A DNA stretch of 64,000 bases, taken from Variovorax terrae (GTDB lineage: Bacteria; Pseudomonadota; Gammaproteobacteria; Burkholderiales; Burkholderiaceae_C). Each line of letters opens with the position of its first letter. Position 1 is the first letter of the stretch. The notes beneath the pieces are model-generated. The model was not told the DNA's origin. It saw only the letters and a program-made list of their open reading frames with translations, and searched no databases. Below, piece by piece: positions 1 through 64,000 of the stretch. A program made the translations under genes and the position numbers. The stretch is from the NCBI RefSeq assembly GCF_022809125.1, contig NZ_JALGBI010000004.1, positions 1 to 64,000 on the forward strand, read 5' to 3'.

Positions 1-129
1 CCTGGCGACAACGTGACGATCACCGTCAAGCTGATCGCCCCCATCGCCATGGAAGAAGGCCTGCGCTTTGCCATCCGCGAAGGTGGCAAGACCGTGGGCG
101 CCGGCGTCGTCGCCAAGATCATGGAGTGA
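1..129 (+). CDS. tuf: Elongation factor Tu, C-terminal end (partial)
   Basis: Open at the left edge of the window, so only the last 42 residues are visible, ending VVAKIME and a TGA stop. The visible text ([11 protein letters not shown], then [18 protein letters not shown]) is the beta-barrel domain 3 of EF-Tu, the GTPase that carries aminoacyl-tRNA to the ribosome. It lies immediately upstream of tRNA-Trp and secE, the usual position of one tuf copy in beta-proteobacteria. Identity is firm; whether it is the first or second tuf copy cannot be told from the fragment. Confidence 0.95.
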
Positions 130-140
130 TTGAGAGCTGA

Positions 141-216
141 AGGGGTATAGCTCAATTGGCAGAGCGTCGGTCTCCAAAACCGAAGGTTGTAGGTTCGATT
201 CCTACTGCCCCTGCCA
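141..216 (+). tRNA. trpT: tRNA-Trp (anticodon CCA)
   Basis: A 76-nt cloverleaf. The acceptor stem AGGGGTA pairs with TGCCCCT (one G-T pair), the anticodon loop is CTCCAAA with CCA in the middle, the T-loop is TTCGATT, and the 3' CCA is encoded. It sits 11 nt after the tuf stop, in the classical tuf-trpT-secE-nusG arrangement, so it is probably processed from the tuf transcript. Confidence 0.97.
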
Positions 217-244
217 CCTGATCCAGGGGGATCGGTTGCCCAAA

Positions 245-268
245 AGCCCGCCAGGCTCCTGGCGGGCT
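245..268 (+). terminator. Hairpin between tRNA-Trp and secE
   Basis: A 10-bp perfect stem (AGCCCGCCAG / CTGGCGGGCT) with a 4-nt loop. Only two T residues follow, so it may be a weak or partial terminator, or a processing hairpin that separates the tuf-trpT part from the secE-nusG part. The role is inferred from structure and position only. Confidence 0.4.
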
Positions 269-315
269 TATGCGTCTAGAGAAGGCGCGAAGAAGTTACA
301 GGAAATTTGGTAGTT

Positions 316-699
316 ATGGCCACTTCACAAGTAGAAACCGTCAGTACCGGCGCCGACAAGGCGAAGCTGGCTGTGGCCGTGGTCCTGGTGATCGCGGCGC
401 TGGTGGCGTTTTACCTGCTGGGCAAGCAGGGTCCGGTCGCGCAGTGGGGCGCCCTGCTGGTGGGCCTGGGCGCGGCGGTCGTCGTGTTCGTGACGGCCGA
501 GCCGGGCAAGGAATTCGTGGCCTTCGGCCGCGATGCCTGGCGCGAAGTCAAGAAGGTGGTCTGGCCGACCCGCAAGGAAGCCATCCAGATGACGGCCTAT
601 GTGTTCGCCTTCGTGGTGGTCATGGCGCTGTTCCTCTGGCTCACCGACAAGACGCTGGAATGGCTGTTCTACGACGTGATTCTGGGATGGAAGAAATAA
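316..699 (+). CDS. secE: Preprotein translocase subunit SecE
   Basis: 127 residues, the length of the three-membrane-segment SecE seen in many proteobacteria. Two hydrophobic segments lie in the first half (about 17-36 and 43-60), followed by the conserved amphipathic stretch [23 protein letters not shown], whose VVWPTR core is the family signature, and a last membrane helix before [10 protein letters not shown]. SecE clamps SecY in the inner-membrane translocon. An upstream in-frame TTG exists, but the ATG with the acaggaa ribosome site before it is preferred. The stop overlaps the nusG start (TAATG), so the two are translationally coupled. Confidence 0.96.
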
Positions 700-1286
700 T
701 GAGCGAAGTCGAGACCTCCGCGGTGGATTCCGTTCCCGGCACGCCCGCCAATCCGGACCTGCGCTGGTACGTGGTGCATGCCTATTCGGGCATGGAGAAG
801 GCGGTCGAGCGCAACATCATCGAGCGCATCAACCGCGCGGGCATGCAGCACAAGTTCGGCCGCATCATGGTGCCCACCGAAGAAGTGGTCGAGATGAAGA
901 ACGGCCAGCGCAAGACCACCGAGCGCCGCTTCTTCCCCGGCTATGTGCTGGTGGAAATGGTGATGGACGACGAGACCTGGCACCTGGTGAAGCACACCAA
1001 CAAGGTGACGGGCTTCGTGGGCGGGGCCAAGAACCGCCCGGCGCCGATCTCGGAAGAGGACGTGCAGAAGATCGTCAGCCAGATGCAGGAAGGCACCGAC
1101 AAGCCGCGCCACAAGGTAGAGTTCGTGGTGGGCGAGTTCGTGCGCGTCAAGGAAGGCCCGTTCACCGACTTCAACGGCACGGTCGAAGAAGTCAACTACG
1201 AAAAAAGCAAGGTCCGCGTGTCGGTCACGATCTTTGGTCGAGCCACGCCCGTGGAGCTGGAGTTCAGCCAGGTCGAGAAGACCTGA
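699..1286 (+). CDS. nusG: Transcription termination/antitermination factor NusG
   Basis: 195 residues: an NGN domain beginning at [16 protein letters not shown] and containing [10 protein letters not shown], then a C-terminal KOW domain with [21 protein letters not shown]. NusG binds the RNA polymerase clamp and links it to Rho or to ribosomal protein S10. The ATG overlaps the secE stop. A longer in-frame reading upstream only crosses secE in another frame and is not used. Length and domain order are normal. Confidence 0.97.
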
Positions 1287-1301
1287 GTCTGCCGAATCTG
1301 G

Positions 1302-1329
1302 GTTCGCGCTTTTTCGACTCGGCGCGAAC
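1302..1329 (+). promoter_or_regulatory. Hairpin in the nusG-rplK gap
   Basis: An 8-bp perfect inverted repeat (GTTCGCGC / GCGCGAAC) with a T-rich loop, inside the 115-nt gap before rplK. This gap is where the L11 operon promoter and the L1 autoregulatory site lie in other proteobacteria. The hairpin may attenuate read-through from secE-nusG or mark a processing site. No clear -35/-10 pair was found by eye. Confidence 0.35.
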
Positions 1330-1401
1330 GTTGTTCAAGAGTCGTTAACCCCGGGGAGCTTCGGCAAGGTCTGAAGCGTTCGTACCCGCAAGGAGTCAAG
1401 C

Positions 1402-1833
1402 ATGGCGAAGAAAATCGTCGGTTTTGTCAAGCTGCAAGTGCCAGCAGGCAAGGCCAATCCGTCCCCCCCGATCGGTCCGGCGCTGGGTCAGCGTGGCCTG
1501 AACATCATGGAGTTCTGCAAGGCGTTCAACGCCCAGACCCAGGGCGTCGAGCCCGGTCTGCCGCTGCCCGTGGTGATCACGGCGTTCGCGGACAAGAGCT
1601 TCACCTTCGTGATCAAGACGCCGCCCGCGACGGTCCTGATCAAGAAGGCCATCAAGCTGGACAAGGGTTCGGCCAAGCCGCACAGCGACAAGGTTGGCAA
1701 GATCACGCGCGCCCAGCTCGAGGAAATCGCCAAGACCAAGATGAAGGACATGACGGCCGCCGACCTGAACGCCGCCGTCCGTACCATCGCCGGCTCTGCC
1801 CGTTCCATGGGCGTGAATGTGGAGGGTGTGTAA
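1402..1833 (+). CDS. rplK: 50S ribosomal protein L11
   Basis: 143 residues, full length. It starts [21 protein letters not shown] and contains the L11 signature [19 protein letters not shown] and the C-terminal rRNA-binding domain ending [11 protein letters not shown]11 forms the GTPase-associated centre with 23S rRNA and is needed for RelA sensing. The ribosome site aaggag is well spaced from the ATG. The stop overlaps the next ATG (TAAATG), so rplK and rplA are coupled. Confidence 0.98.
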
Positions 1834-2529
1834 ATGACCCAGCTCACCAAGAAACAAAAGGCCCTGCAAGGCAAGGTCGACAGCAACAAGCTGTATCCCC
1901 TGGCCGATGCCCTGAGCATCGTCAAGGAAGCGGCCACGGCCAAGTTCGATGAATCCATCGACGTGGCTGTGCAGCTCGGCATCGATGCCAAGAAGTCGGA
2001 CCAGGTGGTTCGCGGCGCCGTGGTGATGCCCAACGGCATCGGCAAGACCAAGCGCGTGGCCGTGTTCGCCCAGGGCGCCAAGGCTGAAGAAGCCAAGGCC
2101 GCCGGCGCCGACATCGTCGGCATGGACGACCTGGCTGCCCAGGTCAAGGCCGGCGACATGCCGTTCGACGTGGTGATCGCCGCGCCCGACGCCATGCGCG
2201 TGGTCGGTACGCTGGGCCAGATCCTGGGCCCGCGCGGCCTGATGCCCAACCCCAAGGTCGGCACCGTGACGCCCGACGTCGCCACGGCCGTGAAGAACGC
2301 CAAGGCCGGCCAGGTGCAGTTCCGCGTCGACAAGGCCGGCATCGTGCATGGCACGATCGGCCGCCGCTCGTTCGACAACGACAAGCTGCAGGGCAACCTG
2401 GCGGCGCTGATCGAGGCGCTGAACAAGGCCAAGCCGGCTTCGAGCAAGGGTGTGTACCTGAGGAAGGTGGCGGTTTCGTCGACCATGGGCGTGGGTGTCC
2501 GCGTGGACACGCAAACCATCTCGGCGTGA
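1834..2529 (+). CDS. rplA: 50S ribosomal protein L1
   Basis: 231 residues, full length. It has the internal [21 protein letters not shown] motif characteristic of L1, and [11 protein letters not shown] near the C-terminus. L1 builds the mobile L1 stalk at the E site and in many bacteria represses its own rplKA mRNA. It follows rplK with no gap. The 238-nt region after the stop is the L10 leader. Confidence 0.98.
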
Positions 2530-2767
2530 TCGCAGGAATCCAGGCCGTCCAAAAGGGCGGCCTGTGTGGTGGGTCACGGCCGATCGCCAGATCGACGTGA
2601 GCCATCCAAGACCGTTGGCGTGCAAGCTGCTTGCACTTAATCAGTGAAAGCCAACGCAGATGGCGATCCCGCTGCAGATGGAATTGAGAAGTTTCTGAAC
2701 AGTTGGTCGCTGCAATGAGGCGTGCCGGAAGGTGCAAACCCGACGGCACATTTTGAAGGAGTAGACC
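2530..2767 (+). promoter_or_regulatory. L10 (rplJ) leader
   Basis: A 238-nt untranslated stretch where proteobacteria carry the L10 leader, the RNA bound by L10-(L12)4 to repress rplJL. Two structures are visible. One is a 9-bp hairpin (AGGCCGTCC / GGGCGGCCT, loop AAAA) at 2542-2563. The other is a perfect 8-bp inverted repeat GTGCAAGC-T-GCTTGCAC at 2620-2636. A GAAGGAG ribosome site lies just before the TTG start. The regulatory role is from family knowledge; the structures are seen directly. Confidence 0.65.
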
Positions 2768-3292
2768 TTGAGTCTGAATCGCAGTGAGAAACAAGCCGTC
2801 ATTGAAGAAGTGACGGGCCTCGCCGCTCAAGCTCAAACGCTGGTGATGGCGGAATACCGCGGCATCACGGTCGCTGACATGACCAAACTGCGTTCCGAAG
2901 CGCGCAGCAAGGGCGTGAACCTGAGCGTGTTGAAAAACAGCCTGGCTCGCCGTGCTGTCGCCGGAAGCGCGTTTGACATCGTCGCCGACCAGATGACCGG
3001 CCCGCTGATCTATGGCTTCTCCGTCGATGCCGTGGCCGCTGCCAAAGTGGTGGCCGATTTCGCGAAAACCAACGACAAGCTGGTGATTCGCGGCGGTGCA
3101 TTCGGCGGCAAGGCCCTGGACGTCAATGGCGTGAAGCAACTGGCCAACATTCCTTCCAAGGAAGTGTTGCTGGCCCAGCTGTGTGGCTTGCTGATGTCGC
3201 CCATTTCGCGTACGGCCGTGGTGCTGGGCGCGCTGGCGGCGAAACGAGGCGAAGGCGCTGCCGAACCGGCAGCCGAGGCAGCCGCCGCCTGA
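2768..3292 (+). CDS. rplJ: 50S ribosomal protein L10
   Basis: 174 residues beginning at TTG ([14 protein letters not shown]), the usual beta-proteobacterial L10 N-terminus. It is followed by [14 protein letters not shown] and [12 protein letters not shown], which bind 23S rRNA, and by an Ala/Glu-rich C-terminal helix that docks L7/L12 dimers. The TTG is supported by GAAGGAG seven bases upstream and by the residue pattern; no better ATG exists. The 38-nt gap to rplL is typical. Confidence 0.96.
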
Positions 3293-3330
3293 GGGCGCGG
3301 CAGTTCAACCAATATTGTTAGGAAATCAAA

Positions 3331-3705
<375 letters not shown>

Positions 3706-3717
3706 GTCGACTCTTGT

Positions 3718-3755
3718 CCAAGGCTGGAGTGCTCGAAAGGGCCTCCAGCCTTTGG
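3718..3755 (+). promoter_or_regulatory. Hairpin between rplL and rpoB
   Basis: A long stem (AGGCTGGAG / CTCCAGCCT, extended by flanking CCA / TGG with one bulge) sits directly after the rplL stop. Enterobacteria have an attenuator plus an RNase III site in the same gap, which lowers rpoBC expression relative to the ribosomal genes. No strong U tract follows, so partial attenuation or processing is more likely than full termination. Confidence 0.5.
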
Positions 3756-3960
3756 TGCTTACAGAGCGCACCAAAAAGCAACGTTGCCAACGCTGTTTTT
3801 TAGTGTCTTCTGACCCCGACTGCAGAAGATGCCTTGGTTCGGGCCGTGTGCAATGCACGGCCGTCCGCCATGGTTGGTAGTGGCCAACCCGCCAAGTGCG
3901 CTGAGACTGATGTAGGTGCTCAACGCGACAGTCGCCAAAGACCTCAAGCCCGGAGATCTC

Positions 3961-8073
<4,113 letters not shown>

Positions 8074-8092
8074 TTGAAAGGGAAAGAGTCTT

Positions 8093-12304
<4,212 letters not shown>

Positions 12305-12326
12305 CCGGTTGCTATCAAAGCCATAG

Positions 12327-12365
12327 CGCCCCAGGTCCGCGTGACGCGGACCTGGGGCGTTTTTT
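12327..12365 (+). terminator. Rho-independent terminator of the rpoBC operon
   Basis: A near-perfect 16-bp GC-rich stem (left arm CGCCCCAGGTCCGCGT, right arm its complement) with a minimal loop, followed immediately by six T residues. It lies 22 nt after the rpoC stop and is the clearest intrinsic terminator in the window. Confidence 0.95.
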
Positions 12366-12477
12366 ATGGGCAAACACCGTGATTTCTGGCACCAACCGCC
12401 GGCGGGACGCCCGCGCGGGCGAATGGCCATAATCGCGGCATGGCATGCATTCCATTTCGCCGCGGGAGCGGCGGCTG

Positions 12478-13044
12478 ATGTCCTGGACCCTGACGCTGTG
12501 GGGCGCACTGGCCGTGCTGCTGTTCTGGTCGGTCGGAGCCTACAACCGCCTGGTGCGGCTGCGCGGTGAAGCCCTGCAGGCCTTCACCGCACTCGATGCC
12601 CAGCTGCGCCAGCAGGTGGCGCTGGCGCAGGCCTGCCTGCCCACCGCGGAGGCGGCCGGGCCGGCCCAGCCCGGCGAGCCGGTCGATGCCGCGACCGCCC
12701 TGAGGGCCGGCCTGCAAGGGGCGGCCGCGCAGTTCGACGCATCGCTGGCGGCCGTGCGTGCCAAGCCGCTGGATGCGCAGGCCGTGGCGGCGCTGGCTGC
12801 CGCGCAGGATGTGCTGGCCATGGCCTGGCAGCGGCTGCGCAACGAGGCCCACGACCTGGCCGGCGCGGCCGTGCCCGATACCCTGCAGGCCGAGTGGCAG
12901 CAGCTGGGCACGCACACCCGCGCCGCGGCCGGTGGCTTCGATCAGACGGTCGCCCGCTACAACGAAGCGATCAGGCAGTTTCCCGCCGTGCTGCTGGCCT
13001 GGCTGTTTGGCTTCCAGGCGGCGCGCGGGCTCGGGGCCGCATAA
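12478..13044 (+). CDS. LemA family protein (short)
   Basis: 188 residues. One N-terminal membrane segment (about residues 3-18) is followed by YNRLVRLRGEALQAFTALDAQLRQQV and, at the end, YNEAIRQFPAVLLAWLFGFQAARGL. These are the two conserved blocks of LemA proteins, which have a membrane-anchored helical bundle facing the periplasm. The middle is Ala-rich and predicted helical. The function of LemA is not settled. The chosen ATG follows GGGAG; another in-frame ATG lies 33 nt upstream. It stands alone after the rpoC terminator. Confidence 0.7.
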   Translation: MSWTLTLWGALAVLLFWSVGAYNRLVRLRGEALQAFTALDAQLRQQVALAQACLPTAEAAGPAQPGEPVDAATALRAGLQGAAAQFDASLAAVRAKPLDAQAVAALAAAQDVLAMAWQRLRNEAHDLAGAAVPDTLQAEWQQLGTHTRAAAGGFDQTVARYNEAIRQFPAVLLAWLFGFQAARGLGAA

Positions 13045-13163
13045 GCACATGGCCAGAAATTGGTTGCCAGCCGGCGGGGCTCGTGGATACTACGTGTCGC
13101 CCGCCACGACAACACATCCAGAAACGGCGGTCCGCTGAACCCCCAGACCCACAGGAGATCGAC

Positions 13164-13475
13164 ATGTCACCCAAATGGATCGCCGGCGCGCTGATGCTGG
13201 CTGCCGGCCTGCCGGCGATGGCGCAGGACAAGGAAGCGCTGTACCTCAAGAGCCTGGCGGCCACCTGCGCCAACTGCCATGGCACCAATGGCCGCGCAGT
13301 GGAGGGGTCGAGCGTGGTGTCGCTGGCGGGCCTGCAGAAGAGCTACCTCGTGGCCCAGCTCAAGGCCTTCAAGAGCGGCGCGCGCCCCGCCACCATCATG
13401 CATCAGCTCAGCAAGGGCTACAGCGATGCGCAGATCGACCAGATCGCCGGCTATTTCGCGGCGCAGGCCAAGTGA
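13164..13475 (+). CDS. Periplasmic class I cytochrome c (FccA-like)
   Basis: 103 residues: a signal peptide ending near AMA-QD (residues 1-20), one CxxCH haem site CANCHG at 35-40, and a distal methionine in PATIMHQLSKGY. Size and motifs fit the monohaem cytochrome partner of sulfide dehydrogenase-type flavoproteins. It is 14 nt upstream of an FccB-like gene, so the pair probably forms a periplasmic flavocytochrome c complex passing electrons from sulfide (or another reductant) to the respiratory chain. The ribosome site AGGAG is clear. Confidence 0.85.
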   Translation: MSPKWIAGALMLAAGLPAMAQDKEALYLKSLAATCANCHGTNGRAVEGSSVVSLAGLQKSYLVAQLKAFKSGARPATIMHQLSKGYSDAQIDQIAGYFAAQAK

Positions 13476-13489
13476 GAGGGGCTTCCATC

Positions 13490-14764
13490 ATGCAACGACG
13501 CTCATTCCTCCAGTCTTCCGCCGCCCTGAGCCTGCTGGGCCTCGTGGGCTGCGCCACTACCTCCATTCCCTCGCGCGCCAAGGTCGTCGTGATCGGCGGG
13601 GGCTACGGCGGCGCCACCGCCGCCAAGTACGTGCGCCTGCTGTCGGACCACAAGATCGACGTGGTGCTGATCGAGCCCGACGAGGCCTTCGTGTCCTGCC
13701 CGCTGTCCAACCTGGTGCTGGGCGGCAGCAAGCAGATGGCCGACATCACCACGCCCTACAGCGGACTGTCGAAGAACCATGGCATCACGGTCGTGAGGGA
13801 CCGCGCCAGTGCGATCGACACCGCGAAGAAGACCGTCACCCTGGCCGGCGGCCCGGTCATCGGCTACGACAAGCTCGTGGTCTCGCCCGGCGTCGAGCTG
13901 CTGTTCGGCAGCATCGAGGGCCTGCAGGCGGCCAACGCCTCGGGCCAGATCCTGCAGGCCTGGAAGGCCGGGCCGGAAACCGAGGCGCTGCGCAAGCAGC
14001 TCCAGGCCATGCCCGACGGCGGCGTCTACGCCATCACCATTCCCGAAGCGCCGTACCGCTGCCCGCCCGGCCCCTACGAGCGGGCTTGCCAGGTGGCCTG
14101 GTACTTCAAGAACGCCAAGCCGCGCAGCAAGGTGATCATTCTCGATGCCAATCAGGACGTCACCTCCAAAGGGCCGCTGTTCAAGAAGGTCTGGGCTGAG
14201 CAGTACGCGGGCATCATCGAGTACCGGGCCCAGCACAAGGCCGTGGCGGTGGACGCCAAGGCCGGGCTGATCAAGTTCGACATCCAGGACGACCTGAAGG
14301 CCAATGTCATCAACGCGCTGCCGTCGATGCGCGCCGGGGCCATCGCGGTGCAGGCGGGCCTCAACAACCAGGCCAACAAGAGCTGGTGCGGCGTGAACTA
14401 CCTGACTTTCGAGTCCACCGCCGCCCGGGACGTGCACGTGCTCGGCGACTCGATCCAGATCGCCCCCGGCATGCCCAAGAGCGGCCACATGGCCAACAAC
14501 CACGGCAAGGTGGCGGCGGCGGCCATCGTGGCGCAGCTCAGCGGCTGGGAAGTCAATCCCGCGCCCATGCTGGCCAACACCTGCTACAGCTTCGTGGACA
14601 ACCGCAGCGTGGTCCACGTGGCCAGCGTGCACGAGTACGTGGCGGCCGAGAAGACCTTCAAGACCGTGGCCGGCTCGGGTGGCCTGAGCCCCGGCCCGAC
14701 CGAGCTCGAAGGGGTCTATGCCCTCAACTGGGCGCAGAACATCTGGGCCGACACGCTGACGTGA
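13490..14764 (+). CDS. FccB-like flavocytochrome c sulfide dehydrogenase flavoprotein
   Basis: 424 residues. The N-terminus MQRRSFLQ is a twin-arginine signal and is followed by a lipobox-like LVGC at 18-21, so a Tat-exported, possibly lipid-anchored protein is likely. FAD binding is shown by VVVIGGGYGGATAAKYV. The family's redox cysteines appear in FVSCPLSNLVLGG and PYRCPPGPYERA, and the FAD-binding end contains HVLGDSIQIAPGMPKSGHMAN. It oxidises sulfide or a similar donor and hands electrons to the cytochrome encoded just upstream. The true substrate is inferred from family only. Confidence 0.85.
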   Translation: MQRRSFLQSSAALSLLGLVGCATTSIPSRAKVVVIGGGYGGATAAKYVRLLSDHKIDVVLIEPDEAFVSCPLSNLVLGGSKQMADITTPYSGLSKNHGITVVRDRASAIDTAKKTVTLAGGPVIGYDKLVVSPGVELLFGSIEGLQAANASGQILQAWKAGPETEALRKQLQAMPDGGVYAITIPEAPYRCPPGPYERACQVAWYFKNAKPRSKVIILDANQDVTSKGPLFKKVWAEQYAGIIEYRAQHKAVAVDAKAGLIKFDIQDDLKANVINALPSMRAGAIAVQAGLNNQANKSWCGVNYLTFESTAARDVHVLGDSIQIAPGMPKSGHMANNHGKVAAAAIVAQLSGWEVNPAPMLANTCYSFVDNRSVVHVASVHEYVAAEKTFKTVAGSGGLSPGPTELEGVYALNWAQNIWADTLT

Positions 14765-14804
14765 GCGGCTCGGGCGGCCGGGGGTTGGATGCCACAATGG
14801 CGGC

Positions 14805-16187
14805 ATGACCGAACCCGCCGTCCGCCCTGTTCGTGAAGCGGGTGCCTCGTCTTCCTTGATTCCGCTGTGGCGCCAGCTCCAGGCGGCCGCCTCCGTGCTG
14901 GCCGCCATCCGCGCCGGCGCTTCCGGTACCGCCGCCTTGAACGACGTGGACCCGGGCCTGCGCCCGGGCGCCCAGGCCTTGGTATTCCATGTGCTGCGTC
15001 AGCTGGGCCGGGCCGAAGCCTTGCGCCGGCAGTTGGCCAGGCGCGCCCCCCCGCCCCAGGTAGATGCCTTGCTGTGCACGGCGCTGGCGCTGGGCTGGCG
15101 GGAGGCGGAGGCGCCCTACGAAGCCTTCACGCTGGTGGACCAGGCCGTGGAAGCCGCCAAGCGCAGCCCGGCCACGCGGGCCCAGGCCAGCTTTCTCAAC
15201 GCCTGCCTGCGCCGCTTCCTGCGCGAGCGCGAGGCGCTGGTGGCGGCCACCGACCGCGACCCGGTGGCCGTCTGGAACCACCCCCGGTGGTGGATCGAGC
15301 GGCTGCGGCGGGACCATCCGGCGCATTGGCAGGACATTTTGCGGGCCAACAACTCGCAGGCACCCATGAGTTTGCGGGTGAATGCAAGAAAATCCGGCGT
15401 AGTCCAGTACCTGCGGTCATTGGATGCTATGAATATCGTAGCAACGCCAGCCGGCGACTGGGGCGTGACATTGGTCCAGGCGCGGCCGGTGCATGACATC
15501 CCGGGGTTCGGCGAGGGCGTGGTGTCGGTGCAGGACGGTGCCGCGCAACAGGCCGCGCCCCTGCTGCTGCAAGGGTTGGCGGGGGCCGGGCCGCTGCGCA
15601 TTCTCGATGCCTGCGCCGCGCCGGGCGGCAAGACGGCGCACCTGCTGGAGCTGGCCGATGCGCAGGTGACGGCGCTGGACATCGACCCCGTGCGCTGCGA
15701 GCGCATCCACCAGAACCTGCAGCGCCTGGGCCTGTCGGCGAACGTGGTGGCGGCCGATGCGGGCCGGCCGCAGGCCTGGTGGGACGGCCAGCCATTCGAC
15801 GCCATCCTGCTCGATGCGCCGTGCACGGCGTCGGGCATCGTGCGCCGCCATCCGGACGTGCGCTGGCTGCGCCGCGAGAGCGACATCGCGCAGTTGGCCG
15901 CGATCCAGGCTGCCCTGCTGGCGACCCTCTGGCCCTTGCTGAAGGCCGGCGGACGTCTGCTGTACTGCACCTGTTCGGTGTTCAAGGCCGAAGGGGACGA
16001 CCAGATCCAAACGTTTGTTGCGCACAACACCGACGCCGTTTTGCGGCCTTCGCCGGGCCATTTAATGCCCCAGACGGGGGCAAACGGCGGTGCTGTCCCG
16101 GACAATCCCCAAGGTGATCACGACGGTTTTTTTTACGCCCTGCTGGAAAAACATGCACCGCGGCGCCAGGATCAAGACCGGGCTTGA
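14805..16187 (+). CDS. rsmB: 16S rRNA (cytosine-967-C5)-methyltransferase
   Basis: 460 residues: an N-terminal NusB-like helical domain (about 15-150, with EAPYEAFTLVDQAVEAAKR) and a SAM-dependent Nol1/Nop2/Sun domain. SAM motif I is LDACAAPGGKTAHLLEL, the two catalytic cysteines are in LLDAPCTASGIVRRHPD and LLYCTCSVF, and the end is DGFFYALLEK. It methylates C967 of 16S rRNA. Its 3' end overlaps the next gene by 35 nt, as in related Comamonadaceae. Confidence 0.93.
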   Translation: MTEPAVRPVREAGASSSLIPLWRQLQAAASVLAAIRAGASGTAALNDVDPGLRPGAQALVFHVLRQLGRAEALRRQLARRAPPPQVDALLCTALALGWREAEAPYEAFTLVDQAVEAAKRSPATRAQASFLNACLRRFLREREALVAATDRDPVAVWNHPRWWIERLRRDHPAHWQDILRANNSQAPMSLRVNARKSGVVQYLRSLDAMNIVATPAGDWGVTLVQARPVHDIPGFGEGVVSVQDGAAQQAAPLLLQGLAGAGPLRILDACAAPGGKTAHLLELADAQVTALDIDPVRCERIHQNLQRLGLSANVVAADAGRPQAWWDGQPFDAILLDAPCTASGIVRRHPDVRWLRRESDIAQLAAIQAALLATLWPLLKAGGRLLYCTCSVFKAEGDDQIQTFVAHNTDAVLRPSPGHLMPQTGANGGAVPDNPQGDHDGFFYALLEKHAPRRQDQDRA

Positions 16188-16779
16188 GCGGCTGCTGCTG
16201 CTGTGGTGCGTCTGCACCGCGCTGCTGCTGCCGGCCGCCGCGCGCGCCGAGGCCGGGGCGGCCGAGGTCTCGCAGCTGCAATTGGAGCGCACCGAGGAAG
16301 GTGTGTTCCTGTCGGCCGCGATCCGGTTCGAGCTGTCCGCCATCGTCGAGGATGCGCTGCTCAAGGGCATTCCCATGTACTTCGTGGCCGAGGCCGAGTT
16401 GTTCCGCGATCGCTGGTACTGGTATGACAAAAAGGTGACGCTCGCATCGCGCCACATGCGCCTGGCCTACCAGCCGCTGACCCGGCGCTGGCGCCTGAAC
16501 GTGTCGCCCGGCCCGATCGGCAATGCGGGCCTGGGCGTCACCTTCAACCAGAACTTCGATTCGCTGGCCGATGCCCTGGCTGCGATTCAGCGGATCTCTC
16601 GCTGGAAGATTGCAGATGCCTCCGAAGTCGACGCCGATGCGCGCTACAACGCAGATTTTCGCTTCAAGCTCGATGTCTCCCAGCTGCCGCGCCCCTTCCA
16701 GATCGGCGCGGTCGGCCAGTCCGACTGGAGCATCTCCGCCAGCCGCAACCAGCGCCTGACCGCGGAGAGCGCCAAGTGA
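16153..16779 (+). CDS. DUF4390 domain protein, exported
   Basis: 208 residues with a signal peptide (LLLLWCVCTALLLPAAARA, cleavage near residue 33). The mature part has the DUF4390 pattern: EGVFLSAAIRFELSAIVEDALLKGIPMYFVAEAE, RWYWYDK, and RHMRLAYQPLTRRWRLNVS. It is consistently placed between rsmB and an NtrY-like kinase in this group, hinting at a role in envelope sensing with that kinase, but no activity is known. It overlaps both neighbours (35 nt with rsmB, GTGA with the kinase). Confidence 0.85.
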   Translation: MHRGARIKTGLERLLLLWCVCTALLLPAAARAEAGAAEVSQLQLERTEEGVFLSAAIRFELSAIVEDALLKGIPMYFVAEAELFRDRWYWYDKKVTLASRHMRLAYQPLTRRWRLNVSPGPIGNAGLGVTFNQNFDSLADALAAIQRISRWKIADASEVDADARYNADFRFKLDVSQLPRPFQIGAVGQSDWSISASRNQRLTAESAK

Positions 16780-19055
16780 ATCCGCTGCCGGCCCGGCCCG
16801 AGGGGGCCGAGCGCTTCTCGCTGCAGCGTTCGCGCGCCTTGCGCTGGGCTGTCGGCATCGGGGCAGCCTCCATGGTCGCCATCGGCCTGGTGCTCCTGTT
16901 CCTGCTGACCCAGGCCACCAACAACCGCGAGCTGTACGAGCGCAACTACACGCGCCTGTTCGTGGTCAACGTGGTGGTGGCCGCGCTGCTGCTGCTGGTG
17001 ATCGGCTGGATCGCGCTGCGGCTGGCGCTGCGCCTGCGCCGCGGCAAGTTCGGCAGCCGGCTGCTGGTCAAGCTGGCGGCCATCTTTGCGCTGGTCGGGC
17101 TGGTGCCCGGCGTGCTGATCTATGTGGTGTCCTACCAGTTCGTCTCGCGTTCCATCGAAAGCTGGTTCGACGTCAAGGTCGAGGGCGCGCTCGATGCCGG
17201 CCTGAGCCTGGGCCGCGCCACGCTCGACACGCTGGCCAACGACTTGGCCAACAAGACCCGGGCCGCCACCAACCAGCTGGCCGATGCGCCCGACGCCTCC
17301 GCCGGCGTGGTGCTGGAGCGGATCCGCGACCAATTGAACGCCAACGACGTGATCCTCTGGAGCCCGTCGGGCCAGCTGATCGCCAGCGCCGGCGAGTCGC
17401 GCTTCCAGCTCAATCCCGAGCGGCCGACCGTGCAGCAGCTGCGCAACGTGCGCAGCCAGCGCGCCGTGGCGCAGGTGGAGGGGCTGGAGGATTCCGGCCT
17501 TGGGGCCATCAGCAACGCGCGCATCAAGGCGCTGGCGCTGGCGCCGACCGGCCGCCTGGGCTTGTTGTCCGAACCGCGCTTCCTGCAGGTGACGCAGGCC
17601 CTGCCGCCCACCTTGGTGGCCAACGCCATCGCGGTGCAGGAGGCCAACCGCGAGTACCAGGAACGCGCGCTGGCGCGCGAAGGCCTGCGCCGCATGTACA
17701 TCGGCACGCTCACGCTCAGCCTGTTCCTCGCGGTGTTCGGCGCCGTGCTGCTGGCCGTGCTGCTGGGCAACCAGCTGGCGCGGCCGCTGCTGGTGCTGGC
17801 CGAGGGCGTGCGCGAGGTGGCGGCCGGCAACCTGTCGCCGAAGGCCGTGCTGCAGGGCAAGGACGAGCTCGGCGGCCTCACGCGCTCGTTTGCCGACATG
17901 ACGCAGCAACTGGCCGACGCCCGCGCCGAGGTGGAGCAAAGCATGGAGCAGGTCAATGCGGCGCGGTCCAACCTGCAGACCATCCTGGACAACCTCACGG
18001 CCGGCGTGATCGTGCTCGACGCGCAGGGCGTGATCCAGTCCTCCAACCCCGGCGCCACGCGCATCCTGCGCGCGCCGCTGGCCGCCTGGGAGGGCCGGCC
18101 CCTGGCCGACATGGCGGGGCTGGAGAACTTCGCGCACAGCGTGCAGGCCCAGTTCGACGCCTTCCTCAGCGAGCGCGCCCAGCATGGGCTGGACCACTGG
18201 CAGCAATCGTTCGAGCTCAATGCGGCGCAGCCCCACCTGCCGCAGAACGCCATCACGCTGGTGGCGCGCGGGGCCGAGCTGCCGGGCGCGGCGCGGCTGC
18301 TGGTGTTTGACGACATCTCCGAAATCGTCTCGGCCCAGCGCGCGCAGGCCTGGGGCGAAGTGGCGCGCCGCCTCGCGCATGAAATCAAGAACCCGCTGAC
18401 CCCGATCCAGCTCTCGGCCGAGCGGCTGGAAATGAAACTCAGCGGCAAGGTGGGCGAACCCGAGCAGGCCGTGCTGACCAAGTCGGTCAAGACCATCGTC
18501 GACCAGGTGGATGCCATGAAGCGGCTGGTCAATGAGTTTCGCGACTACGCGCGCCTGCCCGCGGCCGAACTCAAGGCGGTGGACCTGAATGCGCTGATCC
18601 ATGACGTGCTGCACCTGTACGGCCACCATGAGGGCGAGACGCCGCCGCTGCAGCCCGTGCACCTGGAGCTCGACGCGCGCTGCCCGCGCATCCTGGGCGA
18701 CAGCCAGCAGCTGCGGCAGGTGGTGCACAACCTGCTGCAGAACGCGCAGGACGCGAGCGAGAGCGCCGGCAAGCGGGGCGAGCAGGCCCGCGTGACCCTG
18801 CGCACGCACTGGAGCGAATCGACCCAGCGGGTGCGCCTGACCGTGCTCGACAACGGCACCGGTTTCCCCGAGCACATCCTCAAGCGCGCCTTCGAGCCCT
18901 ATGTCACCACCAAGGCCAAGGGCACCGGCCTCGGGCTGGCCGTGGTCAAGAAAATCGCCGACGAGCATGGCGCCCGTATCGACCTTGCCAATCGTGTAAC
19001 AGAGGGTGTCGTACACGGCGCGCAAGTGTCGCTATCATTCGCAGTTGCAACTTAA
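16776..19055 (+). CDS. NtrY-like membrane sensor histidine kinase
   Basis: 759 residues from a GTG overlapping the previous stop. Membrane segments lie near 24-46, 63-85 and 100-123, with a fourth near 310-332. A HAMP region (VREVAAGNLSPKAVLQGKDELG), a PAS-like segment (LDNLTAGVIVLDAQGVIQSSN), the H-box RRLAHEIKNPLTPIQLSAERL, the N-box HNLLQNAQDA, and G-boxes DNGTGFP and GTGLGLAVVKKIADEHGA follow. This is the NtrY architecture. It pairs with the response regulator 38 nt downstream; the signal is not known from sequence. Confidence 0.9.
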   Translation: MNPLPARPEGAERFSLQRSRALRWAVGIGAASMVAIGLVLLFLLTQATNNRELYERNYTRLFVVNVVVAALLLLVIGWIALRLALRLRRGKFGSRLLVKLAAIFALVGLVPGVLIYVVSYQFVSRSIESWFDVKVEGALDAGLSLGRATLDTLANDLANKTRAATNQLADAPDASAGVVLERIRDQLNANDVILWSPSGQLIASAGESRFQLNPERPTVQQLRNVRSQRAVAQVEGLEDSGLGAISNARIKALALAPTGRLGLLSEPRFLQVTQALPPTLVANAIAVQEANREYQERALAREGLRRMYIGTLTLSLFLAVFGAVLLAVLLGNQLARPLLVLAEGVREVAAGNLSPKAVLQGKDELGGLTRSFADMTQQLADARAEVEQSMEQVNAARSNLQTILDNLTAGVIVLDAQGVIQSSNPGATRILRAPLAAWEGRPLADMAGLENFAHSVQAQFDAFLSERAQHGLDHWQQSFELNAAQPHLPQNAITLVARGAELPGAARLLVFDDISEIVSAQRAQAWGEVARRLAHEIKNPLTPIQLSAERLEMKLSGKVGEPEQAVLTKSVKTIVDQVDAMKRLVNEFRDYARLPAAELKAVDLNALIHDVLHLYGHHEGETPPLQPVHLELDARCPRILGDSQQLRQVVHNLLQNAQDASESAGKRGEQARVTLRTHWSESTQRVRLTVLDNGTGFPEHILKRAFEPYVTTKAKGTGLGLAVVKKIADEHGARIDLANRVTEGVVHGAQVSLSFAVAT

Positions 19056-19093
19056 CAACATCGAGCAATCGGGCAAGGGAAAAGCGGTCAATC

Positions 19094-19771
19094 ATGGCAA
19101 ACATCTTGGTGGTCGACGATGAGCTGGGCATCCGTGACCTGCTGTCGGAAATCCTGAATGACGAAGGCCACAACGTCGAGCTGGCCGAGAATGCCAGCCA
19201 GGCGCGCGCCGCGCGCAACCGGGCCCGGCCCGACCTCGTGCTGCTCGACATCTGGATGCCCGACACCGATGGCGTGACCTTGCTCAAGGAATGGTCCACC
19301 ACCGGCTTTCTGACCATGCCCGTGATCATGATGAGCGGCCACGCCACCATCGACACCGCCGTGGAGGCCACCAAGATCGGCGCGCAGTCGTTCCTGGAAA
19401 AACCCATCACGTTGCAGAAGCTGCTCAAGGCTGTGGAGCAGGGCCTGACGCGCAACGGCACGCGCAAGCCGCAGGCGCTGGTGCCGGTGGCCATGGCCGA
19501 GTTGACGGTGGAGGCCGCGATGACCGCGGGCCAGAGCCTGCCGCCCGTGATGGACATGGGCCCGCAGCCGCACCAGTCGTTCGAGCTCGACAAGCCGTTG
19601 CGCGACGCGCGCGACGAGTTCGAGAAAGCCTATTTCGAATTCCACTTGGCCAAGGAAGGCGGCTCCATGACCCGTGTGGCCGAGAAAACGGGCCTGGAGC
19701 GCACCCATCTCTACCGCAAGCTCAAGCAGTTGGGCGTGGACCTGTCGCGCGGCAAACGCAGCATGGCCTGA
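19094..19771 (+). CDS. NtrX-like response regulator without AAA+ domain
   Basis: 225 residues. A receiver domain covers 1-118 with the acidic pair at 8-9, phospho-acceptor Asp52 (LVLLDIWMPDTDG) and the lysine in FLEKPI. A linker leads to a Fis-type helix-turn-helix at the C-terminus (SMTRVAEKTGLERTHLYRKLKQLGV). The sigma54-activating AAA+ module of classical NtrX is absent, so it cannot activate sigma54 promoters in the usual way and probably acts as a simple DNA-binding regulator. Partner of the upstream kinase. The short form seems to be normal in this bacterial group. Confidence 0.88.
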   Translation: MANILVVDDELGIRDLLSEILNDEGHNVELAENASQARAARNRARPDLVLLDIWMPDTDGVTLLKEWSTTGFLTMPVIMMSGHATIDTAVEATKIGAQSFLEKPITLQKLLKAVEQGLTRNGTRKPQALVPVAMAELTVEAAMTAGQSLPPVMDMGPQPHQSFELDKPLRDARDEFEKAYFEFHLAKEGGSMTRVAEKTGLERTHLYRKLKQLGVDLSRGKRSMA

Positions 19772-19779
19772 CGGGCTGA

Positions 19780-19808
19780 TTCAACAGACCCTCAGAGCCT
19801 GCTATAAT
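19780..19808 (+). promoter_or_regulatory. tRNA-Phe promoter
   Basis: A perfect -10 box TATAAT (19803-19808) lies 10 nt before the mature tRNA, with a weak -35 (TTCAAC) 17 nt upstream. A 7-bp inverted repeat CAGAGCC / GGCTCTG (19793-19799 and 19813-19819) brackets the -10 box. The promoter is convincing; the meaning of the repeat is unknown. Confidence 0.75.
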
Positions 19809-19818
19809 CAATGGCTCT

Positions 19819-19894
19819 GGCCCGGTAGCTCAGTTGGTAGAGCAGCGGATTGAAAATCCGCGTGTCGGTGGTTCGATTCCGCCCCAGGCCACCA
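19819..19894 (+). tRNA. tRNA-Phe (anticodon GAA), island insertion site
   Basis: A 76-nt cloverleaf: the anticodon loop TTGAAAA contains GAA, the T-loop is TTCGATT, and the 3' CCA is encoded. The acceptor stem GGCCCGG pairs with CCAGGCC except for a C-A mismatch at the fifth pair. The usual relative has CCGGGCC there. An integrase remnant of the tRNA-targeting P4 type begins 172 nt downstream, so this 3' end is probably the left attachment site, and the mismatch may be the island's own copy of the tRNA tail. Confidence 0.93.
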
Positions 19895-20066
19895 AATTCC
19901 CGTCTCAAGCGATTCCACTGAAGCCCAAGGTCCTTGCAAATCAAGGACTTAGCCTGAAAAGGCGGCTCAGATGGTCTCGCCAAATCCCACAAAGTCCTGC
20001 ATTTGCGTGTACCCACGCTGGTACCCCAGACTGTGTTTCATCAACAGTCATTTTCTGGGTACCACC

Positions 20067-20320
20067 ATGGGACGTCTCAACGACCTGAAGATCAAGTCCG
20101 CGAAGCCGCGCGACAAGGAATATTTACTGGCTGATGGGGAGGGCCTCTACCTTCGCGTGCGACCCACCGGCAAGGCATGGGCCTTCCGCTATCGGAGCAG
20201 CACTGACGAGGTAAAGCTCAGCCTCGGCGCCTATCCGACGGTGTCGCTGGCTGAAGCACGCACCAAGGCGCGAATTGAAGCCGGCAAGCTTGCCGCCGGG
20301 ATCGACGTACGCCACCAATC
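20067..20320 (+). pseudogene. P4-type tyrosine integrase, N-terminal stump
   Basis: The ATG opens MGRLNDLKIKSAKPRDKEYLLADGEGLYLRV, followed by KAWAFRYRSS and LSLGAYPTVSLAEARTKARIEAGKLAAGID. This is the DUF4102 arm-DNA-binding domain of phage P4-family integrases. After about 84 residues the similarity stops. The frame then reads antisense through a relaxase fragment to a chance stop at 20489. The core-binding and catalytic domains (R-H-R-Y) are missing, so the integrase is dead. It marks integration of an element at tRNA-Phe. Confidence 0.85.
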
Positions 20321-20324
20321 CAAA

Positions 20325-21190
20325 ATTCTTCTGCATGTCATTCGTTCGGGCTTTCTGCATCAAGTCCGGCGGCACCTTCCAGATTCCATCCGCGATGCGC
20401 TCCACGATGCCGGCGCGGCGCAGCGCTTCGAGCCGGCGCACGTGCGCATCGACAGCGGACTGTGGGTCGCGGTCGTTGGCGTGCTTTAGTTGCGCCAGAT
20501 GGTCCACGGTCTTGTAGAGGCCGTCTTGCGCGATGGCAGCGATGTGACGGTCAACCGGCCTTTCCTGGCCTGAGGGCCTCGCCTCAATGATGCCGTGTAT
20601 GGGCAGCTCTGCGAGGTCGGCGCCGACGGGGAGCTTGAGGTAGTGCGCCCGTCCGTCGATGCCATCGACCACCAGGTAGCCACGGTCGTGTAGCTCGTCG
20701 GCCAGGCCCTTGCCCGCAATCCGACAGATGACGGGGGAGGTCGGCCGCTCATCGACCACGCATTCCCGCCGCTGGCCCTTGAGCGCACGGCGCACGGTTT
20801 CCAGCGCATCCAAGCGCTGGCCGATGGCGTCGAGTGTGGCCGCCATCCCAGGCTGGAACTTCCAGCGGTTCGTGTTCGTCCTCTCGGCTAGGCCCATGCC
20901 TTCGAGCCGCTGCAGCCGCGCCCGCAGCGCGTTCTGACGCTGTCGGTCTTGCGGGTTGCCCGTCAGGTCGATGCCATCGAGATCGGCTTGCCGGATCAGC
21001 GCCCGATCCAAGCCGGTGAGCCGCTGCTGGTCGACCTCCCGCAGCAGGCTCTGACGGAACTCCGCCTCGGTGCGTGGCCCCAGCCATTTGGTGGCGATAT
21101 CGCTTGCGCGCAGCCGCATGCCGTGGGCTATGTAGTCGGGGGCGATCACAAGATCTTCCCGGCCACTGGCAGGTCCGCCCGTTTGTGTTT
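20325..21190 (-). pseudogene. Relaxase (DUF3363 / VirD2-like) C-terminal fragment
   Basis: The leftward frame reads EDLVIAPDYIAHGMRLRASDIATKWLGPRTEAEF, then FRQSLLREVDQQRLTGLDRALIRQADL and CRIAGKGLADELHDRGYLVVDGIDGRAHY. These are features of the DUF3363 region of mobilisation relaxases found in ICEs and broad-host plasmids. The N-terminal nickase domain is absent. The C-terminus is cut at about DLMQKARTNDMQK, where the sequence becomes antisense integrase. It is therefore a debris fragment truncated at both ends, although the surviving part has no internal stop. Confidence 0.7.
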
Positions 21191-21911
21191 GCTGCGAAGC
21201 GGGAAGCGAGTTGCATGTCATTTCTCCTAGTGAAGTTGGCTGTTGAAGAAACCCCACCGGATTCCTAGATTCAGAGCCCTCTTCGGACTTCCTGTGGGGT
21301 CGGCGCAAAGACCTGGGCCGGCCTCGTTGCCACCGTCTTTCCTGAGTTCATCGCCCGCGACGAAAGAAGACCGTGGACGGGGGCCGTCAAGGAGATAAGC
21401 GCCGGGGTGGGGCGGCCCGCAGCGCAGCGAGGACACGGCCCGGCGCGCCTTGACGGCACACGGCCGCGGGCTACAGTCGCGAGAAAGGCGATGAATTCGG
21501 GAAAGACGGCTTGACGGGCAATGGCTGTGGTTGGCGCAGACACCACGCAAGCGCAGCGCGCAGCTCCGCCAGGCGCGAAGGCCGATCAGGTGCAGCCTGG
21601 TCGGCGGACTTGCAGGGGTGCCAAACGAAGAGCGGCGGGGAGGGGCTCACCAGCCCTTCCCCCGGAGGGCAAGCGTAGCGCGCAGGACCCGAAGGGGCCG
21701 CAGGCGTCAGGGATCAAAGCCGGATGGGCCGCGATTCGGCACGAAGCGCGGGGTGCAGCCCGAGAGCCCGCCGGCGAGACGCCGGGACGCTCAATGGCCT
21801 TGATCGCAGATACGGCTAAAGTGAGCCAATCTGTTGAGTGCGACTCGGGCGGCCGATGGCTCAGAATGCTGGTTCAACGGAGTCGTATCCGTCCATTCTG
21901 CTGAGGAGTCC
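21191..21911. other. Conjugative-element debris without a clear gene
   Basis: About 720 nt of very GC-rich sequence between the relaxase fragment and the first island cargo gene. Open frames exist on both strands but have skewed Arg/Pro/Gly composition and no recognisable domain. Short G/C-rich inverted stretches are frequent. I recall similar non-coding sequence near relaxase genes of Tn4371-like elements, which I could not verify here. No ribosome site plus plausible start was found until the GTG at the right end. Confidence 0.45.
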
Positions 21912-23543
21912 GTGCCTATATTTGAAATTAAGCAGGTTGAAGTTCCGCTGTTTGGAGTTGTAGAAGCGTCGGACCAATCGGCATGGCTCGAAGCCTTCGC
22001 CGCGGCGACCACGACCATCGCGATCGAAGTGGACGCTGCCGCATTGAACTTGATCGCCAACGATCTCGAACTCGATGCAGAGGGCCTTGCGGCGGACGCC
22101 GAGCGATACGTCGGCGGAAGATACAGAGCCAAAGCCCGAGGGATGGGCGGTTCACGGCTCGGCGATCTTGGCGAGGTCCTCACGTTCCTCGTGAACAGCG
22201 TGGCCGGTCGGGAGGTCGTGCGCGTTGTGTCGTGGCGTGCAGGGACAGGACAAGCAGTCAAAGGAACGCTCTTTCCGCAACCCGACTTCATCATCAAGGA
22301 CGCGAGCGGGTTGGCTGCTCTTGAAGTGAAGTCGACCGAAGCATTCGACTTCGTCCACCTCCGGGATGCGACGAAGCATTGGACGTGGCTGCAGCCGTGT
22401 TCTTCCGTGCGAGGGCGCCGAGAGCAAGCACTGCAGCAGCTTGCGTTCGTCGGTGGAATACTCACGCCGCAGCAGCACTCACTTGTGGTGAAGGGCGGAA
22501 CTGTCGTGCCGTTTCCGGTGGGGAAAGGAGTGGCGGCCGCCGTCGTTGCCGTAGACGGTCGAATGAACGAGTTGCGTAGCGACCCGAAGTACAAGACGCC
22601 GCCAGCGTGCCGCCAGGCGAACCGGGATTGTTGGTCGTGTTTGCCGAAATCCTGCCATTTCGCCCTGGTAACGATGCCAAACGCTCCCGGCATGCTCTCG
22701 CTGGGTGGCGCCGCCTCCGATGGCTCGATGCGATGGCTTCGTGCCTACCGGCGATGGTCGCAGGCACTCGCCGCGCATGATCTGCTGGCTGTGCGGGCGT
22801 CAGTTGGCATCCTCGTCGAAACGCTGGCGGCATGGCTCGACGGGACCGACATTCTCGAGGCAGACGTGCTGCGTGGCTTCTGGGGCTCCTACCTTCGGGA
22901 TGCTATGAGGAGCCGAGGCTTCGAGGTTGAGGTCCCGGGGCAATTCGGGAACTTGAATCACCTGGAGTCGGGCTTCGAGTGGACCCCTGCGCTCCTCGCG
23001 GAGCCGGCGAGTCGGGAGACAAGCGCGGATGACATCACGCGGTCGATGCTCCAAGATCAAGAACCCGCCGCGTCGTTCATGATGTCCGCACGTCTTCGGC
23101 GGAACGACCGGGATGCGGACTCGATTTCGGTTCGAGGTTTTGGCGACTTTGTCGAATTCCACCTCATGTCGGAAACATGGTGGACAGAGGGCTCGGTCGA
23201 CACCGTCGAGAACGCTTCGTCGATCGCCACGCGCTTGCTGTCCTTCGCGCTTGAGGCATCAGGCTGGCCGATCTCAGGGGATGGTGGCCCGGTGCCCCTT
23301 CGGAAGGTGACGGCGCGAGTTGGAGATGACGCAGTTCATCTTGGCTGGGCGTCGAAACCCGCAACGCCAGGCTCTTCGTCTTGGCGGTCGTGGATGCGAG
23401 GTTGGCCAATCTGGTTTGATCTCGACCCGTGGCCGCCGTGGCCGATGCTCCTCTTTCTCGGAGACCCTCGAATCCGATTACGCGTGATGCCCGACGGCCG
23501 GGCCGATTTGCGAGTGCTCAGAACGCTACTACGCTCCCGCTAG
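21912..23543 (+). CDS. Putative PD-(D/E)XK nuclease-like island protein
   Basis: 543 residues from a GTG preceded by AGGAG (tight 3-nt spacing); a TTG 78 nt upstream is the alternative. It has a possible PD-(D/E)XK core: Glu88 in GDLGEVLTFLV, Asp125 in FPQPDFIIKD, and Glu138-x-Lys140 in ALEVKST. A four-cysteine cluster follows (C233, C240, C243, C248, in CRQANRDCWSCLPKSC), possibly a metal site. The C-terminal third is Trp/Pro-rich with no recognised domain. It heads a gene set next to mobile-element debris, so restriction or anti-phage activity is plausible but unproven. No close named family is recognised. Confidence 0.6.
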   Translation: MPIFEIKQVEVPLFGVVEASDQSAWLEAFAAATTTIAIEVDAAALNLIANDLELDAEGLAADAERYVGGRYRAKARGMGGSRLGDLGEVLTFLVNSVAGREVVRVVSWRAGTGQAVKGTLFPQPDFIIKDASGLAALEVKSTEAFDFVHLRDATKHWTWLQPCSSVRGRREQALQQLAFVGGILTPQQHSLVVKGGTVVPFPVGKGVAAAVVAVDGRMNELRSDPKYKTPPACRQANRDCWSCLPKSCHFALVTMPNAPGMLSLGGAASDGSMRWLRAYRRWSQALAAHDLLAVRASVGILVETLAAWLDGTDILEADVLRGFWGSYLRDAMRSRGFEVEVPGQFGNLNHLESGFEWTPALLAEPASRETSADDITRSMLQDQEPAASFMMSARLRRNDRDADSISVRGFGDFVEFHLMSETWWTEGSVDTVENASSIATRLLSFALEASGWPISGDGGPVPLRKVTARVGDDAVHLGWASKPATPGSSSWRSWMRGWPIWFDLDPWPPWPMLLFLGDPRIRLRVMPDGRADLRVLRTLLRSR

Positions 23544-23774
23544 CGCCGACGGCCACTTGGCTGTTGGCTTATCCGGACATGAGCTCATAGAGGTGCGATC
23601 ATTCGCTAGACGAGAGACGCCCTTGCCCTTCGGAGACGTCACTATGAGAGTCGCGAAAGACCTCCACAGCGGCTTCTCAAATGACCGCGTCCCCTTTGAG
23701 CGTGTAGGCTTGCGTAGTCCGAGCTCGAACAGCGAGTCGTCGGAATTTTTTGGACCAACCATGGAGGAATCCCT
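23544..23774 (+). other. Gap with a possible 73-codon ORF
   Basis: An open frame at 23557-23778 begins at TTG, contains GDVTMRVAKDLHSGFSNDRV, and ends overlapping the next gene's GTG (GTGA). No ribosome site precedes it and the composition is ordinary. It could be a small coupled gene or just leader sequence; I cannot decide between them. Confidence 0.25.
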
Positions 23775-24461
23775 GTGACGTCGACCGATCGTTTTGAAGC
23801 GTTGGTGGAGAACGGAAGGCGTACCATCCAGCGCCTGGCTTCGCATGATCCGGGTTACGAAGAGAGCCTACACACTGGGGCGGCGCCCGACGCTCTGAGG
23901 TCCCTTGTTCAAACCGCGTTCGTCCAGCTTGGCGGCGCCCTGGATGCTTTGGTCGGCGAGACCGCGCTTCGTTGCGGATTGTCGCAGGCGGCCTCAGGCT
24001 CCCGCTTCTCTCTACCTCGCAATGATTCGAATCAAGACCATCGGTCGATCTTGGAGGATTCGTTACCTGATTTGTCAAGCACTCTTCCAGAGATCGCGAC
24101 CGAGATGGTGCAACTCCTAGGTGTGCTGGACAGTGACAGATGGCTTGCACCTCTAGGGGCACTCGTTTACGACGTGGAGGCGTTGCAACTGCGGCGCGCG
24201 GTTGGGAGTGTCTCTTTTGCATCTACTGCTGAGGCCGGCTTGCAGATGACGCTGAGGGGCGAGGACGGCGGGTCGATTCCGATGCTTGCCCCGCTACGGA
24301 TCGACGGGGCTCCAGGCACCGGAGCGCAAGACGGAAGGGCGTTCTACCTTGTCGTCATGCCTGGCGGCCGCGAAGTCGTGTCCTTCCTTGATCGATGTGT
24401 TCGCGGGACTGAGCAAATTGGCCTGGGGTTCCGGCGCGTGCTCAGCACCCATGAACGCTAA
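23775..24461 (+). CDS. Hypothetical island protein, possibly HEPN-like
   Basis: 228 residues beginning at GTG with GGAGG nine bases upstream. The N-terminal half (FEALVENGRRTIQRLASHD to LVGETALRCG) looks all-helical. A segment DRWLAPLGALVYDVEALQLRRAV faintly resembles the WLxxLxxLxNxxKHxxL pattern of some HEPN-like proteins, but the Lys-His is not kept. The C-terminal half looks beta-rich (SFASTAEAGLQMTLRG). It follows the nuclease-like gene in the same direction and may be its partner. No family is recognised with confidence. Confidence 0.5.
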   Translation: MTSTDRFEALVENGRRTIQRLASHDPGYEESLHTGAAPDALRSLVQTAFVQLGGALDALVGETALRCGLSQAASGSRFSLPRNDSNQDHRSILEDSLPDLSSTLPEIATEMVQLLGVLDSDRWLAPLGALVYDVEALQLRRAVGSVSFASTAEAGLQMTLRGEDGGSIPMLAPLRIDGAPGTGAQDGRAFYLVVMPGGREVVSFLDRCVRGTEQIGLGFRRVLSTHER

Positions 24462-24483
24462 GAAGCCGTTTATCACATTTTTG

Positions 24484-24521
24484 CTCATAAATATAGTTTA
24501 GCGTTAAACTATATTTATGAG
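24484..24521 (+). promoter_or_regulatory. Perfect 38-bp palindrome over promoter and start codon
   Basis: Two 17-bp arms, CTCATAAATATAGTTTA and its exact complement TAAACTATATTTATGAG, flank the 4-nt centre GCGT. The right arm contains the ATG of the next gene. A -10-like TATAGT (24492-24497) with a weak -35 (TTTATC) 17 nt upstream lies in the left half, putting the transcript start near the centre. No Shine-Dalgarno sequence exists. This is best explained as an autoregulatory operator for the MerR-like protein. It could also fold into an RNA hairpin hiding the start. Confidence 0.85.
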
Positions 24522-24996
24522 CTCGCGCGACGACACGATTGCAGATTCCTTTTCGGCTACGCGGGCCGCTGCCCTTGCCGGCATTTCGCGCGCGATGCTG
24601 AATTACCTCTGCCGGGAGAAAGTCGTCGTTCCAAGCATTTTGCCCTCGCGGGGGCACGGCTCGCCGCGGGCATACTCATTCGGCGATGTCGTCGCGCTAC
24701 GCTTGGTGGCCAAGCTGTCCGCGGCGGGCGTGTCGGTGCTGCGTTTGAAGAAGGCAATGCAACGCTTGCGTAAGCTCCATCCCGAGATCACACTGACTTC
24801 GCTGCCCGGCAGCCACGTCGTCACCGATGGGCGGGACCTGTACATCAGGCGCAAGGGCGAGACGCTGGAGCGTGCGATGGACGGCCAGTTCGCGTTCGCA
24901 TTTGTCGTTGAACTCGCGCCGATTCGCAATGAAGTGGCCGACGGTATTTTGAAGTCGCAGAAGGCTGGCGTCGGACGAGCGCGCAAAGTCGCGTAA
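24517..24996 (+). CDS. MerR-like HTH transcriptional regulator
   Basis: 159 residues. A winged-helix DNA-binding region at about 13-85 has MerR features: SATRAAALAGISRAMLNYLCREKVV (helix-turn-helix), a wing RGHGSPRAYSFGDVVALRLV with the conserved R-x-Y-S-F-D/G-D-V block, and an antiparallel helix AGVSVLRLKKAMQRL. The C-terminal ~75 residues are not a known effector domain. Its start codon is inside a perfect palindrome, implying self-repression. It leads an operon with a small protein, a metalloprotease and a dCTP-deaminase homologue and is likely their switch. Confidence 0.8.
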   Translation: MSSRDDTIADSFSATRAAALAGISRAMLNYLCREKVVVPSILPSRGHGSPRAYSFGDVVALRLVAKLSAAGVSVLRLKKAMQRLRKLHPEITLTSLPGSHVVTDGRDLYIRRKGETLERAMDGQFAFAFVVELAPIRNEVADGILKSQKAGVGRARKVA

Positions 24997-25037
24997 CGAG
25001 CGACCCTCGATGGTCGAGAAAGGGCAAGGGACGAAAC

Positions 25038-25352
25038 ATGCTTGCGGCAACTTCCAGGCGCGACAGTCCGATTGGGCTGTTTCAGGCGGTGCTGAGAGCT
25101 CTTGAAGCAGCGCCCGAAGTGGGCGAGCCTCTTCGTCAGCATACGCTGACGGTGCTGCGCGCCGCATGTGAGATCGCGGCGGACCCGTCGACCATCGGTG
25201 CACACGCACCTCCCGAAGCAATTGAACTTGCACTATGTCTTCGGGGCAACGCACTGTTGAGGCAACGGCTAGAGGAACTCCGAAGCTTGGATTCCATACC
25301 TCCGGCCGTCGCTCGTCAACTGCTGAACGCGTTCGCTCCAATTGCTGCTTAG
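25038..25352 (+). CDS. Small helical hypothetical protein
   Basis: 104 residues, ATG with a weak AAGGGA ribosome site. Almost entirely predicted helix, rich in Leu and Ala (GLFQAVLRALEAAPEVGEPLRQHTLTVLRAACEIAAD, then LRQRLEELRSLDSIPPAVARQLLNAF). No signal peptide, membrane segment or recognised motif. It lies 41 nt after the MerR-like gene and overlaps the metalloprotease gene by 11 nt, so it is coupled to it and may be an adaptor or inhibitor. Function not recognised. Confidence 0.6.
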   Translation: MLAATSRRDSPIGLFQAVLRALEAAPEVGEPLRQHTLTVLRAACEIAADPSTIGAHAPPEAIELALCLRGNALLRQRLEELRSLDSIPPAVARQLLNAFAPIAA

Positions 25353-26448
25353 ATCAAACTTTCGCCTCTTGCTTCTGCAGCTGGACAGGCTTGCGGAGAC
25401 GCCGTACTTTTCTCTCGAGCTCGACAACTACATCAGTGACTTGCGGAGGGTCACCCGTGAGCTGATCAGTCGGATCAGCGCGACACCGGCAACCCTGAAC
25501 GAAGAGGTTGCCAGGCTGGCCCTCGAGAACATATGGGAGCTGACCCAATTCTTGACCGGCAGCACGACGAAGCAGGTGCCGTACGAGGTCGTGTACGCGA
25601 TCGAGAGGGCGGCCCGCGGCTGGACGTCCAGCCCCTTGCTGGTGACCACTGCCATCGTGCAGGAGTCGAGCTTCTTCTTTCAGGGTGGCCAGGAATCGTT
25701 CTTTCGAGCGATGGAAGCTGAGCTTGGCATCGTCATCAAGGGTCGTCCGGTTCAAATCGCGTTGCCCTATATCTACAGACACAAACCGCTCTTTTGCATA
25801 CCGCTGTTCCACGAACTGGGGCACTTCGTGGACAGCGCTCGCGACATTGTCGTGGCATCGCTTCTGCAGTTCCCACCGGAGTCTGGGCCCGCACTGCCGG
25901 GACTCACGCCGCCGGCCGATGTTTCCTCGCTCAGTGCGGGCGAAAAGCGAATCTGGGATGGAGTCGTCAAGCGACACCGGCAGGAGTACTTCGCGGACTT
26001 GTTTTCTGCGGCCTATGTAGGCAAGGCAACTAAGGGATTCCTGGAGCAGTTCTGCCCTGACGCGGAAGTGGCCCACACACACCCCAGTTCAAGCGCTCGG
26101 TTTGCGCTGCTGGATGATTTCTATGAGGGGCGGTCGAACCCCATCATCGACATGTTCCAGAAGACGCTTGCTGCGCGCGGGCTGCCCAAGCTTGAAAAGA
26201 TGTTCGACACGGTAGACCTGGAACCGTCGACGGGCGACGTGCGACCCTTTCAGGTTGAGTCGGATCGGCAGTTGTTCGGCCTTTTCGAATCCGGCTGGGA
26301 CTTCCTGATGACGCAGTGGCAGAGCGGGTCGAGTCACTGGGCGCATATCGCGCCGGATGATCGCGTCGACGTTGCGAACGACTTGATAGAGAAGGCGATT
26401 CGCAATCGAATGATACGGGAGGCGTGGAATGCGGCTGTTGACTCATGA
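25342..26448 (+). CDS. HELGH zinc metalloprotease-like protein
   Basis: 368 residues from a TTG. The N-terminal ~100 residues are helical. The catalytic signature is PLFHELGHFVDSARDIV (HExxH at 157-161) with a candidate third ligand Glu in RQEYFADLFSAAYVG (213-219) and a later THPSSSARFALLDD block, the pattern of gluzincin-type cytosolic peptidases. No signal peptide. An in-frame stop just upstream rules out a longer form, so the TTG, overlapping the previous gene by 11 nt, is the only sensible start. It overlaps the next gene by 20 nt. Target unknown; a stress or infection effector protease is a reasonable guess. Confidence 0.7.
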   Translation: MLLRSNFRLLLLQLDRLAETPYFSLELDNYISDLRRVTRELISRISATPATLNEEVARLALENIWELTQFLTGSTTKQVPYEVVYAIERAARGWTSSPLLVTTAIVQESSFFFQGGQESFFRAMEAELGIVIKGRPVQIALPYIYRHKPLFCIPLFHELGHFVDSARDIVVASLLQFPPESGPALPGLTPPADVSSLSAGEKRIWDGVVKRHRQEYFADLFSAAYVGKATKGFLEQFCPDAEVAHTHPSSSARFALLDDFYEGRSNPIIDMFQKTLAARGLPKLEKMFDTVDLEPSTGDVRPFQVESDRQLFGLFESGWDFLMTQWQSGSSHWAHIAPDDRVDVANDLIEKAIRNRMIREAWNAAVDS

Positions 26449-27124
26449 AGAGCTCGTGGCGTCTTTGTCCAGCACCGACGCCGAAAGCATCCACCTTGAT
26501 CCGCTGTTGCGCCCAGACCAGGTGGGCCAAGTCACAGTGGACCTGCGTCTGGGGTACGACTTCCTGGTGTCGGTTCTGACTCGAAGTCCGGCGGTCGAGC
26601 TGCGACCGACACCTGAATCGAAGTTTCGGGGTATCCAGACCTATTTTCAAGAGACCCGCCGAACGCTGGGCGAGCGGTTCGTTCTCTACCCCCACCAGCT
26701 GGTGCTCGCCACGACAGTTGAATACCTGTCGCTGCCGTCGAACATTTACACCGACATTTCGGTGCGGAGCAGTTACGCCCGCCTCGGGATTGGCGTGAGC
26801 ACTTCGCTGCAGCCAGGATGGAGGGGGTGCGTACCTCTTGAGCTTTTCAATCATGGCAACACGCCTGTTGAACTGGTTGTGGGCAGTTGCATCTGCCAAG
26901 CAAAGTTCTTCGCGATCCAGAACCAGGTGAGCTATGTCCGGGAGGGAGCTACCAGAAAGTATTTTGGGAGCATTAGGCCGGTAGTCTCGCGCGCCGAGCG
27001 CGACAAGGATTTGGCAGTGCTTGCTCGGCTTGCGGACACCTTCTACCAAGACGTGGGGGATGGTGGGTTCACCCCGCCCCCGTCAGCGGAAGTCATTCCC
27101 GAGGACCAACCGCCGGCGCCGTGA
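26429..27124 (+). CDS. dCTP deaminase homologue (Dcd/dUTPase fold)
   Basis: 231 residues. It aligns along its length with Dcd: VTVDLRLGYDF, the substrate loop VRSSYARLGIGVSTS (Arg113, Ser114, Ser115, Arg118), QPGWRGCVPLELFNHG with catalytic Glu138, then QAKFFAIQ and a KYFGS stretch matching the C-terminal KYRNQQG of housekeeping Dcd. It should convert dCTP to dUTP. It has a longer middle insert and tail than ordinary Dcd and sits in an operon with a regulator and a protease inside a mobile island, which fits nucleotide-depleting defence enzymes rather than housekeeping. Activity is inferred from conserved residues. Confidence 0.8.
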   Translation: MRLLTHEELVASLSSTDAESIHLDPLLRPDQVGQVTVDLRLGYDFLVSVLTRSPAVELRPTPESKFRGIQTYFQETRRTLGERFVLYPHQLVLATTVEYLSLPSNIYTDISVRSSYARLGIGVSTSLQPGWRGCVPLELFNHGNTPVELVVGSCICQAKFFAIQNQVSYVREGATRKYFGSIRPVVSRAERDKDLAVLARLADTFYQDVGDGGFTPPPSAEVIPEDQPPAP

Positions 27125-27126
27125 GA

Positions 27127-28023
27127 TCAGCTTGCAAGCCAGCCCATCGTGAGGACTTGGTGCGTGTTACAGAAGCCGTCAAGCGCGATGACCCGTTTCT
27201 CGCCGCGTAGGTCGATCAACGAGTCGTTGCCGCCCACCACAGGTCCTCTGCGCTTCCAGGACGTGTTCCGCTGAATCAATGAATAGGCCTGGCTTGCGGT
27301 GACGCCGGGAAACATCTGCCTGAAGCCAAGTGACGTGATGAAGTGGTGAATGCCAGTGCCATCCGCGGTCGGGCCGATGTCGGCATGATGGGGATGTGCA
27401 CTAATCAGGCCGAAGGTCGCCTGAGCTGGGTCGCGATCCTCCACAAACCGCCAGAAAGTCGAGGTGAGCGTGTTGCCGAAGCGGGCTTTGAGAGTCTCAA
27501 CACTCTTGAACGATTGGGAAAAATCCTTTGACTCTGTGCTGAACTGCGGACCAAAAAAGAGCAGTCGTCCTGCGCCGAAATTGGCTTCTGCCTCGATGGT
27601 CTCATGGCATGTCGGATTCAGAGTGACTTCGTTGTCGCCCAGCAGAAACTCGGAATGCCAGGGCACGAAGCTGTGGGCAACTTCGTGCGCCTCGATCCAC
27701 CGGTGCTTCAACGGGGGAACCTCGCTGTCGATGAAAATCTTTCGGTCGTCCGGCAACCAGAGGCCGCTTAGCTTGGCCTTCTTCACCACGTCCAGGATCA
27801 GCAGCGGATCCTCCGCCAGTCGCTTGCCGGCGACCTTGATTCGGTGGGCAAATTCCGCCAATGGACCAATGTCCGCAGACGAATAGTATTTGCGATCGAG
27901 GCGAAGCAGCTCCCGGACCATTCGCAGGTCCAGGGGCGGCTCGGGCCGTCCGAGGTCACGCAAGATTTTGTCGACCAACTGGTCGATTTCCTTTTGTTCA
28001 CGCTGACCAACGAGTTCCCGCAA
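27127..28023 (-). CDS. ImmA/IrrE-family metallopeptidase
   Basis: 298 residues. The zinc motif is RWIEAHEVAHSFVPWH (HEVAH at 113-117) with the downstream ExEAN-type ligand ETIEAEANFGAGRLLF, the hallmark of ImmA/IrrE (COG2856) proteases that cleave Xre-type repressors. The C-terminal half is a less conserved sensor-like region. The gene lies 8 nt after an XRE gene in the same direction, as is usual for this pair. It ends only 2 nt from the converging dCTP-deaminase gene, with no terminator between. Confidence 0.85.
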   Translation of the reverse strand: MRELVGQREQKEIDQLVDKILRDLGRPEPPLDLRMVRELLRLDRKYYSSADIGPLAEFAHRIKVAGKRLAEDPLLILDVVKKAKLSGLWLPDDRKIFIDSEVPPLKHRWIEAHEVAHSFVPWHSEFLLGDNEVTLNPTCHETIEAEANFGAGRLLFFGPQFSTESKDFSQSFKSVETLKARFGNTLTSTFWRFVEDRDPAQATFGLISAHPHHADIGPTADGTGIHHFITSLGFRQMFPGVTASQAYSLIQRNTSWKRRGPVVGGNDSLIDLRGEKRVIALDGFCNTHQVLTMGWLAS

Positions 28024-28031
28024 GTGATCTC

Positions 28032-28502
28032 CTAAGGTTTTTCTCGCAAAAAGCGAATAAAGCTGCGCAACATGTTCTGCTCTTCGTCTGTGAGGATGGA
28101 CATGTCGTCAGAGTGCGCGGCAAACTTCAGTGCCTTGGTCCGAAACACGTCATCGTTGGACACAGCTGCGCCAGCCAACTTCATCAGCTCAGTCAGCGGC
28201 AGATCAAAAAAGCGCGCGATGTTGGAGATCGTTCTAGGCCGAGCGTGATAGGCAGGATCGTGCTCTATCTGCTGAATTTCGGCAGCATCAACGGACAGTT
28301 TCTCCGCAAGTTGTTCGACGGTCAGCTTCTTGGAGCGACGCGCCAGTCGTACGAGCATGCCAAAGGCCACGGTCAATGGTGGTTCGGTGGCCTCAGTCTT
28401 CGAGGCAGAGAAAGGGGCTGGTCCAATGACGAAATCATCATCCAGCGTTTCCCGAATCATTCGCGCGTACCACTGCCGGTCCGGGCGATTTCTTGTGGTC
28501 AT
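28032..28502 (-). CDS. XRE-family HTH regulator
   Basis: 156 residues. The HTH_3 region spans roughly residues 45-110: VAFGMLVRLARRSKKLTVEQLAEKLSVDAAEIQQIEHD, then PRTISNIARFFDLPLTELMKLAG. An N-terminal extension of about 40 residues is not recognised; the C-terminal tail is acidic and helical. It overlaps the GNAT gene upstream by 4 nt (ATGA) and precedes the ImmA/IrrE protease gene. It is probably a repressor or antitoxin-like factor cut by that protease. Confidence 0.85.
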   Translation of the reverse strand: MTTRNRPDRQWYARMIRETLDDDFVIGPAPFSASKTEATEPPLTVAFGMLVRLARRSKKLTVEQLAEKLSVDAAEIQQIEHDPAYHARPRTISNIARFFDLPLTELMKLAGAAVSNDDVFRTKALKFAAHSDDMSILTDEEQNMLRSFIRFLREKP

Positions 28503-29143
28503 AGAGTACCTCCAGTCTTGGAAGTCCGAAGCGCCAGCAGTTCCGCTGCGCGCTGAGGTGTCAGTTCGAAATAGAGTAGCCCGCTGTAAGCAGGGTCCGG
28601 ACCGAGGCAGTCCATGCCCAACTTGTCACGGTAGAGGGTTTCCGCGCCGGGCAGTGAATGCAGGCCCACGCGACCGTCGAAGCCTTCGTCCTCGCTGCGG
28701 ATGATGGCTTCGGTAACTAGAACGATGCCCACGCCACCATACAAGGGGTTGGGCGTGAACCTGGGACGGTTCCATGGTGCAGTGGACACAAGGTCGACAT
28801 ACAGCATGTGCTGGTTGAATTGACTCGGAAGTCGGCAGCGATAGACCAGGTTGATGAACATCAAACCTTGAGTCATGCCACTGCATCTCAGGGCATATGA
28901 AGCCCATTGCAGCTGGCCGGCGCGGCTTTGGAACTTGGCTGGCCATTCCCAGTGGGCGTCTTCGAGGTTCCACTGGCTCACAGTTTGCCTGTTGTACTGG
29001 CCGGCGAGTTTCAGTTCATTGAGCTTCGCCTGCATGGGCGGAAGCCAATGATCCTGAAAGCACTTCACGTCCGCCGCTTGGATGCGGTCGGAAAGTTCTG
29101 CAGGCTCAAAAAGCTGAGATTGCCGGTTCCAAAGCTGGGTCAT
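28499..29143 (-). CDS. GNAT-type acetyltransferase, candidate toxin
   Basis: 214 residues from the ATG giving MTQLWNRQSQLFEP. A helical N-terminal region of about 80 residues is followed by a GNAT-like core: YVDLVSTAPWNRPRFT, then GGVGIVLVTEAIIRSEDEGFDGRVGLHSLPGAETLYRDKLGM and YFELTPQRAAELL, with the GVG acetyl-CoA loop. It starts 4 nt after a ribbon-helix-helix gene, the arrangement of RHH-GNAT toxin-antitoxin pairs, whose toxins acetylate aminoacyl-tRNAs. It is larger than classical TacT/AtaT toxins, so the target could differ. Confidence 0.7.
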   Translation of the reverse strand: MTQLWNRQSQLFEPAELSDRIQAADVKCFQDHWLPPMQAKLNELKLAGQYNRQTVSQWNLEDAHWEWPAKFQSRAGQLQWASYALRCSGMTQGLMFINLVYRCRLPSQFNQHMLYVDLVSTAPWNRPRFTPNPLYGGVGIVLVTEAIIRSEDEGFDGRVGLHSLPGAETLYRDKLGMDCLGPDPAYSGLLYFELTPQRAAELLALRTSKTGGTL

Positions 29144-29147
29144 AGGT

Positions 29148-29360
29148 TCACAGGAGCATGAGCTCCGCCTTTTCTTTGCCGTTCTCAAAAAACAGTTTTT
29201 CGCCACGTTGTTGGCGCACATCCACGGTCTGATAAAGCCGCAGCGCCTGGCGCAGCACGGCTGTTTTTGACAAAGACCGCTCCGTCGATAGCGCATCGAG
29301 GACTTCCATCTCGGCGTCGGATAGGACGAGCGTGAGGGTTTTCTTCGCGGATGTGGTCAT
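29148..29360 (-). CDS. Ribbon-helix-helix antitoxin-like protein
   Basis: 70 residues. TLTLVLSDAEMEVLDALSTERSLSKTAVLRQALRLY is a CopG/RHH DNA-binding fold (strand then two helices), followed by a charged tail ending EKAELMLL that could cover the partner enzyme. The ATG has AGGAG at good distance; an in-frame ATG 24 nt upstream is less likely. A sigma70 promoter (TTGACA-17-CATAAT) lies just upstream. First gene of the RHH-GNAT-XRE-ImmA operon and probably its autorepressor. Confidence 0.8.
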   Translation of the reverse strand: MTTSAKKTLTLVLSDAEMEVLDALSTERSLSKTAVLRQALRLYQTVDVRQQRGEKLFFENGKEKAELMLL

Positions 29361-29386
29361 GTGGTGCTCCTGGTTGCGGGGCACCC

Positions 29387-29415
29387 ATTATGTTAGGAAA
29401 TCCATATTTTGTCAA
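29387..29415 (-). promoter_or_regulatory. Leftward sigma70 promoter of the RHH-GNAT operon
   Basis: Read on the minus strand: TTGACA, a 17-nt spacer, then CATAAT, close to consensus, with the start of the RHH gene about 27 nt further on. It lies in an AT-rich 186-nt divergent region shared with the ubiquitin-like operon. Confidence 0.75.
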
Positions 29416-29451
29416 CATTCAGCCCACTGAAAATAACCTGTATCTGGCCAT

Positions 29452-29480
29452 TTGACATTCATTTTATACTCATTTAATAT
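29452..29480 (+). promoter_or_regulatory. Rightward sigma70 promoter of the ubiquitin-like operon
   Basis: TTGACA, a 17-nt spacer, and TAATAT (4 of 6 consensus). Transcription would start near 29487, leaving an 84-nt leader before the triple-Ubl gene. The two divergent promoters are only about 36 nt apart (-35 to -35), so an RHH or XRE protein bound between them could affect both operons. Confidence 0.7.
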
Positions 29481-29570
29481 GCAGTCACTGATTAGTTTCA
29501 ACTTAGAAAATAATCACGGCTCAGCAGGTAGCTACACCCTGTATCCCATGATGTGAAATGGATTTGGAAA

Positions 29571-30281
29571 ATGAACGCAGTAGTGAATGACAAGAAGTCC
29601 GACCACGACGACGAGCGTGGCGCGCGCGGTCGCATCGTCCTGCTCGACGAGAACTTTCAGAGCCGTGAGGCGACCATCGACGACATCAAGGTCACCGGCA
29701 GGCAGATCGCTGAAGCCGCGGGGTACAACTCCACAGACGAGGTCATCGTCCTGCAACAGCTGGCGAGTGGCGCACTGGAGGAGATCCGGCCGGAAGAACT
29801 GGTCAACCTGGCGCCGGCCGGTGCAGAGCGCTTCTTCGTGATGGTGGGTGACGCCACCTACCGCTTCATCCTGGATGGTCTGAAGTTCGAGTGGGTGCGA
29901 CCCAGCGTCACTGCCGACACCCTGCGCAGGCTGGTCGGCAAGGACGACAGCTTCGACGTTGTGCAGGAGCTGGAGAGCGCGCCTGACCGGACGCTGGATG
30001 ACGACGACGTGATCGATCTCACGGGCGGCGGGACCGAGCGCTTCAAGACGAAGCATGGTGCGAAGCTGGTGACCGTTTACTACGGGGAGGTCGAGCACAA
30101 GTTGCCCAAGGGGGTCTACGCCACCGAACAACTGCGCAATGAGTTCAAGGTGGAAGAGGGTTACGTGCTGGCCTTGATCGCCGCGGACGGCTCTTTCGAC
30201 GAACTGAAGCCGGGCCAGAAGCTGCGCCTGAAAAACGGCATGAAGTTCGTGAGCTACGCGCCCTGCGGGCAGTCGTCATGA
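29571..30281 (+). CDS. Multi-ubiquitin protein with three Ubl repeats
   Basis: 236 residues. Three tandem beta-grasp-like repeats can be read: about 20-92 (GRIVLLDENF to GAERFFVM), 95-161 (TYRFILDGLKFEW to GTERFKTK) and 164-230 (KLVTVYYGEVEHKLPKG to NGMKFVSYA). Each ends in a similar (G/N)xxxRF/KF block. The tail is APCGQSS, so cleavage after Gly233 by the linked JAMM protease would expose a C-terminal glycine for E1 activation. This is the multi-ubiquitin family found only in operons with E1, E2 and JAB. The ATG at 29571 is preferred over an in-frame GTG 18 nt upstream. It overlaps the E2 gene by 4 nt. Confidence 0.85.
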   Translation: MNAVVNDKKSDHDDERGARGRIVLLDENFQSREATIDDIKVTGRQIAEAAGYNSTDEVIVLQQLASGALEEIRPEELVNLAPAGAERFFVMVGDATYRFILDGLKFEWVRPSVTADTLRRLVGKDDSFDVVQELESAPDRTLDDDDVIDLTGGGTERFKTKHGAKLVTVYYGEVEHKLPKGVYATEQLRNEFKVEEGYVLALIAADGSFDELKPGQKLRLKNGMKFVSYAPCGQSS

Positions 30282-30607
30282 GCAGCGCGCAGTTCAACGC
30301 CTTGAAGGCGATCTACCCCGCGGCCGAATGCTGGTCGGAGGGCGGCCGCGAGGTGGCCTTCATCCCCGGCGTCACGCTCCAGGCCGCAGGCGGGCCGGTG
30401 CAAGTGAACCTACTTCTGCATCCCCACGCCAAGGACAACTACGACACGCGCTTGTTTGTCGATCGCAAGATCGCCGAGCCCAAGGGCTTGAACTGGGCCG
30501 TTCACACTGTCTGCGGGGAAACCTGGTGGGCATGCTCGTGGCAGGGCGTTAAGGCCCACCTGCCCTGGGTGCAGATCCTGGCCAACCACCTGCGGGCATT
30601 TCTATGA
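30278..30607 (+). CDS. Prokaryotic E2-like (UBC-fold) conjugating protein
   Basis: 109 residues, small for an E2. It has a beta-rich N-terminal half (GREVAFIPGVTLQ, QVNLLLHPH) and a C-terminal helical end. Candidate catalytic cysteines are Cys79 and Cys86 in HTVCGETWWACSWQG, accompanied by several histidines (48, 50, 76, 94, 104). Histidines near the cysteine replace the classical HPN in the bacterial E2 families tied to multi-ubiquitin proteins. It would receive the activated Ubl from E1 and pass it to a target. It overlaps both neighbours by 4 nt, so all four genes are one coupled unit. Confidence 0.75.
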   Translation: MSSAQFNALKAIYPAAECWSEGGREVAFIPGVTLQAAGGPVQVNLLLHPHAKDNYDTRLFVDRKIAEPKGLNWAVHTVCGETWWACSWQGVKAHLPWVQILANHLRAFL

Positions 30608-31122
30608 AGACGCACATCAAGATCGCAGGCCCGCTCTTGAGCGCCATCCGTGCCGACCTGCACCGCAGGCACCCATTCGCTTTCGAGCGGGTCGGTTTCC
30701 TGACCGCCGGCGCACGCTGGACCGGTGACGGCGACCTCGTGTTGCTGTGTCGGGACTACCAGCCCGTCGTCGACGAAGACTACGAGCGCAGCAGCAGCGT
30801 GGGCGCCCGGATCGGATCGAATGCCATGCGCAAAGTCCTCCAGGCGGCCTACCAGCACAAGTCCGCGATCCTGCACATCCACACCCATGGCGGGCGGGGC
30901 CGGCCGGAGTTTTCCGCGGTCGACCTGAACAGCGCCCGGGACTTCGTGCCGGGCTTCTTCAATGCCCTGCCGCAGATGCCGCACGGCATCGTGGTCCTGA
31001 GCAACGACTCGGCACGCTGTCTGCTGTGGACCGGGCCCAAGGACCGACCCCGCCATGTGGACGGGTTCCAGCAAGTCGGCGCACCCCTGATCAAGTTTGG
31101 AGCAGCACATGAGCCAGCATGA
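30604..31122 (+). CDS. JAMM/MPN+ metalloprotease (Ubl-processing)
   Basis: 172 residues, a stand-alone JAB domain. The zinc signature is HIHTHGGRGRPEFSAVD (His93, His95, Asp107, with Ser104), and the general-base glutamate is likely Glu28 in AFERVGFL. Related bacterial JAMM proteins remove residues after the Ubl C-terminal glycine and release Ubl from targets. Given the QSS extension on the triple-Ubl protein, maturation is the obvious first job. It overlaps the E2 gene by 4 nt and the E1 gene by 14 nt. Confidence 0.88.
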   Translation: MKTHIKIAGPLLSAIRADLHRRHPFAFERVGFLTAGARWTGDGDLVLLCRDYQPVVDEDYERSSSVGARIGSNAMRKVLQAAYQHKSAILHIHTHGGRGRPEFSAVDLNSARDFVPGFFNALPQMPHGIVVLSNDSARCLLWTGPKDRPRHVDGFQQVGAPLIKFGAAHEPA

Positions 31123-32011
31123 CCGGCAGAGTTTTCTCGGGCCTACTAGCGAGCAGGACCTTGCGAGCGTCACCGTGGGCATCCTGGGCCTGGGCGGCGG
31201 CGGCTCGCACGTCGTGCAGCAGTTGGCGCACCTGGGCGTGGGCGGCTACGTCATCGCCGATCTCGACATCATCGACGAGACCAACCTGAACCGCCTGGTC
31301 GGCGGCACGCGCGCTGACATCGACGCGAAGGAACTCAAGATCCGGATCGCCGAGCGCGCCATCCGCCGCGTGCTGCCGAACGCCCGCATCTCCGCGCATG
31401 CAAAGCCCTGGCAGGAGGTCGCCGGCGAGCTGAAGCACTGCGACGTGCTCATCGGCGGCCTGGACTCCGTGATCGCGAAGGACGAGGCCGATCGCTTCGG
31501 CAAGCGCTTCCTGATCCCCTACATCGACATGGGAATGGACGTGCACAAGCTTGGCGACCGCTTCCTGATCGCGGGCCAGGTGGTGCTGACCCTGCCGGGT
31601 GGGCCGTGCCTGCGCTGCATGGGCGTGGTCACCGAGGCCGCGCTAGCGACCGAGGCCCGTCGCTATGGCGCGGCCGGCGGCAAGCCTCAGGTCGTCTGGC
31701 CGAACGGCGTGCTGGCCTCCACCGCCGTGGGCCTGTTCACCCAGTTGGTGTGCCCCTGGCACGACAAGCCGATGGCGGCTGCTTACCTGGAGTATGACGG
31801 CAACAAGCACACGGTGTCGCCCAGCATGCGCCTGGCGGCGATCGCCAACCGACCTTGCAGCCACTACCTGGCCCACGAGGCCGGGGAGCCGCGCTTCGAT
31901 ATCCGCACGCCGCCCGCACCCGTGAAGCCACAAGTGGAGACATCCGTCCTGGCCGATGAGGTGGCGCCTAGCTGGTGGCGCTCAGTCGTAGCATTCTTCA
32001 CGGGCCGCTGA
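31109..32011 (+). CDS. E1-like ThiF-family Ubl-activating enzyme
   Basis: 300 residues. The adenylation fold is clear: VTVGILGLGGGGSHVVQQLAHLGVG (nucleotide loop), DLDIIDETNLNRLVGG with the conserved Asp and Asn-x-x-Arg, and CDVLIGGLDSVIAKDEAD. A CxxC (167/170) with Cys215 and Cys250 may bind zinc, or one of them may be the thioester cysteine. It adenylates the Ubl C-terminal glycine and loads it for transfer to E2. The ATG after MEQH is chosen (TTG 12 nt upstream is possible). The C-terminus ends with a Trp/Phe-rich stretch (WWRSVVAFF). Confidence 0.88.
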   Translation: MSQHDRQSFLGPTSEQDLASVTVGILGLGGGGSHVVQQLAHLGVGGYVIADLDIIDETNLNRLVGGTRADIDAKELKIRIAERAIRRVLPNARISAHAKPWQEVAGELKHCDVLIGGLDSVIAKDEADRFGKRFLIPYIDMGMDVHKLGDRFLIAGQVVLTLPGGPCLRCMGVVTEAALATEARRYGAAGGKPQVVWPNGVLASTAVGLFTQLVCPWHDKPMAAAYLEYDGNKHTVSPSMRLAAIANRPCSHYLAHEAGEPRFDIRTPPAPVKPQVETSVLADEVAPSWWRSVVAFFTGR

Positions 32012-32060
32012 CGAGGCTGACGGTGCGGCCCCGGTATTCCCCAATTCGGCTCACGGGACC

Positions 32061-32399
32061 TTGCGGAGCCTGATCGCCTTGCCGTGGAAACCTGGTGCAC
32101 CGGATGTGAGTGCCGCCTTTGAGAATGCCGTTCGATCGCGCTCGCCGTCTATCCTCCGCGCGTTCATCCGCGAGTTTCCCGAGCAGATGGATCGCCGCTG
32201 TGGTGGTCTCACGGTCCTGCACCGTGCCGTCTGCGTCGAGTATTCGGCGGACAACATCGCCGCGCTAATCGAAGCCGGCGCGAATCCCCACGCTCTCAGC
32301 GACGATGGAGAAACGCCCTTGCAATACGCCATCCGGGAAGGATGGGAAACGAGCGCGAAGGCCCTTGAGCGCTCGATGCAGGAGAACCCTTTAGGGTAG
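32061..32399 (+). CDS. Ankyrin-repeat-like small protein
   Basis: 112 residues from a TTG (a GTG at 32106 is an alternative; neither has a strong ribosome site). GLTVLHRAVCVEYSADNIAALIEAGANPHALSDDGETPLQYAI matches the ankyrin pattern (TxLHxA, LLxxGAdxn, GxTPLxxA), with a partial preceding repeat. It follows the E1 gene by 49 nt in the same direction, across a GGGCCGC / GCGGCCC hairpin. It might be a partner or target of the conjugation system, or an unrelated passenger. The start is uncertain. Confidence 0.55.
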   Translation: MRSLIALPWKPGAPDVSAAFENAVRSRSPSILRAFIREFPEQMDRRCGGLTVLHRAVCVEYSADNIAALIEAGANPHALSDDGETPLQYAIREGWETSAKALERSMQENPLG

Positions 32400-32770
32400 C
32401 CGTTGATGCACGCTGGTCAGACGCCCAAGGAGCGCGGGGCCGGTACTCAGCACAGTCTCCGCGATGAGTCGGCTACGGCGCTGTCAGGAGCGGCGCGGCC
32501 GGTTCATCGCTGCGTGGTCCGCCGGACGCTTACCGAGCATTGATCAGGGTCCCCTTTTGATCAAACCTTGGGTGGGCACCATCGTCGCTCCTTCCGGATC
32601 GATGCGCTGAGCACGTTCGTGTGAATCTATTGCTCATACTGCGGTTCATGGACTCAGTGGTGGCTCAGCTGTATCAGCACGGTCATCCTCTGGAGGCTAC
32701 AGGCCCATTGGGATCGCAATGGCGCGACGAACTGTAAGGGTCACACCAAAGTCCTCTTTCTCGCTTTTGA
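32400..32770. other. Non-coding right boundary of the island
   Basis: 371 nt with no supported gene on either strand. A TGATCA inverted pair flanks a GGGTCCCCTTT core near 32535-32558. No copy of the tRNA-Phe 3' end was found here, so the right attachment site is missing or diverged. The sequence separates the rightward island genes from the leftward catabolic operon and probably contains the old island junction. Confidence 0.4.
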
Positions 32771-34300
32771 CTACAGTTCGACGCGCGAATCCCAGGGCGA
32801 TTCCCCGCCCCAGTTCACGCATACACTTTGGCGACGCATGTAGCCCTTCCAGGCATCCGAGCCCGCGGTGCGACCTCCACCGGTTTCTTTCTCGCCCCCG
32901 AATGCCGCTCCGATGTCCGCGCCGGTAGTGCCCATGTTCACCTTGGCAATGCCGCAATCGCTGCCCTGGGCCGACAGGAAGAGTTCGATGTTGCCCAGAT
33001 TCGTGCTGTGGATCCCCGATGCCAGGCCCTGCGGCACACCGTTGTGGATAGCGATGGCTTCCTCCAGCGTGTCATAGGGCATGACGTACACGATCGGTGC
33101 GAACGTCTCGTGCTGAACGCAGCGCCATTCCGGTTTCACGTCGGTCACCAGCGTGGGCTCGACGTAGTAGCCCGGCCGATCCATCCGCTTGCCGCCATAG
33201 GCGATCTTGCCGCCTTGGCTGACAACGTCCAGCATCGCTTGCTCGAAGTGACCAACAGCAGCTCGGTCGACCAGAGGACCGACGACGGCGTCAGGCTCGC
33301 GCGGGTCGCCCACCTTGATCTGAGCGAACGACCTCTTCAGCAGATCCAAAAGCTGGTCCACCACCGAGCGGTGAACGATGACGCGTCGGGTGCTCGTGCA
33401 ACGCTGGCCAGTCGTTCCGACGGCGCCGAAAGTGATGCTGCGGGCAGCCAGTTTGAGATCGGCCGTCTCATCGACGATGCATCCATTGTTGCCGGAACAT
33501 TCGAGCATGTAGCGCCGGCCCAACTGGCTACCGACGATGTTGGCGACCTTGCGACCCACCGCGCTGGAGCCGGTGAACGAAACAAGGGCCACGCGGGCAT
33601 CGGCCAGCAGCTTCTCGGCCACCTGGTTGTCGTCAGGGATGAGAAGTGTGAACACGCCTTCGCACTTCATCTCCTTCATCGCAATGTTGCACAGGTACTG
33701 GATCGCCAGTGCGGTCAGAGGCACCTTCGGGCTAGGTTTCCAGACAACGGTGTTGCCGCCGATGGCTGCCAGGAAGCCGTTCTGGGCCCACACTGCCGCT
33801 GGAAAGTTGTAAGCAGAGATGATGGCCGCCACACCCAGTGGAAGCCATTGGTCGTACATGCGGTGCTTGTAGCGCTGCGATTGCTGGGTGAAGCCGTAGA
33901 GCATGCGAGATTGGCCGGCCGCCAGGGTAGCCATATCGACAACCTCGCGCACTTCCCCCTTCGCTTCCATCAACGACTTACCAGTGTCCAATGACACGAT
34001 GGCGGCCAGACTGTCGAGGTGTCGTTCCACTAATGCGCCGATCCGGGCGACCAGCTCTCCGCGGCGAGGAGCGGGCGTCATGCGCCAGCGCCGCTGTGTG
34101 GCGACCGCGACCGACATTACCTCCTCGAAGTCTTGCGCCACGGCGCCGGTGATCTTGGCCGTCACTGTTTCGTCGGAAGGATTGACCGCGTCAAACGTCG
34201 AACGTCCTTGTACCGGACTCCAGCCGCCCGGGCCAGTACAGGCACCGGCGTTCACGGCTTGGATGCCGAATTCCTCGAGGACCTTTTTTTGATCGAACAT
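32771..34300 (-). CDS. NAD(P)-dependent aldehyde dehydrogenase
   Basis: 509 residues from MFDQKKVLEEFGIQA. ALDH features in order: the NAD site PLGVAAIISAYNFPAAVWAQ, SFTGSSAVGRKVA, the Glu motif LECSGNNGCIVDETAD, the catalytic Cys in GTTGQRCTSTRRVIVH, and HETFAPIVYVMPYDTLEEA. The sequence resembles the class containing alpha-aminoadipic semialdehyde (ALDH7-like) enzymes. It should oxidise an aldehyde from the upstream pathway to its acid. Last gene of the long leftward catabolic operon, 2 nt after the cupin gene. Substrate not determinable from sequence. Confidence 0.9.
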   Translation of the reverse strand: MFDQKKVLEEFGIQAVNAGACTGPGGWSPVQGRSTFDAVNPSDETVTAKITGAVAQDFEEVMSVAVATQRRWRMTPAPRRGELVARIGALVERHLDSLAAIVSLDTGKSLMEAKGEVREVVDMATLAAGQSRMLYGFTQQSQRYKHRMYDQWLPLGVAAIISAYNFPAAVWAQNGFLAAIGGNTVVWKPSPKVPLTALAIQYLCNIAMKEMKCEGVFTLLIPDDNQVAEKLLADARVALVSFTGSSAVGRKVANIVGSQLGRRYMLECSGNNGCIVDETADLKLAARSITFGAVGTTGQRCTSTRRVIVHRSVVDQLLDLLKRSFAQIKVGDPREPDAVVGPLVDRAAVGHFEQAMLDVVSQGGKIAYGGKRMDRPGYYVEPTLVTDVKPEWRCVQHETFAPIVYVMPYDTLEEAIAIHNGVPQGLASGIHSTNLGNIELFLSAQGSDCGIAKVNMGTTGADIGAAFGGEKETGGGRTAGSDAWKGYMRRQSVCVNWGGESPWDSRVEL

Positions 34301-34302
34301 GA

Positions 34303-34746
34303 TTACTGCCCAATGGATGTTTGCGGTTTGGAAAGAAAGCCGCCGATGCTCTCGTCGGTATGGAACACCGGCTTTTCGTGGTAGTGAGGGCCGTCGTAGA
34401 TTTCGATGAGTACACTGCGCTCGTGTGCCAGCGTGGGACCGTGAGGATGGTCCTTGGGATTCATGTAGAACGTCCCGGGTGTCAGCGTCAATTGACTGTC
34501 GGTGTACTCGTACCTGCCCTCGAGGCAGTACATGAACTGGTTCGACGCATGCGAGTGCTTCACCGGAATGCGGCCGCCTTTCTCGTATTCGAGGATGGCG
34601 ATGCTTGCCCCGGTGTCGGCGTTCTTCCACAGGAAGTACTGACGAAACCCGTAATCGGGAAAATCGATCCATTTCTCCGGATCTAGGTCCTGCTGGCGAA
34701 TCAGCAGTTCCAGTGTCTTCATGCTGGCTTCGGTGGGTGAGTTCAT
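34303..34746 (-). CDS. Cupin-domain protein
   Basis: 147 residues, a single cupin barrel. Metal-binding motif 1 is GGRIPVKHSHASNQFMYCLEGRYEY (His-x-His) and motif 2 is PGTFYMNPKDHPHGP. It starts MNSPTEASMKTLELL (a second in-frame ATG gives MKTLELL). It overlaps the RraA-like gene by 4 nt. It could be a small dioxygenase, an isomerase or a ligand-binding cupin in the ring-cleavage pathway; the exact job is not recognised. Confidence 0.75.
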   Translation of the reverse strand: MNSPTEASMKTLELLIRQQDLDPEKWIDFPDYGFRQYFLWKNADTGASIAILEYEKGGRIPVKHSHASNQFMYCLEGRYEYTDSQLTLTPGTFYMNPKDHPHGPTLAHERSVLIEIYDGPHYHEKPVFHTDESIGGFLSKPQTSIGQ

Positions 34747-35483
34747 TTGACGTTCTCCATGTGTATCGGCCGACCGGCTGCGACCCAGCCGTCGTATTCC
34801 TTGCGACTTTCCGGAGTCGCCGGAAATAGTCCGAAGATCGATCGACCTTGCGCAATCTGCAGTTCTGCGAAGGCCTCGTACTCCACCGCGTCCACAGCTT
34901 CGTCGGCGATAGGTTCGACGAGCGCCCAGGGAATGACGACTACGCCTTCACCATCACCAAGGACTACGTCGTCGGGGTAGACGGCGACTCCGGCGCAACC
35001 AATCGGGCCATTCAATTCAACTGGATGCAGCGCGATGGGTGTGGCAGGCGGCGCCGACTGGCGCTGATAAGCCGGCAAGCCGATGTGCCGGATAGACGGT
35101 GTGTCGCGATAGCCACCATCAGTCACCACGCCAGCAACGCCGCGCTGGCGTAGGCGAGCCACCATGAGGTCGCCTGCCGCCGCTGCCCTTGAGCAGTTCC
35201 CCGTATCGATTACCAGGACATGGCCAGTCGGGCATTCCTCAATCGCACGTCGATGCAGGTTGTCCTCGCGCCCATAGTTCGCCATGGTGTCGATGTCCTC
35301 CCGCGCGGGCATGAAGCGCAGCGTGTAGGCTGGCCCGACCATGGGACCCTGGTCCATCGATAGTGGCTGCACTCCCAGTAGGTAGACGTTGCGAAAACCT
35401 CGCCTCAGGAGCGCATTAGCCACATTGGCGCTACCGACCTTCGCTAGCTTGGCGCGCGTGGCCGGAGATAGCTCGAATGTCAT
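34743..35483 (-). CDS. RraA-family (HMG/CHA aldolase-like) protein
   Basis: 246 residues. Characteristic RraA/class II pyruvate aldolase text: ATRAKLAKVGSANVANALLRRGFRN, GHVLVIDTGNCSRAAAAGDLMVARLRQRGVAGVVTDGGYRDT (the GxDGxxRD catalytic-type motif) and DDVVLGDGEGVVVIPW. In catabolic operons this fold cleaves 4-hydroxy-4-methyl- or 4-carboxy-2-oxoadipate-type intermediates to pyruvate. The metal-site and Arg-Asp residues are kept, so an aldolase or decarboxylase is more likely than a pure RNase E regulator. It overlaps its neighbours by 4 nt on both sides. Confidence 0.82.
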   Translation of the reverse strand: MTFELSPATRAKLAKVGSANVANALLRRGFRNVYLLGVQPLSMDQGPMVGPAYTLRFMPAREDIDTMANYGREDNLHRRAIEECPTGHVLVIDTGNCSRAAAAGDLMVARLRQRGVAGVVTDGGYRDTPSIRHIGLPAYQRQSAPPATPIALHPVELNGPIGCAGVAVYPDDVVLGDGEGVVVIPWALVEPIADEAVDAVEYEAFAELQIAQGRSIFGLFPATPESRKEYDGWVAAGRPIHMENVK

Positions 35484-36202
35484 TCAACCACCTCCTTCAG
35501 CGCCGGCAAGATTCGTATATCCAGCGTTCCCAGCCCTTCAACGGTGGCGGACAGCGCGTCGCCGGCTTGGACGGGACCTACGCCTTCGGGCGTCCCGGTA
35601 AAGATCAAGTCACCAGGCTCCAGTGTGAAGTAGCGTGAGAGGGTCGCGATAATCTCCCGCGTGCTCCAGATCAGCATGGAGAGATCACTTGCCTGGCGCC
35701 GTTGGCCATTGACCGATAGTGCAATTTGGCCCCGCGTCAACTCCCTCGTTTCGCTGATAGGGAAAATGGGGCCGATCGGCGCACAGCGCTCAAAAGTCTT
35801 GCCGATCTCCCACGGCTTCCCTCCCTGCCGCATCGCCTGCTGCAGGTCACGCCGCGTCATGTCGATGCCGATCGCGTAGCCCCATATGTGGGAAACCGCT
35901 GTGTCGACCTCGATGTTGCGGCCTGCTTTACCTATGGCTACGACCAGTTCCACCTCGTGATGGAGATTCTTTGTCGCATCCGGATAGGGTAGATCCACCG
36001 GACCGGCTGCAGCCCATACAACCGTGTCGGCGGGTTTGCAGAAGAAGAACGGAGGTTCTTGACGTGGATCCACCCCCATTTCGATGGCATGATCCGCGTA
36101 GTTGCGGCCGACGCAGTAGACGCGCCGGACTGGGAACAGGCCCTTGGCTCCCGCAATTGGGACTGCCGTTAGAGGTGGGGGGGGAACGACGTACTCGCTC
36201 AT
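35480..36202 (-). CDS. Fumarylacetoacetate hydrolase-family enzyme
   Basis: 240 residues. The FAH signature reads VRRVYCVGRNYADHAIEMG, PFFFCKPADTVV, a metal-binding HHEVELVVAIGKAG (Glu pair), GYAIGIDMTRRDLQQ and GDLIFTGTPEGVGPV. The closest remembered relatives are fumarylpyruvate hydrolases of gentisate-type pathways (NagK-like), which hydrolyse a 2,4-dioxo acid to fumarate or another acid plus pyruvate. It is coupled by 4-nt overlaps to RidA upstream and RraA downstream. The exact substrate is inferred. Confidence 0.87.
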   Translation of the reverse strand: MSEYVVPPPPLTAVPIAGAKGLFPVRRVYCVGRNYADHAIEMGVDPRQEPPFFFCKPADTVVWAAAGPVDLPYPDATKNLHHEVELVVAIGKAGRNIEVDTAVSHIWGYAIGIDMTRRDLQQAMRQGGKPWEIGKTFERCAPIGPIFPISETRELTRGQIALSVNGQRRQASDLSMLIWSTREIIATLSRYFTLEPGDLIFTGTPEGVGPVQAGDALSATVEGLGTLDIRILPALKEVVE

Positions 36203-36597
36203 GGCCGACCTCCCTGGCCCAGCATGGCAGTCGCCTCAATCTCGACCAGAATTCCGGGAGCCAACGCGCTGACCTCGACCAGCGTCGCCACCGGAAATGC
36301 TCCTTCGAAGAACTCCCGTCGGGCCTTCCACACCTGTTCACGGTGCGCGATGTCTGTCACGTAGATGTTGATCTTCACGATATCGGCCATGCTCCCGCCC
36401 GCGGCGCGAACAAGATATTCGATGCGTTGGAAGATCACGCGAGCTTGCTCGTATTCGCCATTCCCGATGGCGTTGAGTTGCTTATCACGAGCGGTGAGGC
36501 CCGCGATATAGATGGTGTCCCCCACTTTCAGGCAGTTGGACCACATGCCTGGTGCAGGTTCGGTCACTTCGGGGCTAATGATTTGTTGAATGGTCAT
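36199..36597 (-). CDS. RidA-family deaminase (cytoplasmic)
   Basis: 132 residues, no signal peptide. The RidA/YjgF pattern is present: WSNCLKVGDTIYIAGLTARD, EYEQARVIFQRIEYLVRAAGGSMADIVKINIYVTDI, and the C-terminal VEVSALAPGILVEIEATAM with a possible active-site Glu. Arginine before the terminal block is replaced, so enamine deaminase activity is not certain. In ring-cleavage operons RidA-like proteins often deaminate 2-aminomuconate-type intermediates, which would hint at a nitrogen-containing aromatic substrate. Confidence 0.85.
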   Translation of the reverse strand: MTIQQIISPEVTEPAPGMWSNCLKVGDTIYIAGLTARDKQLNAIGNGEYEQARVIFQRIEYLVRAAGGSMADIVKINIYVTDIAHREQVWKARREFFEGAFPVATLVEVSALAPGILVEIEATAMLGQGGRP

Positions 36598-36599
36598 GA

Positions 36600-37535
36600 T
36601 TACTCAAAGAAGTCCTTGGGAGGCTTGGCGCCCCATTGCGTTGTTTCGTCCGCCGTGCCGGCGAAGACCGAGGGTTGATGGGATCGATCCACGATATCGC
36701 CGTCGGTGTAGTGCTCGATCCGGAAACCGAAGGGGTCTCGCCAGTAGTCAAAGATTTGGCTTCCCAGCAGGTGCCGGCCCACACCGCAATCGAGCGTGTA
36801 TCCGCGCGCGAGCAGGTAGTCGTGGGCTGCCATGACGGCATCCAAGTTTTCGACTTCAAAAGAGCAGTGGTGCACCCCTGGAGAATCAGTTCTCAGTACC
36901 AGCATGCAGTGGTGGTCGACCTGTTCGTCACCTCGGTCCACACGCAGAAAGCTTCCGACGATGTTGTCTGGCTGGCCCGGCGCTGCTAGAAAATCTGACG
37001 GCAGCAGGCCGAACCGCTCGCGAAGCCAAGCCACGGACGCATCGTGGTCCGTCACGTGCAGCACGAAGTGCCCGAGGCGCCGCACGGGTGAAGCCTCGCG
37101 GCGGACGCGCACGGCGGTATTGACACGTGGCTTGCTGGCAGCCGTGTTGAAAGGCAGTCCATCGGCTGGCGCGGAGCCGTTCGCATTCTCGACGAAGTGC
37201 ACTGCATCAATCTCGAACCCATCGGGCATTCGCATGCGGACTCGCCAGCCACCCCCGGGAGCGCCGGTTGTGGCTTCAATCGGACTGGAGCCCTTGAGTT
37301 TGGCGAGAGCTTCCAGGTCTTGCATGCACGAGACCCGAAGTCCAGCGCCCAGAAATCGGTTCTCGCTGCCACGCACCGCCTCATAGACGTAAGGGGCGGT
37401 ACCGGTGCCTCGCATGTACAGCCGCTGCTCGCTCCCGCCCGCTCGTTCCATGCCGAAGTCGCGCAGAAAGCCTTCCAGGCGCACAAGATTGGTCACTTGG
37501 TAACGCACGTAGAGTGGATCGATTGCGCGGCTCAT
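36600..37535 (-). CDS. VOC-family extradiol-type dioxygenase
   Basis: 311 residues with two VOC modules. The N-terminal module covers 1-110 (VRYQVTNLVRLEGFLRDFGME). The C-terminal module (from about 145) carries the metal ligands: RRLGHFVLHVTDHDASVAWL, PGVHHCSFEVENLDAVMAAHDYL, and DPFGFRIEHYTDGD, giving the His-His-Glu facial triad. It should cleave a dihydroxylated ring next to the diol. It starts MSRAIDPLYVRY and overlaps livF by 4 nt, showing that catabolic and transport genes form one operon. Confidence 0.87.
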   Translation of the reverse strand: MSRAIDPLYVRYQVTNLVRLEGFLRDFGMERAGGSEQRLYMRGTGTAPYVYEAVRGSENRFLGAGLRVSCMQDLEALAKLKGSSPIEATTGAPGGGWRVRMRMPDGFEIDAVHFVENANGSAPADGLPFNTAASKPRVNTAVRVRREASPVRRLGHFVLHVTDHDASVAWLRERFGLLPSDFLAAPGQPDNIVGSFLRVDRGDEQVDHHCMLVLRTDSPGVHHCSFEVENLDAVMAAHDYLLARGYTLDCGVGRHLLGSQIFDYWRDPFGFRIEHYTDGDIVDRSHQPSVFAGTADETTQWGAKPPKDFFE

Positions 37536-38251
37536 GCGGTTATCTCCGAAGCGTGTCCGAGTATCAGATCGGCCAGGTCGTGGCGCGAGCGTGCTTCCCC
37601 CGACGTGCCGCTCCACACGAGTCGGCCAGTGTCCATCACGTAGACGCGGTCGGAGAACTCAAGGGCTTTGGTCAGGTTCTGTTCGACCAACAGGATGGCG
37701 ATCCCCGCACCACGAAGCTTACGCAATGCTTGATAGCAGATATCCACGTTCTTGGGCATGAGGCCCAGAGACAACTCATCGATCAACAGGAGGCGTGGTT
37801 CTGCCATCAGTGCCCGTCCGATCGCCACCATCTGTTGCTCGCCTCCGGAAAGGGTGCGCCCGAGCGACCCGAAACGCTCTTCCAGCCGCGGAAACAGGTC
37901 CAGTACGCGGCGCAGATTCGCCGCCGTCGCGCCCGAAGGTCGGCTATAACCGCCGACAATCAGGTTCTCGCGGACGGTCATGTCGCCGAACAGCTTCCGT
38001 CCTTCAGGCGAGATGGCGATCCCCATGCGCACCCTCTCCTGGGGTGCCCTCGCCGTCAGGTCCTCGTCGGCAAATGTCGTTTTGCCTCGCTTAGCTGGCA
38101 CGTGACCTGCGATGCATTGCAACGTGGTGGTCTTCCCCGCCCCATTCGGGCCAATCAACGCCACTACTTCACCGCGCTCTACCTGCATCGAGAGCTCATG
38201 CAGGACGGTCGCAGCGCCGTAGCCGCAGGAAAGTCCTTCAATGCGCAACAT
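37532..38251 (-). CDS. livF: Branched-chain amino-acid-type ABC transporter ATPase LivF
   Basis: 239 residues. Walker A is IGPNGAGKTTTLQ, the signature is RTLSGGEQQMVAIGRALM, Walker B is RLLLIDELSLGL, with MGIAISPEGRKLFGDMTV characteristic of LivF-type subunits. It powers uptake through the LivHM permease encoded downstream in gene order. In this setting the import substrate is more likely the aromatic compound degraded by the operon than leucine. It overlaps livG by 14 nt. Confidence 0.9.
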   Translation of the reverse strand: MLRIEGLSCGYGAATVLHELSMQVERGEVVALIGPNGAGKTTTLQCIAGHVPAKRGKTTFADEDLTARAPQERVRMGIAISPEGRKLFGDMTVRENLIVGGYSRPSGATAANLRRVLDLFPRLEERFGSLGRTLSGGEQQMVAIGRALMAEPRLLLIDELSLGLMPKNVDICYQALRKLRGAGIAILLVEQNLTKALEFSDRVYVMDTGRLVWSGTSGEARSRHDLADLILGHASEITA

Positions 38252-39008
38252 GAGCGGCTCCTTCCCCGAGATAGGCGTCGATCACGGCGGGATTTCGCAT
38301 GACATCAGCTGCAGGACCATCTGCCATCTTCTGCCCATTGTTCAGCACGACGATCCGGGGGCAGATCCGTATGACCTCGGCCAAATTGTGTTCGATGAGA
38401 ACAATGGTCGTCCCGGCGGCGTTGAGTTCCAGAATCAGATCTGCCAGCCGGATTGCCTCGGCGTGGCCGAGGCCGGCCAATGGTTCGTCGAGCAGCAGCA
38501 GGCGTGGCTTGGTGGCGAGTGCGCGAGCGACTTCCAGGCGTTTCAGCACGCCCAGCGGCTGAGCCGAGGGCAATCGATCTGCAATCTGCGCGATGCCGAC
38601 CTTCTCTAGGTACTGCATCGCTTCCGAACGCAAGTGATGCCGATCCATGGTGCCGAGCGCCCGCCAGGGGGTGCGTGTGATGGGGGCGCCGGCGGCAAGG
38701 ACGACATTCTCGATCAGCGTCATGCTCCTGAATGGACGCACAATCTGGTGAGACAGCGCGATACCGCGCTGTGCGCGTGCGGGCGACTTCAGCCTATTGA
38801 TGCGCTCATCGCGAAAGATGATCTCTCCCTCTGAGGGCGGAACCACACCCGAAATGAGCCGCAGCAGCGTCGTTTTTCCGGCGCCGTTCGGCCCCAGCAG
38901 GCCGACCAGCTCGCCTTCATTCACCTGGAATGAGAAATCCTGCACGGCCGAGATGCCGCCGAACCGGACACCCACCCCGCGGGTTTGCAACAGGCAACCG
39001 CTGTTCAT
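38238..39008 (-). CDS. livG: Branched-chain amino-acid-type ABC transporter ATPase LivG
   Basis: 256 residues from MNSGCLLQTRGVGVRFGG; open sequence upstream overlaps livM and is not coding in this frame. Walker A LLGPNGAGKTTLLR, the LivG-type HQIVRPFRSMTLIENVVLA and Walker B RLLLLDEPLAGL are present. The usual LSGG signature is altered to QPLGVLKRLEVARAL, a variant seen in some Liv ATPases. It pairs with LivF as the heterodimeric ATPase. Confidence 0.88.
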   Translation of the reverse strand: MNSGCLLQTRGVGVRFGGISAVQDFSFQVNEGELVGLLGPNGAGKTTLLRLISGVVPPSEGEIIFRDERINRLKSPARAQRGIALSHQIVRPFRSMTLIENVVLAAGAPITRTPWRALGTMDRHHLRSEAMQYLEKVGIAQIADRLPSAQPLGVLKRLEVARALATKPRLLLLDEPLAGLGHAEAIRLADLILELNAAGTTIVLIEHNLAEVIRICPRIVVLNNGQKMADGPAADVMRNPAVIDAYLGEGAAHVAH

Positions 39009-39856
39009 GTCAGGCCTCCCCGGAGACGTTCCCATTGCCGCAGAAGCAATGGCAGTAGACCACCCGGTACGAACCGCATCATGACGAACAATAGAAGACC
39101 GAACACCAGCAGCTTGTAATCGTTGACGAAGCGGAACCACTCAGGTGCGAGCGTCAGCAGCGTTGCCGCAACGATGCATCCCCAGATCGAACCCATGCCA
39201 CCGATGACGACCATGGCAAGGATCATCACCGACACGGGAAAGCCGAAGGCTTCGGCGCCGACGGTGCCGAGGTAGTACGCGTAAAAGCAACCCGCTGCAC
39301 CCGCCATGGCTGTGCCGAGAGCGAATGCCGCCAGCTTGAACCGAGGCGTGTCGATGCCGAGGCTGCTGGCAGCCACTTCGTCGCTGCTCACTGCTTCGAA
39401 GGCGTATCCCAGCCAGCTCTTCTTGACCCAACCGCACAGCAGCGCCCCAATAATTGCGCAGAGCACCACAAAGTACGGGTAGAAGCTCCCGAGGCCGGCA
39501 TCCGGGATCTGCGAGATGCCGAGTTCGCCACCCAACGTATCGCTGGTACGAACTGCGCCCAAGAAGAGAAAGCCCGCAGCCATCGTCGCGACTGCAAGAA
39601 AGTCATCGCGCACTCGCAAACTGCTAAACCCGACCACGAGGCCGAACACCCCGGCGATGACGATTGACGCTGGCAGCGTGAGTACTAAGCTGCATCCGGC
39701 TTTTGCCATCAACGCGGTGGCATAGGCCCCCGTCCCAAAGAAGGCTGCATGGCCCAGACTGACCTGGCCGCACAGGCCGGAAATCAGATTCAGGCTCAGG
39801 GCCAGGATGATATTGATCGCGATGAGCGTCAGGAGGGACGTTTCATAAGCGCCCAT
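39005..39856 (-). CDS. livM: ABC transporter permease LivM-type
   Basis: 283 residues with about eight predicted membrane segments. The family motif SGLCGQVSLGHAAFFGTGAYATAL lies near the N-terminus, and IGGMGSIWGCIVAATLLTLAPEW near the C-terminus is the ATPase-coupling loop. It forms the channel with LivH. The 4-nt overlap with livG and 28-nt overlap with livH show tight coupling. Confidence 0.9.
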   Translation of the reverse strand: MGAYETSLLTLIAINIILALSLNLISGLCGQVSLGHAAFFGTGAYATALMAKAGCSLVLTLPASIVIAGVFGLVVGFSSLRVRDDFLAVATMAAGFLFLGAVRTSDTLGGELGISQIPDAGLGSFYPYFVVLCAIIGALLCGWVKKSWLGYAFEAVSSDEVAASSLGIDTPRFKLAAFALGTAMAGAAGCFYAYYLGTVGAEAFGFPVSVMILAMVVIGGMGSIWGCIVAATLLTLAPEWFRFVNDYKLLVFGLLLFVMMRFVPGGLLPLLLRQWERLRGGLT

Positions 39857-40767
39857 GCGGCAGCTCCCTTCAGTTGCAGTTTGGAGAACAGGCCCTCGCC
39901 CTTGCTGACGGTGCCGAACAAGCCTTCAGGCTTGAGAAGCAGCACCACCAGCATCGCGGCAAAGGCGATACTGTCGCGGTCGAGGTAGTTGGACAGGTAG
40001 GTGGCACCGAAGGCCTCGATCAAGCCGAGGAGCATGGCCGCGACCAGCGTGCCGCCCATGTTGCCAAGCCCGCCCAGCACGATGATGGCCAACGCTTTGT
40101 AGCTTGGGATCGCTCCCATGGACGGTTCGACCAGGTTGTTCAGAACGCCAACTAGGACTCCCGCCGCGGCGGCGAATGCCGAGCCAATCGCGAAATTGAG
40201 ATATCGGACTTGCCGCAAGCTCACGCCGCACGAGGCCGCCATCCGCGGTTCGCTGACCGTTGCGCGCCATGCCATTCCAATACGTGTGCGTGTTGCGAAC
40301 ACGGCAAGCGCGGTCAGCAGTACGCACGCCATCAACACCACGGCCGCCTCGGAATACTTGATGCGCATGTCCAGCACCTCGAAAGCGCCAGCCATCGGCG
40401 GCACCTTGTAGGACAAGCCATGATCCCCGAATACGAGGCGTAATAGCTCTTCAATCGCGAGAAAGATTCCAACCGAAGCGATTAGGGGAACATAGGGCGG
40501 GCGATCCAGAATCGGTTCGTAGCAGAGGCGATACATGAGCACGCCGCAGATAGATACTATCGCCATCGAAGCCAGAAGGCCGAAGGCGAAAACACCGGTC
40601 GCGTTAGTGACGACGAGGCCGATGTAGCCACCGAGGGCGAACAACCCGGCGTGAGCGATGTGCAGGATCCGCAGCAGGCCGAAGACCATAGCCAAGCCGA
40701 TGGCGATCAAAGCGTAGATCGCGCCATTGATCACCCCCTGCGAGGCCAGATTCAGGATGAGATTCAT
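39829..40767 (-). CDS. livH: ABC transporter permease LivH-type
   Basis: 312 residues, hydrophobic throughout. It starts MNLILNLASQGVINGAIYALIAIGLAMVFGLLRILHIAHAG, the standard LivH opening, and carries VLGGLGNMGGTLVAAMLLGLIEA as its coupling loop. With LivM it forms the inner-membrane pore for the compound captured by the binding protein encoded 25 nt upstream. Confidence 0.9.
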   Translation of the reverse strand: MNLILNLASQGVINGAIYALIAIGLAMVFGLLRILHIAHAGLFALGGYIGLVVTNATGVFAFGLLASMAIVSICGVLMYRLCYEPILDRPPYVPLIASVGIFLAIEELLRLVFGDHGLSYKVPPMAGAFEVLDMRIKYSEAAVVLMACVLLTALAVFATRTRIGMAWRATVSEPRMAASCGVSLRQVRYLNFAIGSAFAAAAGVLVGVLNNLVEPSMGAIPSYKALAIIVLGGLGNMGGTLVAAMLLGLIEAFGATYLSNYLDRDSIAFAAMLVVLLLKPEGLFGTVSKGEGLFSKLQLKGAAAWALMKRPS

Positions 40768-40792
40768 TTGCCGGAAATCGAAGGAGAGGTTC

Positions 40793-41950
40793 TCATTGCT
40801 CTGGCGGGGCCAGGAGCACAGGATCGTCGATCACGCCGAAACGCTGCCACTTGCCACCGCGCACGATGCTCAGCGGGAACGACTTCTTCACCTCGTGGAG
40901 CTTGTTGAAACTCACGCGGCCAATGGCAGTCGTCACCTCAACGGTTTCTAGCGCGTCGCGGATTTTCCCGGGATCGTCGGACTTGGCTTTGCGCATGGCG
41001 GCTGCCAGCACCGTGATCGCCGCGTGCGTCGACGCGCTGGCTGCTTCAGCCTTGGTTCCCGTTGCCTTCTCGTAGGCACTCAGGAAGCCGGCGATCTCAG
41101 GCAACTGCGAGCCCCAATCGATCACGTTGGTGATAACGGTCCCTTCGGCGGCCTGCCCAGCAATGTCGATGTACTGCTGCGAACTCAGCGACTCGGCACC
41201 CACAACGTCCGCGGAGACACCTGCGCTGCGCAGTTGTGCCACCAGCGGGCCGACCGTGAAATAGAAGCCGGTTGCGTAGATCACGTCAGGGTTGTCGGCC
41301 TTCAGGCTAGCAATCAGCGGGCCGAATTGTCGGTCACCGGGGCTGTACTCGTATTCCTTGAGTAGCTCGATACCGTACTTGGCCGATGCTTCCTTGAAGC
41401 CAGACGCCAAGGTCTTTCCGAAGTCGGTCTTGATGGTCAGTAGCACGGCCCGCTTCTTGTGCAGTGTGCCACCAATCAGCTTGGCCGCGGCGCGCCCCTG
41501 AACTTCCCCCATACTTGTCGCGCGGAACATGTAGTTGCCAGTACGGGTGATCTCGGGCGCAAAGGCGATCGCGGCGATATAGGGAATCCTCGCCTTCTGG
41601 AAGACCGGCGCCGCTGCGCGACTTGGCCCGGAGAACCCGGTCGACACAACCGCGCGCACGCCGTCACCGACCATCTTGTTGGCGACGGGAACCGCTTGCT
41701 CGGGCTTGCCCTGGTCGTCGAATACGACCAGCTCGAGCTTCTTGCCGTTCACGCCGCCGGATCCATTGATTTGCTCCACGGCGAGCTTCGCCGCGGCCAG
41801 GCCGGAGTTGCCGTCGGCTGCCGCCGGGCCGGTGAGTCCAGCATGAAATCCGATCTTGGTCGTCCCCTGAGCGAACGCTGCGGGAGCGATGGCTGATGCG
41901 CACAGCGCGATGGCAATGCCAAGAAAATGCCTGCAATTCGTCGTCATCAT
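40793..41950 (-). CDS. Periplasmic Liv-type substrate-binding protein
   Basis: 385 residues with a signal peptide (CRHFLGIAIALCASAIAPAAFA, cleaved before QG). The mature protein is a type I periplasmic binding fold: TTKIGFHAGLTGPAAADGNSGLAAAKLAVEQINGSGGVNGKKLELVV, then YIAAIAFAPEITRTGNYMFR. It delivers substrate to LivHMGF. Homologues in such catabolic operons bind aromatic acids. It overlaps the periplasmic RidA gene by 4 nt. Confidence 0.9.
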   Translation of the reverse strand: MMTTNCRHFLGIAIALCASAIAPAAFAQGTTKIGFHAGLTGPAAADGNSGLAAAKLAVEQINGSGGVNGKKLELVVFDDQGKPEQAVPVANKMVGDGVRAVVSTGFSGPSRAAAPVFQKARIPYIAAIAFAPEITRTGNYMFRATSMGEVQGRAAAKLIGGTLHKKRAVLLTIKTDFGKTLASGFKEASAKYGIELLKEYEYSPGDRQFGPLIASLKADNPDVIYATGFYFTVGPLVAQLRSAGVSADVVGAESLSSQQYIDIAGQAAEGTVITNVIDWGSQLPEIAGFLSAYEKATGTKAEAASASTHAAITVLAAAMRKAKSDDPGKIRDALETVEVTTAIGRVSFNKLHEVKKSFPLSIVRGGKWQRFGVIDDPVLLAPPEQ

Positions 41951-42540
41951 TTCTTCTCCATTGAGGTGACGCTAGGCTTGACCTCGACGAAGGTCTCAAC
42001 CTCGAAGGTAGCGCCGAAGGGGCCAGACGCGATGCCTTCTGTCGTGCGCGCGTGTTTGCCGGCGTCACCAAATACAGCAACGAAGAGCGACGAGCAGGCA
42101 TCGGTGATTTTGGTTTGGTCGGTGAATTCAGGCGTCGACCAAATCTTTCCCTTCACATACGCGATACGCTGGACGCGGTTCAAATCCCCCAGTGCCAGCT
42201 TCATGCGGGCGATCTGGCGGACACATGCCAGTTTGGCGGCGACCATTGCGTCATTGACACTTACCTGGTCCGGTACGCGCCCCTTGACGAACTGACCATC
42301 GGGCCGCTGCGGCGCGGCACTCGAGAGAATGAGCAGGTTGTCCACTTGCACCGCGTCGACATAGTTCCCGAAGGCTGGTTTCAGAACCGGAAGCTCGCCG
42401 TTGGCGAAGCCCAGCACCGTCAATTCGGACTTCAGGCGTGATTCAACGGAACCGGTCTCCTGTGCGTAAAGGGCGCCGGCTGTGGTCGCGAGGACCAGTC
42501 CGCTAAGGAGCGAGCAGACTGATCGAAGTGAGTGGGGCAT
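41947..42540 (-). CDS. Exported RidA-family protein
   Basis: 197 residues with a signal peptide (SLLSGLVLATTAGALYAQ) and a RidA/YjgF domain: VDNLLILSSAAPQRPDGQFVKGRVPDQ, AKLACVRQIARMKLALGDLNRVQRIAYVKGKIWSTPEFT, and a C-terminal GATFEVETFVEVKP block. RidA proteins are normally cytosolic, so export is unusual. It sits between the FAD hydroxylase and the binding protein. It may process an unstable or keto/imino form outside the cytoplasm. Catalytic residues are not clear, so a binding role is possible. Confidence 0.8.
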   Translation of the reverse strand: MPHSLRSVCSLLSGLVLATTAGALYAQETGSVESRLKSELTVLGFANGELPVLKPAFGNYVDAVQVDNLLILSSAAPQRPDGQFVKGRVPDQVSVNDAMVAAKLACVRQIARMKLALGDLNRVQRIAYVKGKIWSTPEFTDQTKITDACSSLFVAVFGDAGKHARTTEGIASGPFGATFEVETFVEVKPSVTSMEKK

Positions 42541-42560
42541 GGTGGTTTTCCTTATGTGAT

Positions 42561-43859
42561 TCAGAAGCGAGGCGGGGTGTATGCCGCCTGGAGAAACTCC
42601 GGGTAGGATCCGTGCGTGTCGTAGGACTTCCGATCGTTGAGACCCTGGATGGCGAATCCGGCGAGCTTCTTGAACGCGTCCGCGCGTTCCTGAAGTTCCT
42701 GCGCACTCAGCACGTCATGGATGTCCTTGAAGCCCTGCGGCGCGCGCTCCTCGACGAGCTCCATGACAACTTCCGGCCCGAGCGTCCGATTCTCGAGTGC
42801 GATGTCTCGCATCGGAGGAAGGCGCTCAGCTTCGTATCGACGTAGACCCTCCTGAGGGTCGAGACGGCAGGTCGCGAGATGCCACGCCAGCACGCGCGCA
42901 TCCACCACGGCCTGCGAGCCTGCCTGCGAGCCCACCGGGTGCATGGGATGGGCAGCGTCGCCCACCAGAGTTACTCGGCCAAAGGTCCAACGCGGCACGG
43001 GGTCGCGGTCCACCTTGGGAAATTCGAACACCTCGGCACCGGCGGCAATCAGGGCGGGCACATCCAACCAGTCGAAACGCCAGGACTCGAAAGCATCGGC
43101 GAAGCGGGCCTTGTCAACCTTCTGATTCCACTCTTCACGGGGCGGGCCATTTCCGCTTTCACCTAGCTCAGTGATCCAGTTCATCATCATGCGACCGTCT
43201 GGCAGCGCGAGCATCGGATAGCACACAAGCTTCTGGTTGCGGTGGCCGGCGATGATCATCGTGCGGCCACTGAGGAAGGACGCTGCAGGCACAGCGCTGC
43301 GCCACATCAACTGACCGCCAAAGCGCAACGGCTGGTCCGGATAGAAATGCTTGCGCACCACCGAATGGATGCCATCGGCCCCCACCAGGATGTCTCCGCG
43401 CACAGGCGGGAGCGGCGCGCCGGTCGTGCTGTCGATGAAATGCGCTGTGACGCCTTGGTCGTCCTGATCGAATCCCACCAGCCGATGCCCGGTGTGGATG
43501 CGGTCAGTGCCCAGCCGGGCCTTGGCGGCAGTCAGCAAGATGATCTGCAGCGTGCCGCGGTTGATCGCGTACTGAGGCCACCGGTAGCCGGCTTTTTGCC
43601 CGCGCGGCTCGCTCCAGATGCGCTGGCCCCTCTTGCTGTAGAAGGCGAGCTCTTCGATACGCACGGCCTGCCGCTCCAGTTCGTCCGCAAGACCCAGCTC
43701 GGTCAGTTCGCGCACGGCATTAGGCTGAAGGTGGATGCCCAAACCCAGCGCCGCGATCTGCGGCGCTGCTTCGAAAACGTGCGCTCGGATGCCGGCTGCC
43801 TGTAGGCTCAGCGCTGCCGCCATGCCACCGATTCCGCCGCCAACAATGATTGCTTCCAT
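42561..43859 (-). CDS. FAD-dependent aromatic hydroxylase (group A monooxygenase)
   Basis: 432 residues from MEAIIVGGGIGGMAAALSLQAAG (GxGxxG dinucleotide site). The DG motif is GDILVGADGIHSVVRKHF, and the second FAD motif is GRVTLVGDAAHPMHPVGSQAGSQAVVDARVLAWHL, all typical of PhzS/salicylate-hydroxylase-like enzymes. It should hydroxylate an aromatic acid with NAD(P)H and O2, preparing it for ring cleavage. First gene of the leftward catabolic operon, divergent from a LysR gene 201 nt away that probably controls it. Confidence 0.9.
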   Translation of the reverse strand: MEAIIVGGGIGGMAAALSLQAAGIRAHVFEAAPQIAALGLGIHLQPNAVRELTELGLADELERQAVRIEELAFYSKRGQRIWSEPRGQKAGYRWPQYAINRGTLQIILLTAAKARLGTDRIHTGHRLVGFDQDDQGVTAHFIDSTTGAPLPPVRGDILVGADGIHSVVRKHFYPDQPLRFGGQLMWRSAVPAASFLSGRTMIIAGHRNQKLVCYPMLALPDGRMMMNWITELGESGNGPPREEWNQKVDKARFADAFESWRFDWLDVPALIAAGAEVFEFPKVDRDPVPRWTFGRVTLVGDAAHPMHPVGSQAGSQAVVDARVLAWHLATCRLDPQEGLRRYEAERLPPMRDIALENRTLGPEVVMELVEERAPQGFKDIHDVLSAQELQERADAFKKLAGFAIQGLNDRKSYDTHGSYPEFLQAAYTPPRF

Positions 43860-43964
43860 TCTTTTCAATCTCCGGGGTGCAGGTTGCTCACCCATGGTTG
43901 TGAATGATAGGAAGGCGAGTGCCAAAGACAATTGAAAAGTTGAAGCCTTGATATGAAGAAATTG

Positions 43965-43979
43965 ACAAGTCGTGTCAGG
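43965..43979. promoter_or_regulatory. LysR-type operator candidate in divergent gap
   Basis: TGACA-N5-TGTCA, a dyad inside the 201-nt gap between the FAD hydroxylase and the LysR gene; the first T and last A fit a T-N-A LysR box. AT-rich sequence (TTGATATGAAG) lies next to it. LysR regulators usually bind such sites in divergent promoters to control both genes. Inference from position and symmetry. Confidence 0.5.
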
Positions 43980-44060
43980 TAATACCCTGGATTTCCCTCT
44001 GGAAAACAGTGGCCGTTAACTGCTAGATTTCAACCAAGTTCACATATCGGGAGTATTTCT

Positions 44061-45002
44061 ATGGCCAGGCTGGACTGGTACATCCGCGCTGGACTCAAGC
44101 TACGCCACCTGCAGTTGCTGGTCGCATTGGGTGATTTCGGCAACCAAGGCAAGGTGGCCGCCTTCATGAATGTGACGCAATCTGCGCTGTCCCGAACGAT
44201 GGCGGAGCTGCAAGCGGGCATGGGGCAGCAACTGTTCGAGCGTACCGGCCGGGGGCTGCGCCCCACGCCCTATGGCGAGTGCTTGATTCGCCACGCCCGC
44301 CGCATCCTGCAGGACTTATCGGATGCCGGCGAGGAGTTGCACGCGCTGGCGACGGGCACCTCCCGCAAGCTGCGTGTGGGCGCACTGCCGGCTTCCGCGT
44401 CCTGGCTGCTGCCGCGAGCGCTGCGCCTGTTCAAGAACGGCTCACCCACGGCGTCGATCGCGGTGCGCGAAGGCACGATGGATGCGTTGCTGCACGAGCT
44501 GCGGCTGGGCAACCTAGACTTGATCGTCGGCACCTTGCCTTCGCGCCATATGGGGCTGGATCTGGAGGAGCAGCCCCTGTTCGACGACGCCACGGCGCTG
44601 GTGGCCCGCACTCACCACCCGCTGGTGCGCAGCGCGTCGAAGCCCCTCTGGCGCGAGCTGGTGCGCTATCCCTGGGTGCTGCCGCCGCACGATTCGTTGC
44701 TGCGCCAGCCGCTACTGCAGGCCTTTGCGGCCCATGGTGTCGAGCCGCCAATAGATTTCATCGAAACGCTCTCGCTCAACGTCACGGTGAACTACCTGCA
44801 GGGCAGCGACGCCGTCGCCACGTTGCCGGCCACGCTCGCGCGCAAGTATTCCGTCCTGGGCGCGTTGGCCATGCTGGCGGTGGAGATGCCGCGACTCGTG
44901 CGGCCCGTCGGCCTGCTTTGGCTGCGCGGACACAAGCCCGGTAACCCGCAATTCGTCGAATGCCTAGAGCAGGCGGCGCAGGAACTCGTGGCGGGGGGGT
45001 GA
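44061..45002 (+). CDS. LysR-family regulator of the catabolic operon
   Basis: 313 residues. The N-terminal HTH is LKLRHLQLLVALGDFGNQGKVAAFMNVTQSALSRTMAELQ, followed by LFERTGRGLRPTPYGE; the effector domain spans about 95-300 (LRVGALPASASWLLPRALRLF). The HTH has the usual A-S-x-L-x4-Q-S-A-S-R logic, slightly varied. It is transcribed away from the FAD hydroxylase and likely activates the degradation/import operon in response to its substrate or an intermediate. Confidence 0.9.
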   Translation: MARLDWYIRAGLKLRHLQLLVALGDFGNQGKVAAFMNVTQSALSRTMAELQAGMGQQLFERTGRGLRPTPYGECLIRHARRILQDLSDAGEELHALATGTSRKLRVGALPASASWLLPRALRLFKNGSPTASIAVREGTMDALLHELRLGNLDLIVGTLPSRHMGLDLEEQPLFDDATALVARTHHPLVRSASKPLWRELVRYPWVLPPHDSLLRQPLLQAFAAHGVEPPIDFIETLSLNVTVNYLQGSDAVATLPATLARKYSVLGALAMLAVEMPRLVRPVGLLWLRGHKPGNPQFVECLEQAAQELVAGG

Positions 45003-45097
45003 GTCCGTGCCTGAGCGGCCCGATATCACAAACTGGTTATCTCAGCCGCCGATGTTCTCAATGGATGCCTTGAGGCGTGGTCGCAATACTTGCCACC

Positions 45098-45736
45098 ATG
45101 GCAAAGATTGGAACAAACCTCAAGAGCCGCGTCGCCGTCATCGGCGCGACCGGGCGCGCGGGCGGCCGCATCATCGAAGAACTGCTTGCGAGAGGCCACA
45201 GCGTTACGGCGATTGCTCGCGGCGCGGCCTCGTTGGAGGCACGCCCCGGGCTCACACCGTGCGCCATCGATGCGCGCGATTCGGATGCGCTGGCGCGCGC
45301 GATCGAAGGACATGATGCTGTTATCAGCGCAGCGCGCTTCAGCGATCTGTCGGCCGTAGCGGTCATCGCCGCGGTGCAGCGAGCCGCCGTTGCGCGCGTG
45401 CTCGTCGTCGGTGGCGCCGCCAGCCTGCGCACCGCAGATGGCATGCGGCTGTTCGACTCGCCCACTTTTCCCGAGGCCTATCGGGCTGAAGCCGGTGCCG
45501 GCATCGCATTCCTCGAAGCGTTGCAGGCCGAGCGCTCGCTGGACTGGACCTTCCTGTCGCCCGCGGCGCTCTTCGACGGCCAGCAGCGGACCGCAAAGTT
45601 CCGGCTCGGCCTGGACAACCTGCTGATCGATGCGCAGGGCGTCAGCCAGGTCAGCTTTCCCGACTACGCGATCGCCATGGTCGATGAACTGGAGGCGCCG
45701 GCTCACCGGCGTCAGCGCTTCCACGTGGCGTACTAG
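45098..45736 (+). CDS. NAD(P)-binding Rossmann reductase (NmrA/BVR-B-like)
   Basis: 212 residues. VAVIGATGRAGGRIIEELLARGHSVTAIAR is the dinucleotide loop of atypical SDRs. VARVLVVGGAASLRTADG and DWTFLSPAALFDG are the usual central blocks of this NAD(P)H-binding group. The ATG (MAKIGTNLKSR) is preferred over a GTG 21 nt upstream. Catalytic Tyr/Lys are not obvious, so it could be a sensor-like member rather than an enzyme. Confidence 0.82.
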   Translation: MAKIGTNLKSRVAVIGATGRAGGRIIEELLARGHSVTAIARGAASLEARPGLTPCAIDARDSDALARAIEGHDAVISAARFSDLSAVAVIAAVQRAAVARVLVVGGAASLRTADGMRLFDSPTFPEAYRAEAGAGIAFLEALQAERSLDWTFLSPAALFDGQQRTAKFRLGLDNLLIDAQGVSQVSFPDYAIAMVDELEAPAHRRQRFHVAY

Positions 45737-45765
45737 AAGCCGGTGCCCTTGTTGGAGAGCGAACC

Positions 45766-46932
45766 ATGTCTTACCCGATGCAATGCACTACCTCGCCCGC
45801 GCCCTTGCGGCACCGCGCCTGGCGCACACTGTCGCTGATGGCCGCCTGCCTGCTCGGCCTGCCGGTCGCGCAAGCCGGCGTGACCATCGCGCAGATCGTG
45901 CCCTTAAGTGGCCCGCTGGCGGGTCCTGGCATGACCTTCTCGGCCGGAGCAGCGGCCTGCATCGAGGATACCAACCGCAAAGGCGGCGTAGCTGGCAAGC
46001 CGGTGAAGTACGTGAAGGTGGACGACGGCTATGACCCGGCGCGATCGGTGGCCGCACTCGAGTCCCTGCTGGAGCGTCCCGACCGTCCTTCCGCGCTGCT
46101 GGTATTCGGCACCGCCAGTTCCCTGGCCGTGAGCAAACGGGCTGCCGAACTGAAAGCCGAATTACCGATCCTGCCCACAGGCAGCGGCGCGCGCAGCTTG
46201 CAGGAAAGCGAAGACCCCAACCTGTTCCATGTGCGGGCCGCCACGGCGGTCGAAGTCGACCGGCTCATCGCCGCGCACGCGATCACCGGCATCAAGTCCT
46301 TCGCGGTGATCTACCAAGATGACGCGTTGGGCCAGGACGGGTTGGCCGCTGCACGTGCCACGATGGCCCGCCTGGGCCTGCCGGCACCGCCAGCTGTCGG
46401 TTTCGCGCGCGGCACCAAGGACTTCGACACTGTTGCACGGCAGGTGGCCGGCGCGGCGGCGCAGGCTGTGCTGATCGTCGGGCCGGGGCCGGACATCGCG
46501 CGCTTTATCCAGAGCGCTCGCACAGCCCAGCTCACCGCCCGCCTGCTCGCGATCTCCAACCTCGAGCCCAGTCAGTTGGTGAAGACGGTAGGGACCGATG
46601 CGGCGCGCGGCATTTCCATCGCCCAGGTGTTTCCGGATCTGGTGCATCCCAGGCTGCCGCTCGCGCGGGAGTTCACCCGCATCGTAGGCGCCAGCCCTGA
46701 TACCGCCTTGCTGAACCCCTACGCCCTTGAAGGCTGCATCCAGGCGCTGACAGTGATCGAAGCAGCCCGTCGCACGCGCGACGGCAGTGGCCCCGCGTTG
46801 CGGCAGGCGCTGGAGAACTCCAGTCGCCTCGATCTGGGTGGTTACTTCCTGACGTTCAGCCGCGGTCGCCATGCGGGATCGAGCTTCGTCAACATCGGTG
46901 TGATGGATCGCCAAGGGCAGCTGCGATTCTGA
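45766..46932 (+). CDS. Periplasmic Liv-type substrate-binding protein
   Basis: 388 residues. The signal peptide runs through HRAWRTLSLMAACLLGLPVAQA; the actual start may be the inner ATG. The mature fold begins GVTIAQIVPLSGPLAGPGMTFSAGAAACIEDTNRKGGVAGKPVKYV. It captures a small organic molecule for an ABC importer, but no permease or ATPase gene is adjacent. It may work with the LivFGMH set in the leftward operon or act as an orphan receptor. Confidence 0.87.
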   Translation: MSYPMQCTTSPAPLRHRAWRTLSLMAACLLGLPVAQAGVTIAQIVPLSGPLAGPGMTFSAGAAACIEDTNRKGGVAGKPVKYVKVDDGYDPARSVAALESLLERPDRPSALLVFGTASSLAVSKRAAELKAELPILPTGSGARSLQESEDPNLFHVRAATAVEVDRLIAAHAITGIKSFAVIYQDDALGQDGLAAARATMARLGLPAPPAVGFARGTKDFDTVARQVAGAAAQAVLIVGPGPDIARFIQSARTAQLTARLLAISNLEPSQLVKTVGTDAARGISIAQVFPDLVHPRLPLAREFTRIVGASPDTALLNPYALEGCIQALTVIEAARRTRDGSGPALRQALENSSRLDLGGYFLTFSRGRHAGSSFVNIGVMDRQGQLRF

Positions 46933-46959
46933 GCAGTGCACACAGCAACAGGCTTGGAC

Positions 46960-47244
46960 ATGTTCGATTTCCTGATGAAGCGGCGGCTCTGTGCGATCGC
47001 TCCGCCACTTTCGACGCCACCCGACATGGCTTATCGCCTGCGCAGTTGGCCGCCGCTGAACGGCAGCGCGAGAACGGCCGGCGTGCTGCGCACGCTCACG
47101 CGCATGACCCTGGGGCCCATGTCCGCGCAACGGTTCGTGACTGGGTCGGGATTGACGCAGGCGGATGGCGAGCGGCTCCTGAAGAGGCTGGTGGACGCCG
47201 ACTATGTCGAGGAGATCGACATCAAGGCCTTTCGGAGAACATGA
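46960..47244 (+). CDS. Small winged-helix-like hypothetical protein
   Basis: 94 residues from MFDFLMKRRL (GTG 24 nt upstream is possible). The C-terminal half, SAQRFVTGSGLTQADGERLLKRLVDADYVEEIDI, has the rhythm of a winged helix: helix, recognition helix, then a short strand. No close family is recognised. It ends 1 nt before the next ATG, so it is coupled to the membrane protein. Confidence 0.6.
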   Translation: MFDFLMKRRLCAIAPPLSTPPDMAYRLRSWPPLNGSARTAGVLRTLTRMTLGPMSAQRFVTGSGLTQADGERLLKRLVDADYVEEIDIKAFRRT

Positions 47245-47245
47245 C

Positions 47246-47986
47246 ATGAACGAGTTGCTGTCTCACCCCGCAATGCAGGCCGCGGTCGTGCCTTTTGTCG
47301 TGGCACTTGTCGTCGCTTCCTTTTGGCGCGGCCGCTTCGCGGCACTGGCCGTGACAGGCGGCTTTGCAGCCTGCGTGGCGTTCACCGTCGGCTGGGACCT
47401 GGAGCCGCTCTCATCCGCACGCAAGCTGGAGCTCGTTGTCGTCGCGGCCGGCGCCGTGTCGCTGGTGTTGGGCTTTCTGCCAGCACGACGCGGCCGTCTG
47501 CTCGGTGTCGTCCTGCCTGCTCTAGCCGCGACGGCTGCGTGCTGGGTCGGCTGGAATCTGATGAAGCAGATGGAAGTACCGAACATGCTGCTCGCGATTG
47601 CCGGCGCTGCGGTGTTCGTAGCTGCGCTCGTGTATCTCTCGAACGGCTTACCCGACGCGCGGATCGCGCAAGCCAGTGCCGCCGTGCTGGCATGGGCCGC
47701 GGGAGCCTTGGCACTGCTGGGCGCATCCGCGGTGCTTTCCCTCTTCAGCCTCTCGGCCGGGTCGGCCAGCGCCGCTGTGTTCGGCCTGCAACTGTTGCTG
47801 CGCCGACGCGACTTGCGGCCCTGGGACGCGTTGCCGGCGTCGGTCACCGCGGCGCTGGTCGCCTTGCTGTCCTGTCTGTCCGGTGGCGTGCCCTGGTACG
47901 CGCTGCTGCCTTTGCTGGCGGTGCCGCTGACGGGCCGGCTCGTCCTGAAATTCATCCCCCAACTTACCAACGGAGACCTTCCATGA
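47246..47986 (+). CDS. Polytopic membrane protein
   Basis: 246 residues, strongly hydrophobic, with about eight predicted transmembrane segments (for example PFVVALVVASFW, LELVVVAAGAVSLVLGFLPA, ASAAVLAWAAGALALLGASAVL, ALLPLLAVPLTGRLVL). No catalytic or transport motif is seen. Overlaps the YceI gene by 4 nt, so they are coupled. A partner role in lipid/quinone handling with YceI is a guess. Function not recognised. Confidence 0.75.
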   Translation: MNELLSHPAMQAAVVPFVVALVVASFWRGRFAALAVTGGFAACVAFTVGWDLEPLSSARKLELVVVAAGAVSLVLGFLPARRGRLLGVVLPALAATAACWVGWNLMKQMEVPNMLLAIAGAAVFVAALVYLSNGLPDARIAQASAAVLAWAAGALALLGASAVLSLFSLSAGSASAAVFGLQLLLRRRDLRPWDALPASVTAALVALLSCLSGGVPWYALLPLLAVPLTGRLVLKFIPQLTNGDLP

Positions 47987-48573
47987 CGTTCGCACGTTCC
48001 CTCTTCACCATCGCCTTTCTTGGCGCCAATACCGCCTGGGCCGCCTCGCAGACCTACGTGCTCGACCCGCAGCACTCGTTCCCCCACTTCTCGATCAGTC
48101 ATCTCGACATGTCCACGATCCACGGCCGCTTCGACAAGATGAGCGGCAAGGTGGTGTACGACGCCGCGGCCAGGACGGGCGCCATCGACGTGAAGATCGC
48201 CACCGCCTCGGTTACCACCGGCGATGGCGCGCGCTCCGACGGCAGTCGCAGCCGTGACGACCATCTGCGCTCGGCCGACTTCTTCAACGCTGCGGAATTC
48301 CCCGAGATGCACTACAAGTCCAGCAAGTTGAACTTCAACGGTGACAGGCTCGAAAGTGTGGACGGCACGCTGACGCTGCTGGGTGTTTCCAAGCCGGTGC
48401 GCATGCAGGTCACGCACTTCAAGTGCGGCCCGAATCCGTTCAGCAAGAAAGCCATGTGCGGTGCCGATGCGGAGGCCACGGTCAAACGCACGGACTTCGG
48501 CATGAGGTTCGGTGTGCCCGCCATCGCCGACGAAGTCAAGCTGCAAATCAACCTCGAGGCGTACCCCGAATGA
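47983..48573 (+). CDS. YceI-family periplasmic lipid-binding protein
   Basis: 196 residues with a signal peptide (MTFARSLFTIAFLGANTAWA). The YceI lipocalin-like barrel is seen in YVLDPQHSFPHFSISHLDMSTIHGRFDKMSGKVVYD, DDHLRSADFFNAAEFPEMHYKSS and LTLLGVSKPVRMQVTHF. The family binds polyisoprenoids, quinones or amides in the periplasm. Ribosome site CGGAGA. Its stop overlaps the start of the broken aminotransferase gene (ATGA). Confidence 0.92.
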   Translation: MTFARSLFTIAFLGANTAWAASQTYVLDPQHSFPHFSISHLDMSTIHGRFDKMSGKVVYDAAARTGAIDVKIATASVTTGDGARSDGSRSRDDHLRSADFFNAAEFPEMHYKSSKLNFNGDRLESVDGTLTLLGVSKPVRMQVTHFKCGPNPFSKKAMCGADAEATVKRTDFGMRFGVPAIADEVKLQINLEAYPE

Positions 48574-49243
48574 CCTCACTCGTGTTCGAACACACACCTG
48601 CCTATCCCGGCGACTCCATCCTCAGCCTGAACGAGGATTTCCATCGTGACCAGCGCATCGGCAAGGTCAACCTGAGCATAGGCATCTATTTCGATGACGC
48701 GGGCGGCTTCCGGTCCTTCGCGCCGTGCAGGAGGCCGAACGACGTCTAGGCGCAGAGCAGGGCGAAGGCCCGCGCCCCTATCTGCCGATGGCGGGCATTC
48801 CCGCGTACCGCGCGGCAGTGCAGGAGATCGTCTTCGGGGGCGATAGCGGCGCCCTGCGCGAGGGCCGGGTCGCCACCATCCAGACGCTGGGCGGCAGCGG
48901 CGCGCTCAAGGTGGGCAGCGATATCCTCAAGCGCCTGTTCCCCGATTCTGAGGTCTGGATCAGCGATCCGTCCTGGGAGAACCATCGCGTGGTCTTCGAG
49001 GGCTCGGGATTCAAGGTGAACACCTATCCCTACTACGACGGCGCGACGGGCGGCCTGTGCTTCGAGGACATGCTGCGAGCGCTGCGCGACATGCCGCCGC
49101 GCAGCATCGTTTGCTGCACGTCTTCTGCCACAACCCGACCGGCGTCGACCTGACTGCTTCGCAGCGGCCGGCTCTGCGTGGCCGGACTCAACCAACAGAA
49201 CGTCGATGTCGTCGGAAGTTCAATCGCGGCCGTGCTGAAGTAG
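48570..49243 (+). pseudogene. Aromatic amino acid aminotransferase, broken
   Basis: It begins MTSLVFEHTPAYPGDSILSLNEDF and KVNLSIGIYFDDAG, the TyrB/AspC-family N-terminus. A frameshift near 48706 shifts to VQEAERRLGAEQ, then YLPMAGIPAYRAAVQEIVFG and LGGSGALKVGSDIL. A second frameshift near 49111 is needed to read LLHVFCHNPTGVDLT. At about 49160 the text jumps to the C-terminal RLCVAGLNQQNVDVVGSSIAAVLK and a stop. Roughly 200 residues, including the PLP lysine, are missing. It cannot be active. Confidence 0.88.
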
Positions 49244-50203
49244 CCTCTCGCGTGAATCCGTTCCTTCGTCACGCAGCACGGCAAGCACCGTAGCGACGTC
49301 CACCGCCGACTCGTGGGCATGGAAGAGCGCTCCGATGGGAGGTAGTTCAATTCGCTCGCGCAGCCGCAGTTCCACCACCTCGCCGCGCTCGAGCAAGGCA
49401 CCGGCCACCGATCGCGGCATCGCCGCCAGCGTGCGGCCATCGCTCGTGAGGCTGGGCAGTAGGTCTGGCGACATGCACTGGACGTCCGCGCGGCGCGGCG
49501 TGAAACCTGCCGTCTCGCAGGCCCGCGCAAAAGCGGCAGCGGTGCTGATCTGGCCCTGCGGCATGGACCATTCTGCGGTCGCCAGGTCCGCGAGGTCCAC
49601 CGACTTTCGGCGCGCCATGGGGTGGCGAGGGGTCGCCACCACGACCAGATCGTCTGCCAGCAACTCCTCGAACACGAGGCCCGGCGACGTTGACCGATCC
49701 GGTCGGCGCACCAGCGCCAGCTGAGCCTGCCCTCCCATCAGCTTGACCATGACGCTTTCCGGCAGGTCCTCGTCAACCAGGACCTTCAGGCCGCGAAGCC
49801 GGCTGCGCAGCTGCGCCAGCCGAGGACGCACGAGGCCCACCACCGCGGACGGAATCGCCGCGATCTGCAGCGGCCGTTGCTGTTGCGACGCCAGTGCGGC
49901 CAGCGCGTCAGCGCCATAGCGCATGCTGCCCAGCACCTGTCGCGATTGCTGGGCCAGCAGGTGGCCCGCGTCTGTTGCACGCAGTCCGCGGGAATGACGC
50001 TCGAACAGCTGCACTTCGAGCGTGCTTTCCAGCTCGCGCAGCATCTGGCTGGCGGCCGGTTGCGTGACGCCGACCTCCCGCGCTGCCTCGCCGAGGGTCG
50101 CGCAGCGCTCCAGTGCCGCAAGCAAGCGCAGGTGCCGCAGGCGCAGCCGCGCCACCATACGTTCCATTAGCACAGGGGCCGAGGGCAGCGTGCCAGCCAT
50201 CAC
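49220..50203 (-). CDS. LysR-family transcriptional regulator
   Basis: 327 residues; the start may be the inner ATG (MERMVARLRLRHLRLLAALE). HTH: LGEAAREVGVTQPAASQMLRELESTLEVQLFERHSRGL. Effector domain: RPLQIAAIPSAVVGLVRPRLAQLRSRL. It is divergent from the M20 amidohydrolase gene 69 nt away and probably controls it together with the Bug protein gene. Its 3' end converges on and overlaps the last bases of the dead aminotransferase by 24 nt. Confidence 0.9.
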   Translation of the reverse strand: MMAGTLPSAPVLMERMVARLRLRHLRLLAALERCATLGEAAREVGVTQPAASQMLRELESTLEVQLFERHSRGLRATDAGHLLAQQSRQVLGSMRYGADALAALASQQQRPLQIAAIPSAVVGLVRPRLAQLRSRLRGLKVLVDEDLPESVMVKLMGGQAQLALVRRPDRSTSPGLVFEELLADDLVVVATPRHPMARRKSVDLADLATAEWSMPQGQISTAAAFARACETAGFTPRRADVQCMSPDLLPSLTSDGRTLAAMPRSVAGALLERGEVVELRLRERIELPPIGALFHAHESAVDVATVLAVLRDEGTDSRERLLQHGRD

Positions 50204-50272
50204 GTCTCCTTATGGGTCGCTGATCAAGTGATTCGCCGCCACGCATGTGCCCGCCTAGACTCTCGTCGCAAC

Positions 50273-51484
50273 ATGAACAGCTTACTTCACATGACCGAGA
50301 CCGCGATTCCTGAAGCCATTCTGGCACGGGAGTCAGAGATGCGCGCCCTGCGCCAGGACCTCCATGCCCACCCCGAACTGGGTTTCAAGGAGTCGCGCAC
50401 CAGCAATCTTGTCGCCGAGCGCCTGCGGTTCTGGGGTTATGAGGTGCACCGCGGCCTGGGAGGCACGGGCGTCGTCGGAACGCTGACTTGTGGCAGCTCA
50501 GAGCGCCGCCTGGGTCTACGCGCTGATATGGACGCACTGCCGATCCAGGAAGCCGGCGATCGGCCCTACCGTAGCTTGCACGTCGGTTGCATGCACGCTT
50601 GCGGACACGATGGACACACGACGATGCTGCTGGCGGCTGCCTGTCACCTGGCCGCCACCCGCGATTTCGACGGTACCCTGCACCTGATCTTCCAGCCGGC
50701 CGAGGAAGGTCTGGGAGGAGGGCGCCGCATGATCGAAGACGGCCTGTTCGACCTGTTTCCGTGTGATGCGGTGTTCGCCATGCACAACGTGCCGGGCTTG
50801 CCGGCGGGGCGGTTCGGCTTTCGCGCCGGGCCATTCACGGCCTCGGCTGATACCGTGGTCATCACGGTGCATGGGCGCGGGGGCCATGCGGCGATGCCGG
50901 CCGAGACCGTGGACCCGGTCGTGGTCGGCAGCGCCATCGTAATGGCCCTGCAAACGGTGGTCTCGCGCAACGTGGCCTCCACCGATTCGGCGGTAGTGAC
51001 GGTCGGCGCGTTCCAGGCGGGACAGGCCGCCAACGTGATTCCGGCCACGGCTTCGCTGCAATTGACCGTGCGCACGCACGACGCCGCGTTGCGCGAGCGC
51101 GTGCTGCGCCGCGTGCACGAGATTGCGCACGCGCAGGCCGAATCGTTCGGCGCACGGGCCGAGGTCGTGCACACGCCCGTATATCCGGTGCTGATCAACC
51201 ACGAGCGCGAGACCGAGTTCGCACGGCGCGTTGCGCTGGACTGGTTGGGCCCTGAAGGGTTGATCGCCGACCTGCCGTTGCAAACCGGGGCCGAAGACTT
51301 TGCGTACATGCTGGCGGCCCGGCCGGGCTGCTACTTCGTGATCGGCAACGGCGCTGGCGAAGGCGGCGCGGGCGCGCAGCCGCTGCACAGCCCGGCCTAC
51401 GACTTCAACGATGCGTGCTTGCCGATCGGCGCCGCTTTCTGGGCGCGCCTGGCGCGCCGCTACCTGGGCACCGAGCCGGCATGA
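50273..51484 (+). CDS. M20-family amidohydrolase (hippurate hydrolase-like)
   Basis: 403 residues from MNSLLHMTETAIPEAI. Metal and catalytic motifs: LRADMDALPI, MHACGHDGHTTMLLAAA, FQPAEEGLGGGRRMIEDGL, the dimerisation-domain VHGRGGHAAMPAETVDPV, and the late ligand QTGAEDFAYMLAARPG. It belongs to the aminoacylase/hippurate/IAA-amino-acid hydrolase group and splits an N-acyl amino acid or similar amide in the cytoplasm. Next to a Bug-type binding protein, which may capture the substrate or product. Confidence 0.9.
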   Translation: MNSLLHMTETAIPEAILARESEMRALRQDLHAHPELGFKESRTSNLVAERLRFWGYEVHRGLGGTGVVGTLTCGSSERRLGLRADMDALPIQEAGDRPYRSLHVGCMHACGHDGHTTMLLAAACHLAATRDFDGTLHLIFQPAEEGLGGGRRMIEDGLFDLFPCDAVFAMHNVPGLPAGRFGFRAGPFTASADTVVITVHGRGGHAAMPAETVDPVVVGSAIVMALQTVVSRNVASTDSAVVTVGAFQAGQAANVIPATASLQLTVRTHDAALRERVLRRVHEIAHAQAESFGARAEVVHTPVYPVLINHERETEFARRVALDWLGPEGLIADLPLQTGAEDFAYMLAARPGCYFVIGNGAGEGGAGAQPLHSPAYDFNDACLPIGAAFWARLARRYLGTEPA

Positions 51485-51521
51485 TGCGCGCGGCCGCCCT
51501 CCAACTCTGAGGAGCCACCCC

Positions 51522-52484
51522 ATGAAACGAAGAACCTTCCTGGGCAGCAGCGCCGCGCTGCTGCCGCTTGCCGCGGCGGCGCAAGGCGCCGACACGCTGA
51601 GCATCGTCGTGCCGTTTCCGGCCGGCGGTGTGTCGGACGTTTTTGCGCGCATCCTCGCCCCGAGGCTGGGGCGGCAACTCGGCAAGACAACCATCGTGGA
51701 GAACGTTACCGGCGCCAGCGGCAGCCTAGCAGCCAACAAGGTGCTCAAGCGGGCAGATCAGGGCGACACCCTGTTCCTGGCATCGCCCACCGAGCTGATC
51801 CTGGCGCCCGCGACCCTGGCGGCCATTAAGTACAAGCCGTCCGACTTCCGGGTGGTCGCGCTGATCAGCCGCACGCCACTGGCTCTGTATGTGCGGGGCG
51901 ACCTACCCGCGCGCAGCATCGACGAGTTCGTTGCTTTCGCCAAGACCCGGTCACTCACCTATGGCAGCGTCGGAATAGGCTCGATCTATCACCTCGCGAC
52001 CGAGGGCTTGCGGGAGGCGGCTGGCCTGCAGTTGACACACGTGCCGTATCGCGGCGGCATGCCGATGTTGCAGGATCTGCAGGGTGGATTGGTGGATTTG
52101 GCTTTGTTTCCTGCCGACGGCAATCTCGCGAAGATGGTGGCCGGCGGCAGGATGCGGGCTATCGGCGTCACCGGTGCGGCCCGCGTGCCGGCCTTTCCCG
52201 ATGTGCCAACCTTCGCGGAATCACGCTCGCTCGCGACTTTCAGCACCGTGGATGCCTGGGGAAGCGTAGCATTGCCGGCCGCCACGCCCGATCGCCTCGT
52301 GCGCGCCGTACACACTGCGGCCACGACGGTTCTGTCTGACATCGACGTCCGCAAGCAACTGGAAGCCGCCGCTGGCGGGCCGCTCGCGCCCCTGCTGAAC
52401 CTCGAGCAGCTCGCAGCGTTCTACGCGGCCGAGGTCGCAAAGTTCACCACCGCCGTGAGACGCGCGAAGCTGGACTCGGCCTGA
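51522..52484 (+). CDS. Bug/TctC-type periplasmic binding protein
   Basis: 320 residues with an export signal beginning MKRRTFLGSSAALLPLAAAAQ (a twin-arginine-like KRRTFL). The mature protein reads LSIVVPFPAGGVSDVFARILAPRLGRQLGKTTIVENVTGASG, then GSIYHLATEGLREAAGLQLTHVPYRG, the Bug signature. It binds a carboxylate or amide for a tripartite tricarboxylate transporter, but no TctAB is adjacent. Strong GAGGAG ribosome site; 37 nt after the amidohydrolase gene. Confidence 0.92.
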   Translation: MKRRTFLGSSAALLPLAAAAQGADTLSIVVPFPAGGVSDVFARILAPRLGRQLGKTTIVENVTGASGSLAANKVLKRADQGDTLFLASPTELILAPATLAAIKYKPSDFRVVALISRTPLALYVRGDLPARSIDEFVAFAKTRSLTYGSVGIGSIYHLATEGLREAAGLQLTHVPYRGGMPMLQDLQGGLVDLALFPADGNLAKMVAGGRMRAIGVTGAARVPAFPDVPTFAESRSLATFSTVDAWGSVALPAATPDRLVRAVHTAATTVLSDIDVRKQLEAAAGGPLAPLLNLEQLAAFYAAEVAKFTTAVRRAKLDSA

Positions 52485-52769
52485 AGCCGCAGATGCGGGA
52501 CCGTGTGTCACGTACTTGCGCATGGTCCGCTCGATCTGGTTCCAGGCCTGCTGGTAGAGCTTCCGGGCTGGGGCACGATGTTGGCCAGATTGAGGCTCTC
52601 GGCCATGCCTTCCGGGGTGCTCATGTCCATGTGACCAAGGTCATAGGGGAGGGTCCCTCCCGGGGCCTGTTTGCAGTTCGTTAGCTTAAGCAATCAATGA
52701 CGTTGGCTGCGGCGACCGGCCACCAAGCAAAGCGGGCGCTCCTCGCAGTCACCGAGAGGAGTCCCTCCG
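52485..52769. other. Decayed sequence without intact gene
   Basis: Leftward reading in mixed frames gives STPEGMAESLNLANIVPQP and then, after a frameshift, RKLYQQAWNQIERTMRKYV, which looks like the ghost of a protein I do not recognise. No start, ribosome site or promoter goes with it. It abuts the IS5 remnant, so it is probably fused debris left by past insertions. Confidence 0.4.
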
Positions 52770-52956
52770 ATACCCGCAGCATCGCTTCCAACGGATACGG
52801 CCTGCGCCCGCGGCCGGCCACCGGGTAGTGCGGCTCGATGACCTACAGCAGTGCCTTTCACGGCACCACCCGCTCCATCTCCTCAAGGAAGACCTCGCGC
52901 CTTGTCTTCCTCCTCTAGCCCGCGTACTCCGCGTCAGCAAAACTGATTTGGCTCAT
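52770..52956 (-). mobile_element. IS5-family transposase N-terminal remnant
   Basis: Leftward reading gives MSQISFADAEYAG-stop-RRKTRREVFLEEMERVVP-stop-KALL-stop-VIEPHYPVAGRGRRPYPLEAMLRV, the standard opening of IS5-group transposases. Three nonsense codons sit in place of Lys/Gln and Trp. After MLRV the match ends. Terminal inverted repeats were not found. The element is dead and has lost about four fifths of the transposase gene. Confidence 0.8.
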
Positions 52957-53138
52957 TGCTGCGACTCCTTTGCAGGTTCAACGTCTCGCGGCATGTTCGT
53001 GGACTTGTTCAGAGGTTCCCTAGAGGGTGGATCGCTCCATCCTCGTTCCTTGCTTTGTCTCTCGGCCCCCTCTGCCGAAATCGTGGTGGCACGCAAGTGC
53101 CATTGCGCGCTGAGTTGATCTTTAGCAAGTTGCATTCA

Positions 53139-53169
53139 GAAGAAAAAGAAAAAGTGGCAGTTTAGCCAC
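53139..53169 (-). terminator. Leftward terminator-like hairpin
   Basis: On the minus strand, GTGGC-TAAACT-GCCAC is followed by TTTTTCTTTTTC, a small intrinsic terminator shape. No intact leftward gene lies upstream of it, so it may belong to a deleted gene or simply be an A/T-rich tract next to a short palindrome. Confidence 0.4.
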
Positions 53170-53323
53170 AAAGAAAAAGGTTGGAACCCAGAGAAATCTT
53201 CGAAAGCGAGCCTTTCACCTTCGTGATCAAAGGGACAATTTTGCTGTGCTGGACGAGACGAGAGGTGCATGTGATGCGCCTGTCAATTGGGTTCCGCGCA
53301 CCACCCAAAGGAGACATTTCATA

Positions 53324-54289
53324 ATGAACCGGTTCCTCCGAGATTCGCTGCTCAGCCTCGCCCTTGCTGGCACTCTTGCACCCCCCGTTCTGGCCGCCGA
53401 TGTTCGCGTCAGCGTCACGGCAATCGTTGATCATCCAGCGCTCGACGCTGCTCGCAAGGGCGTGACGGACGAACTAGCGGACGCTGGCTTCGTGAATGGC
53501 AAGAACCTGAAGCTGGAATACCAAAGTGCTCAGGGCAACACGGCGACCGCTGCACAGATCGCCCGCAAGTTCGCCGGCGACAAGCCGAACGTCATTGTGG
53601 CCGTGTCCACCCCCTCGGCGCAGACGGCGCTTGCCGCCACTCGCGATATTCCGATCGTGTTCAGTGCAGTCACCGATCCCGTGGCCGCCAAGCTGGTGAA
53701 GTCCTGGGACGCTACGGGCGGCAATGTGACCGGCGTGTCCGACCTTCCGTCCCTGGAGAAGCATCTGGCGGTAGTGCGGCAGGCAATGCCTGCGTCCAAG
53801 CGAATCGGCGTGATCTACAGCCCGGGTGAAGCAAACTCCGTGGCTGCGATCGCTGAACTCAAGAAGCTGGCGGCGCCTGCTGGCATCACGGTCGTTGAAG
53901 CGGCAGCACCCCGCACGGTAGACGTAGCCAGCGCCGCCCAGAGTTTGATCGGAAAAGTGGACGTGTTCTATGAACCGACCGACAACAACGTGACCTCTGC
54001 CTTTGAGGCGCTGGCAAAGGTCGCAGACCAAGGCAAAGTGCCGCTGATCTCGGCAGACCCTTCGGTCGCGACGCGCGGCGCTGCGATCGGCGTCGGCACC
54101 AACTACTATGACCTCGGCCGCCAGACTGGCAAGTTGGTGGTGCGCATCCTGAAGGGAGAGGCTCCAGGAAAGATCGCGTCCCAGGTGAGCACGAAGCTGG
54201 AGATGCATGTGAGCAAAAGCGCGGCACAGCGGCAAGGCCTGATGCTGTCAGAAGACTTCCTCAAGTCAGCAACCAAGGTCGTTGACTAA
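53324..54289 (+). CDS. ABC_sub_bind-type substrate-binding protein (TrpX-like)
   Basis: 321 residues; a signal peptide (SLLSLALAGTLAPPVLAA) and the ABC_sub_bind fold VRVSVTAIVDHPALDAARKGVTDELADAGFVNGKNLKLEYQSAQGN, then PIVFSAVTDPVAAKLVKSWDATGGNVTGVSD. The family includes tryptophan/tyrosine-associated binding proteins of Gram-positives (TrpX). AAAGGAG precedes the ATG. It heads a three-gene ABC importer operon; the substrate is unknown here. Confidence 0.9.
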   Translation: MNRFLRDSLLSLALAGTLAPPVLAADVRVSVTAIVDHPALDAARKGVTDELADAGFVNGKNLKLEYQSAQGNTATAAQIARKFAGDKPNVIVAVSTPSAQTALAATRDIPIVFSAVTDPVAAKLVKSWDATGGNVTGVSDLPSLEKHLAVVRQAMPASKRIGVIYSPGEANSVAAIAELKKLAAPAGITVVEAAAPRTVDVASAAQSLIGKVDVFYEPTDNNVTSAFEALAKVADQGKVPLISADPSVATRGAAIGVGTNYYDLGRQTGKLVVRILKGEAPGKIASQVSTKLEMHVSKSAAQRQGLMLSEDFLKSATKVVD

Positions 54290-54307
54290 TGGCGAGGCGG
54301 GGATCTC

Positions 54308-55231
54308 ATGACTCTTATCGCCTTCCTGGGCTCGCTTGAGATTGGGCTCGTATTTGCTCTCGTCGCCCTCGGCGTCTTTATCTCGTTCAGGATCGTCAAC
54401 TTCCCTGATCTCACCGTGGACGGTAGCTTCCCGCTGGGGGGCGCCGTCGCTGCGGCGATGCTGGTTGGTGGCTGGCATCCGCTCATCGCCACCATCGCCG
54501 CTTTCGCAGCGGGGGCGCTCGCAGGTCTGACGACGGGCTGGCTGCATGTGAAGTTGAAGATCATGCAGTTGCTCGCGGGTATTCTGGTGATGATTGCGCT
54601 GTACTCGATCAACCTGCGTGTGATGGGCAAGCCCAACGAGCCACTATTGGACACGCCCACCATCTTCAGCGCGTTCTCTAGTGCATCGGTGTCTGCCTCT
54701 TGGGTAACTCCGCTGGTCCTTCTTGCCATCACACTTATGGTCAAGTTCGCGTTGGACTGGTACTTCGCGTCCGAGGTGGGCCTGGCCATGCGAGCCACCG
54801 GTGGAAACGCACGCATGGCTAGATCGGTGGGGGTATCCACCGACCGTCTTTCCTTGGTGGCACTGGCTCTCTCCAACGGCATCGTTGCACTGGCTGGTGC
54901 CCTTTTTGCGCAGTCCCAAGGCGGAGCGGATGTCTCCATGGGTATCGGCACCATCGTGATTGGCTTGGCGGCGGTCATCATCGGAGAGACAATTCTTCCG
55001 GGGCGCAGCATTGCCATCGCCACCCTCGGGTGCATCGTTGGTGCGGTGCTCTACCGTATGCTCATCGCCGTGGGCCTCAACAGTGATTTCATCGGGCTGA
55101 AGGCGCAGGATCTCAACCTCGTTACGGCCATTCTGGTGACGATCGCGCTGGTTATGCCTGTGTCGAAGCGGTACCTGGCGCGTCGTCGTAGTGCCGCGGG
55201 TGCTGCCAAGAAGGAGGTGTCGTCATGCTGA
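54308..55231 (+). CDS. ABC transporter permease (TrpY-like)
   Basis: 307 residues, about eight membrane segments. VALGVFISFRIVNFPDLTVDGSFPLGGAVAAAML is the diagnostic opening of this BPD_transp_2 subgroup, and ILPGRSIAIATLGCIVGAVLYR is found late. A very hydrophilic tail (RRRSAAGAAKKEV) follows the last helix. Overlaps the ATPase gene by 7 nt. Confidence 0.9.
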   Translation: MTLIAFLGSLEIGLVFALVALGVFISFRIVNFPDLTVDGSFPLGGAVAAAMLVGGWHPLIATIAAFAAGALAGLTTGWLHVKLKIMQLLAGILVMIALYSINLRVMGKPNEPLLDTPTIFSAFSSASVSASWVTPLVLLAITLMVKFALDWYFASEVGLAMRATGGNARMARSVGVSTDRLSLVALALSNGIVALAGALFAQSQGGADVSMGIGTIVIGLAAVIIGETILPGRSIAIATLGCIVGAVLYRMLIAVGLNSDFIGLKAQDLNLVTAILVTIALVMPVSKRYLARRRSAAGAAKKEVSSC

Positions 55232-56019
55232 AGGCGACCGACCTTCGGGTAACATTCAATGCAGGGACCCCGATCGAGAATCGCGCGTTGCGTGGACTCG
55301 ACCTCACTATTCCGAGCGGCCAGTTCGTCACCGTCATCGGCTCCAACGGGGCCGGAAAATCCACCATGCTCAATGCGCTCAGTGGTGATCTACTGGTAGA
55401 CAGCGGCAGCATCGTCATTGACGACGTGGATGTCACGCGCAAGCATGCATGGCAACGCAGTGACCTGGTGTCACGTGTCTTTCAGGACCCGATGGCCGGA
55501 ACTTGCGAGGCACTGACGATCGAGGAAAACCTGGCGTTGGCATGGCGACGCGGCGAGCGCCGCGGATTGCGATCTGCCTTGCATCGGGAGGTTCAGGAGA
55601 TTTTTCGCGACAAGCTCAGCATCTTGGGTCTGGGGTTGGAGAATCGGCTGAAAGATCGCATGGGGCTGCTGTCCGGAGGACAGCGTCAGGCGGTCAGCCT
55701 GCTCATGGCGTCCCTACGGCCATCGCGTATTCTTTTGCTCGATGAACATACGGCTGCACTTGACCCAAAGACTGCTGCGTTCGTTCTTGAGCTTACGCGC
55801 AAGATCGTGGAAGAGGGGAAGCTGACCACGATGATGGTCACTCACAGTATGAAGCAGGCTCTGACCCATGGGTCGCGTACCGTGATGCTGCACGAGGGGC
55901 GAGTCGTACTGGACGTGAGCGGAGAGGAGCGCGCCGGCATGGACGTTCCAGATCTGCTTCGAATGTTCGAGCACACACGCGGCGAGGCGATCGCTGACGA
56001 CGCGCTGTTGCTGGGCTGA
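55225..56019 (+). CDS. ABC transporter ATPase (TrpZ-like)
   Basis: 264 residues. Walker A IGSNGAGKSTMLNAL, Q-loop VFQDPMAGTCEALTIEENLALA, signature GLLSGGQRQAVSLLMASLRP, Walker B RILLLDEHTAALDP (Glu replaced by Glu-His as in this family), and H-loop MVTHSMKQAL. It energises the importer of the two preceding genes. No terminator with a T run follows. Confidence 0.92.
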   Translation: MLKATDLRVTFNAGTPIENRALRGLDLTIPSGQFVTVIGSNGAGKSTMLNALSGDLLVDSGSIVIDDVDVTRKHAWQRSDLVSRVFQDPMAGTCEALTIEENLALAWRRGERRGLRSALHREVQEIFRDKLSILGLGLENRLKDRMGLLSGGQRQAVSLLMASLRPSRILLLDEHTAALDPKTAAFVLELTRKIVEEGKLTTMMVTHSMKQALTHGSRTVMLHEGRVVLDVSGEERAGMDVPDLLRMFEHTRGEAIADDALLLG

Positions 56020-56145
56020 GACGGGTGGGCTTTTGGCCAGTGGTGATACGGGAGAACCACTATCGGCGAGCATATCCCAAGCACGCCTTCGTTTTTCCCA
56101 CCAAGCGCGGCACCTTAGATCGATAAAATTGACGTTAGCAAAGCC

Positions 56146-56625
56146 ATGAGCTCTGCATCTTCTCTTCCGACATCTATTTCGATTCGCCTTATTCGTCGCG
56201 AGGACTACGAGCAATGGATTCCATTGTGGGAGGGGTACAACGCGTTCTATGGCAGAAGTGGGGATACGGCGCTCGATCCCGAGATTACCGCTGTGACGTG
56301 GTGGCGTTTTTTCAACCCGATAGAGCCAGTATTCGCGGTGGTGGCCGAAACAGAGGAGGTTGTTGTCGGATTCGCGCACTTCTTGTTCCATCGCAGCACA
56401 ACAAGACTCGAACCCGTGTGCTATCTGAATGATATCTTCACTCTGTCGGCGTTCCGCGGAAGGGGGATAGGAAAGTCTCTCATCCATGGCGTGTACGAGT
56501 ATGCGCGCAATGCAGGCGCACGCAGAGTCTATTGGCAGACGCAGGCAGCGAATGAAGCTGGGCGAGCGCTGTATGACAAGGTGGCCATGAATTCCGGCTT
56601 CATTGTGTACTCGCACCAATGCTGA
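56146..56625 (+). CDS. GNAT-family N-acetyltransferase
   Basis: 159 residues. ISIRLIRREDYEQWIPLWEGYNAFYG opens a GNAT domain; the acetyl-CoA loop is DIFTLSAFRGRGIGKSLIHGVYEYARNAGARRVYW, and QAANEAGRALYDKVAMNSGFIVY closes it. The substrate, probably an amine or amino acid, is not identifiable. Stands alone 126 nt after the ABC operon; a TTGACG-like box lies 38 nt before the ATG. Confidence 0.9.
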   Translation: MSSASSLPTSISIRLIRREDYEQWIPLWEGYNAFYGRSGDTALDPEITAVTWWRFFNPIEPVFAVVAETEEVVVGFAHFLFHRSTTRLEPVCYLNDIFTLSAFRGRGIGKSLIHGVYEYARNAGARRVYWQTQAANEAGRALYDKVAMNSGFIVYSHQC

Positions 56626-57087
56626 TTGTTCGGGACCTTTCCATAGAAAAACGACTACGCCTGAGAAGGATTTGGCGACCCGTGACACATCGCTCAGAAG
56701 AGACTGAGTGTGGCCTCACGCGCAGTTCAATATCGGCCTCGATCGCTTTGATGGGCGCAGGTGCGGATCAGGCCTTTCACTTCGGCACGCTGCCGGATTC
56801 AGGCGCCCCCGAGCGGCGACTGCGTGTCGTTGAACGCATTCTGGTCTCCTCGCCAAGCTGCCGGTGGCGCCGCACCGGTCTGGGGACTCCGGCCGATCTC
56901 GCGTAGCACCTCATCGTGGCCGGTACCGATCCGTCCGGACGAATGCCGATTTGACCAACAATAAAGACTAGGCCGGCCGCCTTCACCGCAGGCGAATATT
57001 GAAACGCCTCGAAACTTGGTTGCCGCCGAAGACAGGGTCGTTTTCAGATAAGCGTAAACGCTCAATATTCGCGTTTGTCATTCGAAC
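56626..57087. other. Gap without a supported gene
   Basis: 462 nt between the converging GNAT and epimerase genes. Open frames of up to 95 codons exist but have no ribosome site, no recognised motif, and frame-shuffled composition. No strong terminator hairpin with a T run was found for either neighbour. Confidence 0.5.
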
Positions 57088-57996
57088 TCACTTTTTCCAG
57101 AGTAGCGGACGAGGCCTGAACCCCAGTTGCCCCTTGGCCTTCCTGTTGGAAGCACCGGTCAAGGACAAGTGGTAGTAGACGGCCTCCTCGCCAGCCAATT
57201 TCAACGCTTCCTGGCCGCTTGCGCGTGTCGGAGCGGGAGCCTCCACCCAGTTGGCAAAGGCGGGCATCCATTCGGCGACCGGCAAGGGATCGTCGTCAAC
57301 AACGTTGTATATGCCAGCCGGGGCAGTCAGAGCAGCGACCGTAGCGGCCACCGCATCATCGATGTGGACGAAAGACCAGACAGCATTGCCAGCACCCAGA
57401 ATCACGGCTTTGCCATCCCTGGCATCCTGGGCAATGACGCCATCGGGCCGATACCAGGTGCCCGGCCCATAGAAGAAGCCGTAGCGCAGGGACACCCCCT
57501 CCAGCAAAGTCGATGTGCACACCTTGTCTTCGTATTCACCGATGGCACGGGTGCTTTCACCAATCTCTCCCGGGGCTGCGTAGCGTAGCTTTGCAGTCTC
57601 ATCCGCCAGTTGCCCAACTGGTGCATCGAGATAAAAACCTCGGGACTGCATGATGTAGCGCTTCACACCCAGCGACTGTGCTGCGGCCAGCAGGTTGCCG
57701 CCGCCCTCGCGGTGCAGGCGTGTATCGTTCGGCATGGATTTGATGATGTCCGCCGGCGTCGCTGGCAGCCAGGTCAACTGGTCGATCACGACGTCCGGGG
57801 ATGCCACATCGATGGCGGCATGCACGGCCTTGGGGTCAAAGGCATCGGCGACCGACGCCGACGCCCCCAGTTCGCGAAGACGATCCACGCCCGCTCCGGC
57901 GCGAGTCATGCCAGTGACTTGATGGCCAAGCGCGCACAGCACGCGCACCAGCGGTAGCCCAATGACGCCGGTGGCGCCTGCAATAAAGATCTTCAT
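57088..57996 (-). CDS. NAD-dependent epimerase/dehydratase-like reductase
   Basis: 302 residues. MKIFIAGATGVIGLPLVRVLCALGHQVTGMTR is the NAD(P) loop; GVKRYIMQSRGFYLDAP occupies the active-site Ser/Tyr region but YxxxK is not clear; LRYGFFYGPGTWY and WSFVHIDDAVAATVAAL are the family's later blocks. It belongs to the extended SDR group. Last gene of a leftward trio with a carboxymuconolactone-decarboxylase-like protein and a cupin, likely controlled by the divergent MocR regulator. Confidence 0.85.
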   Translation of the reverse strand: MKIFIAGATGVIGLPLVRVLCALGHQVTGMTRAGAGVDRLRELGASASVADAFDPKAVHAAIDVASPDVVIDQLTWLPATPADIIKSMPNDTRLHREGGGNLLAAAQSLGVKRYIMQSRGFYLDAPVGQLADETAKLRYAAPGEIGESTRAIGEYEDKVCTSTLLEGVSLRYGFFYGPGTWYRPDGVIAQDARDGKAVILGAGNAVWSFVHIDDAVAATVAALTAPAGIYNVVDDDPLPVAEWMPAFANWVEAPAPTRASGQEALKLAGEEAVYYHLSLTGASNRKAKGQLGFRPRPLLWKK

Positions 57997-58031
57997 GATC
58001 CATTCTTTCTTTGAAGGGGAGCAGCTTGCGC

Positions 58032-58493
58032 TCAGCTTTTGTCGGCTTGGAGGCCATCCGGCTCGCGGCGAAAGCTGATGGCCAGGCGGTTGTAGGCGTT
58101 CATCAAGCTGATGGCCATGGTCAGGTCGGCCAGTTCCTTTTCACTGAACACGGCCGCGGCTGCCTCGAAGGCAGCATCCGGTACATGCGTCTGCGCCACC
58201 AGGGTCACCGTTTCAGCCCATGCCAGCGCGGCTTGCTCCCGTGCGCTGAAGATACTGCCCGCCTCGCTCCAGGCTTGCACCAGGGCCAGCTTCTGCACGG
58301 ACACGCCTTTCTTCGTCAAGTCACGAGTATGCATGTCCAGGCAGTAGGCACAGCCATTGATCTGGCTGACGCGCAGATAGACCAGTTCGACCAGCACGTC
58401 TTCAAGGCCCGATTGCAGGATATAGCCATACACGCCTCCGAAGGCCTTGACGCCGCCGGGAGCGGCCTTTGTGTAATCCAATCTCATCTTCAA
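58032..58493 (-). CDS. Carboxymuconolactone decarboxylase-family (AhpD-like) protein
   Basis: 153 residues. The AhpD-like redox core is LVYLRVSQINGCAYCLDMHTRDLTKKGVS (CxxC with a nearby His), followed by AREQAALAWAETVTLV. The family is made of helical oligomers that act as alkylhydroperoxidases or reductants. It begins MKMRLDYTKAAPGG and follows the cupin gene by 4 nt. Probably part of an oxidative-stress or quinone-linked response. Confidence 0.9.
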   Translation of the reverse strand: MKMRLDYTKAAPGGVKAFGGVYGYILQSGLEDVLVELVYLRVSQINGCAYCLDMHTRDLTKKGVSVQKLALVQAWSEAGSIFSAREQAALAWAETVTLVAQTHVPDAAFEAAAAVFSEKELADLTMAISLMNAYNRLAISFRREPDGLQADKS

Positions 58494-58497
58494 CTCC

Positions 58498-58917
58498 TCA
58501 TTCGTTGGTGGTCAGTGGGGTGTCGTTGCTGTCCACGACAAACACGGCGAGCAGCTTGGCAGGCTGGGTCTTGCTCGCATTGCGGCTGACGGGATGCCGT
58601 GAGCCGGGCTCTTCGTAGAAGCTCTCCCCGGCCTTGTAGATCCGCTCGGGGCCATCGTTGACCTTGCTGGCAATGCGGCCCGAGACGACATAGGCGTAGA
58701 TGAACGAAGACTTCGCATGCGTGTGTGGCAGCGAGGCCCCGCCTGGTGGATAGAGCACCTCCACAGCAATCAGCGACTTGCCAGGAATATTCGTGATTGG
58801 TTGAGAAAAATTCGGCTTCACCGAGTCACCTGCGCCATGCGCCGATGCGACCCCGATAAAACTCAATCCCACCGCGAAGGTCAACGGGAAAAGAACGTGT
58901 TGAAGTTTCATATCCAT
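58498..58917 (-). CDS. Exported cupin protein
   Basis: 139 residues from MDMKLQHVLFPLTFAVGLSFIGVASAHG, a clear signal peptide. Cupin motifs: LYPPGGASLPHTHAKSSFIYAYVVSGRIAS (His-x-His) and EDPGSRH-like EEPGSRHPVSRNAS. Homologues are small periplasmic cupins found beside AhpD-type proteins. First gene of the leftward trio; its start is 81 nt from the divergent MocR gene. Confidence 0.88.
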   Translation of the reverse strand: MDMKLQHVLFPLTFAVGLSFIGVASAHGAGDSVKPNFSQPITNIPGKSLIAVEVLYPPGGASLPHTHAKSSFIYAYVVSGRIASKVNDGPERIYKAGESFYEEPGSRHPVSRNASKTQPAKLLAVFVVDSNDTPLTTNE

Positions 58918-58998
58918 CTCCTGATAGCCGCAATGATGCTTCTGGGATGGTTTATCCAAAAGACCTGAAAATATGAAATGTGGCTGTACTATGGATCG

Positions 58999-60411
58999 AT
59001 GAGCAGTCCATTGCACATCCCCCTGGATCGATCGGCCAAGACTTCCTTTGCCGAACAGATATGCGCCGGAATTACCAGTGCGATCGAGAGCGGTGTGCTC
59101 GAATCTGGGGCAAGGCTGCCGTCCTGGGTCGATCTCGCAGCGCAGCTGGGCGTAGCGCGTGGAACAGTCAAGGCGGCATACGAACGGCTGGCGGATGCCC
59201 AACTGGTAGAGGTCGCTTCACGTTCCAGCGGCACGAGGGTCACAGGGACTCGGAGCGAACGCGCCGCAGTCGAGCGGCATGCCGCCCGGACGGACCTTCA
59301 ATCCGCCATGTACCAGCATTTCCTGCCCGGGCCTGCCGTGTTTCAGATGGGAGTTCCTGCTTCCGACTGCTTCCCCTCCACGCTGCTCGCGCGCATTCGA
59401 GCACGTACCGCGCGGGACGAGGCAGAGGCCATCGCCTGCTATCACGATCCCCGCGGAGAGTTCGAATTCCGACGCGAGATTGCAGCCCATCTGGCACTGT
59501 CTCGAGGCATCGAATGCCTGTCTTCACAGGTTTTCATCACGGCGGGATTCTCGGGTGGTCTGGGTGCCACCCTCCAGGTCATCCAGGCTGCGGGCAAGAC
59601 TGCATGGGTTGAAAATCCCGGATTTCTTCTGAGCCGCCGCGCCCTGGAAATCGCCGGTCTCTCCACCATCCATGTTCCGGTGGATGCCGACGGAATGAAT
59701 ATTGCTTTCGGAGAAAGACATGCGCCGGATGCGGCTGTCGCGCTGGTCACACCGGGGCAACAAGCGCCATTGGGGCCCACCTTGTCGCTGGAGCGCAGAC
59801 TTCAACTGCTTGCTTGGGCGGAACGTTCCCAAGCCTGGATCATCGAGGACGACTACCTAGGGGAACTGCAACTCAGGCGACGTGCTGCACCAGCACTGGC
59901 GGCCCAAGACCGGTCTGGCCGAGTCATCCATATAGGCTCCTTCGCCAAGACCATCAGTCCCGCGCTGCGCCTGGGGTTTGTCGTTGCACCGCCTGCACTG
60001 GTGCCCGCATTCGACGAGGCCATGGCTTGCCTAGCACCTGCACCTGGCCCAGCCGTCCAGACCGCGACGCTGGAGTTCATGCGGGACGGCCACTATCTCC
60101 GGCACCTGCGGCGCATGAAGCGTGTCTATGCCGCACGCAGCAATGCGCTGCTCGCCAACCTGGATGCCCAGGGCCTCCATGGATATCCCGCCGGTCTGGC
60201 CGTGGTGGTCCAGTTCCCGGGCGGCTGCGACGACAAGGCCATTGCGCGCGAAGCCTACGCCTATGGCCTTGCTCCAGCGCCGCTGTCGATCTGGTACGGT
60301 GCAACTGGTACGCAGCGGTCCGGCCTGCTTCTCGGAGTCGCATCCGCTGTGGAAACCCAGCAGGAAGTAGCGTGCCAACGGCTGGCACAGATCATTTGTA
60401 GGTATGTGTGA
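58999..60411 (+). CDS. MocR-type (GntR HTH plus aminotransferase-like) regulator
   Basis: 470 residues from MSSPLHIPLDRS. A GntR winged helix (about 12-78: AEQICAGITSAIESGVLESGARLPSWVDLAAQLGVARGTVKAAYERLADAQLVE) is fused to a fold-type I aminotransferase domain with the PLP lysine in HIGSFAKTISPALRLGF and the EDDYLGEL block. These regulators sense a vitamer or amino compound via PLP. It is divergent from the cupin/AhpD/epimerase trio and probably controls it. Confidence 0.9.
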   Translation: MSSPLHIPLDRSAKTSFAEQICAGITSAIESGVLESGARLPSWVDLAAQLGVARGTVKAAYERLADAQLVEVASRSSGTRVTGTRSERAAVERHAARTDLQSAMYQHFLPGPAVFQMGVPASDCFPSTLLARIRARTARDEAEAIACYHDPRGEFEFRREIAAHLALSRGIECLSSQVFITAGFSGGLGATLQVIQAAGKTAWVENPGFLLSRRALEIAGLSTIHVPVDADGMNIAFGERHAPDAAVALVTPGQQAPLGPTLSLERRLQLLAWAERSQAWIIEDDYLGELQLRRRAAPALAAQDRSGRVIHIGSFAKTISPALRLGFVVAPPALVPAFDEAMACLAPAPGPAVQTATLEFMRDGHYLRHLRRMKRVYAARSNALLANLDAQGLHGYPAGLAVVVQFPGGCDDKAIAREAYAYGLAPAPLSIWYGATGTQRSGLLLGVASAVETQQEVACQRLAQIICRYV

Positions 60412-60440
60412 ATTGCGCGCGAGTTCTGGAAATCCAGAAC

Positions 60441-60701
60441 TCAAACGCCTCGCAGCGGCGCTTGAGCCAAATTCAATTCATGAACCAGATCAACCGGCGC
60501 ACGTGGCCGCGTCGGAACGAAACGGCGGCCTGAGTAATGTAGTCTCAGGCCGCCAAACGACGGGCACCATGGCGCCAGCACAGGAAGCAGCGCTCCAGCC
60601 TCCATCTCCTCTTCGATGAACCATTCGGCGAGGAAACCACTAATGCCCGACTGCCCGCTTGATGGCATGACTTGCTGAGGGGGAATCGCTTCCGCCGGCA
60701 C
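60441..60701 (-). pseudogene. LysR effector-domain C-terminal fragment
   Basis: The leftward frame reads GISGFLAEWFIEEEMEAGALLPVLAPWCPSFGGLRLHYSGRRFVPTRPRAPVDLVHELN, which has the order of the LysR substrate-domain end (G-I-x-x-x-P then L-x-x-G-x-L-x-x-V-L, then Y-x-x-x-R-x-x-P-x-x-x-R-A-x-x-D). No HTH or earlier effector sequence is found upstream. It is most likely a leftover of a former regulator next to the monooxygenase genes. Confidence 0.5.
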
Positions 60702-60797
60702 CCCAGCGCCACACGGCCAATGCAGCCAGGAGCAAAAAGAACCAGAGTAGGCGCCACCACAGCGGCCAGGACACAGCTTCGCGTGTATTCCCCGCTT

Positions 60798-62000
60798 TCA
60801 GATACGGGCGTTCGCGGGGAGCGGAATACCCAGCAGGGCGCGGCCATGAAGTTCCGCGGAAGGCGTTACCTGCATGAGAAAGTGCGACGCCATGGCGTGC
60901 AGATCGCGGAAATAGCGCTCCAGCGGGCCGATCGGTACGAGACTACCGCCGAGGTTGCGAACGAGGGCATCCGCCGCATCCAGGGCCATGTCGCAAATGA
61001 CGGCGCCGTCCGTCCTGTAGCGGGTTCGCTGTGCAACCGTAAACGGTGTGCCGGCAGCGGCCTGGTCCCACATTTCATCCACATCGTGCATCAGCAGGTT
61101 GAATGCACCCTCGATCTTTGCACCCGCTTTTCCCAACTCAGCCAAGGAGAAGCGATCTTCAGTCTGCGGCGCGTTGAGGCCCACGGGGGTCCGCTTGCGG
61201 ATTGTTTCGATGTAGATGTCGAGGATTCCGGTGGCGACCGCGGTGGCTGCTGCCGCTACAGACATCACAAACAGGCTGGTGTGAGGAATCTTGTACATCG
61301 AGCCCTTATTGCGTTCCAAGCCGGGAACCTGATTGCTTTGCACATCAGTCCACTTGATCGTCCGGTAGAGCGGGACTCGCTCCTCGGTCAAGTACACGTC
61401 CTTGCTGCCGGTTCCCTTCATGCCGAACACATTCCAACTCTCGTGGTCGATGCGGAAGCTAGCCTGTGGAACGAGCATCAGGCGTAGTTCCTTACCCCCG
61501 TCCCCGGTCGGTACTTCCACCAGCACCGCAGCCCAATCGGCGTTGTCGATGCCCGACGCATAAGTCCACTTGCCGCTGAGAACGTAGTAACCATCCACCA
61601 GCTTCGCGTCGACGCCTCGGCCGACATTGCCGGTGAGCGCAATCACAACAGCGTCTTTCCCGCCGGCAAAGACCTCATCTTGAGCCTGCACCGAGAACAT
61701 GCCCGCCATCCACGGATGCAAACCCGCGAGCGAAAGAATCCATGCCGTGGCGCTGTCGCCGCGCGCAACCTCGCGCGATACGCGCCACAGCGTTGACGGG
61801 CGCATGCCGTAGCCTCCGTTTTCCACGGACTGGCAGATTCGAAAGAAGCCTGCCTCGCGGAGGCTGGCCGCCACATCTTCCGAGATGCGCTTGCTGCTGT
61901 CGTGGCCAGGGCCAACTTCCCGGAGTCGGGGAATCATCGCCTGGGCACGCTGCACCAGGTCTTCGGTCGTGGGAAATAAGGAATGCGACTTTTGCTGCAT
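60798..62000 (-). CDS. Flavin-dependent monooxygenase, HpaB/HsaA-type oxygenase
   Basis: 400 residues with an acyl-CoA-dehydrogenase-like fold: LREAGFFRICQSVENGGYGM, WRVSREVARGDSATAWILSLAG, the beta-domain VDGYYVLSGKWTYASGIDNADWAAVLVE, GMKGTGSKDVYLTEERVPL, and a C-terminal helical part with DAADALVRNLGGS. This set is typical of the oxygenase half of two-component FADH2/FMNH2 phenol or sulfonate hydroxylases. Its flavin reductase is encoded just upstream in the same operon. Substrate unknown. Confidence 0.87.
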   Translation of the reverse strand: MQQKSHSLFPTTEDLVQRAQAMIPRLREVGPGHDSSKRISEDVAASLREAGFFRICQSVENGGYGMRPSTLWRVSREVARGDSATAWILSLAGLHPWMAGMFSVQAQDEVFAGGKDAVVIALTGNVGRGVDAKLVDGYYVLSGKWTYASGIDNADWAAVLVEVPTGDGGKELRLMLVPQASFRIDHESWNVFGMKGTGSKDVYLTEERVPLYRTIKWTDVQSNQVPGLERNKGSMYKIPHTSLFVMSVAAAATAVATGILDIYIETIRKRTPVGLNAPQTEDRFSLAELGKAGAKIEGAFNLLMHDVDEMWDQAAAGTPFTVAQRTRYRTDGAVICDMALDAADALVRNLGGSLVPIGPLERYFRDLHAMASHFLMQVTPSAELHGRALLGIPLPANARI

Positions 62001-62033
62001 GGATTAACTCCTTGGGTTTTTGGTGATTGAGGT

Positions 62034-62534
62034 TTAGGCGTGATGAAGGTTCACGCCCATGTATTTGCCGCTGGCATAGATCAGTGCGGGCGCCGGCGGA
62101 TCAGAGGACACCATGTCGGTAACTTCGCCAATAACCACCTGGTGGTCGCCGTGCGCGTGCCACGCTTGGGTACTGCAGAAAAAACTGGCGTTGGCATCGA
62201 CCAGCGCAGGTGCCGCGCTAGTGGTGAACTCCCAGATACCCTCGGAGCCCTGTGAGGGCTGGCCGGCGTAGTAGCGCGAGATCGAGTCTTGGTGCGATGC
62301 GAGCACGTTGACTGAGAACGCTCTCGACGCCTGAAGATGGGGCAGCAGCCGGCTCTCGTTGCGAACGCAGAAGAGCAGGAGCAATGGATCCAGACTGACG
62401 GAGGTGAGGGAATTGGCTGTCATGGCTACGACCTGCCCCGGCTGCGCAGCGTGGGAAACAGCAATGACCGACACGCCTGTCACAAAGCGACCCATGAGGG
62501 AGCGGAATCTGTGAGGATCGGCGATCTTGAGCAT
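62034..62534 (-). CDS. NAD(P)H:flavin reductase component
   Basis: 166 residues. HRFRSLMGRFVTGVSVIAVSH, GQVVAMTANSLTSVSLDPLLLLFCV and FSVNVLASHQDSISRYYAGQPSQGSEG are the flavin_reduct domain blocks of HpaC-like proteins; HAHGDHQVVIGEVTDM is late. It supplies reduced flavin to the oxygenase encoded 33 nt downstream. It is the first gene of the leftward pair; the region before it holds two matching palindromes. Confidence 0.92.
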   Translation of the reverse strand: MLKIADPHRFRSLMGRFVTGVSVIAVSHAAQPGQVVAMTANSLTSVSLDPLLLLFCVRNESRLLPHLQASRAFSVNVLASHQDSISRYYAGQPSQGSEGIWEFTTSAAPALVDANASFFCSTQAWHAHGDHQVVIGEVTDMVSSDPPAPALIYASGKYMGVNLHHA

Positions 62535-62593
62535 GGGGAACTCCTACAGCTGTCGGGCGTGTCGAAACTTTAGGAGGCTGGGGCCGAAAGGCC

Positions 62594-62611
62594 GTGTATC
62601 AGTGGATACAC
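62594..62611. promoter_or_regulatory. Palindromic operator candidate, site 1
   Basis: GTGTATC-AGTG-GATACAC, perfect 7-bp arms, 60 nt upstream of the flavin reductase start. It shares the core TGTATC-N4-GATAC with a second site in the same divergent gap, which is strong evidence for a dimeric repressor or activator. The regulator is not identified in the window. Confidence 0.7.
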
Positions 62612-62811
62612 AAAGAGGAAGAATCTGCACTCACCAGCCGCGGAACGTCCCTTGAAGCTCTCGAGGCCGCACGAAGGGACGACGCTCGCCTGTCGCGGAC
62701 GCGCGACATGTGCGGGAGCTGCTGCCACCGACACCGTCAGCAGTGGTGTGTGAAAAACCACAAGCGCGCAGGCCCCACGAGTGCAACAGACCGGCGCGTT
62801 TCGGTCCGCAT

Positions 62812-62825
62812 GTATCACCAGATAC
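62812..62825. promoter_or_regulatory. Palindromic operator candidate, site 2
   Basis: GTATC-ACCA-GATAC, 5-bp arms extended by T on the left, 96 nt before the start of the rightward binding-protein gene and 211 nt from site 1 (about 20 helical turns). Two copies of the same dyad in one divergent gap suggest shared control, possibly by looping. Confidence 0.65.
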
Positions 62826-62920
62826 GGAGCGCCAGAGGGTGTCTCCCTCAGAATTTTCTCTGCAGGCCTGGGTTGGGCGCTGCCGCGTATAGCCGTTTTC
62901 TAATCTTTAGCGGAGCATGT

Positions 62921-64000
62921 ATGAGAATCTCAAAGCTGATTTCCGGGGCGTTTTTGTTGGCGGGGGCCGCCGCCAGCCAGGCCCAAAGTCTTCCTGTATT
63001 CAAGATTGGTGTCGTGACTGCCGCCACTGGAGCGGCCGCGACAATTGCAGCGCCCGCCAATCAGGCGATCGAGCTGTACCGCGAGCAGCTCGCTGCGCTG
63101 AAGAACCTTCCGTTCAAGGTGGAGTTCATCCAGTACGACGACGCTTCGGACCCGACCAAGTCCGTCAACCTCGTTCGCAAGCTGATCCAGGAGGATGGCG
63201 CCGCAATGGTCGTCTGCTGCACCACCACGCCGTCATCACTGGCGGTCGCCAAGGTGGCGGAGGACGCGCAGACAGCCACTATCGCCATGGCCGCATCTGC
63301 CGCCGTTGTCGAGCCGGCGTCGGAAAAGCGGTACATGTTCAAGACGCCCATCACGGAGCGTCTCATGATCAACCATACGCTCGACTACATGGTCAAGCAG
63401 GGGGTGAAGACGCTGTCCTTCCTGGGCCTCGAAGACGCGTACGGTGAAGGCGGCTGGATCGAACTCAAGGCGTTGGCGGAAAAGAAGGGTATCAAGATCG
63501 TGTCGTCCGAACGATTCGCGCGGCAAGACACCAACTTCACGCCCCAAGCACTGAAGACGGTTCAGGCGAAAGCCGATGCAGTCTATATCCACGCTATCCC
63601 GCCGTCCGCATCCCTGGTGCACGAGGCGCTCAAGCGCGTTGGCTACCGTGGCCCCATCTACCACGGCGCAGGAGCCCCGACAGCCGCCTTCATCACTATC
63701 GGCAAATCGGCCGTGGAAGGTGCGATCGTGGGCGCGACGCCGATCACGGTCTACAAGGATCTCCGTGCAGACAATCCCCTGAGCAAGTCGATCGGTGAGT
63801 TCGTCAAAGCATTCGACGGCAAGTATGGGGCAGGCAAGGCCGAGATCTTCGCGACGCAAGGTTACGACGCCGTTGGCTTGGCGGTTGACACCGTCAAGCG
63901 CTACGTGACTTCGGGCAAGAAGGGCGATCTGGCGCAAATGCGCAAGGACCTGCGTGACGAGTTGGAGAAAACCCATGAGTACGCCGGCAGCGTCGGCATC
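62921..64000 (+). CDS. Liv-type periplasmic binding protein (partial, runs off right edge)
   Basis: 360 codons visible, no stop before the edge. Signal peptide MRISKLISGAFLLAGAAASQAQ; mature FKIGVVTAATGAAATIAAPANQAIELYREQL, then VEFIQYDDASDPTKSVNLVRKLIQEDGAAMVV. The ATG is preceded by CGGAG; an ATG 4 nt earlier is in another frame. It is transcribed away from the two-component monooxygenase and would feed an ABC importer encoded beyond the window. Confidence 0.92.
   Translation, partial: MRISKLISGAFLLAGAAASQAQSLPVFKIGVVTAATGAAATIAAPANQAIELYREQLAALKNLPFKVEFIQYDDASDPTKSVNLVRKLIQEDGAAMVVCCTTTPSSLAVAKVAEDAQTATIAMAASAAVVEPASEKRYMFKTPITERLMINHTLDYMVKQGVKTLSFLGLEDAYGEGGWIELKALAEKKGIKIVSSERFARQDTNFTPQALKTVQAKADAVYIHAIPPSASLVHEALKRVGYRGPIYHGAGAPTAAFITIGKSAVEGAIVGATPITVYKDLRADNPLSKSIGEFVKAFDGKYGAGKAEIFATQGYDAVGLAVDTVKRYVTSGKKGDLAQMRKDLRDELEKTHEYAGSVGI

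Follow-up and report, generated by a model that had tools for sequence, protein, structure and literature searches.

A Bub-type ubiquitin-like conjugation operon of Variovorax terrae, probably kept silent until DNA damage, and its putative divergent RHH-GNAT-CapH-CapP controller genes

To which class of bacterial ubiquitin-like systems does the four-gene operon on contig NZ_JALGBI010000004.1 of Variovorax terrae belong, through which chemistry would its enzymes work, and what holds it under control? We addressed these questions on the whole stretch of 64,000 nucleotides (positions 1 to 64,000 of the forward strand), hereafter the window, in which a first-pass annotation had proposed a complete operon encoding a ubiquitin-like (Ubl) substrate, an E2-like protein, a JAMM protease and an E1-like enzyme. 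The four genes, in that order, and their location at 29571..32011 on the forward strand were confirmed:

29452..29480, forward strand: sigma70-like promoter of the Bub operon (TTGACA-17-TAATAT), as a pattern match
29571..30281, forward strand: polyUbl (BubA-like) protein with three beta-grasp units and the tail Gly233-Gln-Ser-Ser (Multi_ubiq, E 1.9e-29)
30278..30607, forward strand: E2-like (BubB-like) protein without conserved cysteine, with an invariant Ser87
30604..31122, forward strand: JAMM metallopeptidase (BubC-like) with E28, HTH at 93-95, S104 and D107
31109..32011, forward strand: E1-like adenylating enzyme (BubD-like; ThiF, E 1.9e-23; best solved structure Citrobacter BubCD, E 2.1e-12)

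We consider it probable that these genes form a Bub-type ubiquitin-like conjugation operon that stays off until DNA damage activates it. Read from its sequence, the locus contributes to this explanation a four-gene operon, a Gly-x-Ser-Ser tail, an intact JAMM motif, an E1-like adenylation domain, a predicted cysteine-free E2-like fold and a divergent module.

A JAMM-profile scan of one genome per species, covering 84,980 species, recovered 55 related loci, whose record titles place them in Alpha-, Beta- and Gammaproteobacteria, Acidobacteria, Bacteroidota and further groups; as these loci were collected through the JAMM profile, operons lacking this gene lie outside the sample. The order Ubl, E2-like, JAMM, E1-like on a single strand was found in 55/55 loci (ordered by 3' ends), two of which (L068 and L070) have JAMM and E1 fused in one ORF. 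Residue counts given below out of 56 combine these loci with the window. No relatives of the JAMM or polyUbl proteins were found on viral contigs, and phage records gave no match to the JAMM protein or to the GNAT protein described below.

The triple beta-grasp repeat attributed to the first protein was borne out by its Multi_ubiq (PF14452) match and, through a model, by matches to the solved structures 9cd2_B (210 residues) and 9d5a (208); Multi_ubiq occurred in 14 of the 369 genomes sampled from the window's class. The predicted Gly-QSS tail is conserved, with G233 in 55/56, S235 in 54/56 and S236 in 55/56 loci. Loci probably differ in how many Ubl units they encode, since nine of the 56 Ubl ORFs have 111 residues or fewer, some of them being possibly cut or split genes. 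Presented earlier as a less studied form, a triple-Ubl protein without separate effector had been recognised before: such proteins already belong to class 6e of Iyer 2006 (PMC1779556), and triple-Ubl structures have been solved (9d59, 9d5a, 9d5b, 9cd2 and 8u38, the latter deposited as Ubl-BilA).

The JAMM protease has the intact motif claimed for it, E28, H93 and H95 being present in 56/56 loci and S104 and D107 in 55/56; the window protein itself gave no Pfam match and no PDB sequence match of note. The E1-like assignment also held, on its ThiF match. Cysteines of the E1 reach 55/56 loci at C167, C170 and C250 only, and these positions, together with H252 (54/56), look like a zinc-type set, outside which no cysteine is universally conserved. 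Cys111, a cysteine in 50/56 loci, could still matter and constitute a possible counter-argument to thioester-free transfer. A ThiS/MoaD-type sulfur-carrier or cofactor pathway would account for the ThiF/MoeB-like matches of the E1, all far below curated cut-offs, but seems very improbable in view of the JAMM and UBC-like partners, the CapH/CapP neighbours and the lack of cofactor genes among the neighbours scanned.

The window E2-like protein matches no Pfam model. A structural model built on 14 sequences had BubB as its best fold match and the TSG101 UEV domain as the next one; with Foldseek alone, no match of this model reached E 0.001, and a profile of window-type E2 proteins run against PDB sequences returned neither BubB nor anything useful; the placement of the window protein with BubB comes from a second-look alignment and hhalign only. 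The link passes through nine E2 domains from polyUbl operons located beside the controller module described below, in which the motif QRWSRH is invariant. These nine domains match Citrobacter BubB in the PDB (E 6e-30), and their comparison with the window E2 family (E 7.8e-7, probability 91.7%) aligns Ser87 on the serine of QRWSRH; Ser87 also aligns with a serine of Citrobacter BubB. Both members of this module-side group that were scanned (2/2) match Prok-E2_E.

Position 87 is a serine in 56/56 loci, and the preceding position 86 is variable, with Met in 18/56, Pro in 14/56, Phe in 11/56 and Cys in 5/56, the window being among these five. The initial claim of an E2 protein was retained for the UBC-like fold and abandoned for a normal cysteine enzyme. 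Cys86 would nevertheless be the catalytic residue of this branch if the operon performed canonical thioester conjugation as in Bil or type II CBASS systems. It stands 10 residues after His76, as the catalytic cysteine of eukaryotic E2s stands 10 residues after a histidine, it is shared by the window and 10 of the 13 E2-like relatives obtained by protein search, and the gene order of the window is that of Bil operons (Ubl, E2, JAMM, E1), whose E2 has a conserved catalytic cysteine. The rarity of Cys86 among the 56 loci, its replacement by Ile in a relative that is 83% identical (P0005), the presence of His at position 76 in 35/56 loci only and an E1 without universally conserved free cysteine make this chemistry a distinctly unlikely one. 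The lack of both a conserved E2 cysteine and a universal free E1 cysteine fits thioester-free transfer, and Bub enzymes are said, in the work of Ye in 2026, to operate through oxyesters.

Alternatively, the E2-like protein could be a catalytically dead UEV/RWD-like subunit, in an operon that would mainly build and recycle polyUbl assemblies and in which the Ubl tail would be the substrate of E1 and JAMM. The TSG101 match would agree with such a role, as would two solved polyUbl relatives that are filaments by title, and Iyer 2006 (PMC1779556) judged the domain likely inactive because the cysteine is missing. We nonetheless find this improbable, as the invariant Ser87, Tyr55, Trp73 and Trp83, together with His104 (55/56), resemble a strongly constrained site; the invariance of Ser87 argues against a dead protein without proving activity. 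The JAMM-type Bub branch contributes a cysteine-free E2 family that the copies of Pfam, NCBIfam and PADLOC used here do not recognise.

Judged on its E1, E2 and Ubl, the window operon is a Bub operon, a class that we take to be class 6e of Iyer 2006 (PMC1779556), and as far as its enzymes are concerned it is a typical case of an established pathway. The kinship with Bil and Cap2 first put forward was replaced by a closer relationship to Bub, according to the solved structures matched (Citrobacter BubCD and BubB). Canonical Bil membership was rejected on the scarcity of Cys86 in the E2, and type II CBASS membership on the CD-NTase, missing from the operon genes and the neighbours scanned. The role in phage defence that had been suggested is, according to PMC13373217, undemonstrated for Bub operons.

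Under the preferred reading of a Bub operon awaiting DNA damage, the JAMM protease would remove Gln-Ser-Ser from the polyUbl protein and expose Gly233, which the E1 would adenylate. The Ubl would then be loaded as an oxyester onto Ser87 of the E2-like protein, instead of onto a cysteine, before being placed on targets, from which the JAMM protein would later remove it. How such an activity may be restrained is suggested by the divergent RHH-GNAT-CapH-CapP genes, unmentioned in the first-pass annotation, which are the most telling neighbours of the Bub operon:

27127..28023, reverse strand: CapP-like (ImmA/IrrE family) protease with the HExxH motif HEVAH (PADLOC capP, E 8.5e-11)
28032..28502, reverse strand: CapH-like HTH repressor with the N-terminal extension typical of the module (PADLOC capH, E 2.1e-5; HTH_VI, E 1.1e-7)
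28499..29143, reverse strand: GNAT-type acetyltransferase, module gene 2, assigned at family level, with no Pfam match of its own
29148..29360, reverse strand: RHH (CopG-type) protein, module gene 1 (RHH_1, E 3.4e-4)
29387..29415, reverse strand: sigma70-like promoter of the divergent controller operon (TTGACA-17-CATAAT), as a pattern match
29529..29534, no strand: lone TAGCTA hexamer of the intergenic region of the window

The CapP-like protein matched Pfam Peptidase_M78 below the cut-off (E 0.0068), and the RHH protein gave RHH_1 alone, with no DUF1778 match, at E up to 5. The putative GNAT assignment holds by family only: nine of the 19 aligned family members match Acetyltransf_10 (best E 2e-5), and the family profile found no GNAT among PDB sequences. 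CapH and CapP beside the Bub genes of the window agree with the 219 of 544 Bub operons that have CapW or CapH and CapP, as counted in PMC13373217.

This GNAT family is rare, with three of the 369 genomes sampled in the window's class, three of 398 in its phylum, and two of 367 in each of the other-class samples around G706 and G652, which hold nearly the same genomes (centre genomes counted throughout). In each of the three GNAT genomes of the class sample, the GNAT module lies opposite a Ubl operon; two of these genomes are among the 14 Multi_ubiq genomes, and the Ubl of the third, G057, was found by a custom profile only. The 26 GNAT loci that we inspected comprise six from genomes, three from viral contigs and 17 from plasmids, the latter taken out of 51 plasmid records with a match. 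The order RHH-GNAT-CapH-CapP occurs in 19 of them, namely the window, G205, G652, G1003 (with shortened GNAT and CapP genes) and 15 plasmids, and is kept in alpha- and gammaproteobacterial plasmids as in genomes of the window's class, with RHH directly upstream of GNAT in 19/19 modules; several module loci are close relatives (e.g. L095/L097 and L093/L094), so these counts are not all independent. Twelve modules face a polyUbl gene, the unannotated L092 among them having had the Ubl alone detected, three face CBASS operons and one faces another E1/JAMM operon; opposite the other three lie an insertion sequence, hypothetical genes or no recognisable feature. The N-terminal extension of CapH was present in all 16 module CapH proteins aligned and in 0/11 CapH or HTH proteins whose neighbouring polyUbl operon has no RHH-GNAT, with starts taken as annotated or from the longest ORF; the annotated start in L086 would drop the extension.

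The shared promoter regions carry a second signature. Across 20 divergent regions (the 19 modules and G057), TAGCTA was observed 40 times against 2.07 expected under a first-order model, and in 16 of these regions at least two copies are spaced by 11, 22 or 33 bases. At the 15 plasmid loci, 31 copies fall in 2,329 intergenic bases versus 11 in 198,281 other bases, and tandem copies at an exact 11-base step number 13 in intergenic sequence versus 0 elsewhere. The array precedes both Bub and CBASS operons. No TAGCTA occurred (0 copies in 16,606 bases) within 250 bases ahead of 55 Bub operons that showed no RHH-GNAT, seven of which carry a CapH call. The N-terminal strand of the RHH protein reads TMT[LI]NL in 18 loci, all of which (18/18) have at least one TAGCTA. 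Its Asn is replaced by Val or Ile in the window (TLTLVL) and in L100 (MTLILS), which have one copy and none, respectively, the paired pattern in the window being not above chance. We read these patterns as recognition of the TAGCTA array by RHH, with a recognition site that appears changed in the window; as the window lacks a tandem operator, RHH control here rests on its relatives.

Expression of the Bub operon would be held down in two layers, RHH binding sites over the shared promoters and the CapH-like protein adding repression. The CapP-like protease, predicted to be activated by single-stranded DNA as stated for CapP in PMC13373217, would relieve it by removing CapH. GNAT, in a probable complex with RHH, would act as a second sensor or guard toxin.

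The RHH-GNAT genes might instead be an independent toxin-antitoxin pair, found near CapH/CapP and Bub merely through the clustering of defence genes. According to PMC2701414, GNAT-RHH pairs are mobile toxin-antitoxin-like loci enriched on plasmids, and the full module is missing in seven of the 26 GNAT loci, four of which have a PD-lambda-2-like partner order. In G057, RHH-GNAT and a PD-Lambda-2_B-like protein face a Ubl-E2-JAMM-E1 operon, in G706 GNAT is followed by PD-Lambda-2_B and C, on each of the three viral contigs a remote GNAT relative precedes an HExxH protein, and on two cyanobacterial plasmids GNAT is accompanied by neither CapH nor CapP. The fixed gene order of the 19 modules across plasmids and genomes, the CapH extension present in the module proteins aligned and in none of the others, and a module-specific operator within the immune promoter region speak against mere proximity, which we hold to be unlikely, if the least unlikely of the alternatives weighed here. 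We lean, by a modest degree of confidence, towards an integrated switch, in which RHH would read the 11-base-spaced TAGCTA array over Bub and CBASS promoters, GNAT would couple repression to a toxin-like or modifying activity, controller loss or DNA damage would fire the system, and the RHH strand and operator would have changed together in the window and L100. If true, a toxin-antitoxin-like pair would be built into the switch guarding bacterial ubiquitin-like and CBASS systems, showing how immune operons stay silent and sense loss or damage. The controller module recurs beside other immune operons and is apparently undescribed; our literature search, confined to papers containing at least three of four terms and not reaching the main Bub and CapH/CapP papers, returned no publication joining GNAT with CapH/CapP or CBASS, which does not prove that none exists.

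The Bub operon likely lies within a mobile island, the mobile setting proposed earlier having been supported on its left side only. The left edge is a tRNA-Phe (19819-19894) followed by an N-terminal integrase piece, which a DUF3363 piece on the opposite strand meets near 20325. This flank matches in 11/11 family members searched, partly in some. In none of these 11 was the stretch 33000-36200 seen to adjoin the tRNA-Phe flank, and elsewhere in them it gave short matches only, so that no empty site is demonstrated. The tRNA end recurs as a 47-base copy on contig C1 of the genome that carries the window; no attachment repeat of the tRNA-Phe was found inside the window, and direct repeats in 19700-36000 amount to three short two-copy families only. 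Two further neighbours have homologues beside other Bub operons:

25342..26448, forward strand: HExxH-containing metallopeptidase-like protein that forms a pair with the dCTP deaminase (33-35% identity to homologues next to the Bub operons of L085, L095 and L097)
26429..27124, forward strand: dCTP deaminase-like protein (dCTP_deam, E 2.1e-30; 52-53% identity to the dcd beside the same three Bub operons)

Among known systems, the window shares with Citrobacter Bub (BubA, BubB and BubCD) a polyUbl protein, a BubB-like E2 with an aligned serine, a JAMM protease and an E1, and with Bub operons a CapH/CapP-type controller next door. Unlike in Citrobacter, E2, JAMM and E1 are separate genes and the ORF following E1 encodes ankyrin repeats, not DUF6527; Citrobacter-like relatives tested match Prok-E2_E and Prok-JAB, whereas the window E2 and JAMM match no Pfam model. 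Class 6e of Iyer 2006 (PMC1779556) has in common one to three Ubl units, an E2/RWD-like domain without cysteine, a JAB protein and an E1, but its JAB is mostly fused to E1 and a metal-binding protein is also encoded. Bil (BilA-D) and type II CBASS (Cap2/Cap3) follow the same logic of Ubl or target, E2, JAMM and E1; the window differs by an E2 without conserved cysteine and an E1 nearest to BubCD among solved structures. On the controller side, relatives of the window GNAT in G057 and G706 are followed by proteins like PD-Lambda-2_B of the PD-lambda-2 system (PMC9519451), whereas the window protease is CapP-like and, as the HTH protein, has no PD-Lambda-2_B match at E up to 0.1. CapH and CapP controllers share the HTH repressor and the HExxH ImmA/IrrE-type protease, divergent from an immune operon, to which the window module adds RHH and GNAT as first genes, a CapH N-terminal extension and different promoter-region repeats. 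Finally, GNAT-RHH type II toxin-antitoxin loci likewise have the RHH gene directly before the GNAT gene, but in the window this pair, with RHH_1 in place of DUF1778, is followed by CapH and CapP and faces an immune operon.

Around the Bub-type operon, the window holds three further features:

19819-20520, a tRNA-Phe gene accompanied by a truncated integrase and by a relaxase-like fragment
25342-27124, a gene pair encoding an HExxH metallopeptidase-like protein and a dCTP deaminase
32061-32399, a short ankyrin-repeat ORF located after the E1 gene and in the same orientation

The 3' end of this tRNA-Phe recurs as a 47-base copy on another contig of the same genome (G000, contig C1, 2268062-2268108). 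Homologues of both the metallopeptidase-like and the deaminase genes adjoin Bub operons on plasmids of Agrobacterium, Shinella and Rhizobium (L085, L095 and L097), three loci among which L095 and L097 are close relatives.

Inspection by eye of the divergent regions revealed a TGGCCA hexamer in both loci lacking the Asn of the RHH strand (window 29445-29450; L100, 5617-5782 region), which represent two cases only. Also by eye, TCAAGC and GCTTGA motifs were observed in the intergenic regions of Bub loci carrying only CapH and CapP (L046, L049, L050 and L052), at the position where RHH-GNAT loci have TAGCTA, while L043 and L044 displayed TCAAGC only. In the controller module of genome G1003, RHH and CapH are apparently whole, but GNAT and CapP are present as shortened genes (L134, 4638-4991 and 3644-4138). 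On a Marinibacterium plasmid (L099), the module adjoins a gene annotated as Cas9.

Remote relatives of the GNAT were found as the first gene of a three-gene set in viral contigs and in genome G706 (L131, L132, L133 and L105), the other two members being a peptidase-like protein and a third, larger one. The two match PD-Lambda-2_B and C in G706; in the viral contigs, only the HExxH motif and the gene order were observed. A GNAT may be a replacement for the HigB-like protein of PD-lambda-2.
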